Positions 1 through 39,699 of a stretch of 39,699 nt of DNA are shown here, piece by piece. The notes below the pieces were generated by a model that was not told the DNA's origin, did no database searches, and saw nothing but the letters and a program-made list of their open reading frames with translations. Position 1 is the stretch's first letter; the number at the start of each line of letters is the position of its first letter. The stretch comes from Polaromonas sp. (GTDB lineage: Bacteria > Pseudomonadota > Gammaproteobacteria > Burkholderiales > Burkholderiaceae_C). Location: positions 1 to 39,699 of the forward strand of contig JAKFXR010000115.1 in the NCBI GenBank assembly GCA_021731285.1. Reading direction: 5' to 3'. The position numbers and the translations under genes were made by a program.

Positions 1-121
1 AGGCCTGCGCGTGCAGCTCTGCGTAGCGGTCAAGGTCAGCTTTCAGGTTGACAGGTAGAGTAATGGTGATTTTCACTGTGGCAGTCTTGGGAATTGGTCC
101 GAGGCGCAGTTCAGTGGTCAT
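1..121 (-). CDS. DUF2274-like small protein, partial (cut by window edge)
   Basis: The start codon is at 121-119 and overlaps the trbI stop in an ATGA, so the two are translationally coupled. Only about 40 N-terminal residues are visible. They include KITITLPVNLKADLDRYAEL, a short beta strand followed by a helix, resembling the start of a ribbon-helix-helix DNA-binding fold. In Tn4371-like elements a DUF2274 gene commonly follows trbI, and the position and N-terminus fit that. Its function is unknown; autoregulation of the trb operon is only a guess. The C-terminus lies outside the window. Confidence 0.7.
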   Translation of the reverse strand, partial: MTTELRLGPIPKTATVKITITLPVNLKADLDRYAELHAQA

Positions 122-1425
122 TGCAAGATCCTTGTGAAGAAGAGGGGTTGGTAGGGCCGAAGCACCATGTCCTTGCTGACTACGATACGCAGCAAGAACC
201 CCGGCCGGATTGTCAAGGTCGGCTGGACGTCCAGATTCCGTTTGGTGATTTCCTTGCCCACTTCGTTGACCGTGTCTTGAATGCTCTGCCTCGCCGCGAT
301 GACAACCTGACCTTCAGCGCCACTGCGTTGCGGTGCCGCCAGCTCTGCGCCGACCCCCAGCAACGTGGAAAGCAATCCTCCCGCGAGAATTCGGTCCCAG
401 TGCCAGTCCAGCCCGTCTTCCAGACCGGCGTAGCCCGCCGGGTCCACTCCCGGCAAGCGGTCCAGTGCGATGGATGACGTGTCAGGCATGATCAGTCGCG
501 TCCATACCAGCAACACCCGCCGCTGGCCGAAGGCCACCTGGCTGTCATACCGTCCCATCAAACGAGAGCCCTGCGGGATTAGTAGGTGTCGGCCCGTTGC
601 CGTGTCGTAGACCGACTCGGTGACCGTGGCAATCACTTGGCCCGGCAAGTCAGAATTGATGCCAGTGAGCAATGCGGCCGGGATGATGGTCCCGACCATG
701 ACCTGGTAGGGTGAAGCCGGCAATTGCAGACGGTTTGTGCTCAGGGTTGCGGGGTCGGCAGCACGGTCAACGAATGCCTGCTTGCGGTCTTGAGGGTTCG
801 TGGCGGTTGAGCCAGCCGGTTGGCCTTGAGCGGTAATGTTTGTCGTCGCATCAATGTTGCCTCGTCGATCAGTCTGCCCCAGTGCAGCATTGGAGGGGGA
901 GGCGTCCCCATTCGGTCGAGTAGCAGGAGAACCGCTCTGCTTAAAGACCACTGGGGCCTTTGCCGCTTCCTCCACCTCGCGAATCCGGTTCAATCGCTCC
1001 GCGTAGGCCGCGTCATCGAAGGTGTTGGAACGTGCCCCAACGATAGGGGTTTGAGGCAATCCTGCCTCCCGTTCCGCCCGCAGGATAGGGCGACCCAAGT
1101 CCCCCGGTAGTGGCGGCCCCAAGACGGGCGGCACGGCTGCTGGGGGAATCTTGGAGTAATCAGCGGGCAGCTTGTCCAAGCCCTCGGACTTCGACACCCG
1201 GTCCACGTTGTGCAATTCCGGTGAGAAACCGTCACGCTGTCGCTTCACCCCCTGCAGCGACCAGACCGTCGCACCTAGTACCGCAGCCGACAAGACTCCG
1301 GTGATGATGGCTAGCGTGCGCCGATTGAGCCGCATGACCTGGCGCGGCGTAGCACGCAGGGCCATGTTGTCCGGCGACTCCTTGGGAGGATTCGCGGGAT
1401 TAGCTTGAATAGCGGCCATGCTCAT
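118..1425 (-). CDS. trbI: TrbI/VirB10-family conjugal transfer protein
   Basis: This 435-residue protein is the inner-to-outer membrane bridging subunit of the P-type type IV secretion channel. A short cytoplasmic N-terminus precedes one membrane segment at about residues 36-57 (RTLAIITGVLSAAVLGATVW). A proline-rich periplasmic linker follows (PPAAVPPVLGPPLPGDLGRP at roughly 93-112), then the conserved VirB10 beta-barrel domain in the second half (GTIIPAALLTGINSDLPGQV; IPQGSRLMGRYDSQVAFGQ). The length is typical. The start overlaps the trbG stop by 4 nt and the stop overlaps the next gene by 4 nt. A second ATG two codons downstream is also possible. Confidence 0.95.
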   Translation of the reverse strand: MSMAAIQANPANPPKESPDNMALRATPRQVMRLNRRTLAIITGVLSAAVLGATVWSLQGVKRQRDGFSPELHNVDRVSKSEGLDKLPADYSKIPPAAVPPVLGPPLPGDLGRPILRAEREAGLPQTPIVGARSNTFDDAAYAERLNRIREVEEAAKAPVVFKQSGSPATRPNGDASPSNAALGQTDRRGNIDATTNITAQGQPAGSTATNPQDRKQAFVDRAADPATLSTNRLQLPASPYQVMVGTIIPAALLTGINSDLPGQVIATVTESVYDTATGRHLLIPQGSRLMGRYDSQVAFGQRRVLLVWTRLIMPDTSSIALDRLPGVDPAGYAGLEDGLDWHWDRILAGGLLSTLLGVGAELAAPQRSGAEGQVVIAARQSIQDTVNEVGKEITKRNLDVQPTLTIRPGFLLRIVVSKDMVLRPYQPLFFTRILQ

Positions 1426-2414
1426 GACCCACTCCGCGTTGTGCCGTCGGTGCGCTGGATTCGCACGACCTGTGTTTTGTCGATGCCGAGCCGCAGCTCA
1501 GCCGCACCAAACATCCGGTCCACGATGTAATAGGGTGCCCGGAACCGGTAGTTCACCAACTGCCCGTCGCCCTGTGCCCCGATGACGAACAGCGGCGGCA
1601 GTTCACCTTGGGCAATCTCTGCTGGAAACTGGATGTAGACCCGCTCCCCATCGTCAAAGGCCCGCAAAGGCTTCCAGGCGGGATTTCCGCCGGTCACCTC
1701 ATAACGAAACTTCAGACGCTCCAGCGACATGCCGCTGTCCACCGGTGTTGCGGCTTCTGCCCGCTGTGCCTGCTTTTGCAAGGCCAGCATGCGGTCCTTG
1801 GGGTAGTCCCAGGACGCGGATGCCATCCAGGTTCGCTCCGTCGAGCTCAGTTCGAGCAGGTAGGTGCGGCGGTTCGTCGTGACGACCAGGTTGGTCTTCA
1901 AGCCGACGCGCGTGGGCTTGACCAGAATGTTCACGCGCAGGCTGGTGCCAGAGCCGCTGGCCGTATCGCCCACGATCCAGCGCACCGTATCCCCAGCGGG
2001 GACCGTGACCAGTTCCTCACCTTCCTGCAGCGCAATGACGGTGACCCGTCCCGGACTGGCGTAGAGCTGGTACAGCGCACCTTCTGAATACGGCCAGACC
2101 TGGATGGCGTTGACGTAGCCTTCCCGCGTCGGTGCCATGCGCGCCTCCTGGTTGGCTTGGATCACCCGCTCCTTCGCATCAGCAGGCTCCGGCTTTGACC
2201 TGCTCTCGGATTCCACGGGCACAGACTTGAGCTGTTCGGGCAAGGGCAGCGGCTGCGGCATGGCCACGACCTCCATCGGTTTGGGCGGTTCCGCAGCCAG
2301 TTTGGCAGCAACGGGTTCGTCGAGCCGAATCTCCGGTGGCGGCACGCTGCGCGTGGCGCACCCCGAATTCGCCAATAGGGCTGTGGTCGCCAGTAGTGTG
2401 GTCAGTATCTTCAT
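1422..2414 (-). CDS. trbG: TrbG/VirB9-family conjugal transfer protein
   Basis: This 330-residue secreted protein is the VirB9-type outer-membrane-complex subunit that binds TrbI. The N-terminus is a signal sequence ending ANSGC with Cys19, so it may be lipid-modified, although the lipobox is not ideal. A low-complexity Pro/Glu-rich stretch follows. The conserved region includes IQVWPYSEGALYQLYASPGR and a C-terminal VirB9 domain (FDDGERVYIQFP; FVIGAQGDGQLVNYRFRAPY; LRLGIDKTQVVRIQR). It overlaps trbF and trbI by 4 nt each, consistent with one translationally coupled operon. Confidence 0.94.
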   Translation of the reverse strand: MKILTTLLATTALLANSGCATRSVPPPEIRLDEPVAAKLAAEPPKPMEVVAMPQPLPLPEQLKSVPVESESRSKPEPADAKERVIQANQEARMAPTREGYVNAIQVWPYSEGALYQLYASPGRVTVIALQEGEELVTVPAGDTVRWIVGDTASGSGTSLRVNILVKPTRVGLKTNLVVTTNRRTYLLELSSTERTWMASASWDYPKDRMLALQKQAQRAEAATPVDSGMSLERLKFRYEVTGGNPAWKPLRAFDDGERVYIQFPAEIAQGELPPLFVIGAQGDGQLVNYRFRAPYYIVDRMFGAAELRLGIDKTQVVRIQRTDGTTRSGS

Positions 2415-3121
2415 GGTTTCTTTCCTTCGGTGGTGCTGAGTTCGCGGCTCCAGCTCAAGCCGTTGACATAGATGCCCAAAGGGTTGCGGCGCAGCCGCTC
2501 CTCGGTGCGCGGTGCCTGGACGACGATGGACAGCATGGCGGTCCAGCGATCGGTCGTGGATAACGCGCCGTTGGCGTAGCTGCGCTCGATCCAGCGCACC
2601 TGGAACGTGTTGTCACTGGCGCGCACGACACTGGTCACTTCCACGGCGATCGATTGCTGACCGACCCGTGCAAATGGATCGTTGGCCCGCGCGTACTCGT
2701 TGAGCGTGGCGGCGGCGCGGTCCGTGGCGAACTCGTAGGCTTCCAGCCAGTTCTGCCGGACCACCACCGGGTCGATCGCCAGCGAACGAACGTTGGTAAC
2801 GAAGCGCGCCAGGTGAAACGCGATCTGCGCATCGGTCGGCTTGTACGGCGTGGCCGCTTCACCCACCGCACGTACCTGACCGGCGGCATCGACCTCAATA
2901 ACGTAAGGCGTGACCAGCGATTGATTGGCCCGCCAGGCCAGTGCGCCCGCCATCACCAGTGCCAGTCCGAGACAGCCAAAGGCCATCAGCCGCCAGTTGC
3001 GTGCCTGCACACGCGAACTGCCCAAGCGCTCATCCCACACCTGTCCAGCAGCCTGGTACGGTGTCACGGGTGCGGGCGTGTCGGAATAATGCACCTGGGG
3101 TCGTTTGAATCGCATGCTCAT
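2411..3121 (-). CDS. trbF: TrbF/VirB8-family conjugal transfer protein
   Basis: This 236-residue bitopic inner-membrane protein is the VirB8-type assembly factor of the mating channel. A cytoplasmic tail is followed by one membrane helix at about residues 42-64 (LMAFGCLGLALVMAGALAW). The periplasmic NTF2-like domain contains TPYVIEVDAAGQVRAVGEA and ends GIYVNGLSWSRELS, which is characteristic of TrbF/VirB8. It overlaps trbL and trbG by 4 nt each. The size is normal for the family. Confidence 0.94.
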   Translation of the reverse strand: MSMRFKRPQVHYSDTPAPVTPYQAAGQVWDERLGSSRVQARNWRLMAFGCLGLALVMAGALAWRANQSLVTPYVIEVDAAGQVRAVGEAATPYKPTDAQIAFHLARFVTNVRSLAIDPVVVRQNWLEAYEFATDRAAATLNEYARANDPFARVGQQSIAVEVTSVVRASDNTFQVRWIERSYANGALSTTDRWTAMLSIVVQAPRTEERLRRNPLGIYVNGLSWSRELSTTEGKKP

Positions 3122-4515
3122 GTCTCACTTTCATTGCGTAGGCTGGGACTGGCGCCGCTGCCGCCGTGGTCGGATGACCGCAGCACGTGGGTAGCCATGG
3201 AGACCCCGTGGGACAGTTTCTGGTTACGCTGCAGGCGTTTGGCCCAACCGGGTGTTTCGGCGGGTGGGGTGGTGGGACTGTCACCACTTGTGGGCGATGC
3301 GGAGTCTGAGGCACCACCAACAGGTGATGGCCCGGTGGTCGCGGATGTGGAGGACGTGGCGGATGCAACCCGGTCCCGGACCACCTTGGCACCCGAGGCC
3401 ACTTTCTGTCCCATGGCGCTCGCTCCGCTGCGCGCGACGTTGGCCATACCGGAAGCCGCCGCGCGCATCCCACCTTCACCGGAGGCCGCTGCACCGCTTT
3501 GGTAGGCCGACCGGGCACTGCCAGCCAGGCTACTCGCTGAACGAGTTGCACCGCCAATTCCGGCGGCGGCACGTTGAGCCGCCGCTGGGGCCAACCGTGC
3601 ACCGGCGGCGATGGCAGCGCCGCCGGTCGCCACAGCAGCAGTGCCCGCGACTGCAAGGCCAGCCACACCGAGGGCGGTCCCCGCAGCGGCACCAGCGCCG
3701 AGTTGCGGTGCCCCCGAAATTAGACCCGTCGCAATCCCCGGTCCAAAGATGCCCAACCCAAACAGTGCCAGCGAAGCCAGCATGATAGCCAGTGCCTGGT
3801 CAATCGAAGGCTCGGTTCCCGGCGGCAACTGGAACTCGCTGAAAATTCCCGAACCAATGCCGACGATGACCGCCAGCACTAGCACCTTGATGCCCGACGA
3901 GATGACGTTGCCCAGCACCCGCTCCGCCAGGAACGCCGTCTTGTTCCACAGTGCAAACGGAATCAGCACGAATCCAGCCAGGGTGGTCAGCTTGAACTCG
4001 ATCAGCGTCACGAAAAGCTGCACCGCAAGCACGAAGAAGCTCACGATCACTACCAACCAGGCCAGGAACAGCACGACGATGCTGTCCAGATTCAGGAATG
4101 CTTCCGGAAACCCGGCCAGGTCGCCAATCTGCGCCATGATGGGTCGCCCCGCATCGACGCCCACGCTGGCCAGCCGTCCCGGCTGCAGCAGTTGGGCCTG
4201 GGTAAGGCTGGAGCCCGACGCCACGAGACCCAGACCGGCGAATGAGCGAAAGACGATACCGGCCAGACTGTTGAAGTTGCCGATGATGAACGCAAAAGCG
4301 CCGACGTAAAGGGTTTTCTTGATCAGCTTGCCGATGACGTCCTCGCCACTGTTGCTGGTACCACCCATGGCCCAGAACAGGCCAGCCAGCGTCATGTCGA
4401 TGGTGATCAGCGTGGCCGTGAGGAATGAAACCTCCCCGCCCAGCAAGCCAAAGCCCGAATCGATATAGCGTGAATACACGTCCAGAAACCGGTCAATAAC
4501 GGACAGATCGTTCAT
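3118..4515 (-). CDS. trbL: TrbL/VirB6-family polytopic membrane protein
   Basis: This 465-residue protein is the VirB6-like multi-spanning inner-membrane component of the transfer apparatus. The first ~270 residues contain several hydrophobic segments (for example LTATLITIDMTLAGLFWAMG, IVVLFLAWLVVIVSFFVLAV and VLVLAVIVGIGSGIF). The C-terminal third is Ala/Ser/Gly-rich and low in complexity, as is usual for TrbL. The start lies 5 nt after the stop of the small lipoprotein gene, and the stop overlaps trbF by 4 nt. Confidence 0.93.
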   Translation of the reverse strand: MNDLSVIDRFLDVYSRYIDSGFGLLGGEVSFLTATLITIDMTLAGLFWAMGGTSNSGEDVIGKLIKKTLYVGAFAFIIGNFNSLAGIVFRSFAGLGLVASGSSLTQAQLLQPGRLASVGVDAGRPIMAQIGDLAGFPEAFLNLDSIVVLFLAWLVVIVSFFVLAVQLFVTLIEFKLTTLAGFVLIPFALWNKTAFLAERVLGNVISSGIKVLVLAVIVGIGSGIFSEFQLPPGTEPSIDQALAIMLASLALFGLGIFGPGIATGLISGAPQLGAGAAAGTALGVAGLAVAGTAAVATGGAAIAAGARLAPAAAQRAAAGIGGATRSASSLAGSARSAYQSGAAASGEGGMRAAASGMANVARSGASAMGQKVASGAKVVRDRVASATSSTSATTGPSPVGGASDSASPTSGDSPTTPPAETPGWAKRLQRNQKLSHGVSMATHVLRSSDHGGSGASPSLRNESET

Positions 4516-4520
4516 GGCCG

Positions 4521-4787
4521 TCAGTCCTTCAGCGTCGGCAGCAGTTTCGGCACTGGGGCAGGCGAATACTTCGTCTTACCGTCTCCCATGAAGCGACGCC
4601 GCCAGGCCTCGCTGGCGGCCGTGCAAGTGGCTTCACCAAGCTTGGCCCGGTCGGCCTTGCATTGGTGCATCACCTCTTTCAGGCGCTGAGGATCGGCGGT
4701 AAGCGATTCGGCCGTGTCAACTGAGCCGGGTGGGCTGCAGCCGGCCAGCGCCAGCCCACACGCGGCCATCATCAAAATTCGTTGCAT
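4521..4787 (-). CDS. trbK: TrbK-like entry-exclusion lipoprotein
   Basis: This 88-residue protein begins MMAACGLALAGCS, a signal peptide with a clear lipobox (LAGC), so it should be a lipoprotein. The mature part is short, charged and contains two further Cys residues. A strong AAGGAG lies about 7 nt before the start codon. Its position between trbJ and trbL is where P-type systems encode TrbK, the lipoprotein that blocks redundant entry of the same element. The role is inferred from lipobox, size and position, because these proteins diverge quickly. Confidence 0.78.
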   Translation of the reverse strand: MQRILMMAACGLALAGCSPPGSVDTAESLTADPQRLKEVMHQCKADRAKLGEATCTAASEAWRRRFMGDGKTKYSPAPVPKLLPTLKD

Positions 4788-4811
4788 GTCGTCTCCTTGA
4801 CGTCAATCGCC

Positions 4812-5537
4812 TTAGCGTGCATAAAAATTCACCGTCTGCGCTGTGTATGGGGTGCCTGCTCCCTGGAAGCGTCGACGCACCTCGCGTGCGCGTTCCTGCG
4901 CCGCCACCGTGCGCGCTTGCTCTAGGGCCACGGAACGGTCCTGCGTGATGCGAAGCTGCTGTTCCTGGATGGACTGGCGCGACTGCAGTGCCAGCAACTG
5001 GTTGGTGGCCTGCGTCGCCTGCAGCTGGCCGACGGCGCTCTGGCTGCGGTTGACGAGGTCCGCCAGCGTGCTTTCATCGACCACGAAGTTCTGCGAGGCC
5101 TGTGCTTGCATGCGCATGGTGGTCTGCAGTGCCTTGAGAGAAAAACTCCAGCGCTCCCGCGCATCCAGCGCCATGCGACTACCGGTTGCAGTTGTCGCAT
5201 AAGCCTCCGGGTAGAGACGAGCAAAGTCGGTGTCCATGCGCGACACGTCATAGGCCAGCCCTTGCGCCTCCTGGATCAGCCGGTTGGTACTGGCCAGTGC
5301 CGCGCGTAACTGCGCCACCGCGCTGAAATCCAGACTCGTGAGATTTCGAGCGTCGTTGACCAGCATCTGCGCTTCGTTTTGCAACTGGCGGATCTGGTTG
5401 TTGATCTGCTCCAGCGTACGCGCCGCCGTCAGGATGTTCTGCGAATAGTTCGACGGGTCGAATACGACCCACTGGGCGTGGGCTGGTGACGTCATCAACG
5501 CGAACGTCGTTACGAGAAAAAGTAAAGGTTTTTTCAT
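4812..5537 (-). CDS. trbJ: TrbJ/VirB5-family conjugal transfer protein
   Basis: This 241-residue exported protein is related to VirB5-type minor pilus components. I place the start at 5537 because MKKPLLFLVTTFALMTSPAHA is a complete signal peptide and its ATG overlaps the trbE stop by 4 nt. A longer upstream reading in the same frame would run inside trbE. The mature protein starts QWVVFDPSNYSQNILTAART and is largely helical and Gln-rich (LEQINNQIRQLQNEAQMLV), typical of TrbJ. The gap to the lipoprotein gene is 24 nt. Confidence 0.94.
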   Translation of the reverse strand: MKKPLLFLVTTFALMTSPAHAQWVVFDPSNYSQNILTAARTLEQINNQIRQLQNEAQMLVNDARNLTSLDFSAVAQLRAALASTNRLIQEAQGLAYDVSRMDTDFARLYPEAYATTATGSRMALDARERWSFSLKALQTTMRMQAQASQNFVVDESTLADLVNRSQSAVGQLQATQATNQLLALQSRQSIQEQQLRITQDRSVALEQARTVAAQERAREVRRRFQGAGTPYTAQTVNFYAR

Positions 5538-7981
5538 GGCAAGCTTTCTTTGGGTGACGGGAATTCCTGGATCAGGTCTGCGGCCCAATTGACGCCGCGA
5601 TGGCGTAGCCATGCCCGAGCAAACCCTTGCGGTCCGGCATCGCCAAACACCTGGTCGATGGCGCGCTGGTCCTCGGGTGATGCGGCTGCAGCAAAGGCCA
5701 GCGCCACCGATCCGAGGCCCAGCTCGAACACCCGGTTGCCCAGCCGGGACTGGTAGTAGTAGTCGCGCTTGGGCTGGGCCTGGGCCACGATGCCGATCTG
5801 CCGCGCGTTGAGTCCGAAGCCTTCGTAGATGGACCGTATCTGTGGCTCGGTCGCCTGCGGGTTCGGCAGAAAGACGCGGCTTGCACAGCTCTCGATGATC
5901 GCGGGGGCGATGGTTGAACGCTGCACGTCGGCGAGCGACTGGGTCGCGAACACCACCGAGACGTTGCGCTTGCGCAAGGTCTTGAGCCATTCGCGGATGC
6001 GCCCGGCAAAAGCAGGATCGTCCAGGAAAACCCAGGCCTCATCGAGGATCAGCAGCGTCGGTGCGCCGTCAAAGCGTTCCTCCAGGCGGCGGAATAGGTA
6101 GCTCAGCACCGGCAGCACCGCGCCCTTGCCATGCATCAACTCTTCCATCTCGAAGCACTGCACCGAGGCCTGGCCCAGCCGGTCTTCTTCGGCATCGAGC
6201 AGGCGGCCATGCGGGCCGCCGAGTGTGTAGGGCTGCAGGGCTTGGCGCAAAGGGTTGGATTGCAGCAGGATTGACAGGCCGGTCAGGGTGCGCTGCTCCA
6301 CCGGCGCGCTGGCCAGGCTGTTCAGCGCCGACCAGACCGCATCCTTGACCTCCGGCGTGACATCTACCCCTTCGTGCAGCAAGAGCCCGGCAATCCATTC
6401 CGCCGCCCAGGCGCGCATGGACTCGTCGTCGATGCGTGCTAGCGGCTGGAAAGCAATGGCGCCGTCACCTCCCAGGTCGTAGTGTTCGCCCCCGAGTCCA
6501 AGCACCGTGGCACGCGCTGAGCGACCCTTGTCGAACACGAAGATACAGGAACTGGCGTACCGGCGGAACTGCATCATCAGGGTAGCCAGTAAGACTGATT
6601 TACCCATGCCGGTCGGACCAACTACCAGTGTGTGGCCGACGTCTCCGACGTGGGTCACCAGCCGGAACGGCGTGGCACCGTCGGTGCGGGTGACGATCAG
6701 CGGTGGGCCGTCCAGGTGGGTATTGCGCTCCGGCCCGGCCCAGACCGCCGACAGCGGCATCAGGTGGGCCAGGTTCAGGGTGGAAACAATGGGCTGGCGC
6801 ACGTTGGCATACACGTGGCCCGGAATCGACGACAGCCAGGCATCGACTGCATTCAGGGTTTCCGGCATCGTGACGAAGCCGCGCCCCTGGATGGTTCGCT
6901 CAATGGCGCGCAGTTTGTCGTCGGCCGCTGTCGGGGTGGTATCCAGCACGGTGACCGTCACCGTCAGGTAGCCATAGGCAACCTGGTCGCTGCCCAACGC
7001 CTGCAAGGCCGCATCGGCGTCGGCCGCCTTGTTGGACGCATCCGAGTCCACCAGCGGACTCACTTCGTTAAAAATCGTCTCCCGCAATAGGGCGACCACG
7101 CTTTTTCGCTTGGCGAACCATTGGCGGCGCAGCCGACCCAGTTCACGCTCGGCCTCGCTCTTGTCGAGAAACAGGAAACGGGTAGTCCAGCGATAGGCAA
7201 AGCCCAACCGGTTCAGATCATCGAGCAGGCCCGGCCAGGTCGATGTCGGGAAACCGCGCACGGTCAGCGCCCGCAGGTGCTGCGTTCCCAGCATCGGTGC
7301 CAGACCACCGGTCAAGGCTTGATCGGCCAGCAGGGTGTCTAGGTGAAAGGGCACTTCCGGCACCGCCACGGTCTGGCGATGCGTGGAGACCGTGCCATGC
7401 AGGTAGGACAGCGTCTGGCTGTCGTCCAGCCAGGTGATCTCTGGCATCACCCCCTCCAACAAGTCAAAAAACCGCTCGGTCTCCGATTGGAAGGACGACA
7501 GGTGCTCGCGCCAGTCGATGCGCTGGCCTGATGTAGAAGAAGTAGAGGAAGGAGGACTCTCATAGAGCATCCGCGCGGCACGCGAAGTAGTCTCTTCCGG
7601 GGGCAACCACAGCAGCGTCAGGACATAGACGCTTTCAAAGTGGCTGCCAGCCTCTTCAAAGGCTGCGCGGCGTTCTTCATCGACCAGCCAGGACAGCGGG
7701 TCTGCAAACGTCGACTCCGGATAATCCGCTGCCGTGCGACGTTCAGCTTCGACGAACAGTGCCCAGCCTGAACCCATACGCCGCAGTGCGTTGTTGAGCC
7801 GGGCCGAGGTGGCGACCAGCTCGCTCTCGGTCGCACTGTCCAGATCGGGGCCACGGAAACGCGCGCTGCGTTGGAACGAGCCATCCTTGTTCAGGACGAC
7901 ACCCGGTGCGACAAGGCCGGCCCAGGGCAGCCAATCAGCCAGCAGGGCGGGGCGTTTGCGGAATTCAGTGAGGTTCAGCAT
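5534..7981 (-). CDS. trbE: TrbE/VirB4-family conjugal transfer ATPase
   Basis: This 815-residue protein is the large cytoplasmic ATPase of the mating channel, needed for pilus biogenesis and DNA transfer. An N-terminal CagE/TrbE/VirB4 domain precedes the ATPase core. The Walker A is GPTGMGKS at 455-462, and the Walker B is LLILDEAWVFLDD about 190 residues later, followed by the FATQSLADV motif. The length is typical. The start is 6 nt after the trbD stop and the stop overlaps trbJ by 4 nt. There is no sign of disruption. Confidence 0.96.
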   Translation of the reverse strand: MLNLTEFRKRPALLADWLPWAGLVAPGVVLNKDGSFQRSARFRGPDLDSATESELVATSARLNNALRRMGSGWALFVEAERRTAADYPESTFADPLSWLVDEERRAAFEEAGSHFESVYVLTLLWLPPEETTSRAARMLYESPPSSTSSTSGQRIDWREHLSSFQSETERFFDLLEGVMPEITWLDDSQTLSYLHGTVSTHRQTVAVPEVPFHLDTLLADQALTGGLAPMLGTQHLRALTVRGFPTSTWPGLLDDLNRLGFAYRWTTRFLFLDKSEAERELGRLRRQWFAKRKSVVALLRETIFNEVSPLVDSDASNKAADADAALQALGSDQVAYGYLTVTVTVLDTTPTAADDKLRAIERTIQGRGFVTMPETLNAVDAWLSSIPGHVYANVRQPIVSTLNLAHLMPLSAVWAGPERNTHLDGPPLIVTRTDGATPFRLVTHVGDVGHTLVVGPTGMGKSVLLATLMMQFRRYASSCIFVFDKGRSARATVLGLGGEHYDLGGDGAIAFQPLARIDDESMRAWAAEWIAGLLLHEGVDVTPEVKDAVWSALNSLASAPVEQRTLTGLSILLQSNPLRQALQPYTLGGPHGRLLDAEEDRLGQASVQCFEMEELMHGKGAVLPVLSYLFRRLEERFDGAPTLLILDEAWVFLDDPAFAGRIREWLKTLRKRNVSVVFATQSLADVQRSTIAPAIIESCASRVFLPNPQATEPQIRSIYEGFGLNARQIGIVAQAQPKRDYYYQSRLGNRVFELGLGSVALAFAAAASPEDQRAIDQVFGDAGPQGFARAWLRHRGVNWAADLIQEFPSPKESLP

Positions 7982-7987
7982 GATGCC

Positions 7988-8263
7988 TCACACATCCAGC
8001 AGTACGCGGTGCTTGAGATGCCGCGCAAACACCGGCATGAACTGGGGGTCCAGCCGCGCACCCCAGACTGCCAGTGCATGGCCGACGAGCCAGAGCGCCA
8101 GTCCGGGCAGCCACAGGCGCAAACCCAAACCGACGGCTGCCGCCAGCGTGCCGTTGGCAATCGCGACAGTACGTGGTGCCCCTGCGAGCAGGATCGGCTC
8201 GGTCAGCGACCGGTACAACGGGACCTCGAACCCGCTGGCCAGGGAAGTTGAATGGCCGTTCAT
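7988..8263 (-). CDS. trbD: TrbD/VirB3-family conjugal transfer protein
   Basis: This 91-residue inner-membrane protein is the VirB3-type partner of the TrbE ATPase. The start at 8263 is chosen because it overlaps the trbC stop by 4 nt and gives the family N-terminus (SGFEVPLYRSLTEPILLAG). A longer in-frame reading would run back through trbC. Two closely spaced hydrophobic segments follow (VAIANGTLAAAVGLGL and LPGLALWLVGHALAVWG), then a short cytoplasmic tail with DPQFMPVFARHLKH, all usual for TrbD. Confidence 0.93.
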   Translation of the reverse strand: MNGHSTSLASGFEVPLYRSLTEPILLAGAPRTVAIANGTLAAAVGLGLRLWLPGLALWLVGHALAVWGARLDPQFMPVFARHLKHRVLLDV

Positions 8264-8592
8264 CGCAGCACCGCCCCACCGGTAAAGCTGAAGAAGGTCA
8301 GAAAGAACGAGGAGGCCGCGAACGCAATCGACAGCCCGAACACGATCTGCACCAGTTTGCGAAAACCGCCGCTCGAATCGCCGAATGCCAGCGTCAGACC
8401 CGTGGCAATGATGATGATCACTGCCACGATGCGTGCCACTGGCCCCTGAATCGAATCGAGGATGGACTGCAGCGGCGCCTCCCACGGCATGCTGGAACCG
8501 GCGGCATGGGCTGGAATAACGATGGATAGCTGCAGCGTTGAGAGCAGGGCAGCGTGTAGAAGCGGTTTTACGGAAAAGCGTGAAGCGGTCAT
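8260..8592 (-). CDS. trbC: TrbC/VirB2-family conjugative pilin
   Basis: This 110-residue prepilin has a long signal sequence (residues 1 to about 31, ending PAHAA). Two hydrophobic helices follow (VARIVAVIIIIATGLTLAFG and LVQIVFGLSIAFAASSFFLT) with a short polar loop between them, the standard layout of TrbC/VirB2 pilin. In P-type systems the pilin is processed and cyclised by a TraF-like peptidase. No such gene is in this window, but it could lie beyond the relaxase. It overlaps trbB and trbD by 4 nt each. Confidence 0.93.
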   Translation of the reverse strand: MTASRFSVKPLLHAALLSTLQLSIVIPAHAAGSSMPWEAPLQSILDSIQGPVARIVAVIIIIATGLTLAFGDSSGGFRKLVQIVFGLSIAFAASSFFLTFFSFTGGAVLR

Positions 8593-9656
8593 GTTGAATG
8601 TCCAGGGTTGAGGGGTAAGTCAGAAGAAACAGAAGGCAATGGAAGAAGCAACGCATCCACCATCGGAAAATCCGGCACCAGCGGTGGCGCAAGGTGGTAG
8701 CTATGGGCATCGAAGCCGGTGACCCGCGCGATTTCCTGCACGCGGCGCGCGCGACCTCGTCCCGCGATGAACACGATCACGTTCACCGACTCGGCTATCA
8801 GCGCGCGTGGCGGCGTGACCGCGACTTCCAGGATCAGCTGTTCAAGCCGGGTCAGGGCGCCCTGAGCCGACCCGGCGTGGATGGTGGCGATGCCGCCTGG
8901 GTGACCGGTACCCCAGACCTTGAGCAGGTCGAGCGCTTCCGGCCCGCGCACCTCGCCCACGACCACCCGATCTGGCCGCAGCCGCAAGGTGGAACGCACC
9001 AGTTCGGACATCGACACCACGCCCGGTCGCGTGCGCAGCGGCACGTGGTCGTCGGCCACGCATTGCAGCTCTACTGTGTCCTCCAGGATGATCACGCGGT
9101 CGCCAGTGGCGGCAACTTCATCGAGCAGGGCATTAGCCAGCGTGGTCTTGCCGGTGCTGGTGCCGCCCGCAATCAGGATGTTCTGGCGCTCGCGCACCGC
9201 CTGGCGCAGGAAACCAGCCTGTTCCTCGGTCAGGATGCCATCGGCCACGTAAGCCTCCAGCTTGATAAGACCAACCGCCCGTTTGCGGATGGCAAAGGCC
9301 GGTGCCCGCACCACCGGTGGCAGCACTCCCTCAAAGCGTTCGCCGGTTTCGGGCAATTCGGCCGACAGGATGGGCATGCCCGCATGCACTTCGGCCCGGA
9401 CGTGGGCAGCGACCAGCCGGATGATGCGTTCGGCATCCGCTGGCGTGATGTTCACGCCGACGGGTGCGCGGCCTGATCCGAGCCGATCCACCCATAGCGA
9501 GCCATCGGGATTCAGCATCACTTCGACTACCTCTGGGTCTTCCAGCGCGCGGGCGATGGCCGGACCCATGGCGGTGCGCAGCATGCGGATGCGGCGGTCC
9601 AGTGAGGCGGCCACCGGGTTGACGGGTTTGCCGATGATCCCGCTCGCGCCGCTCAT
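8589..9656 (-). CDS. trbB: TrbB/VirB11-family conjugal transfer ATPase
   Basis: This 355-residue hexameric secretion ATPase of the VirB11 type acts at the cytoplasmic base of the channel. The N-terminal domain includes [18 protein letters not shown]. The Walker A is GGTSTGKT at 164-171, followed by [11 protein letters not shown], a Walker B region and the [19 protein letters not shown] stretch typical of secretion ATPases. A His motif ([11 protein letters not shown]) follows. Length and order are normal. It overlaps the copG-like gene and trbC by 4 nt each. Confidence 0.95.
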
Positions 9657-10138
9657 ACTGGCACCCCGTTTGAACCGTCAGCACCATTCCCAACGGGTGC
9701 GTCTTCGGGTAAACCAAAGAACTGGCTCTGGTCGGGCACGATTTCCTCGTGAACTTCTTTGACCAGGCTGCGGCCCTTCAGTAAATGACGGCCCAACTGC
9801 GCGATGAACTGCTCGAAGCGGATCCGGCCCTGCGCACGCGCGGCCTCCTGATGGGCTTCCGGTACGGGCGTGCTTACGGTGAGGAAGTAACGAACATAGA
9901 GCGCCACCGTCTCAATCAGGATGTTCTGATCGCGCTCCAGTTTGCTGAACTGGTTGGACAGGCGATCCAGCCGCTTGGCAATCGCGGCTTCGCGCCGGTC
10001 GCCGCTGTCAGGCGACAGGAAGGATGACAGGGCTGCGGCAATGATGGAGGACTTGGACAGGCCCTTCATGGCTGCGAGCTCGTCCAACCGCTTCGCGTGG
10101 TCATGCTCCAGGAAGATGTTCAAACGCGTGCGGCTCAT
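9653..10138 (-). CDS. CopG-type ribbon-helix-helix protein of the conjugation operon
   Basis: This 161-residue protein lies between traG and trbB, where Tn4371-like ICEs carry a CopG-family gene. The N-terminus reads [20 protein letters not shown] then [17 protein letters not shown], a beta strand and two helices forming a ribbon-helix-helix DNA-binding domain. A longer helical, charged C-terminal part follows. Such proteins repress their own operon or act as accessory proteins at the transfer origin, and the sequence does not decide between these. It overlaps both neighbours by 4 nt. Confidence 0.85.
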
Positions 10139-12171
10139 AGCGCGATCCCATCGTCAGGATCGAGTGCGGCGAGGCGCGCGGTGCGCTGCATGCGCCGCTG
10201 GACCTGGTCAGGAACAGGCAAGGGTGCGTCGTCGTCATCCAGCAGGGCCAAGTCGGCTTCGATTGACTCTGGTTCAAAGTTGACTTCAACCTCGGCCAGC
10301 TCGGGCTGGCGTTGCAGACCACCGTCATCCATCAGGGCACTGCTGCCCAGGTTGCCTTTGGCTTGATGGGCGCTGGACTGCCGGGGAAAGGCGAGTCCAC
10401 TCCAGTCGTCCGGGCGCCGGGCCGGTGTGTCCGCATAGCCGTCCGTGCTTAAGACCGGCGGTGCGAGCACGCGGTGCTTGAAGTTGCCGTCATGGTAGTA
10501 GCGGATCTTGCGGGCCTGGATCGGCGCATGTCCCGAGACCATCACGACCTCTTCATCGGGCGGTAGTTGCATGACCTCGCCGGGTGTCAGCAGCGGACGG
10601 GCGGTCTCCTGGCGCGACACCATCAGGTGCCCGAGCCAGGGTGCCAGCCGGTGCCCGGCGTAGTTGCGCTGGGCGCGCAGCTCGGTTGCCGTTCCCAGCG
10701 CGTCGGAGATCCGCTTGGCCGTGCGTTCGTCATTGGTGGCGAACGCAATGCGCACGTGGCAGTTGTCCAGAATCGCGTGGTTCGGCCCATAGGCCTTGTC
10801 GATCTGGTTGAGCGATTGGGCGATCAGGAAGGCGCGTAGCCCATAGCCAGCCATGAAGGCCAGCGCGCTCTCGAAGAAATCGAGTCGTCCCAGCGCCGGG
10901 AACTCGTCGAGCATCAGGAGCAACTGGTGCTTGCGTGCAATGCCGTCCGAACCATCGAGTGATTCAGTGAGGCGACGCCCAATCTGGTTGAGCAGCAGGC
11001 GAATCAGCGGCTTGGTGCGGCTGATGTCCGAGGGCGGCACCACGAGGTACAGGGATACCGGATGCCGCGCATCGATCAGGTCGGCGATGCGCCAGTCGCA
11101 GCGCGAAGTGACCGCGGCCACCGTCGGGTCCCGATACAGCCCTAGAAAACTCATCGCCGTGGACAGTACACCCGAGCGCTCGTTCTCGCTTTTGTTCAGC
11201 ACTTCACGGGCGGCTGAGGCCACCACCGGATGTGGACTGCTATCCAGGTGGGCGGTGGTCATCATGAGGTGCAGGGTCAGTTCGAACGGCCGCGCAGGAT
11301 CCGACAGGAAGGTGGCGACGCCGCGCAAGGTCTTGTCGGTGCCGGCGTAGAGCACGTGCAGGATGGCGCCCACCAGCAGGGCGTGGCTGGTCTTCTCCCA
11401 GTGGTTGCGGCGCTCCAGCGCGCCTTCGGGATCGACCAGGATGTCGGCGATGTTCTGCACGTCACGCACTTCGTGGTTGCCGCGCCGGACTTCCAGTAGC
11501 GGGTTGTACGCTGCCGAGCGGGCATCGGTCGGGTTGAACAGCAGGCAATGCGAGAAGCGGGCGCGCCAGCCCGCCGTGAGGGTCCAGTTCTCACCCTTGA
11601 TGTCGTGGATCACAACGGAGCCAGGCCAAGACAGCAATGTGGGCACCACCAGACCGACACCCTTGCCGGAACGGGTGGGGGCAAAAGCCATCACGTGCTC
11701 GGGGCCGTCGTGGCGCAGGTATTGACTACTCTTGCCATCGCCCACGCGTCCCAGGAAAACGCCACTGGGTCGGGTCAAGCCGGATCGGGTGATTTCTTTG
11801 GCAGAAGCCCAGCGCGCCGAACCGTAGGTGGTGACCAGCCTGGATTGACGGGCACGCCATACCGACATGCTGACGGCGACAGCTGCTGCGGTCAGACCGC
11901 TCGATGCGGAAATTGCGCCGCCCTGCAGGAAGATGTCAGGGGCGTAGGCGTCGAAGAAATACCACCACTCGAACAAGCGCCAGGGGTGGTAGATCGGTAT
12001 GTCGAGCACCTCGAACCACGGGGGTCCGAGACGCGGCTGGTAGCCCAACTGCGCTGCCGTCCATTGGGTGGCAATCCAGATACCCGAGACGGTGACACCG
12101 CCCACTGTCAGCACCTGCCCAAAAAGGATGCCGGTTGCGCTTGCGACGCCTGTTACGCTGTTTGACTGCAC
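10135..12171 (-). CDS. traG: TraG/VirD4-family type IV coupling protein
   Basis: This 678-residue protein is the coupling ATPase that docks the relaxase-DNA complex to the channel. Two N-terminal membrane segments lie at about 13-35 and 85-105. The ATPase core has a Walker A PTRSGKGV at 165-172 (FAPTRSGKGVGLVVPTLLSW) and a Walker B LLLMLDEFPALGRLD. The C-terminus is acidic. I chose the GTG at 12171 because AGGAGG (12182-12177) lies 5 nt upstream and the resulting N-terminus fits the family. It is the first gene of the leftward transfer operon. The matching relaxase lies 25 kb away, beyond the cargo. Confidence 0.95.
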   Translation of the reverse strand: MQSNSVTGVASATGILFGQVLTVGGVTVSGIWIATQWTAAQLGYQPRLGPPWFEVLDIPIYHPWRLFEWWYFFDAYAPDIFLQGGAISASSGLTAAAVAVSMSVWRARQSRLVTTYGSARWASAKEITRSGLTRPSGVFLGRVGDGKSSQYLRHDGPEHVMAFAPTRSGKGVGLVVPTLLSWPGSVVIHDIKGENWTLTAGWRARFSHCLLFNPTDARSAAYNPLLEVRRGNHEVRDVQNIADILVDPEGALERRNHWEKTSHALLVGAILHVLYAGTDKTLRGVATFLSDPARPFELTLHLMMTTAHLDSSPHPVVASAAREVLNKSENERSGVLSTAMSFLGLYRDPTVAAVTSRCDWRIADLIDARHPVSLYLVVPPSDISRTKPLIRLLLNQIGRRLTESLDGSDGIARKHQLLLMLDEFPALGRLDFFESALAFMAGYGLRAFLIAQSLNQIDKAYGPNHAILDNCHVRIAFATNDERTAKRISDALGTATELRAQRNYAGHRLAPWLGHLMVSRQETARPLLTPGEVMQLPPDEEVVMVSGHAPIQARKIRYYHDGNFKHRVLAPPVLSTDGYADTPARRPDDWSGLAFPRQSSAHQAKGNLGSSALMDDGGLQRQPELAEVEVNFEPESIEADLALLDDDDAPLPVPDQVQRRMQRTARLAALDPDDGIAL

Positions 12172-12540
12172 TTCTTCCTCCTGAACTCTTCGTGTTTTTG
12201 CGCGGCCCGAGAGGGGCCGTGGGGCGAAGAATCGCTGCTGTGGAGGTTCAGGTCAAAGACGCAGAAGACACACTGGCAAGACCTGTTCTGTCTGAATTCG
12301 CACTCGGTAACATGGCAGCGTGCTATTGCGTGGGCGGTCGTGACTGAGCGTTGAAACAGGAATGGTGGAGCGCCTACCAACCTTTACATTTGATTACCTG
12401 CATTTGACTTTTTGCCGTGAATAGCGTGCCCACGTAGACACTGATCCGATGTGCCCTTTCTTATACGGCGTGTTCAAGTGAAAGAGATGCACAATTAACG
12501 GAAGTCCAGCAATCTCGCATCTTTTCACCAGAGGACATCC
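12172..12540. other. Intergenic region between traG and a divergent small ORF
   Basis: This 369-nt stretch separates the leftward transfer operon from a rightward small gene. It is less GC-rich than the flanking trb genes, especially after about 12380. Apart from the traG leader elements I see no convincing gene. Short ORFs on both strands have no recognisable features. In related elements regulatory genes or sites sit near traG; here none can be identified. An origin of transfer could lie here or next to the relaxase, but I see no nick-site motif I can name. Confidence 0.5.
12177..12256 (-). promoter_or_regulatory. traG leader: possible promoter, hairpin and strong ribosome binding site
   Basis: Reading leftward, TTGACC (12256-12251), a 17-nt spacer and GATTCT (12233-12228) form a weak sigma-70-like promoter candidate. 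Between it and traG lies an inverted repeat with 6-bp arms (CGGCCC 12203-12208 and GGGCCG 12214-12219, loop GAGAG), and then AGGAGG 5 nt before the GTG start. The ribosome binding site is clear. The -10 is a poor match, so the promoter is tentative. The hairpin has no T-run after it on either strand. Confidence 0.35.
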
Positions 12541-12900
12541 ATGATCAAGCGTACGTCGGAGCCTTTTCTTGGCACTACAACCGATGTCAATCGTGCCTTC
12601 CCTGATGTCGAAGCCATCGACATGATGGTTGCGCAGGATCTTTATGGGTACTATTGCCAGCAGGAGAGTCAGCGCGTCAACTCGTTCACGAAAAGCAGTC
12701 TTCCCAGCCATGTTCGGTGCGTGAATCCGAGATGTCAACAGGGTGGGCTTCCGACGCAGAATATTGTTCTTTTTCACGAAGACGGCGAGTATGACTTTGC
12801 GTGTAACGGGCATGAAGGTTCGCCTGCGGGTCGACGTAAAGGCGACCCATGCGATAACCGCTTCAAGGTCATGTTCTGCATCGATCGGGGAAAAAAGTAG
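12541..12900 (+). CDS. Small Cys-rich protein of unknown function
   Basis: This 119-residue protein has AGAGGA ending 5 nt before its ATG, which favours it over an overlapping 139-codon ORF on the other strand. The second half holds two Cys clusters, RCVNPRC and FACNGH...GDPCDN, spaced like a small zinc-binding module, around a predicted beta-rich segment (NIVLFHEDGEYDFAC). The first half is acidic and helical. I do not recognise the family. Divergent from traG and outside the catabolic train, it may be an ICE backbone or accessory gene. Zinc binding is inferred only from Cys spacing. Confidence 0.6.
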   Translation: MIKRTSEPFLGTTTDVNRAFPDVEAIDMMVAQDLYGYYCQQESQRVNSFTKSSLPSHVRCVNPRCQQGGLPTQNIVLFHEDGEYDFACNGHEGSPAGRRKGDPCDNRFKVMFCIDRGKK

Positions 12901-12997
12901 ACCTCAAGCGCTTTCACGACGAAGACGCGTCGGGGTTAAAGGCGCGACTGTAATGAGCGTGTGTGAGCTCAGCGGCTGCCAAGTCGGCGCCACGCTT

Positions 12998-13464
12998 TCA
13001 ATTTGCCCGTTCTCGGGGCTCTGTGATGAGCGACGCAGCTAAGCATTGCGGGGTGGAGAGGGTGTTTTGCCCAAGGGTTATGAAAAAATCTACCCCATCA
13101 ATCCAGGTCTCCCGGTAGTCACAATCGTTAACGGACTTCACAAACGCCTTTGGCGCAGATGCATCGGGTTCTAGGTCGAACGCTACACCTTGCCTAATGA
13201 GGCTGACTTGTCTGGGGCCGAATCCATCCATCAGCTCCATTCGGTTGAACTTCGAAATTGTCGCGCTGTCGTTGAAGATGACGACATTGATATTTTCTGC
13301 ACCTGGGAGCTTGAAGAAACTCCAGGGAACTTCCTTTTGTTCCCAGCAGTGCTTCTTGACTTTCCGCGCAGTAGTGGTAGCGAGCCCTCCGCTTCGTAGT
13401 GCCAGTCGTGGTTGTTCTCGTAGACGTAGATAGGCAGTCCGTCTTTGGTGATAGTCATCGACAT
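12998..13464 (-). pseudogene. Frameshifted hypothetical gene
   Basis: Two overlapping minus-strand reading frames look like halves of one protein. The N-terminal part starts at 13464 and reads TITKDGLPIYVYENNHDWHY. Near 13385-13375 the sensible reading passes to another frame, which continues through KHCWEQKEVPWSFFKLPG, ATISKFNRMELMDGFG and DYRETWIDGVDFFITLGQ to a stop at 12998. A single-nucleotide indel in a run such as GGAGGGCTCG would explain this. The product is not recognised. Its lower GC content sets it apart from both flanks. A sequencing error is the alternative explanation. Confidence 0.5.
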
Positions 13465-13783
13465 TGAAGCTTAGAAGCTGAATTACAAATGTCCGCAGTG
13501 AACGCTCCCGGCCACAGGCCAAAGGTAGGACGAATGATCGGCTGTTTCTGTCGTTTTCCAAGACCAGGTTGTGGACGTCGCTGACTACGGCCAAGACCAA
13601 AATCTAGGATGTCTAAGGACTGAACTGGCGTGGCTGTATTGCTAGCCCAAGGTCAGAAAAGGCCAGTTTGAGAAAGGCTACCGTCGCCACATCAGAATCA
13701 GACAGTTCACGCGCAATCGGGATAGTAGGACTATGATTAAACATTTTTCCTAATTCTCAAGGACCTTTTCCTTCCCGGTAAAC
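13465..13783. other. Gene-poor segment before the AraC-family regulator
   Basis: No convincing coding sequence is seen. A 44-codon minus-strand ORF (13742-13611, starting MFNHSPTIPIAREL) has no recognisable feature and no clear ribosome binding site. TATGAT at 13732-13737 could be a -10 box for the regulator gene, but no good -35 box stands at the right distance. AAGGA about 20 nt before the regulator ATG is a weak, rather distant ribosome binding site. Confidence 0.4.
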
Positions 13784-14668
13784 ATGTCGACAGCCATCAA
13801 GATATTCCAAGGTCGCTTTGGTCGTGTCGCCCTGCTCGACATGAATGCTTCGCTGGTGGTACATGCGCACCACCATTGTCACATTCTGCTCAAGGCTGGC
13901 GGGGCCGACAGCGCGTTCCTGGTGCGCGGCGAGCGTCAGCCGCTGAACGGTGAAACTGCGGTGCTCGTCAACGCCTGGGAGCCGCATGCCTACACGCGCG
14001 CGGCGTCCCCCGGCGAGCAAACCCTGATCCTTGCTCTGTACATTGAGCCGTCGTGGCTTTCGGAAATCCAACGCTCTTTTACCTTGTCTTCGCACCCGCG
14101 CTTCTTTCCGCAGTCCTGCGTGCAGATCCGGCCGGAGACCCGCAAGATCGTCGAGGAATTCGTGCTGGAGTTGTGGTGGGCCGACGAAGTGGCTGCTAAT
14201 CGCCTGGAAAGCCTGCTGTTCAACCTGGTAATTTCGGTGATCGACAGTTATTCGGGCTGGCGCGATATTGCCGGCCTCTTGCGCAGTCGCCCGCCATCGT
14301 CGATAGACCCGCGCACCCGAAAGGTCATCACCCACATGCGCGAGAACCTGACGCGGGACTTTGACATGGACGACCTCGCCAGCTTCGCCGGGCTGTCGCG
14401 GGCGCATTTTTTCTCGCTGTTCCATCGCGATACCCATGTCACCCCGCTGGTGTATGCCAATGTCTTGCGCTTTGAGGCCGCCGTCGACCGGCTGTCGCAT
14501 TCGAGCGAGCCGGTGGGCGACGTTGGCCACAGCTTGGGGTTTACGGCCTCCAGTCATTTCGCGCGTTTTTTCCGGCAGCACCTGGGCATCACGCCCACCG
14601 ATTACCGTCGCGCCGTGAACCTCTACGAGCCGCCAGCCGGCTCGGCACCCGACTCCGATTTGCTCTAG
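13784..14668 (+). CDS. AraC-family transcriptional regulator of the catabolic cargo
   Basis: This 294-residue regulator has an N-terminal cupin-like sensing domain (VVHAHHHCHILLKAGGADSAF; LNGETAVLVNAWEPHAY). Its C-terminal AraC DNA-binding domain spans about 190-285, with two helix-turn-helix units (DMDDLASFAGLSRAHFFSLF and VGDVGHSLGFTASSHFARFF) and the family signature running into FRQHLGITPTDYRR. It is the first gene of the rightward cargo, 167 nt before the Mo-hydroxylase gene, on the same strand. It most likely activates the operon in response to the substrate or a pathway intermediate. The effector cannot be read from the sequence. Confidence 0.93.
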   Translation: MSTAIKIFQGRFGRVALLDMNASLVVHAHHHCHILLKAGGADSAFLVRGERQPLNGETAVLVNAWEPHAYTRAASPGEQTLILALYIEPSWLSEIQRSFTLSSHPRFFPQSCVQIRPETRKIVEEFVLELWWADEVAANRLESLLFNLVISVIDSYSGWRDIAGLLRSRPPSSIDPRTRKVITHMRENLTRDFDMDDLASFAGLSRAHFFSLFHRDTHVTPLVYANVLRFEAAVDRLSHSSEPVGDVGHSLGFTASSHFARFFRQHLGITPTDYRRAVNLYEPPAGSAPDSDLL

Positions 14669-14712
14669 CGGCCGCTGGCCGCGCCGATCAACCGGTTGCT
14701 GCATTGCAGCAT

Positions 14713-14770
14713 GAAAGTCGCCGGACTTTCTGAGCCAGGATCAGACGAATTGGTCCTTTGCTGGACTTTC
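14713..14770 (+). promoter_or_regulatory. Candidate operator: inverted and direct repeats upstream of the catabolic operon
   Basis: A perfect inverted repeat GAAAGTC-GCCG-GACTTTC occupies 14713-14730. Its right arm recurs as GGACTTTC at 14763-14770, 40 nt downstream of GGACTTTC at 14723-14730, close to four helical turns. AraC-family activators often bind directly repeated half-sites in front of their target promoter, so this is a plausible binding region for the adjacent regulator. No good -35/-10 pair was found in the gap, and the inverted repeat lacks a T-run, so a terminator is unlikely. Confidence 0.4.
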
Positions 14771-14835
14771 CTGTTCACGCCGTCCTGTGCGCTTGCCTAC
14801 GCTAAGCGCATAGACAAACAAGCAGGAGACATTCA

Positions 14836-17800
14836 GTGCACAGCGACCCGGGCGCCACGCAGTTCATGCGTCAGCCCTCCCTCTCATCCCATGTCGGCCA
14901 GTCGGTAGCACGCGTTGAAGACGACGCGCTGCTGAGCGGCCGCGGCCGTTATGGCGACGACCTGGGGGTGTCCTCGGGCACGCTGCATGCGGCGGTGCTG
15001 CGCTCGCCGCATGCGCACGCCGAACTGCTGGGACTGGACGCGTCTGCCGCGTTGGCCCTGCCGGGCGTTCGTGCCGTGCTGACCGGTGAAGATGTGCAGC
15101 GCTGGTCGCAACCGTTTGTGGTGGGCGTCAAGCAGCCCATGCAGCACTGGGCACTGGCGGTGGAGCGCGTGCGCTACGTAGGCGAGCCGGTGGCGGTGGT
15201 GATTGCCGAGAGCCGCTACCTGGCCGAAGACGCGCTCGATGCGATTCGCGTGGACTACCGCGGCCTGCCCGCCGTTGTCGACATGGAGCGGGCCATCGGC
15301 GTTGACGCCCCGGTGCTGCACGCGGCGGTGGGCAGCAACGTGGTGTCGGACCGCAGCTTCGCGTATGGCGATGCGCCCGCCGCGTTTGCGCAGGCGGCGC
15401 ACCGGGTCTCGCTGACCGTGCGTTACCCGCGCAACTCCTGCACACCGATCGAATGCGGCGTCGTGGTGGCCGAGCATCTGTCGGGCGACGAAGGCTACGA
15501 CGTGTTATCCAACTTCATGGGGCCGTTTTCGCTGCATGCGGTGATGGCCCTGGCGCTGCAGGTGCCGGGCAACAAGCTGCGCCACCGCATTCCGCGCGAT
15601 TCGGGCGGCAGTTTTGGCGTCAAGCAGGCGGTCTTTCCCTATGTGGTGTTGATGTGCCTGGCTTCCCGCAAGGCCGGTGCGCCGGTCAAATGGGTGGAGG
15701 ACCGGCTGGAGCATCTGACGGCCGCGACCTCGGCCACCGCACGCCTGACCACGATTGAAGCCGCCGTGAATACCGACGGGCGGGTTGAGGCGCTGCGCTA
15801 CGACCAGATGGACGAGGTCGGCGGCTACCTGCGCGCCCCCGAACCGGCGACGTTTTACCGCATGCACGGCGCCATGACCGGTGCCTACGACATAGCCCAC
15901 CTGCAGGTGCGCAACCGGGTGGTGCTCACGAACAAGATGCCGACCGGCCTGGTGCGCGGCTTTGGCGGGCCGCAGGTTTACTTCGCGCTGGAGCGGCTGA
16001 TGGACCGCATCGCCAGCGAACTGGGCATCGATCCGTTCGAGCTGCGCCGCCGCAATTTTGTGCAGGCCAACCAGTTTCCCTACCAAGCTGCCGCGGGTGC
16101 TGTGCTCGACTCGGGCGACTACCCGCGAGCACTGGAGCTCGCGCAGCAGCAAGCCGATATGCCGGCCCTGTATGCGCGGCGCGATGCGGCACGGGCGACA
16201 GGCAAACTCTACGGCATCGGCTGTGCCGCCATCGTCGAGCCCTCGGTGTCCAACATGGGCTACATCAGCACGGTGCTGACCGCCGAGCAGCGCGCCAAAG
16301 CCGGCCCCAAGAACGGGGCCATCGCCAGCGCCACGGTGGCCATTGATCTGCTGGGTGGTGTCAACGTCAACATCGCGTCGGCACCGGCCGGCCAGGGCCA
16401 CATGACCGTCTGCGCGCAGGTGGTGGCCGACGTGCTGGGCCTGCAGCCCGGTCAGATTGTTGTCAACGTCGAGTTTGATACCGCCAAAGATGCATGGTCG
16501 GTCGCCGCCGGCAACTACTCCAGCCGCTTCGCCGGCGCGGTGGCGGGCACGGTCCATCTTGCGGCCGTCAAAATGCGCGACAAACTCGCGCGCATCGCCG
16601 CCGCCTCACTCGGCTGTGCGCCCGAGCAGGTGCGCTTCGAAGCCGGCAAGGTCTTCAATGCGCTGGAGCCCGAGCGCTCGCAGGCCTTCACCCGGCTGGC
16701 CGCCAGTCCGCACTGGGCCCCGGGTCTGCTGCCCGAAGGCATCGAGCCCGGCTTGCGCGAAACCGCGTTCTGGACCGCCCCAACGCTGGCCGCGCCCGAC
16801 GCGCAAGACCGCGTCAACACCTCGGCGGCCTATGGTTTTGTGTTTGATATCTGCGGTCTGGAGGTCGATCCCGAGACCGGCCGCGTCCGGGTGGACCGCT
16901 ACATCACGGCGCACGACGCAGGCCGCATCCTGCACCCCGGCATGGCCGATGGCCAGATTCGTGGCGCCTTCGCACAGGGTCTGGGCGCTGCGCTGCTGGA
17001 AGAATTCCGCTATGCCGCCGATGGTGGCTTTCAGTCGGGCACCCTGGCCGACTACCTGATGCCGACGGCCTGCGAGGTGCCGGATCCGCAAATCGTCCAC
17101 ATGGAGACGCCATCGCCGTTCACGCCGCTGGGTGCCAAGGGCCTGGGCGAAGGCAACAACATGAGCACGCCGGTGTGCATTGCCAATGCGTTTGCCGACG
17201 CGCTCAGTCCCTTGCGTGAGCGCATCGGTGATGTCAGCGACATCCGCCTGCCGCTGACTCCATCGAAGGTGCTGGCCCTGATCGCTGCGGCCGAACCCGC
17301 GCCGCCTGCGGCGATGGCCCGGGCGATGGCCGCGCGGCCGGTGTCGGCCGCGCAGGACGGCCTGTCCCTGCACGCCGCCGGGGTGATCGAGATTGCCGCG
17401 CCCCCGGAGAAAGTGTTTGCGGTGCTGCTGGACCCCACTGCGCTGGCGCAAGTGATCCCGGGCTGTCACGAGCTGGTCTTGATTGGCGAAAACCGCTACC
17501 GCGCCGACGTCACGGTCGGCGTGGGACTGGTGAAAGCGCGTTATGCCGCCGAAATCGCCCTGTCGGAAATCGATGCGCCCCGCAGTCTGCGCCTCGCCGG
17601 GCAGGGATCCTCGTCGCTGGGTACCGGCGCTGGCAGCGGCACCGTGCGGCTGGAGGCCACGGCCGCTGGCACGCGGCTGCACTACGACTACGCCGCGCAG
17701 GTGGGCGGCAAGGTCGCTGCGGTCGGCAGCCGGATGCTGGAGGGCGCGGCCCGCATCGTGCTCGCGCAGCTGTTCGAGTCGCTGGGCCGGCAAGCCACCG

Positions 17801-17859
17801 GCGCGCGGCGCCTGAGCTGGTGGCAGCGCCTGCTTCAACGTTTGGGAGTATCCGCATGA
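14836..17859 (+). CDS. hmfA: Molybdenum hydroxylase large subunit with C-terminal SRPBCC domain (2-furoyl-CoA dehydrogenase-like)
   Basis: This 1007-residue protein starts at a GTG with AGGAGA six nt upstream. Residues ~16-815 form a xanthine-dehydrogenase/CoxL-type molybdopterin subunit: GGSFGVKQ at 257-264, VRGFGGPQ at 373-380, and PLGAKGLGEG with the expected catalytic Glu at 772. The CSFR active-site motif of CO dehydrogenase is absent. Residues ~843-985 form an extra SRPBCC/CoxG-like domain (GVIEIAAPPEKVFAVLLDP), and the end is amphipathic (SWWQRLLQRLG). With the CoA ligase, UbiD and hydratase genes this best fits the large subunit that hydroxylates 2-furoyl-CoA at C5. Another heteroaromatic acyl-CoA is possible. 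It overlaps the next gene by 4 nt. Confidence 0.75.
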   Translation: MHSDPGATQFMRQPSLSSHVGQSVARVEDDALLSGRGRYGDDLGVSSGTLHAAVLRSPHAHAELLGLDASAALALPGVRAVLTGEDVQRWSQPFVVGVKQPMQHWALAVERVRYVGEPVAVVIAESRYLAEDALDAIRVDYRGLPAVVDMERAIGVDAPVLHAAVGSNVVSDRSFAYGDAPAAFAQAAHRVSLTVRYPRNSCTPIECGVVVAEHLSGDEGYDVLSNFMGPFSLHAVMALALQVPGNKLRHRIPRDSGGSFGVKQAVFPYVVLMCLASRKAGAPVKWVEDRLEHLTAATSATARLTTIEAAVNTDGRVEALRYDQMDEVGGYLRAPEPATFYRMHGAMTGAYDIAHLQVRNRVVLTNKMPTGLVRGFGGPQVYFALERLMDRIASELGIDPFELRRRNFVQANQFPYQAAAGAVLDSGDYPRALELAQQQADMPALYARRDAARATGKLYGIGCAAIVEPSVSNMGYISTVLTAEQRAKAGPKNGAIASATVAIDLLGGVNVNIASAPAGQGHMTVCAQVVADVLGLQPGQIVVNVEFDTAKDAWSVAAGNYSSRFAGAVAGTVHLAAVKMRDKLARIAAASLGCAPEQVRFEAGKVFNALEPERSQAFTRLAASPHWAPGLLPEGIEPGLRETAFWTAPTLAAPDAQDRVNTSAAYGFVFDICGLEVDPETGRVRVDRYITAHDAGRILHPGMADGQIRGAFAQGLGAALLEEFRYAADGGFQSGTLADYLMPTACEVPDPQIVHMETPSPFTPLGAKGLGEGNNMSTPVCIANAFADALSPLRERIGDVSDIRLPLTPSKVLALIAAAEPAPPAAMARAMAARPVSAAQDGLSLHAAGVIEIAAPPEKVFAVLLDPTALAQVIPGCHELVLIGENRYRADVTVGVGLVKARYAAEIALSEIDAPRSLRLAGQGSSSLGTGAGSGTVRLEATAAGTRLHYDYAAQVGGKVAAVGSRMLEGAARIVLAQLFESLGRQATGARRLSWWQRLLQRLGVSA

Positions 17860-18701
17860 AACCCGCTGCATTTGACTACCTGCGGGCCGACCAGGCCGAC
17901 CAGGCCGTGGCGGCTCTGGCTCAGTACGGCGAAGACGCGCGCATTCTCGCCGGCGGCCAGTCGCTGATGGCCGTGCTCAACATGCGGCTGGCGAACCCCG
18001 CGCTGCTGGTCGACATTTCGCGCAGCGAGCCGCTGGCCCAGGTGCGCAGCGCGCAAGGTCAGCTGTGTATCGGCGCCGCGGCCACCCAGGCGCGCGTGGA
18101 GTGGCGGCCCGGGCTGGCCAGCGAGCTGCCGCTGCTGGCGCTGGCGTTTCCCCATATCTCGCATTTCCAGGTGCGCAATCGCGGCACGGTGGCTGGCTCC
18201 ATCGCCCATGCCGACCCGTCGGCCGAGCTGCCGCTGTGCCTGCTCGCGCTGGAAGGCGAAGTCGTGTTGCGCCGTGCGCGCGGGCGCCGGGTCGTGAAGG
18301 CGAAAGATTTTTTCACCGGCATGTTGCTGACGGCACGCGCGCCCGACGAACTGCTGGAGGAAGTGCGCTTTCCGCTCGCAAAAAGCGGCAGCGGTCATGG
18401 CTTCGAGGAATTCTCGATGCGCCACGGTGACTTTGCGGTCTGTGCTGTGGCCGTGGTGGCCGATGCGCAGCGCCTGCGCATCGCGGTTGGCGGCGTGGCC
18501 GACCGCCCGACTGCGCGCGATTTCCCGCTGCTGCAAGGCAGTGCGCTGGACGACGCCCTCAATGAACTGGCCTGGTCGCTCGAAGCCCGCGACGAGCCGC
18601 AAGCCAGTGCCCAGCTGCGGCGCCAGCTGGTGCGCACGCTGGGGCGTCGCGCCGTGCAGCAAGCCCTGTCCAACCGCGTTCCCGAACGGAGTACCGCATG
18701 A
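17856..18701 (+). CDS. hmfB: Molybdenum hydroxylase FAD subunit (CoxM/HmfB-like)
   Basis: This 281-residue protein is the FAD-binding middle subunit of the Mo-hydroxylase, passing electrons from the 2Fe-2S subunit onward. The two family FAD motifs are intact: AGGQSLMAVLNMRLANP (about residues 31-47) and GTVAGSIAHADPSAELP (about 110-126). I place the start at the ATG overlapping the large-subunit stop, because upstream in-frame codons would lie within that gene. The stop overlaps the 2Fe-2S subunit start in an ATGA. The length is normal for CoxM-type proteins. Confidence 0.85.
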   Translation: MKPAAFDYLRADQADQAVAALAQYGEDARILAGGQSLMAVLNMRLANPALLVDISRSEPLAQVRSAQGQLCIGAAATQARVEWRPGLASELPLLALAFPHISHFQVRNRGTVAGSIAHADPSAELPLCLLALEGEVVLRRARGRRVVKAKDFFTGMLLTARAPDELLEEVRFPLAKSGSGHGFEEFSMRHGDFAVCAVAVVADAQRLRIAVGGVADRPTARDFPLLQGSALDDALNELAWSLEARDEPQASAQLRRQLVRTLGRRAVQQALSNRVPERSTA

Positions 18702-19246
18702 CCCAAGCTTCTCCCCCACTGTCCCGCCATGTTCTCCATCCGGTGGCACTCACGCTGAACCGGCAGCGGCGTACCGGCCATGCTCCGCCGCGCATGCTGC
18801 TGACCGACTTTCTGCGCGAGGAGCTCGGTGCGACCGGCACCCATGTCGGCTGCGAGCACGGTGTCTGCGGCGCCTGTACGGTGCGGATAGACGGCGTCGC
18901 CTGCCGGGCCTGCCTGACCCTGGCGGTGCAGGTGGATGGCCGGCAGGTCGACACGGTCGAAGGTCTGGCGCACACCGATGGGACCCTGAACGATCTGCAG
19001 CAAGCCTTCAAGCGGCATCACGCGCTGCAGTGCGGTTTTTGCACGGCCGGCATCTTGATGTCGTGTGCGCACTGGCTGGAGCGCCTTGACGCGGCCGGCG
19101 CCGAAGCCGCTGAGCCCGGTGAGACCGAGGTGCGCGGGATGCTGTCAGGGCATATCTGCCGCTGCACCGGCTACACACCGATTGTTGCGGCGGTGCTCGA
19201 AGTGGCACGCGCGCGGCATGCCGCCCGAAAGGTCTCCCATGTTTGA
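18698..19246 (+). CDS. hmfC: Molybdenum hydroxylase 2Fe-2S subunit (CoxS/HmfC-like)
   Basis: This 182-residue protein is the iron-sulfur small subunit. The plant-ferredoxin-type cluster ligands are Cys52, Cys57, Cys60 and Cys72 (GCEHGVCGACTVRIDG...C). The second cluster ligands are Cys112, Cys115, Cys154 and Cys156 (QCGFCTAGIL; GHICRCTGYTPIV). The N-terminus is about ten residues longer than in the shortest homologues. It overlaps hmfB by 4 nt and the ligase gene by 8 nt, so subunit synthesis is coupled. Confidence 0.86.
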   Translation: MTQASPPLSRHVLHPVALTLNRQRRTGHAPPRMLLTDFLREELGATGTHVGCEHGVCGACTVRIDGVACRACLTLAVQVDGRQVDTVEGLAHTDGTLNDLQQAFKRHHALQCGFCTAGILMSCAHWLERLDAAGAEAAEPGETEVRGMLSGHICRCTGYTPIVAAVLEVARARHAARKVSHV

Positions 19247-20807
19247 TCTTGGCCGAACCTTCTTGCAGAGCATGGAGCGCAGTCCGCATGCCGTGGCGCT
19301 GGTCGACGGGGAGCTGCGCCTGAGCTATGCGCAGTGGGCCCTGCGGGTCGGTGCGGTGCAGCGCGCGCTGGCCGGGCTGGGGCTGCGGCGCGGCGACCAC
19401 CTGCTGGCGGTGCTGCAAAACCGCTGGGAAATGGCCACCCTGCACTGGGCCTGCCAGTTTGCCGGCATTGTCATCACGCCGCTGAACTGGCGAGCCAAGG
19501 CCGACGAAATCGATTACTGTCTCAGCGACTCGGGTGCACGTGCCCTGGTGTTCGAGCCGGTGGTGCAAGAGGCTGTTCAGGGCTCTTCCGAAGCGCAGCG
19601 CGTGTTAAGGATTGGTGTGGGCGCGGTTCAAGGGGCCACGGTGGAGTTCGAAGACTGGCTGGCTGCTCCGACAGAACCGACGCCGCAGGCGAACGCCGAA
19701 GACCTGTCGCTGATGCTCTACACCTCGGGCACGACCGGCAAACCCAAGGGCGTGCCGCGCCGCCAGCGTGTCGAGCGCATTGCGGCGCTGGCCCATGTGG
19801 CGCAAAACCGCTACGCGCAGGGCGAACGCACGCTGGGCGTGATGCCGCTGTACCACACCATGGGCGTGCGCTCGCTGCTGGCACTGGCGCTGATCGATGG
19901 CCGCTTTGTCTGCATGCCGAAGTTCGATGCGGGACGTGCGCTTCTGGCGATCCAGGATGAAAAGCTGACGCACCTGTACCTGGTGCCGACGCTGTACCAC
20001 GAGTTGCTGTCGCAGCCCGACTTTGCCCGGATTGATATTTCCAGTATTCGCAAACTCGGCTTTGCTGGTGCGCCCATGCACGATGCGCTGCTACAAAGGT
20101 TGAACAAGGCGTTCAGCCCTGAGCTTTTTGTCAACCATTACGGCAGCTCGGAGATCTACACCTTCGCAATCAACCAGAGCGCCGTGGCCAAGCCAGGTTC
20201 GGCGGGCCGTGCTGGCATCAATACCCGTCTGCGCGTGGTCAAGCTCGACAGCGCCAGCCCCGAATCTCTGGTGGCACCCGGCGAGGAAGGCCAGATCCTG
20301 GCTGAACTGGCGGGCGACGAGGCCTTCGAGGGTTACCACAACCGGCCCGACGCCAACGCGAAGAGTCTGCGGGAAGGCTGGTATTTCACCGGCGACACCG
20401 GCTACTTCGATGCCGATGGCGACTTGTATGTGACGGGCCGCGTCGACGACATGATCATCAGCGGCGGTGAGAACATCTCGCCGGTCGACATCGAATCCGT
20501 GCTGTCGCTGCACCCCGCCGTGGATGAGGTGGCTGTTGCCGGCCTGCAGGACGAGCGCTGGGGTCAGCGTGTGGTGGCGTTCGTGAAGACCCGCGAGCCT
20601 GTGGCGGCCGACGTGCTGGACGCCCACTGCCGCCTCTCCGACCTCGTCAACTTCAAGCGGCCGCGCGAATACGTTTTCGTGCGCGAGATCCCCAAATCCC
20701 CGGTGGGCAAAGTGCTGCGCCGCAAGCTGGTGGCTGGCGAGTTTGAAGCCGCCCTGCCAGCGCCATCGAGCCCCCCGACCCCTATCCACACAGGAGAGAA
20801 CCCATGA
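19239..20807 (+). CDS. hmfD: AMP-forming acyl-CoA ligase (2-furoyl-CoA synthetase-like)
   Basis: This 522-residue member of the adenylate-forming superfamily activates a carboxylic acid with ATP and CoA. The phosphate-binding motif is YTSGTTGKPKG (161-171), the adenine motif YGSSE (301-305), then GWYFTGDTGYFD and GRVDDMIISGGENI. The C-terminal catalytic lysine motif is SPVGKVLRRKL. The region around VMPLYHTMGVRSLLALAL resembles 4-chlorobenzoate/benzoate-type ligases, which suggests a cyclic acid substrate. I use the internal ATG at 19239 (overlapping hmfC by 8 nt), because the longer frame lies inside hmfC. Its place after the Mo-hydroxylase subunits matches the furoate gene order. Confidence 0.75.
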   Translation: MFDLGRTFLQSMERSPHAVALVDGELRLSYAQWALRVGAVQRALAGLGLRRGDHLLAVLQNRWEMATLHWACQFAGIVITPLNWRAKADEIDYCLSDSGARALVFEPVVQEAVQGSSEAQRVLRIGVGAVQGATVEFEDWLAAPTEPTPQANAEDLSLMLYTSGTTGKPKGVPRRQRVERIAALAHVAQNRYAQGERTLGVMPLYHTMGVRSLLALALIDGRFVCMPKFDAGRALLAIQDEKLTHLYLVPTLYHELLSQPDFARIDISSIRKLGFAGAPMHDALLQRLNKAFSPELFVNHYGSSEIYTFAINQSAVAKPGSAGRAGINTRLRVVKLDSASPESLVAPGEEGQILAELAGDEAFEGYHNRPDANAKSLREGWYFTGDTGYFDADGDLYVTGRVDDMIISGGENISPVDIESVLSLHPAVDEVAVAGLQDERWGQRVVAFVKTREPVAADVLDAHCRLSDLVNFKRPREYVFVREIPKSPVGKVLRRKLVAGEFEAALPAPSSPPTPIHTGENP

Positions 20808-21787
20808 AAGCCATTTTTTCCGGTTCACTCGCGCGCTGTCTGCCCGCCATCGCGTTGCTGCTCGCCATACCTGCCTCGGCTGCAGATCCTTACCCCAATA
20901 AAGTGATCCGCATGGTCGTGCCTTATTCAGCGGGCGGTACGGGCGACAACATTGGGCGGTTGGTTGGCAACAAGCTCGCCGAGTTTCTGGGGCAGCCCAT
21001 CGTTATTGACAACAAGCCGGGCGCAGGTGGAAATATTGGAGCGGAGGCGACGGTGCGTTCGGCAGCCGATGGCTACACCATCGTCATGGCGTCCACCAGC
21101 CTGGCAAGCAACCCCAGCCTGCAAAAAAAGATGAGCTTTGATCCGTTGAAGGATCTTGTTTCGATCAGCCAGTGCTGCGGTGTTCCCATGATTGTTGTGG
21201 TGCACCCCTCGTTGCCGATTCGCTCCATCTCCGAGTTGATTGTCTACGCCAAAGCCAATCCGGGTCAGTTGAATTTTTCGTCATCGGGCATTGGAACTTC
21301 CAGTCACCTGGCTGGCGAATTGTTCAAGGTGTCGGCTGGCGTGGATATGACGCATGTGCCCTACAAAGCCGATTCGCAGGCGCTGCCTGACCTGCTGGCC
21401 GGAAACATCAATGTGATGTTCATGTTCCAGACCTCAGCACTGCCGCAAATCCGCTCGGGCAAGCTGCGTGCCATTGCAGTCAGTACTGCGCAACGCTCGC
21501 CGCTCATGCCCGGTCTGCCAACCATTGCTGAAGCGGGTGTACCCGGTTACGACTTCAACGGATGGTTTGGCCTGTTTGCACCGGCAGGTACGCCAAAACC
21601 AGTGATTGATACCCTCGCGGCAGCCACTATGCGTGCCGTGCGCTCGCCTGATTTGAAGGCCAAGCTGCTTGAGCAGGGTTTCGTGCCGGTAGGTGACTCG
21701 CCAGCGGAGTTCACGCGCTTCTTCAGTGCCGAAGTTGGCAAGTGGGCGCGCGTGGCACGTGAAGGCCGGCTCCCGCAAATCGACTGA
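20804..21787 (+). CDS. Bug-family (TctC-like) periplasmic substrate-binding protein, orphan
   Basis: This 327-residue exported protein has a signal peptide ending PASAADPYP. The mature start PNKVIRMVVPYSAGGTGDNI is the family hallmark, followed by NKPGAGGNIGAEATVRSAAD and the late VPGYDFNGWFGLFAPAGTP. Bug/TctC proteins bind carboxylates for tripartite tricarboxylate transporters. No TctA or TctB gene is in the window, so it must use a partner encoded elsewhere or act as a sensor. It overlaps the ligase stop by 4 nt. Its base composition is markedly less GC-rich than the preceding genes. The ligand may be the (di)carboxylate substrate. Confidence 0.88.
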   Translation: MKAIFSGSLARCLPAIALLLAIPASAADPYPNKVIRMVVPYSAGGTGDNIGRLVGNKLAEFLGQPIVIDNKPGAGGNIGAEATVRSAADGYTIVMASTSLASNPSLQKKMSFDPLKDLVSISQCCGVPMIVVVHPSLPIRSISELIVYAKANPGQLNFSSSGIGTSSHLAGELFKVSAGVDMTHVPYKADSQALPDLLAGNINVMFMFQTSALPQIRSGKLRAIAVSTAQRSPLMPGLPTIAEAGVPGYDFNGWFGLFAPAGTPKPVIDTLAAATMRAVRSPDLKAKLLEQGFVPVGDSPAEFTRFFSAEVGKWARVAREGRLPQID

Positions 21788-21820
21788 CGTTCACGCATTG
21801 ACAAGACAAAAGGCATTCCC

Positions 21821-23281
21821 ATGACTTCACCCACCGCTCCCTTTACCAGCATGCGCGCCTGGTTGCGCCACTTGGCATCCACCGATCGGCTGGCCGCGAT
21901 CCGGGAAGGCGTATCACTCCAGCATGAACTGGCGGCTATCTCGAAGCGGCTGGATGGTCGCCAGGCCACGCTGTTTCGGCGTCCGGGGGGGCAGGCGATG
22001 CCTGTAGTTTCAGGTTTCATGTCACGCCGCTCGTGGATTGCCGAGGCGATGGGCGTGCCTGAGTCGCAATTGCTGGCGCGATTCCGTCTGGCTGTTGAAC
22101 ACCCGTTGCGCTCGCAGGAAGTCGTGCGCGAAGCGGCGCCTTGCCAGCAGGTGGTTCACGACTTCAAGGCCAGCCCCGGTGACATTCTCAAGTTGCTACC
22201 GATTCCCACCCACAGCGAGCATGACCATGGACCCTACATCACCGCGGGCCTGGTGATTGCGCGCAATCCGAAAACCGGGATCCAGAATGTCTCGATCAAC
22301 CGCATTCAGATTAGTGGCCCTGACAAGCTTGGCGTGCTGCTGCTGCCGCGTCACTTGCATTCGTTCTTCCAGGCGGCTGAAGCACAGGGGGAAGCGCTCG
22401 ACATTGCCATCGTGATCGGGGTTGACCCGCTTACCGCGTTGGCCTCACAGGCCATCGTGCCCATCGATTTCGACGAACTTGAAATCGCCGGTGCACTACA
22501 CTGCCGGCCGCTGCGCGTGGTCCGCTGCACCAGCAATGGTGTGCACGTGCCTGCTGACGCAGAAATCGTGATCGAAGGCCGTCTGCTGCCTGGCCGTCGT
22601 GAGCCCGAGGGGCCTTTTGGCGAATTTCCAAAGTACTACAGCGCGCGTGAAGAGCGCGAAGTCATTGCCATTGATGCCATCACGCACCGTCGTGACCCCA
22701 TCTTTCATACGATTGTCCCGGCGGAAATGGAGCATTTGCTGCTGGGCGCCATACCGCGCGAAGCCACCCTGCTGGCCCACCTCCAGCGCAGTTTCCCCAA
22801 CGTGATCGACGTGCATCTGTCCATTGGCGGCGTGGCCCGCTATCACTTGAACGTGCAAATGAAAAAGAAGCGCGAAGGTGAACCCAAGAACGTGATTCTT
22901 GGCGCCTTCGGCGGTCACTACGATATCAAACAGGTGATCGTGGTGGATGAGGATGTCAATGTGCATGACCCCGCCGAGATTGAATGGGCGGTAGCCACGC
23001 GTTTTCAGGCTGATCGAGACCTGGTGGTGATTACCGGTGCGCAGGGCTCGCCGCTGGATCCGTCCACCACGGTGCCGTTTGCAGACAACAAGCCGCCCGC
23101 TCACCTGCAGGGCATGAGCGCCAAGATGGGGCTGGATGCGACCAAGCCGCTGGCGTCGTCGGCGCATGTGTTTACCCGGGTGCATATACCCGGCGAACGC
23201 GAAATCGACCTGGCTGCCGTCATCGTCGCCACAGGCGGCGCCGCGGTTTCAGGTACGCCGCTTGACGGCGTTGAAGTGTGA
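21821..23281 (+). CDS. hmfF: UbiD-family decarboxylase, likely 2,5-furandicarboxylate decarboxylase (HmfF-like)
   Basis: This 486-residue prenylated-FMN-dependent decarboxylase keeps the catalytic triad of UbiD/Fdc enzymes: Arg161 (NVSINRIQ), Glu263 and Glu268 (PEGPFGEF). Asn156 lies five residues before the Arg, as in the metal/cofactor site of Fdc1. The core PIPTHSEHDHGPYITAGLVI is typical of catabolic UbiD proteins. The neighbouring ubiX supplies the cofactor. Alongside a furoyl-CoA-type ligase and Mo-hydroxylase, the likeliest reaction is 2,5-furandicarboxylate to 2-furoate plus CO2. Pyrrole- or other aromatic-carboxylate decarboxylation cannot be excluded, and ubiquinone synthesis is unlikely in this setting. 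Confidence 0.75.
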   Translation: MTSPTAPFTSMRAWLRHLASTDRLAAIREGVSLQHELAAISKRLDGRQATLFRRPGGQAMPVVSGFMSRRSWIAEAMGVPESQLLARFRLAVEHPLRSQEVVREAAPCQQVVHDFKASPGDILKLLPIPTHSEHDHGPYITAGLVIARNPKTGIQNVSINRIQISGPDKLGVLLLPRHLHSFFQAAEAQGEALDIAIVIGVDPLTALASQAIVPIDFDELEIAGALHCRPLRVVRCTSNGVHVPADAEIVIEGRLLPGRREPEGPFGEFPKYYSAREEREVIAIDAITHRRDPIFHTIVPAEMEHLLLGAIPREATLLAHLQRSFPNVIDVHLSIGGVARYHLNVQMKKKREGEPKNVILGAFGGHYDIKQVIVVDEDVNVHDPAEIEWAVATRFQADRDLVVITGAQGSPLDPSTTVPFADNKPPAHLQGMSAKMGLDATKPLASSAHVFTRVHIPGEREIDLAAVIVATGGAAVSGTPLDGVEV

Positions 23282-23291
23282 ATCACCGAGC

Positions 23292-23882
23292 ATGACACCC
23301 AGACGCATCATCGTCGCGATCACTGGTGCCAGCGGCGTAGTCTATGGCGTGCGCCTGCTCGAAGCCCTGCGCAAAATGGAGCACTGCGAGTCGCACCTCA
23401 TCTTGTCAGCCGCTGGAGGGCTGACGGCTATGCAGGAACTCGACATGTCGCGTAGTGACATCGAGCAACTGGCGCATGTCACGCACAACGTGCGCGACAT
23501 CGGCGCTTCGGTGGCCAGCGGCTCTTTTAAGACGCACGGCATGGTAGTGGCGCCTTGCTCCATGAAGACACTGGCCAGCATTGCCCTTGGCCTGTCCGAC
23601 AACCTGGTGAGCCGTGCCGCTGATGTAGTGCTCAAGGAACGCCGACGCCTTGTGCTGATGACGCGGGAGACACCACTCAATCTGGCGCATTTGCGCAACA
23701 TGGTCGCCGTGACCGAAATGGGTGGCTTGATCTGCCCACCAGTACCGGCTTTCTACACGCGGCCAGCCACACTCGATGACATCGTTAACCACAGCGTGGC
23801 GCGCGTGCTCGACCTGTTCGCTCTGGATCACGCTGTGCCACTGCAACGCTGGCAGGGCCTGAACGCCCAGGCCAGCGAATGA
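23292..23882 (+). CDS. ubiX: UbiX-family flavin prenyltransferase
   Basis: This 196-residue protein makes prenylated FMN from FMN and dimethylallyl phosphate, the cofactor of the UbiD enzyme encoded 10 nt upstream. Family motifs are all present: ITGASGVVYG near the N-terminus, SFKTHGMVVAPCSMKTLASI, LMTRETPLNLAHLRNM and PPVPAFYTRPATLDD. I place the start at 23292, just after the UbiD stop, giving the normal family length; a longer in-frame reading would run into UbiD. It corresponds in position and type to hmfG. A dedicated copy on the ICE makes decarboxylase activation independent of the host's own UbiX. Confidence 0.93.
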   Translation: MTPRRIIVAITGASGVVYGVRLLEALRKMEHCESHLILSAAGGLTAMQELDMSRSDIEQLAHVTHNVRDIGASVASGSFKTHGMVVAPCSMKTLASIALGLSDNLVSRAADVVLKERRRLVLMTRETPLNLAHLRNMVAVTEMGGLICPPVPAFYTRPATLDDIVNHSVARVLDLFALDHAVPLQRWQGLNAQASE

Positions 23883-23917
23883 CTAACCAACCACTTACTA
23901 CAACGAAGGAGACAGAA

Positions 23918-25144
23918 ATGAAGAAACCCTCATTCCAACGTATCGCAGGCGTCGCACTCGCTGCGCTGGGCGTGGCGCTCATGGCCACGCCGGCCAGCGC
24001 CAAAATTGGCTCATGCAGCGACCCGATCGTGTTCGGTACCACGCTGTCCGAGACGGGACCGTTTTCCACGCTGGCGGGCCGCTGGCGAAAGATGACCGAG
24101 GTGTTCGCCGAGGAGGTCAACAAGACCGGCGGCGTCATGGTCAAGAGCTGCGGCAAGAAGCTGCCGCTCAAGTTCGTCATCTACGACGACCAGAGCGTGC
24201 CGGCCACCGCGGTCGCGTTGTACGAGAAGATGGCGACGGTCGACAACGTCGACTTCTTCGTCGGCCCCGACTGGTCGTCGCTCGGTGGTCCGGTGCCGCC
24301 GGTGGCGGACAAGCACAAGATCCCGATGGTGATGGCCAACGTGGCCACGCCGTCCGTCTACGACCGCGGACTGAAGTACATTTGGGGCACACCGTTCCCG
24401 GTGGTGCCGCGCTGGTCGGAACGCTACTTCGACATGATCACCAAGGTCAGCCCGAAGCCGCAATCGATCTACTTCGTCACCCACGACAACCCGGTGATGA
24501 AGGGCATCACCGCCACCTGGAGCAAGAAGGCGGAGGCTCAGGGCCTGAAGGTGCTGGGCAACGAGACCTTCTCGCCCGAACTGAAAGACTTCACCGCGCT
24601 GATCGCCAAGGTGCGCGCCGCCAAGGCCGACATCGTCTACATCAGCTCCTTCGACAACGCCTCGGTGCCGCTGGTGCAGCAGATGCGCCAGTTGAAAGTG
24701 CGGGCGATGGACGTGCACCACACGATGCTGACCGGCTCGCTGGCGCGCCAGGTGGGCGCCGACATCGAAGGCATGACCGGCGAACTGAGCTGGTACCCCG
24801 GCATCAAGGGCGCCTACAGCGACCTAGTCGAAACCGTGATGAAACGTTCGGACGTGACGATGTTCGACTACATCTGGACCCTCGGCCGGCTGACCTCGTA
24901 CCTGACGATGATCCAGGGCATCGAGAAGGCCGGCGTGGTCGACCGCGAGAAGGTCAAGGAGGCGCTGTTCAAGGCCACGGTCAAGTCGCCCGCCGGCGAC
25001 GTGAGCTTCGACGAGCGTGGCTTCGCCGACACCGGCGCCTTCACGGTGCAGATGCAAAACGGCAAGGTCGCCGTGGTGTGGCCGCCCGAGGTCGCGACCG
25101 GCAAGCTGATGTGGCCGTCGCCGACCTGGCAGCAGCCGCAGTGA
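23918..25144 (+). CDS. ABC transporter substrate-binding protein (LivK type), system 1
   Basis: This 408-residue periplasmic type I binding protein belongs to the branched-chain-amino-acid/amide family. The start at 23918 is preferred over an in-frame ATG 39 nt earlier, because AAGGAGAC ends about 5 nt before it and MKKPSFQR opens a standard signal peptide ending TPASA. The mature part shows IVFGTTLSETGPFSTLAGRW, FFVGPDWSSLGGPVPPVADK and VYISSFDNASVPLVQQM. Such proteins also bind aromatic and heterocyclic acids, and the operon context suggests the pathway substrate. This gene opens a very GC-rich transporter block unlike the UbiD genes before it. Confidence 0.88.
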   Translation: MKKPSFQRIAGVALAALGVALMATPASAKIGSCSDPIVFGTTLSETGPFSTLAGRWRKMTEVFAEEVNKTGGVMVKSCGKKLPLKFVIYDDQSVPATAVALYEKMATVDNVDFFVGPDWSSLGGPVPPVADKHKIPMVMANVATPSVYDRGLKYIWGTPFPVVPRWSERYFDMITKVSPKPQSIYFVTHDNPVMKGITATWSKKAEAQGLKVLGNETFSPELKDFTALIAKVRAAKADIVYISSFDNASVPLVQQMRQLKVRAMDVHHTMLTGSLARQVGADIEGMTGELSWYPGIKGAYSDLVETVMKRSDVTMFDYIWTLGRLTSYLTMIQGIEKAGVVDREKVKEALFKATVKSPAGDVSFDERGFADTGAFTVQMQNGKVAVVWPPEVATGKLMWPSPTWQQPQ

Positions 25145-25151
25145 GGCAGTC

Positions 25152-26024
25152 ATGAGTTTTGACATCCTGCTCCAGGTGCTCATCGGCGGCGTGCTGCTCG
25201 GGGGTCTGTACGCGCTGGTTGCTTTCGGGCTGTCGCTCATCTACGGCGTGGTGCGCATCCTCAACTTCGCCCACGGCACGCTGCTCGCGGTCAGCGGCGT
25301 GCTGGCCAGCCTGGCGTTCAGCGCCTGGGGCATGCACCCGCTCGTGATCGCCGCGCTGCTGGCGCCGCTGATGTTCGCCTGCGCCTACGGCTACTACCTC
25401 TTGCTGCTGCGGCCACTCGCCAAGCGCAGCCACTTCGAGAGCACGGTCGGAACGGTGCTGGTGACGGTCGGCACCTTGATGATGCTGAGCGACATCACCG
25501 CCAAAGCCGCCGGTGCGACACAGCGCAACATCCCGCTGCGCCTGCCGGCAATCGAGTTCGGCGAGATCGTGATCTCGACCACGCAGCTGCTGATCCTGGC
25601 GGGCATCGTGCTGCTGACGGTGGTGATGCACCTGCTACTCAAGCGCACCTGGTTCGGCCGCGCGGTCCGCGCGGTGACGCAGGACGCCACCGGCGCCCAG
25701 ATCTGCGGCGTGCAGAGCACCGGCATCAAGGCGCTGACCTTCGCGTTCGGCTCGGCCACGGTGGCGATCGCCGCGGTGCTCTACGTGCTGTCGTTCCCCG
25801 TCGACCCGTACATGGGTTTCGGCCTCACGGTGAAGGCCTTCACGATCATTGTCGTCGGCGGCATCGGCAACCTGCCGGGCGCCTTGCTCGCGGGTGTGTT
25901 TCTCGGTGTGGCCGAGGGCCTGACAGGGCTGTACTGGAAGCCCGAATGGGCGCCGGCGCTCAGCGTCGTCGCGATGCTGGTGATTCTTGTGGCCTTTCCG
26001 AAGCGTGTGGGAGCAAGAGCATGA
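25152..26024 (+). CDS. livH: ABC transporter permease (LivH type), system 1
   Basis: This 290-residue inner-membrane permease has about eight hydrophobic segments and the LivH signature near its start (LYALVAFGLSLIYGVVRILN, then FAHG). The late EAA-like region reads ICGVQSTGIKALTFAFG, followed by KAFTIIVVGGIGNLPGALL, characteristic of the family. It starts 7 nt after the binding-protein gene behind a GAGG, and its stop overlaps the fused permease-ATPase gene by 4 nt. The symbol is a family label; leucine is not the expected cargo. Confidence 0.9.
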   Translation: MSFDILLQVLIGGVLLGGLYALVAFGLSLIYGVVRILNFAHGTLLAVSGVLASLAFSAWGMHPLVIAALLAPLMFACAYGYYLLLLRPLAKRSHFESTVGTVLVTVGTLMMLSDITAKAAGATQRNIPLRLPAIEFGEIVISTTQLLILAGIVLLTVVMHLLLKRTWFGRAVRAVTQDATGAQICGVQSTGIKALTFAFGSATVAIAAVLYVLSFPVDPYMGFGLTVKAFTIIVVGGIGNLPGALLAGVFLGVAEGLTGLYWKPEWAPALSVVAMLVILVAFPKRVGARA

Positions 26025-27868
26025 GCGCCGCGAACGAATACACGGTCCCCGCCCCCACCGTGCAGCGGACGGGGAGGGGGGGCAAGGCAACAGGCTGGCT
26101 GCTTGGCGCTGCGGCGATAGTCGCGCTCGCGGCGATGCCCTTCGTTGGCAACGCCTACCTGACGACCTTCGTCTTCACCATGCTGATCGCCTACATCCTG
26201 GCCCAGAGCTGGGACTGGGTGGCCGGCGAGATGGGCTATGTGAACCTGGGCCACTACTGCTTCTACGGCATCGGTGCCTACGGCTTTGCCATTGCTCTGA
26301 CCGGCCAATGGCCGTTCGCAGTGGCGCTGGTTTTCGCGGTGCTCGTCACCGGTCTGGTCGCGCTGTTCCTGTCGGTACCGCTGTTCAGGCTGCACGGCGA
26401 CTACTTCGCGTTCGGCACTCTCGCCCTGCTGCCGCTGATGGAGGTGCTGGCCTACAACCTGACGTCGATCACCAAGGGCGGCGATGGCATCGTGCTGCCG
26501 GTGGCGCAGGTGCTGCAGCCGGCCTACCTGCTCGCGCTGACGGCTTGTGTGGTCACCTTCCTCGTCACGCTGGGCATCAACCGGGTGCGCTTCGGTTACG
26601 CGCTGAAGAGCATCCGCAACGACGAGCAGGTGGCCGAGACGGTGGGTGTGCGCATCGCACCGGTCAAACGCAACGTGCTCGTGCTGAGTGCGGTGTTCGG
26701 TGCACTTGCCGGTGCCCTGCAGGCCTGGCAGATGAGCTACATCGACCCCGCCACCGTGTTCGGTCTCAACGTCGCGCTGGTGCCGGTGGCGATGGTGCTG
26801 TTCGCCGGGTCGGGCCTGCGCTGGGGGCCGCTGGCCGGCGTGGTGGTGCTCGCCAGCATGCAGCAATGGCTGCTCGTCAGCGTGCAGGGCTACCAGGCCG
26901 CGCTGTATGGCCTGGCCATTCTGCTGATAGGCCGCTTCATGCCCGGCGGTTTTCTACGGGCGAAGTGGGTGCGCTGGGTGCCGCTCTTGTCCTCACTGGC
27001 CCGTGAGCACCACGAATACAACGGCGAGTCGGCACGTCTCACACGCCGCAATGACGATCTGCCGCTGCCCAGGCTGCCGGTCGACCGTCACAAGCCCTTG
27101 ATCGAGTTGCAGGGCGTGCGCATGCAGTTCGGCGGCAACGTCGCGGTCAACGACATCAGCCTGAAGATCATGCAGGGTGAGATCATCGGCCTCGTCGGTC
27201 CCAACGGCTCGGGAAAGACGACGCTCTTCAATTGCATCTCGCGTGTTTACACGCCCACCTCGGGCCGCGTGATGTTCGCCGGACAGGACCTGGGCCATCT
27301 CGGCCGCGACCAGATCGCCCGGCTCGGCGTCGGCCGAACCTACCAGATCCCGCGCCCGTTCGGCGACCTGACAGTGCAGGAGAACATCGCGATCCCGCTG
27401 ATGTTCGGCGACGATCCGCTGTCGCCGCGCGACGCGCTGCGCGAGGCGCGCGCCTTCGTCGACTACGCCGAGTTGTCGCCGCGCCTGCTAGCCCGTGCCG
27501 ATGCCCTGTCGATGCAGGAGAAGAAGGCGCTCGAGTTCTCCCGCGCGCTGGCCTGCAAACCGCGCCTGCTGCTGGTCGACGAGGTGGCCTCCGGGCTCAC
27601 GCCGGCCGAGGTGAAGCGCTTCGTCGAGCACATCCGCCATGTGCGCGACCGCTACGGCATCACGGTGATCTGGGTCGAGCACATCTTCTCGGCGCTGGAA
27701 CAGGTGGTCGACCGCGTCATCGTACTCGAACAGGGCTCGCTGATCGCCGACGGCAAGCTGGCCGACGTCGTCAAGGACGAACGTGTGCTGCGTACCTACC
27801 TCGGAACGGCCGCCGCCGCGCACGCGCCGCAGCCGGCGCTCGGCAAGCTCGCTTCGGGAGACGCATGA
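26021..27868 (+). CDS. Fused ABC transporter permease-ATPase (LivM-LivG), system 1
   Basis: This 615-residue protein joins two subunits that are usually separate. Residues ~25-325 are a LivM-type permease (AQSWDWVAGEMGYVNLGHYC, FGYALKSIRNDEQVAETVGV). A charged linker at ~326-358 leads to a LivG-type ATPase: Walker A GPNGSGKT at 393-400, Walker B LLLVDE at ~516-521, and the H-loop His554 (WVEHI). The signature segment is LSMQEKKALEFSRAL instead of LSGGQ-like, which is a loose match but common in LivG variants. The start overlaps livH by 4 nt, and a longer in-frame reading lies inside livH. There is no stop or frameshift across the junction, so the fusion looks real. Confidence 0.9.
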   Translation: MSAANEYTVPAPTVQRTGRGGKATGWLLGAAAIVALAAMPFVGNAYLTTFVFTMLIAYILAQSWDWVAGEMGYVNLGHYCFYGIGAYGFAIALTGQWPFAVALVFAVLVTGLVALFLSVPLFRLHGDYFAFGTLALLPLMEVLAYNLTSITKGGDGIVLPVAQVLQPAYLLALTACVVTFLVTLGINRVRFGYALKSIRNDEQVAETVGVRIAPVKRNVLVLSAVFGALAGALQAWQMSYIDPATVFGLNVALVPVAMVLFAGSGLRWGPLAGVVVLASMQQWLLVSVQGYQAALYGLAILLIGRFMPGGFLRAKWVRWVPLLSSLAREHHEYNGESARLTRRNDDLPLPRLPVDRHKPLIELQGVRMQFGGNVAVNDISLKIMQGEIIGLVGPNGSGKTTLFNCISRVYTPTSGRVMFAGQDLGHLGRDQIARLGVGRTYQIPRPFGDLTVQENIAIPLMFGDDPLSPRDALREARAFVDYAELSPRLLARADALSMQEKKALEFSRALACKPRLLLVDEVASGLTPAEVKRFVEHIRHVRDRYGITVIWVEHIFSALEQVVDRVIVLEQGSLIADGKLADVVKDERVLRTYLGTAAAAHAPQPALGKLASGDA

Positions 27869-28575
27869 TGCTGAACATCACCAACCTCCAGGTCGACCAC
27901 GGCAAGCTGCGCGCGCTGTGGGACTTCTCGCTACGTGTGGCGCCGGGCGAACGGGTGGGGCTGCTCGGCGCCAACGGGGCCGGCAAGTCGACCGCGATGG
28001 GCGCGATCGTCGGCCTGTACCCAAGTGCGGCCGGCAGCATCGAATACGACGGCAAGCCACTCACCCGTTCCAGCACCGCGCAGACGGTGGCCGGCGGCAT
28101 CGCGCTGGTGCCGGAGGGCCGGCGCCTGTTCGCCGGCATGAGCGTGCTGGAGAACCTGCTCATGGGTGCCTTCGCTGCAAAGACGCGCAAGGACATCGAG
28201 GGCCCGCTCGACACCGTGATGGCGCTGTTTCCCATCCTCAAGCAGAAGGCGAAGCAGAACGCCGGCGAGCTGAGCGGCGGGCAGCAACAGATGGTGGCGA
28301 TCGGCCGCGCGCTGACATCGAGCCCGAAGCTGCTGCTGCTCGACGAGCCGTTCATCGGCGTCGCGCCGAAGCTGGTAGACGAGATCCTGGACGCGTTGCG
28401 GCTGATCGCCAGCGGCGGCGTGACGATGGTTCTGGTCGAGCAAAACACCCACCGCGCGCTCGACTTCGTCGAACGCGCCTACGTCCTCGAGAACGGCCGA
28501 ACCGTACTCGAAGGCAACCGCGACGCGCTGCTGAATGATCCCTCGTTCGCGGCCAAGTTTCTAGGCCTTGAATGA
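27865..28575 (+). CDS. livF: ABC transporter ATP-binding protein (LivF type), system 1
   Basis: This 236-residue nucleotide-binding subunit pairs with the LivG half of the fused protein. The Walker A is GANGAGKS at 35-42, the Q-loop region reads GIALVPEGRRLFAGMSVLEN, the signature is ELSGGQQQMVAIGRAL, the Walker B is LLLLDEPFIGVAP, and the switch reads VLVEQNTHRAL. These are textbook LivF features. The start is one of two adjacent ATGs overlapping the previous stop by 1-4 nt. It is the last gene of the very GC-rich transporter block. Confidence 0.93.
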   Translation: MMLNITNLQVDHGKLRALWDFSLRVAPGERVGLLGANGAGKSTAMGAIVGLYPSAAGSIEYDGKPLTRSSTAQTVAGGIALVPEGRRLFAGMSVLENLLMGAFAAKTRKDIEGPLDTVMALFPILKQKAKQNAGELSGGQQQMVAIGRALTSSPKLLLLDEPFIGVAPKLVDEILDALRLIASGGVTMVLVEQNTHRALDFVERAYVLENGRTVLEGNRDALLNDPSFAAKFLGLE

Positions 28576-28595
28576 ATAAGTAAGGAGACTCCCTC

Positions 28596-29378
28596 ATGAA
28601 CCGCAAGCAAGAAATCTTTGCCCGCTCGAACGCCTTTCGCGAGGAGTATCGGGCGTCTACCCCCGGCTGGTACCGCGGCGAGGTGCATCTCGCATTCACG
28701 CTGCTCTTCACCGGCGGTGTGATCTGGTATTGCATCTCGAAAATCGGGGGCGCAAGCTGGATGGAGTGGACCTACGTCGTGGCGCCGATGTTCCTCTTCG
28801 GCAATTGGGCCGAATGGGCCGGGCACCGCTACCTGCTGCATAGCCCCAAGAGCTTGCTGAAGCCGGCCTACAAGCGGCATGTGGGCACTCATCACCAGTT
28901 CTTTTCGGACCAGACCCTGGACTACCATGGCCAGCGCGATTGGCGTGCCCTGCTGTTCCCGCCGTTTGCGCCGGTTTTGTTTGTGCTGGCTGCACTGCCG
29001 CCAGCGCTGCTGCTGGGCCTGCTGTGGACGGCCAATGCCGGCTATATCGCCATGCTGACCATGGCCGCGTACTTTCTGATGTACGAGGGCCTGCATACGC
29101 TGTCGCACCTTGAGCACCCGCTGCTGGACCGCCTGCCGCTGATCAATACCGTGCGCCGCATGCATGTGCTGCATCACAACCCCGACTTCATGCATACGCG
29201 CAACTTCAACCTGACCTTCCCGATTTGCGACGCCCTGTTTGGCACCAGTGACCTCAACAAGGGAGTCATTGGAACGCTGTTCAACGGCATGTCCAACGAA
29301 GCGCGCAAGCCCGAAGACCAGGCGAAGCTTGCAAAACAGCGGGTGGACAGGGCCATTGGCACTGACGCTACCGTTTGA
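28596..29378 (+). CDS. Membrane di-iron hydroxylase, sterol desaturase/fatty acid hydroxylase superfamily
   Basis: This 260-residue membrane protein carries the histidine clusters that bind two irons in this superfamily: H77-x4-H82 (HRYLLH), H95-x3-H99-H100 (HVGTHH), H167-x3-H171-x2-H174 and H190-x2-H193-H194 (HVLHH), plus His200 before a final FNLTFPICDALFGT motif. Hydrophobic spans lie at ~31-50 and ~122-165. AAGGAGACT precedes the ATG. The superfamily uses O2 to hydroxylate unactivated C-H bonds. Followed by a dehydrogenase and an aldehyde dehydrogenase, it may oxidise a methyl or alkyl side group of the substrate. The substrate is unknown, and lipid modification is the alternative. Confidence 0.82.
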   Translation: MNRKQEIFARSNAFREEYRASTPGWYRGEVHLAFTLLFTGGVIWYCISKIGGASWMEWTYVVAPMFLFGNWAEWAGHRYLLHSPKSLLKPAYKRHVGTHHQFFSDQTLDYHGQRDWRALLFPPFAPVLFVLAALPPALLLGLLWTANAGYIAMLTMAAYFLMYEGLHTLSHLEHPLLDRLPLINTVRRMHVLHHNPDFMHTRNFNLTFPICDALFGTSDLNKGVIGTLFNGMSNEARKPEDQAKLAKQRVDRAIGTDATV

Positions 29379-29394
29379 ACCCCAAGGAGAAACT

Positions 29395-30162
29395 ATGTCA
29401 GACAAAGGAAGGCTGCAAGGCCGTGTTGCCATCATCACCGGCGCCGCGCAGGGCATCGGCGCCGAGTACGCGCGCGCACTGGCGCTGGAAGGTGCGGCGG
29501 TGGTGCTGGCCGACGTGGTGGATGCATCGGCCGTAGCGGACGCGATCAAGCAGGGTGGAGGGAGGGCTCTCGCGCTAAAAGTGGATGTGACGTCCCCGGA
29601 GTCCACGCAGAGGATGGCGCAGGCAGCGGTAGAGGCCTTTGGCCACATCGACGTGCTGGTCAACAACGCCGGCTTGTTCGCCAATCTCGCGCTCAAGCCG
29701 TTCGAGCAGATTGACAGCGCGGAATGGGACCGTGTGATGGCGGTCAACGTCCGGGGGGTATTTGAATGCAGCAAGGCCGTGGTGCCAGAGATGCGCCGTC
29801 GTCAATATGGCAAGATCATCAACATTGCCTCAGGCACCGTGTTCAAGGGCTCGCCGATGATGCTGCACTATGTCAGCTCCAAAGGCGCGGTGGTGGCGCT
29901 GAGCCGTGCATTGGCGCGTGAACTCGGCGACGCCGGGATTCGCGTCAACACCTTGGCGCCGGGTCTCACGGCCAGCGACAACGTCCTGAGCAATCCGGCC
30001 TGGCAGGGGGCAATTTCTGCCAACAACATTGCCAGCCGCGCCATCAAGCGCGAGGCCACACCGGCCGACATGAGCGGCACCCTGATTTACCTTTGCTCGC
30101 CCGAGAGCGACTTTGTCACCGGCCAGGTCATCGTCATTGACGGTGGCTCGGTCATGCACTGA
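29395..30162 (+). CDS. Short-chain dehydrogenase/reductase
   Basis: This 255-residue classical SDR has the cofactor motif TGAAQGIG at 15-22, Asp40 at the end of the second strand (suggesting NAD rather than NADP), NNAG at 90-93, and the catalytic residues Ser146, Tyr159 and Lys163 (YVSSK). The start at 29395 follows AAGGAGAA by a few nt; an upstream in-frame extension would run back into the hydroxylase gene. Sandwiched between the hydroxylase and an aldehyde dehydrogenase, it most simply oxidises an alcohol to an aldehyde. A 3-hydroxyacyl-CoA-type role is possible but fits the neighbours less well. Confidence 0.88.
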   Translation: MSDKGRLQGRVAIITGAAQGIGAEYARALALEGAAVVLADVVDASAVADAIKQGGGRALALKVDVTSPESTQRMAQAAVEAFGHIDVLVNNAGLFANLALKPFEQIDSAEWDRVMAVNVRGVFECSKAVVPEMRRRQYGKIINIASGTVFKGSPMMLHYVSSKGAVVALSRALARELGDAGIRVNTLAPGLTASDNVLSNPAWQGAISANNIASRAIKREATPADMSGTLIYLCSPESDFVTGQVIVIDGGSVMH

Positions 30163-30172
30163 GGAAACCTCC

Positions 30173-31627
30173 ATGAGTTCACTTCAGGCCAGAAATCTAG
30201 TCAACGGCGAGTGGCAGGGCGCTCTCTCCGGTCGCAGCGGTGTCTCCATCAATCCCGCCACTGCCGAGGTCATTGGCAGCTTTGCCGACAGTGCGGCCGA
30301 AGATGGCCAGGCCGCCATCAGCGCGGCGCGGCGCGCTTTCGACCGGCCCGACTGGGCGCAGAATCCGCGGCTGCGCCAGATGGTAATGCTGCGCTGGGCC
30401 GACCGGCTGGAGCAGCGCAGCGATGAACTTGCGAGACTGCTGACGCGCGAGAACGGCAAGGTGCTCGCACAGTCGCGCGGCGAGATCGCCGGCGCCGTTT
30501 CGGAAATCCGTTATTACGCGGGCCTGGCGCGTTTCATCCCGGGCCATGTGTTCGAGGTTGAAGCCGGTGTATTTTCTACGCTTCTCAAGGAGCCCGCTGG
30601 TGTTGTCGGGCTGATCATTCCCTGGAATGCACCGGTGGTGCTTCTGATCCGCGCACTCACACCGGCACTGGCCGCTGGTTGCACCGCGGTCATCAAGCCG
30701 GCACCACAGACCTCGCTGATCACCGCCGCGGTGATTGAAGAGCTGCATGCAGTCAGCGGCCTTCCAGCGGGGGTCGTGAATTTGGTGTCGGAGCGCGGCC
30801 ACGCGGTGGCGCAGGTGCTGGTGACTTCGAGTGAAGTCGACGTGATCAGCTTCACCGGCTCCAACGTGACTGGCCAGCGCATCATGGCCGATGCCGCGCC
30901 AACGATGAAGAAGCTGTCGCTCGAACTGGGCGGCAAGTCAGCCTGCCTGGTATTCGAAGACACCGACGTGGCAAAGGTTGCGCCACAACTCGCGGCCGCC
31001 GCCACCATCATTTCAGGGCAGCAGTGCACTGCTGCCCGGCGCGTGCTGGTGCATGAATCACGCTATGAGGAGATGAGGGCAGCGCTGAAGGCTGCGCTGG
31101 CGGCCATGGTGGTCGCGCCGGGCGACAGCCCAGGTTCGCAGATCGGCCCGCTGATCGACGCGCCTTCCTTGCAGCGCGTGGGTCGTCGCATCGACGAGGC
31201 GATGAGCCTGGCCGATGAAGTGGTGCTCAAGGGTGGCTTGGCAAGCAGTGCCGGAGCGAATGGCTTTTTCATGTCGCCCACCCTGATCGCCCACCGTGAC
31301 ACCAGCGCCTTCTTTGTACAGGAAGAAATCTTCGGTCCACTGGTCATCCTTGAGCGTTTTGCCGACGAGCGCGAGGCGGTGACCCGCGCCAACCATTCCG
31401 ACTACGGACTCTCGGCCAGCGTATGGACGCATGACGGCAATCGCGCCATGCGTGTGGCGCGTGCACTGCGAAACGGCACGGTGTGGATTAACGACCACAA
31501 CAAACTGTTTGCCGAGGCTGAAACCGGCGGTTACCGAAAGAGCGGCCTGGGCCGTTTGCACGGTTACGACGCACTGATTGACTTCATGGAGATCAAGCAC
31601 ATCTACCAAAACGCCGGCGTGGTCTAA
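30173..31627 (+). CDS. Aldehyde dehydrogenase
   Basis: This 484-residue NAD(P)-dependent aldehyde dehydrogenase keeps all key residues: Asn152 (PWNAP), Lys175 (IKPAPQT), Glu251 (LELGGKSA) and the nucleophile Cys285 (GQQCTAARR). The late EEIFGPLV motif is also present. The length is standard. The start at 30173 follows GAGGAAAC and lies 10 nt after the SDR stop; the earlier in-frame ATG is inside the SDR gene. In this pathway it could oxidise furfural to 2-furoate or a 5-formylfuroate-type aldehyde to the dicarboxylate. Exact substrate specificity is not readable. Confidence 0.9.
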   Translation: MSSLQARNLVNGEWQGALSGRSGVSINPATAEVIGSFADSAAEDGQAAISAARRAFDRPDWAQNPRLRQMVMLRWADRLEQRSDELARLLTRENGKVLAQSRGEIAGAVSEIRYYAGLARFIPGHVFEVEAGVFSTLLKEPAGVVGLIIPWNAPVVLLIRALTPALAAGCTAVIKPAPQTSLITAAVIEELHAVSGLPAGVVNLVSERGHAVAQVLVTSSEVDVISFTGSNVTGQRIMADAAPTMKKLSLELGGKSACLVFEDTDVAKVAPQLAAAATIISGQQCTAARRVLVHESRYEEMRAALKAALAAMVVAPGDSPGSQIGPLIDAPSLQRVGRRIDEAMSLADEVVLKGGLASSAGANGFFMSPTLIAHRDTSAFFVQEEIFGPLVILERFADEREAVTRANHSDYGLSASVWTHDGNRAMRVARALRNGTVWINDHNKLFAEAETGGYRKSGLGRLHGYDALIDFMEIKHIYQNAGVV

Positions 31628-31654
31628 GCGCCGTAACTACCACAAGGAAAAATC

Positions 31655-32467
31655 ATGAAACTTAATGAATTAAATCATCCCGCAGCGACACTGCCTCCTG
31701 AGCTTGATGGCTTTTCAGTGCATATTGATGCCGAGCGCGAGCGCGCCGACATCGTGTTGTCGCGTCCGCCGTTCAACGTGATCAACATGGGCCAGCGGGA
31801 TCAGCTGCGCATTGTTTTCGAGGCGCTGGATGCCGATGAGCGGGTGCGCGTCATCGTGCTGCGCTCCGAAGGCGAGCATTTCTCGAGCGGGGGTGACATT
31901 CGCGGGTTCCTGGAAGCGTCGCCCGAGCATGTCTCCAAGCTCGCCTGGAACATTGCAGCGCCCGCCCGCTGCGGCAAGCCCGTGATCGCCGCCGCGCGGG
32001 GCTACTGCTTCGGCGTGGGTTTCGAGATTTCGCTGGCCTGCGATTTTCGTCTGGTGACGCCAACCACGCTTTACGCGCTGCCCGAACAGAAGCTGGGCCA
32101 AATCCCGGGTTCAGGCGGTTCGGCCCGGTTGCAGAAGATGGTGGGCATCACGCGAACCAAGGACATCGTGATGCGCTCGCGCCGCATTCCGGGCGTCCAG
32201 GCGGCGGACTGGGGCGTGGCGACCGAATGTGTACCCGACGCCGAACTGGAAACGGCCACCGATGCGCTGGTCAATGAACTGCGTTCGTTTTCGCCGCTGG
32301 CCCAGCGCACGGCCAAGAAGCTGCTCAACGACACCGAGGACTCGCCGCTGTCCATCGCCATCGAACTCGAAGGCCATTGTTACTCGCGCCTGCGCAGTTC
32401 GGAAGACTTCCGCGAGGGTGTCGAGGCTTTTCACGCCAAGCGCCGTCCGAATTTCACCGGCAAGTGA
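31655..32467 (+). CDS. hmfE: Enoyl-CoA hydratase/isomerase family protein (HmfE-like)
   Basis: This 270-residue crotonase-fold protein has the oxyanion-hole segment EGEHFSSGGDIRGF and both glutamates used by classical hydratases: Glu124 (GVGFEISLACD) and Glu144 (ALPEQKLGQIPG), with the usual 20-residue spacing. In the furoate pathway an enzyme of this family opens the lactone formed after C5 hydroxylation, giving 2-oxoglutaryl-CoA or 2-oxoglutarate, and it is the only CoA-thioester lyase or hydrolase candidate here. Unlike the usual cluster it is not next to hmfABCD but separated by about 11 kb. A more general hydratase role is possible. Confidence 0.65.
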   Translation: MKLNELNHPAATLPPELDGFSVHIDAERERADIVLSRPPFNVINMGQRDQLRIVFEALDADERVRVIVLRSEGEHFSSGGDIRGFLEASPEHVSKLAWNIAAPARCGKPVIAAARGYCFGVGFEISLACDFRLVTPTTLYALPEQKLGQIPGSGGSARLQKMVGITRTKDIVMRSRRIPGVQAADWGVATECVPDAELETATDALVNELRSFSPLAQRTAKKLLNDTEDSPLSIAIELEGHCYSRLRSSEDFREGVEAFHAKRRPNFTGK

Positions 32468-32515
32468 CAGAAAGTAGAAACAGGCAACACTTTTTTAAAC
32501 CCGAAGGAGACAAAC

Positions 32516-33685
32516 ATGAAAACTTATATTCGCACCATCCTCGCTGTCATGGGCGCAGCACCCTTGCTCGCCCTGGCCCAGACCGGCCCCATCAAGATCG
32601 GCGTGGTGACGCCGCTGTCAGGCACCTATGCGGGTATCGGCCAGCAGGTGAAATGGGGCCTGGATCTGGCGGCGGCGCAGATCAACGCCGCCGGCGGCGT
32701 GGCGGGGCGCAAGCTGGAACTGCTGTACGAGGACGAGGAAGCCAATCCGGCCGTCGCGACCCAGAAGGCCGAGAAGCTGTTCCAGGTCAACAAGGTCGAC
32801 TTCCTGACCGGGACAGTGAACTCCGGCTCGACGCTGGCCGTCGGCCAGGTCGCCGAGCGCAACGGCAAGCTGATGGCGACCACGGTGTCATTCTCTGACG
32901 CCATCACGGCCGACAAATGCTCGCCCAATGTGTTCCGCGTCAATGCGCGGGCCGGCATGCAGTCGGCCGCACTCGCCGAGTGGCTGTCCAGGGAAAAACC
33001 GCAAGCCAATGTGTTCTACCTCGGCCCCGACTACGAGATGGGCCGCAGCACCGTGGCGGCGTTCAAGTCGGCCGCCGAAGCCAAGGGGTCCAAGACCGTC
33101 GGCGAGGTTTATGCACCGCTGGACAACAAGGACTACTCGCCGTTTTTCGGCCAGGTGCGATCGGCCAAACCGGCGGTGATTTACACCTCGGTGGCCGGCA
33201 ACGACACGGTGCGTCTGTTCAACCAGATGGCCGAGTTCGGCCTGGGCCGCAACGTTCAGATTGTGGGAGCCTCGGGCACCGTGACTTCGCAAAACCTCGC
33301 TGCGATCGGCAAGGCGGCGGACGGGTTTGTCACCGGCGTGGGTTATTCGCCCAACATCGAAGGTCCGGAGAACAAAAAGTTTGTCACCGACTTTGTGGCC
33401 GCGAACAAGACCCTCCCCGACCTGTATGGCGCGGACTCGTATGGCGTGCTGTTTTTCTACAAGGCAGCCGTCGAAAAAGCCAAGAGCACCGAAACGGACA
33501 AGGTCCGCGACGCCATGCGTGGCCTGCAGTGGAACACGCCACAGGGCGTGAAGACGCTGCGCGCGGGCGACCACCAGGCGATGCAGGACATGTATGCGGT
33601 GCGCGTCAAGGGCGGCGAATTCCAGATCGTCGGCAAGGTGACGGCGGCTCAGGCCATCGGTCCCGACACCTGCACGAAATTCTAA
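32516..33685 (+). CDS. ABC transporter substrate-binding protein (LivK type), system 2
   Basis: This 389-residue periplasmic binding protein follows GAAGGAGAC and has a signal peptide ending LLALAQT. The mature start IKIGVVTPLSGTYAGIGQQV is typical, followed by ELLYEDEEANPAVATQKAEK and FLTGTVNSGSTLAVGQVAE. It differs clearly from the binding protein of system 1 and lacks that protein's N-terminal Cys pair, so the two systems are not a recent duplication. It probably binds a related acid or an alternative pathway substrate. Confidence 0.9.
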   Translation: MKTYIRTILAVMGAAPLLALAQTGPIKIGVVTPLSGTYAGIGQQVKWGLDLAAAQINAAGGVAGRKLELLYEDEEANPAVATQKAEKLFQVNKVDFLTGTVNSGSTLAVGQVAERNGKLMATTVSFSDAITADKCSPNVFRVNARAGMQSAALAEWLSREKPQANVFYLGPDYEMGRSTVAAFKSAAEAKGSKTVGEVYAPLDNKDYSPFFGQVRSAKPAVIYTSVAGNDTVRLFNQMAEFGLGRNVQIVGASGTVTSQNLAAIGKAADGFVTGVGYSPNIEGPENKKFVTDFVAANKTLPDLYGADSYGVLFFYKAAVEKAKSTETDKVRDAMRGLQWNTPQGVKTLRAGDHQAMQDMYAVRVKGGEFQIVGKVTAAQAIGPDTCTKF

Positions 33686-33748
33686 AAACAGCAGACGCAG
33701 CGCACGCCCCGGGCCTGGCCCGGCACCGCTGCACTTCAGGAGACAGAC

Positions 33749-34642
33749 ATGGGTGAAATGCTGGAGTGGCTGCAGTTTGTGCTGGCGCCGCAGGTGATCA
33801 ACGGAGCGTCGATCGGTGTGGCCGTGGTGTTGATGGCTCTCGGCCTGACCATCATTTTCGGCCTGCTCGATGTCATCAACATGGCGCATGGCGAGTTCTA
33901 TGCCATTGGCGCCTACGCCGCGGTGGCGCTGCTGGGAGTGGGTCTGCCTTTCTGGTGGGCGCTGGGCCTGACGCCGCTGCTGATGGCAGTGGTGGGTTAT
34001 GCGACGGAACGCACGCTGATCCAGCGCGTGTTCCATTCAAAGGAGCGGCACACGCTGACGCTGCTGCTGACTTTTGGCTTGGCGATCATTCTGGAGGATG
34101 CGCTGAAGATCGTGTTCGGTGCCAACCCGTTGCGTCTGGAGCCACCGATTTCCGGAGCGAGCGAGGTCTTCGGCCTGTTCTTTCCGAACTACCGCCTGTT
34201 CGTGATGGCGCTGGGCAGCGTGGTGATTGCCGCGGTCTGGCTGGTGGTGTTTCGCACGCGTCTCGGTGCCTTGGTGCGGGCTGCTGCCTATGACCGCCAC
34301 ATGGCCGCGTCGCTGGGCGTGCCGGTGGCCGTGGTGTACGCAGGCACGTTTGCGTTTGGCGTGGCGCTGGCTGGCCTGGCCGGCGTGTTGCTGGCACCGA
34401 TCTATTCGGTGTTCCCGACCATGGGGCGCGACTTTGTGCTGATTGCTTTTTCCGTGGTGATCATCGGTGGCATGGGTTCGATCAAGGGCGCGGTCATCGC
34501 CGGTCTGGTGCTGACCCAGATCCAGTCGATTTCCAGTCTTTATATTTCCCCGGTGTGGAGCGACCCGTTGCTGTTCGCGCTCATGGTACTGGTGTTGATG
34601 TGGCGTCCGCAAGGGCTGTTCGGGAGGTTGGGCCATGCGTGA
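33749..34642 (+). CDS. livH: ABC transporter permease (LivH type), system 2
   Basis: This 297-residue polytopic permease carries the LivH motifs VVLMALGLTIIFGLLDVINM (then AHGEF), MAASLGVPVAVVYAGTFAFG and VVIIGGMGSIKGAVIAGL. CAGGAGACAG lies just before its ATG, and a 63-nt gap follows the binding-protein gene. Its stop overlaps the next permease gene by 8 nt. The sequence is distinct from livH of system 1. Confidence 0.92.
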   Translation: MGEMLEWLQFVLAPQVINGASIGVAVVLMALGLTIIFGLLDVINMAHGEFYAIGAYAAVALLGVGLPFWWALGLTPLLMAVVGYATERTLIQRVFHSKERHTLTLLLTFGLAIILEDALKIVFGANPLRLEPPISGASEVFGLFFPNYRLFVMALGSVVIAAVWLVVFRTRLGALVRAAAYDRHMAASLGVPVAVVYAGTFAFGVALAGLAGVLLAPIYSVFPTMGRDFVLIAFSVVIIGGMGSIKGAVIAGLVLTQIQSISSLYISPVWSDPLLFALMVLVLMWRPQGLFGRLGHA

Positions 34643-35666
34643 AATGACTGCTGATCCGGTGGTACTGTCCACCGCCGTGACTCCTCGCCTGCTGCGCCGC
34701 CCAACCCGTGCGCTGGCCTGGCTGTTCTTCGGCCTGGCACTGCTGTTTGCCGTGGTGGCCGGGATCAAAGGCGACGTGTTTTTCTTCCGGCTGGCCACCG
34801 AAGCCCTGATCTTTGGCGGACTGGCGCTGTCGGTCGATCTGCTGCTCGGCCGGACCGGTCTGCTGCCGCTGGGGCAGGCCCTGTTCTTCGGGTTTGGCGC
34901 CTATGTGTCGGCCCTGGTGCTCAAACAGGGCTTGCCTTCGTTCTGGCTGGCGATGGCGGTGGTGCTGGTGACGACCACGCTGGTCGGGTTGCTGGCCGGG
35001 GTGATTGCGATTCGTGCCAAGGGCGTTTACTTTGCGCTGATCAGCTTCGGGCTGGCCCAGGTGGTCTCCAAGGTGGTGTTCAACACGCGCGAGCTGGGTG
35101 CGTCGGACGGCATCATCGGTGTGCCGGTACCGCAGATTTCGTTCGGGCTGTTCAGTGTTGATGCGGCCAGCCCGGCGGGTTTCTTCTTGCTGGTGCTGGT
35201 ATTTATAGCCGTCCTGTACGGCCTGTTGGCCTACCTGATGGAAACACCCTTCGGGCACCAGCTGGCGGCGATCCGCACCAATGAACACCGTGTCCCGTTC
35301 TTGGGCGTCGACCCCTGGCGCTACAAGCTCGCGGCCTTTGTGCTGGCGGCCAATGTGGCGGGACTGTCGGGCGCTCTGTACCCGATGCTGCGCGGTTTTG
35401 TCTCGCCCGAGCTGATGTTCTTCCAAGTCTCCGGCAACGCCATTATCAACGTCATCGTGGGTGGCACCGGCACGTTGATCGGTGCGCTCTACGGTTCGGC
35501 GATCCTCACGGTGCTCAGGTCGGTCATCGGCACCTTCACGGCCCACCACCAGCTCGTGATCGGCGTGATCTTCATGATTTCGGTGATTTTCTTTCCGCGG
35601 GGGCTGATCGGTTATGTGCTTGAGGCGCTCGAGCGGCGCAATGCCAACAGGGAGAAATCGTCATGA
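34635..35666 (+). CDS. livM: ABC transporter permease (LivM type), system 2
   Basis: This 343-residue permease partners LivH of the same system. Motifs include LALSVDLLLGRTGLLPLGQA, GVYFALISFGLAQVVSKVVF and HQLAAIRTNEHRVPFLGVDP, the cytoplasmic loop typical of LivM. Here the permease is a stand-alone protein, in contrast to the LivM-LivG fusion of system 1. GGGAGG lies about 7 nt before the ATG at 34635; an ATG three codons later is an alternative. It overlaps livG by 4 nt. Confidence 0.92.
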   Translation: MREMTADPVVLSTAVTPRLLRRPTRALAWLFFGLALLFAVVAGIKGDVFFFRLATEALIFGGLALSVDLLLGRTGLLPLGQALFFGFGAYVSALVLKQGLPSFWLAMAVVLVTTTLVGLLAGVIAIRAKGVYFALISFGLAQVVSKVVFNTRELGASDGIIGVPVPQISFGLFSVDAASPAGFFLLVLVFIAVLYGLLAYLMETPFGHQLAAIRTNEHRVPFLGVDPWRYKLAAFVLAANVAGLSGALYPMLRGFVSPELMFFQVSGNAIINVIVGGTGTLIGALYGSAILTVLRSVIGTFTAHHQLVIGVIFMISVIFFPRGLIGYVLEALERRNANREKSS

Positions 35667-36451
35667 GTGCAGTGCCTGTAGCCGTGGTCGCCGCCCCCCC
35701 GGACGCCATTCTCTCGGTGAACGACATTTCGGTACGCTTTGGGTCACTGGTGGCCGTCAACGGCGTGAGCTTTGAGGCGCAGCGTGGGCAGATCACCTCG
35801 GTGATCGGGCCGAACGGCGCCGGCAAAAGCACCTTGTTCAACCTGATCAGCGGGGCGATCCGGCCGAGCGCTGGCCGCGTGATATTTGACGGGCAGGACC
35901 TGACCGGTTCTGCCCCCAACCACATGCTGGCTGCCGGTCTGGCGCGCTCGTTCCAGATCACCAACCTGTTCTTCGAACTGTCGGTGCGCGAGAACCTGCG
36001 CCTGGCGGCGCAATTCCTTGAACAGGGCCGTGGCCTGCTGCGGCCCGTCGGTTCCAGCCAGTTGGCGCTGCAGCGGGTCGACGAGCTGGTAGAGCGTTTT
36101 CGGCTGGAACGCAAGCTCGATGAGTTGGCAGGTTTTCTGTCGCACGGGGAACAGCGCCGGCTTGAAATTGCCGTGGCCCTTGCCGCCCGTCCGCGCGTGC
36201 TCCTGCTGGACGAACCCACCCAGGGCATGAGTCATGCCGATACGCAGGAAACAGGGGCCATGATCCGCAGCCTGGCCGGCGAGTCCCTGAGCATTCTGCT
36301 GGTCGAGCACGATGTCGATCTGGTAATGAGTCTGTCGGACCATGTTGTGGTGATGCATCAGGGCGGCAAGCTGGCCGAAGGCACGCCGCAGCTGGTGCGC
36401 AGCAATCCGGCTGTGCAATCGGCTTACTTTGGAGATGCTACCCATGCTTGA
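35663..36451 (+). CDS. livG: ABC transporter ATP-binding protein (LivG type), system 2
   Basis: This 262-residue nucleotide-binding subunit has the Walker A GPNGAGKS at 49-56, the signature FLSHGEQRRLEIAVAL, the Walker B VLLLDEPTQGMSH and the switch LLVEHDVDLVMSL. A hydrophobic Ala/Val-rich N-terminal extension of about 15 residues precedes the domain. It overlaps livM by 4 nt and livF by 8 nt, indicating coupled synthesis of the two ATPases. Confidence 0.93.
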   Translation: MSAVPVAVVAAPPDAILSVNDISVRFGSLVAVNGVSFEAQRGQITSVIGPNGAGKSTLFNLISGAIRPSAGRVIFDGQDLTGSAPNHMLAAGLARSFQITNLFFELSVRENLRLAAQFLEQGRGLLRPVGSSQLALQRVDELVERFRLERKLDELAGFLSHGEQRRLEIAVALAARPRVLLLDEPTQGMSHADTQETGAMIRSLAGESLSILLVEHDVDLVMSLSDHVVVMHQGGKLAEGTPQLVRSNPAVQSAYFGDATHA

Positions 36452-37151
36452 GCTGACAAATGTTCATACCCACTACGGCCTGAGTCATGTGCTGCAGGGC
36501 GTGTCGATCCGCGTGTGCGCCGGCGAGGTGGTCGGTCTGTTTGGCCGCAACGGCGTCGGCAAGACCACCGTGATGAAGACGATCGCCGGATGGCTCACGC
36601 CATCGGAGGGACGCGTTGCTTTCGACGGCCAGGAGATTGGCGGCGTGGCCTCGGACGTGATTTGCCGCCGCGGCATTGGTTTTGTGCCTGAGGACCGGCG
36701 CATCTTTCCCGGTCTCACGGTGGAAGAAAACCTGGTGCTGGGTTTCATGCAATGCCCAGGCCGCTCGGGCGCCGAATCGAAACGCCAGCTCGATGAAATT
36801 TACCAGCGTTTCCCGCGATTGGGTGAACGCCGCCTGCAAATGGGAACGACCCTGTCGGGCGGGGAGCAGCAAATGCTGGCCATGGCACGCGTCCTGGTGG
36901 GCAAGCCCAGGTTGCTGCTGATCGACGAACCCACCGAAGGGCTGGCGCCCAGGATTGTGGACGAGATCTTCCACATCATGGAGGGTTTGCGCCGCGAAGG
37001 CATCCCCATCGTGCTGGTGGAGCAAAACGTGCGCCGCGCCATCGACCTGTCGACGCGCTTTTACGCGCTGGAACGCGGTCAGATTTTGCTCGAAGGCGAT
37101 GCGTCCAATCCCGCACACCGCCAGGCGCTATTTGACCGCATCGCGGTTTGA
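36444..37151 (+). CDS. livF: ABC transporter ATP-binding protein (LivF type), system 2
   Basis: This 235-residue ATPase has the Walker A GRNGVGKT at 34-41, the signature TLSGGEQQMLAMARVL, the Walker B LLLIDEPTEGLAP and the switch VLVEQNVRRAIDL. I take the ATG at 36444 as start: GGAG lies 9 nt upstream and MLELTNVHTHYG is the normal LivF opening. A TTG and an ATG slightly upstream in frame are less likely. It is the last gene of the catabolic train and converges on the relaxase gene. Confidence 0.92.
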   Translation: MLELTNVHTHYGLSHVLQGVSIRVCAGEVVGLFGRNGVGKTTVMKTIAGWLTPSEGRVAFDGQEIGGVASDVICRRGIGFVPEDRRIFPGLTVEENLVLGFMQCPGRSGAESKRQLDEIYQRFPRLGERRLQMGTTLSGGEQQMLAMARVLVGKPRLLLIDEPTEGLAPRIVDEIFHIMEGLRREGIPIVLVEQNVRRAIDLSTRFYALERGQILLEGDASNPAHRQALFDRIAV

Positions 37152-37270
37152 ACGATTCCTAGGCTGTTTCAGTCGGTCAGGGCGAAAATTTAGGCTGTCG
37201 AAGGGGCGGTTGACGTCGGTCCATCGGTAGCCCAATGGTCGGAGAGTGCCGGTACGCAGGTGTCTGCCGT

Positions 37271-37286
37271 GCTCAATTTATTGAGC
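37271..37286. repeat. Short perfect inverted repeat in the cargo-relaxase gap
   Basis: GCTCAAT-TT-ATTGAGC reads identically on both strands. It lies about 120 nt after the last transporter gene and at the broken end of the IS3-like remnant. It could form a small hairpin between convergent genes, but it lacks a T-run in both directions, so terminator activity is uncertain. Confidence 0.35.
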
Positions 37287-37289
37287 GCG

Positions 37290-37442
37290 CCTTTGGTACT
37301 TTGCCTCACCCAGTTGCTCAGGTTGGCGTTGGGTCCCCAATACCTTGGCTGTGACGGGCATCAACTGCCCAGCCTTGACTTGGCGAACAGCCTCCAATTT
37401 GAATTCCTGCGTGTACTTGCCACGTACTTGTTTGTCTGACAT
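37290..37442 (-). pseudogene. IS3-family transposase OrfA remnant, frameshifted and truncated
   Basis: From an ATG at 37442 (AAGGAG seven nt upstream) the minus strand encodes SDKQVRGKYTQEFKLEAVRQ, then VKAGQLMPVTAKVLG, the helix-turn-helix start of IS3-type OrfA. After VLG the natural continuation NANLSNWVRQSTKGALN lies in the other frame, so a one-base change has broken the gene, and similarity stops soon after. No OrfB follows. The upstream side (about 37483-37500, CTCCACTTTTGGGGGCAA on the plus strand) looks like the insertion sequence's left terminal region. This is a dead relic at the border between cargo and ICE backbone. Confidence 0.75.
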
Positions 37443-37528
37443 GTCCTAACTCCTTGCTCGTATTTTGAACAAGGACTAATAACTCCACTTTTGGGGGCAA
37501 GGTTACGTCATGACGCTGGCGAAACTCG

Positions 37529-39499
37529 TCATCTAACAAATGGATGACCCCGCTGCCGCCCGAATTCCCATGACGCACTGCCGCCCCGTACAATGGCAGT
37601 CACAGTCTGCCCGAGCCGTTGCTCGACCAAGGGCCGCCAGGGAACAAGACTGAAGCCCATGCCGTCATCGATCATCGCGAAGCGGCCGCTAGCCAGCAGG
37701 ACTGTGCGGCGGTAGACACCGGTTACGCGTTCGCCATCGGCGATCGATCGATGTGCGAGACCGGTCTCCGCTTGTAGGACCTTGGCCGCAGTCTCGATGT
37801 CCCGGCCGCGCAAGGTGGACAACAGGTTGCGGGCAAGGACTACGCGCTCTCCGCGTCGCTCGGTCAGCCCTTGCTCGGTCAGAAACCCGATGCGTTCTTT
37901 GAGTGCTTCCCGCACCTCGCCACCGAAACCGCGGTCGGTCATCTTGCCGCCTTCGATTCCAACCAACTGCTGGTCCAGCCAGGTAGCCCCAATGACGCGG
38001 GTCTGACGCTCAATGGGCAGATGGGAGCGCAGCTCCACGGCAACGCCACCGGTCCGTTGCGCATCATATTGGCGACCTTGTTCCGCCATGTCAGGCGGGA
38101 TTCGCCACAGGCCGTCCGCCAGCCGTTCCACGATGCCGGGCCGACGCAAGGCTTCGAGACGACGTGTGTGGGACTCGACTTCGGCATCGGCATCGCGGGC
38201 AGGTGATGCAGCGCGAATCTGGGCCAGGTGCAAATCGGTTCGGTAGAGCCCGTCACGGGCCATGCTCACAATGGTTCGATCTGCCTGGCGGGATTCGGTG
38301 CCACTGCGAGCTTCCACGATGCCTCCCGTCGGGAAATCCGCCAACTCCGCATGAATTGGCAAGCGCAGGTAGTGCGCGCGTCCGTCTATCCCATCCAACA
38401 CCAGGTAACCGCGCTCATGCAATTCATCTGCCAGTCCTTTGCCGACGATACGCCCGACCACTGGAGTGGCACCGACCTTGGCATCGAGAACCGCCAGTTC
38501 ACGTGGCTGGCCACTGAGGGCGCGCTGCATCGTCCGCACGATGTCGCCACGCTCGCCCATGGCTCGCAGTGTGGGTTCATGCGCCGGACTTAGTGTCCAG
38601 TTGGCGGGAGATACTTCCTGAGCCAGACCCATGACCTGCAGGCGCTGCAACCTTCCGATCAACAACGTGCGGCGTTGACGCGCGACCGCGTCTTGTGGCC
38701 CCCGGCCTACTTCGATGCTGCCATTTCTGAGTTCCTGTTGCAACTGGTGGTCCAGACCGGTCCAGCGTTCCTGATCCACTTCGCGGGCCAGGCTGTGCCG
38801 GATCTCCAGTTCCGTGCGGGGGCCCAGCCATTCATTCGCCAGCTCCGAGGCCCGCTGGCGCATGCCACAGGAGATATATTCGCGGGCGATGATCAGGTCT
38901 TTACCCGTCTGGTCCTTGCCGCGCAATACGACGTGGGTGTGCGGGTTGTCGGTGTCCCAATGGTCCACGGCCACCCAGTCGAGGCGGGTACCGAGGTCGG
39001 CTTCCATACGCGTCATCAGTTCGCGGGTGTAGGGTCGCAGTTCATCCATCAGGTCTGCGTCTTCGGGGGCGACGATGAACCGAAACTGATGGCGGCCTCC
39101 TCGGCCTCGTTCCTCGAAGGCGGGCAGGTCGGCCTCGTCGGTAGCGGGACCATAAGCCTGGCCACGTTCTCCGTCACGGCTCACGCCATCGCGCTCGATG
39201 TAACGCAGGTGCGTCTGCGTCGAACGCGCACCGGCCTGCTTGAGCACCACCAGCCGGGTTTTGATGACCACGCGCCGTGAATGCGCGCCCAGCGATCTGC
39301 CGGCGAGCCCGGCGGCGACTTGGCCGCGTCCGCGCCTCGCGCCTGTACGGGCAGGACCGGCAGGGTGTGAGAGTGTTGCCTTCAAAGCCTTGCCGCCCGC
39401 CTTGCTGACCTCAGTCAGTACCCGCGAGAGGAATTGCCGGTCTCGGGTCTTGGGCGCCCCCGGTTTGACCTTGAATGTGTTCTCGTCACGACGACTCAT
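37529..39499 (-). CDS. rlxS: Conjugative relaxase, DUF3363/MobP type (RlxS-like)
   Basis: This 656-residue relaxase nicks the transfer origin and carries the strand into the recipient. The start at 39499 gives the usual MSRRDENTFKVKPG opening, with GGAG 8 nt upstream; an in-frame ATG 72 nt earlier lacks this. The N-terminal relaxase domain has a likely catalytic Tyr100 (THLRYIERDGV) and the three-His metal motif H180-x6-H187-x-H189 (DHWDTDNPHTHVVLRG). The long C-terminal part is the DUF3363 region, ending WEFGRQRGH. It appears intact despite IS debris just downstream. Confidence 0.9.
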   Translation of the reverse strand: MSRRDENTFKVKPGAPKTRDRQFLSRVLTEVSKAGGKALKATLSHPAGPARTGARRGRGQVAAGLAGRSLGAHSRRVVIKTRLVVLKQAGARSTQTHLRYIERDGVSRDGERGQAYGPATDEADLPAFEERGRGGRHQFRFIVAPEDADLMDELRPYTRELMTRMEADLGTRLDWVAVDHWDTDNPHTHVVLRGKDQTGKDLIIAREYISCGMRQRASELANEWLGPRTELEIRHSLAREVDQERWTGLDHQLQQELRNGSIEVGRGPQDAVARQRRTLLIGRLQRLQVMGLAQEVSPANWTLSPAHEPTLRAMGERGDIVRTMQRALSGQPRELAVLDAKVGATPVVGRIVGKGLADELHERGYLVLDGIDGRAHYLRLPIHAELADFPTGGIVEARSGTESRQADRTIVSMARDGLYRTDLHLAQIRAASPARDADAEVESHTRRLEALRRPGIVERLADGLWRIPPDMAEQGRQYDAQRTGGVAVELRSHLPIERQTRVIGATWLDQQLVGIEGGKMTDRGFGGEVREALKERIGFLTEQGLTERRGERVVLARNLLSTLRGRDIETAAKVLQAETGLAHRSIADGERVTGVYRRTVLLASGRFAMIDDGMGFSLVPWRPLVEQRLGQTVTAIVRGGSASWEFGRQRGHPFVR

Positions 39500-39699
39500 G
39501 GTCGCTGCTCCAGCGCAGTCCGGCTTACACGGACGAACAAGGCACGTCGGGATACCAGTATGGGCGCGCAAGACGGCTTCGACGCGGCACGTTGTCGGTA
39601 AAAGCGCGTGCCGCGCCTACCCCTGTGCAGACTGGGCTTGAGGCACACCACCGTGCCGTCCCCTTTTATCTTGCCCTCCATCCTCCCCGGTCCCTGGCA
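39500..39699 (-). other. Region upstream of the relaxase gene, cut by window edge
   Basis: This stretch holds the relaxase ribosome binding site (GGAG, 39511-39508) and an open 61-codon minus-strand frame (39681-39496) that overlaps the relaxase start. That frame is rich in Arg and has no usable ribosome binding site. I see no gene I can support. In related elements the transfer origin and further transfer genes lie on this side, outside the window. Confidence 0.4.

Follow-up and report, generated by a model that had tools for sequence, protein, structure and literature searches.

What does a putative membrane di-iron hydroxylase do in a gene cluster for furan degradation? The question is raised by a 39,699-nt contig (JAKFXR010000115.1; hereafter, the window) from a Polaromonas sp. 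draft genome (GCA_021731285.1; 87.56% complete), in which the hydroxylase gene (hereafter, FAH) is followed by genes for an SDR and an aldehyde dehydrogenase (ALDH). The original prediction read these genes as a new methyl-to-carboxyl front end for UbiD decarboxylation.

Gene content and layout of the window cluster

The three consecutive genes proved to be real and tightly packed. They lie in one collinear run with matches to hmfABCD, hmfF (UbiD), hmfG (UbiX) and hmfE (Table 1), and the run contains the UbiD/UbiX pair that had been expected there, the UbiX gene starting 10 bp downstream of the UbiD gene. The intergenic spacings are 20 bp between the ABC ATPase gene and FAH, 16 bp between FAH and the SDR gene, 10 bp between the SDR and ALDH genes and 27 bp between the ALDH and enoyl-CoA hydratase genes, and purine-rich, Shine-Dalgarno-like stretches precede the starts of the genes in the FAH region. 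The preferred starts give an SDR of 255 aa (29395) and an ALDH of 484 aa (30173); the ORF list begins both further upstream, at in-frame TTGs (29239 and 30113), which were not preferred. A minus-strand frame at 13757-14704 was rejected as the regulator, the coding strand there being the plus strand with the AraC gene.

Table 1 Genes of the window cluster, with the matches on which their naming is based
Feature	Coordinates	Strand	Basis
AraC-family regulator, cluster head	13784..14668	+	HTH_18, HTH_AraC, AraC_binding
HmfA-type molybdenum furoyl-CoA dehydrogenase large subunit, C-terminal CoxG/SRPBCC domain	14836..17859	+	MoCoBD_1, MoCoBD_2, Ald_Xan_dh_C, COXG; family position
HmfB-type FAD subunit	17856..18701	+	FAD_binding_5, CO_deh_flav_C
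HmfC-type 2Fe-2S subunit	18698..19246	+	Fer2_2, Fer2
HmfD-type acyl-CoA (furoyl-CoA) synthetase	19272..20807	+	AMP-binding
TctC (Bug) family substrate-binding protein	20804..21787	+	PF03401, E 4.7e-76
HmfF-type UbiD decarboxylase (FDCA to 2-furoate)	21821..23281	+	Best solved match 6h6v/6h6x
HmfG/PsfC-type UbiX flavin prenyltransferase	23292..23882	+	UbiX NCBIfam models above cut-off; PF02441
ABC uptake system 1, branched-chain-amino-acid type (binding protein, permease, permease-ATPase fusion, ATPase)	23918..28575	+	Families; adjoins FAH upstream
FAH, putative sterol-desaturase/fatty-acid-hydroxylase-type membrane di-iron hydroxylase	28596..29378	+	Pfam PF04116
PsfG-type SDR, proposed HMFCA (alcohol) to FFCA (aldehyde) dehydrogenase	29395..30162	+	adh_short/adh_short_C2
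PsfA-type aldehyde dehydrogenase, proposed FFCA to FDCA	30173..31627	+	Aldedh, E 1.6e-141
HmfE-type enoyl-CoA hydratase/isomerase-family hydrolase	31655..32467	+	ECH_1; 72-85% relatives in hmfA-D-type loci
ABC uptake system 2, branched-chain-amino-acid type, five genes	32516..37151	+	Families

Among solved structures, the window UbiD best matched 6h6v/6h6x (E 1e-128; runner-up 3e-62), which we take to be structures of HmfF, and in the alignment its H305 and R313 fall opposite 6h6v residues H296 and R304, which are presumably functionally important. HmfH was absent, as predicted: a Paraburkholderia HmfH-type GMC protein used as query had zero matches in the whole window at E 0.001. No separate ferredoxin/reductase gene was seen in the cluster apart from the Mo-enzyme subunit. 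Gene families and gene order support the reading of this cluster, which apparently sits on a mobile element, as a furan-dicarboxylate/furoate (hmf) pathway with probable HmfF and UbiX, an hmfABC-D-E branch, and PsfG and PsfA.

The second half of the predicted front end was already known. Excerpts of PMC12064950 describe knock-outs in Pseudomonas umsongensis GO16 that establish roles for PsfG and PsfA in the conversion of HMFCA via FFCA to FDCA, with knock-out support for the PsfG, PsfA and HmfF steps alike. The window SDR and ALDH appear to correspond to PsfG and PsfA, a match of gene type and order rather than of proteins aligned directly with those of GO16. The absence of HmfH from the window would thus be explained, because PsfG and PsfA cover HMFCA oxidation. 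Cupriavidus basilensis HMF14 reportedly has hmf clusters with HmfH and HmfF/HmfG. Like the window, it combines a furoate branch with HmfF/HmfG decarboxylation, but it uses the GMC oxidase HmfH, and a hydroxylase is unmentioned in the excerpts (PMC12064950).

GO16 shares with the window hmfABCDE, hmfF, UbiX, PsfG, PsfA, an uptake gene and an AraC regulator, and likewise has no HmfH (PMC12064950, in excerpt); it differs from the window, where two ABC systems and a TctC protein are encoded. The GO16 gene table, as excerpted, lists no hydroxylase, and the psfG and psfA locus tags (F6476_07500 and F6476_07505) are successive; in P. baetica (L003), which has the GO16 gene types in the order of Table 2 of PMC12064950, FAH lies between the two. 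What stands of the predicted front end as new is therefore the FAH step alone, for which we propose a substrate below.

Family, histidine motif and modelled fold of FAH

The window FAH protein (260 aa) scored 38.9 bits with PF04116 (FA_hydroxylase; cut-off 31), and it matched no other Pfam family at E 0.001 or even at E 0.1. This match is marginal across the FAH clade, being found in 7 of 20 members at E 0.1, and the FAH protein of L016, 79% identical to that of the window, had zero Pfam matches at E 0.001. NCBIfam and PHROGs returned no family, and a search of solved structures by sequence gave none matching at E 1. XylM and AlkB, histidine-rich membrane di-iron enzymes that hydroxylate methyl groups of small molecules, belong to the FA_desaturase family (PF00487); in contrast, the window FAH did not match this family at E 0.1, and it was absent from the families matched by the 20 clade members.

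Ten histidines (H77, H82, H95, H99, H100, H167, H171, H190, H193 and H194) are invariant in 20 relatives and seven outgroup proteins. They form the pattern HX4H, HX3HH, HX3H, HX2HH, which we take to be the metal-binding pattern of the PF04116 superfamily. The predicted model of FAH has middling confidence (mean pLDDT 78). Its fold resembles that of Scs7p, the yeast fatty acid 2-hydroxylase (4zr0, 4zr1), over 205 aligned residues (VIA-align Z 10.0, rmsd 3.9; next unrelated row Z 4.6), although for helical proteins a Z below about 13 can reflect a common arrangement; Foldseek gave a probability of 1.00 but an E-value of 0.018. The two proteins share 14% identity, and the iron ligands of Scs7p presumably follow a similar ten-histidine pattern. 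Unlike FAH, Scs7p has a cytochrome b5 domain, and its substrates are the acyl chains of sphingolipids.

Profile, histidines and modelled fold together point to FAH being a member of the fatty-acid-hydroxylase/sterol desaturase superfamily. Because this superfamily also includes desaturases, ether-cleaving monooxygenases and aldehyde decarbonylases, the fold alone does not fix the reaction type.

Co-occurrence with HmfF and the proposed role of FAH

Genes of the HmfA-D or HmfF types lay within the fetched stretch in 45 of the 49 loci retrieved via FAH from other genomes, so the association of FAH with hmf genes is not one of chance. The other four are L008, L024, L042 and L046; in L042 and L046 FAH lies away from hmf genes, yet HmfF is present elsewhere in both genomes. 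HmfF was found in 47 of 48 determinable FAH-clade genomes (28/28 genomes, 14/15 loci genomes and 5 more by in-locus HmfF), and escaped detection only in the genome of L008, a MAG in which the locus is on a 4.6-kb contig. Among 78 HmfA-positive genomes, with FAH scored as present at no less than 50% identity, HmfF occurred in 31/31 with FAH versus 17/47 without. The Fisher p of 1e-9 (3e-9 without two FAH-chosen centres) overstates the case, because the rows share descent and two of the three groups were picked for holding FAH. The predicted tie between the hydroxylase and HmfF-type ubiD was thus recovered, and the pre-set test, in which the trio might have travelled independently of ubiD/furoate genes, did not refute it.

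The hydroxylase, SDR and ALDH do not, on the other hand, form a fixed trio. PsfG or HmfH accompanies FAH in 47 of the 49 loci: 26 have PsfG, 21 (mostly Burkholderiaceae) have the GMC oxidase HmfH without PsfG, and two have neither. ALDH (PsfA) relatives of at least 50% identity were present in 27. Other loci have a PsfG-type gene together with PsfA, HmfF and genes for uptake, in line with the psfG listed in the excerpted GO16 table (PMC12064950). FAH occurs in several cluster architectures with differing uptake systems, including FAH-TRAP-PsfG-PsfA (L016, L020 and L023) and PsfG-FAH-PsfA (Pseudomonas), and the ATPase of ABC system 1 is directly upstream of it in 11 of the 56 loci with FAH placed. 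The order is HmfF-HmfG-FAH in G1215 and HmfF-HmfG-Bug-HmfH-FAH in C. necator pENH92, both with a separate hmfA operon. FAH groups with the upper-pathway genes. P. proteolytica DSM 15321 is one of the strains that carry FAH.

Four of 11 fetched FAH-negative, HmfF-positive clusters keep the gene order of FAH-positive ones, with FAH alone missing at its place (PsfG-PsfA in L067 and L069; HmfT adjoining LysR in L070 and L075). Since such matching clusters exist, and since HMF supports growth of GO16, whose excerpted gene table is without FAH (PMC12064950), FAH appears not to be needed for HMF; its product would therefore be expected to enter the pathway at or above HMFCA.

We consider it probable that the reaction of FAH is hydroxylation of the methyl substituent on a 5-methylfuran ring. 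What was observed is gene content and order, co-occurrence, and the family, motif, clade and modelled fold of FAH; its action as a hydroxylase, its substrate and its electron donor are inferred. FAH would convert 5-methyl-2-furoate, the likeliest substrate, to HMFCA, or 5-methylfurfural to HMF; the PsfG-type SDR would oxidize HMFCA to 5-formyl-2-furoate (FFCA), the PsfA-type ALDH would yield FDCA, HmfF/HmfG would decarboxylate this to 2-furoate, and HmfD, HmfABC and HmfE would carry 2-furoate to 2-oxoglutarate. We propose that FAH is a single-gene, optional extension of the substrate range of the HMF pathway. Acid and heat turn 6-deoxy sugars (rhamnose, fucose) into both methylfurans, which are present in hydrolysates and roasted foods. 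Excerpts of PMC9966152 give 5-methylfuran-2-carboxylic acid as a natural oxidation level of C6-furans, with its methyl ester among bacterial volatiles. If the proposal is true, a one-gene module from methylfurans to HMFCA would widen the bioconversion of biomass side streams, and FDCA, a plastic monomer, could be obtained from methylfurans with hmfF deleted, as was done from HMF in GO16.

A different substrate, 2-methylfuran or another mono-substituted methylfuran, would be compatible with the chemistry and gene types: FAH would give furfuryl alcohol, the SDR and ALDH would yield furoate, and the UbiD pair would be incidental. Indeed, PMC12064950 recounts that PsfA and PsfG were first linked, in P. 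putida Fu1, to the oxidation of furfuryl alcohol and of furfural. We regard this as unlikely, since such a furan needs the furoate branch alone and no HmfF, yet among the sampled HmfA-positive genomes FAH was in 31/48 that were HmfF-positive and 0/30 that were HmfF-negative, and pENH92 and G1215 group FAH with HmfF/HmfG and leave the hmfA operon apart.

The same entry point would be reached if FAH hydroxylated beside the oxygen of an ether side group (5-alkoxymethylfurfural or -furoate, or a furfuryl ether dimer) and so released HMFCA or HMF. Alkylglycerol monooxygenase is an ether-cleaving member of the superfamily and offers a precedent. C6-furan ethers occur naturally (PMC9966152, in excerpt), but no sign of alkyl by-product handling was seen in the clusters and methyl oxidation is the simpler use, which makes ether cleavage rather improbable.

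There is a slim chance that FAH acts on no furan and that its role is to protect the cell from toxic furan aldehydes by changing membrane lipids (2-hydroxylation, or oxidation of sterols or hopanoids), as its closest solved fold, that of the fatty acid hydroxylase Scs7p, and the automatic annotation of FAH-type genes (lipid biosynthetic process) would suggest. Against this, FAH lies among genes for catabolic enzymes and for uptake, which are set 10-27 bp apart around it in the window, its relatives of 32-41% identity are likewise near uptake genes, and it keeps company with HmfF in all but one of the checkable genomes but is missing from the sampled HmfA-positive, HmfF-negative ones, likely furfural/furoate degraders that face a similar aldehyde. 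A deformylase that splits 5-formyl-2-furoate into 2-furoate and formate, bypassing PsfA and HmfF, has a precedent in the plant CER1-type proteins of the superfamily, which act on aldehydes, but is very improbable, since with a bypass in place HmfF would be expected to be lost in many cases, and every sampled FAH genome retains it.

Wider relatives and interrupted copies of FAH

In the tree, 53 hmf-type FAH rows fall on one side of a branch and eight relatives on the other (support 97/94). On this separate side are the plasmid relatives L053, L055, L058 and L060, which keep the ten histidines and lie near ABC, TRAP or MFS uptake genes, with a DUF6166 gene nearby; the stretches read around them contain neither hmfA- nor hmfF-type genes. 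We give even chances to the broader view that FAH founds an undescribed class, sterol-desaturase-superfamily methyl hydroxylases of a small heteroaromatic acid (5-methyl-2-furoate), and provides the first genetically defined 5-methylfuran route, with these relatives forming a wider set of catabolic hydroxylases for other small substrates. If true, part of a superfamily that is automatically labelled as lipid biosynthesis would move into small-molecule catabolism. Among the literature matches listed, none described a hydroxylase in an hmf cluster or 5-methylfuroate hydroxylation; Donoso et al. 2021, the main hmf survey, was outside the search and may mention the gene. The term hydroxylase was not found in the excerpts of PMC6678421, PMC13320085, PMC6952648 and PMC9966152.

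Internal stops first suggested pseudogenes in several FAH genomes. This was rejected, as such stops can arise where a match overruns the end of a shorter protein, which explains those in L039, L043, L049 (cut at stop) and L026 and likely those in G643 and G136. A stop was also reported inside the FAH match of G615, and FAH of G547 is in two overlapping pieces and looks frameshifted.

The furan gene run and its apparently mobile surroundings

The window (contig C33 of a 4.0-Mb draft genome, 87.56% complete) carries its furan genes on the + strand in one collinear run (14836-37151). The run opens with HmfA, HmfB, HmfC, HmfD, a TctC binding protein, HmfF (UbiD), HmfG (UbiX) and ABC system 1 (ABC1), and continues with the sterol-desaturase/fatty-acid-hydroxylase-type membrane protein (hereafter, FAH), SDR, ALDH, HmfE and ABC system 2. 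The original prediction of a hydroxylase-SDR-ALDH trio was correct, and the three genes sit within this hmf-type run, separated from one another and from adjoining genes by 10 to 27 bp. HmfH, the GMC oxidase of the known HMF pathway, had been called absent, and an HmfH-type query indeed found no match in the window. Family searches of the genes of the run detected no ferredoxin or reductase families besides the 2Fe-2S subunit of the Mo enzyme, whose HmfA-type molybdenum subunit is fused to a C-terminal CoxG (SRPBCC) domain (residues 849-986).

Among solved structures, the UbiD best matched 6h6v/6h6x (E 1e-128; next best 3e-62), the entries for Pelotomaculum HmfF, and it retains the residues aligning to H296 and R304 of that chain, two residues of importance in that enzyme.

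Features of the window named in the text
Feature	Position	Strand	Remark
TrbI/G/F/L/E/B and TraG conjugation genes	within 118-12171	-	
ORF adjoining the PHROG 8571 match	12394-12813		no match in family searches including PHROGs
ORF	12998-13600	-	matches PHROG 8571, a phage family of unknown function (E 1.9e-17)
AraC regulator	13784-14668		
HmfA-type subunit	14836-17859	+	
FAH	28596-29378	+	sole Pfam match PF04116
SDR	29395-30162	+	
ALDH	30173-31627	+	
Relaxase-like (RlxS-like) protein	37529-39571	-	RlxS model 679 bits, below cut-off 850; DUF3363 score exceeds Pfam cut-off

Conjugation genes flank the furan cluster on both sides. The trb genes, TraG and the RlxS-like relaxase are placed as they would be on a plasmid or integrative conjugative element, a set that resembles Tn4371-type elements, and the HMF genes seem to be carried as cargo of a mobile element.

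An optional gene in a known pathway

The cluster in Table 2 of the study on Pseudomonas umsongensis GO16 comprises hmfABCDE, hmfI, hmfF, hmfT, psfG, psfA, psfB, psfC, hyd, psfD and araC; hmfH is missing from it, and that gene table contains no hydroxylase (PMC12064950). As reported there, deletion of psfG (SDR) abolished growth on HMF and HMFCA, deletion of psfA (ALDH) abolished growth on substrates up to FFCA, and deletion of hmfF abolished growth on HMF and FDCA; psfG and psfA have successive locus tags, 07500 and 07505 (PMC12064950). A Pseudomonas baetica locus (L003) keeps the GO16 gene types in the same order (hmfI being outside the comparison) but has FAH inserted after the psfG-type gene and before the psfA-type one. 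Family and gene order therefore favour reading the SDR and ALDH of the window as PsfG and PsfA.

Twelve regions were fetched for presence and absence of FAH, namely that of genome G1215 and eleven HmfF-positive, FAH-negative clusters. In four of the eleven, FAH at its place is the sole missing gene: two (L067 and L069) read HmfF-HmfT-PsfG-PsfA-psfB, and two (L070 and L075) have HmfH-HmfT adjoining a LysR gene. The other seven differ further or end before the place of FAH. FAH is thus optional: the pathway can function for HMF in its absence.

A contig scan with FAH gave 49 loci from Burkholderiales, Pseudomonas, Alcanivorax relatives and a Zoogloea MAG. The fetched stretch includes HmfA-D- or HmfF-type genes in 45 (exceptions L008, L024, L042 and L046); PsfG occurs in 26 loci, HmfH in 21, both in none and neither in two (L042 and L046), and a PsfA-type gene in 27. 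L008 is a 4.6-kb contig limited to TRAP genes, PsfG, FAH and PsfA, and L024 reads ABC1-FAH-PsfG-PsfA. The window's own order, ABC1-FAH-PsfG, is one of several: Pseudomonas has HmfT-PsfG-FAH-PsfA or TRAP-PsfG-FAH-PsfA, Alcanivorax relatives TRAP-PsfG-FAH, and Ramlibacter and Acidovorax FAH-TRAP-PsfG-PsfA, which runs divergently from a gene judged TetR-like by eye. HmfH-HmfT-FAH is found in Paraburkholderia, Burkholderia, Caballeronia, Variovorax and Massilia. Three plasmids, with products from annotation and gene names from sequence match, carry HmfF-HmfG-TctC-HmfH-FAH (pENH92 of C. necator), HmfF-G-A-B-C-D-E-H-T-FAH (B. aenigmatica) and an alphaproteobacterial FAH version, 50% identical, near UbiD, UbiX, SDR and TRAP genes (Dinoroseobacter shibae). 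In two Caballeronia loci (L042 and L046) FAH lies apart from the hmf genes and HmfF is elsewhere in the genome; in L042 it adjoins two pieces matching the LysR gene, its normal neighbour.

HmfF-type UbiD was present in 47 of 48 FAH genomes: 28 of 28 by genome search (a 29th, L032, being outside the count), 14 of the 15 genomes of further loci (the exception is the MAG of L008), and five more within the locus itself (L003, L007, L010, L013 and L028). Sampling by HmfA first is a less biased test than sampling by FAH. The order to which the window belongs yielded 11 HmfA-positive genomes among 399, the family that includes G010 yielded 52 among 299, and the genus that includes G713 yielded 18 among 298; this family and this genus were picked for holding FAH. 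Two genomes came up twice, with identical coordinates, and were entered a single time; with the genome of the window itself omitted, 78 were compared. FAH (at least 50% identity) was present in 31, comprising 29 of 70 from one search (15 more of the 70, with matches at 35-41% only, were excluded) and G292 and G136 from another. HmfF was found in 48 of the 78, in all 31 with FAH vs 17 of 47 without it (Fisher p 1e-9, or 3e-9 once the centres G010 and G713 are dropped, values that are optimistic because genomes share descent). G547 was entered as FAH-positive although its gene (G547:C2:217412-218057) is split into two pieces that overlap, as a frameshift would produce; the genome keeps HmfF. A class-wide sample of 369 genomes held one FAH clade member besides the window's own genome, G1215, with HmfF-HmfG-FAH consecutive. 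The sample also held one 39% relative, in G1175, a genome in which HmfF was not found at E 1e-100.

Features of the FAH protein

PF04116 is marginal for the FAH clade, with 7 of 20 members matching at E 0.1, and the L016 protein had no Pfam match at E 0.001. An alignment of 20 relatives (the window and 19 from the 49 loci, mutual identity <96%) has ten invariant histidines (H77, H82, H95, H99, H100, H167, H171, H190, H193 and H194), all likewise invariant in seven outgroup proteins (32-41% identity). The AlphaFold2 model (mean pLDDT 78) aligned to yeast Scs7p across 205 residues at Z 10.0, against 4.6 for the next unrelated row, though by the aligner's caution Z below about 13 may reflect a common arrangement in helical proteins. 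Foldseek placed four Scs7p chains on top (probability 1.00, E 0.018 or weaker), and no solved chain matched the sequence at E 1. Taking profile, histidines and model together, we read FAH as a superfamily member at some distance from described families.

In a tree of 61 rows (near-copies L004 and L005 omitted; long-branch warnings on some rows, foremost L059), 53 hmf-type rows lie on one side of a branch vs eight relatives (support 97/94), with Dinoroseobacter at their base. R27, E29, T35, T39, T168, P175 and D178, invariant in 22 hmf-type rows (Dinoroseobacter omitted) and each common to at most one of the seven outgroup proteins, are candidate substrate-specificity residues; Dinoroseobacter departs at R27, E29 and D178.

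Proposed reaction and distant relatives

As a methyl hydroxylase, FAH should make HMFCA or HMF from 5-methyl-2-furoate or 5-methylfurfural. We infer this product because FAH is dispensable for HMF, is linked to HmfF and not to the furoate branch, and is placed with HMFCA-oxidising enzymes and uptake genes. To our knowledge, its enzyme family has no known case in a furan-pathway accessory role. In the literature searched (titles and starts of abstracts, with the Donoso hmf survey outside its scope), neither a hydroxylase in hmf clusters nor 5-methylfuroate hydroxylation was found, and we rate FAH as a new accessory step added to an already known pathway. One source discusses 5-methylfuran-2-carboxylic acid as a natural C6-furan level and has its methyl ester among bacterial volatiles (PMC9966152).

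FAH relatives at 32-41% identity on plasmids of Methylobacterium, Halomonas, Cupriavidus and Hydrogenophaga (L053, L055, L058 and L060) lie close to a DUF6166 gene and to uptake genes of the ABC, TRAP or MFS type, with a GntR gene in three and SDR plus alpha/beta hydrolase in two; they are possibly another catabolic hydroxylase group. A 381-aa SRPBCC-annotated protein of Cupriavidus basilensis pRK1-1 (L059, 6989-8134), 35% identical over most of FAH, is of a type that is a possible hydroxylase-SRPBCC fusion, and Pseudomonas genomes have 384-410-aa open frames around FAH matches at 35-41%.
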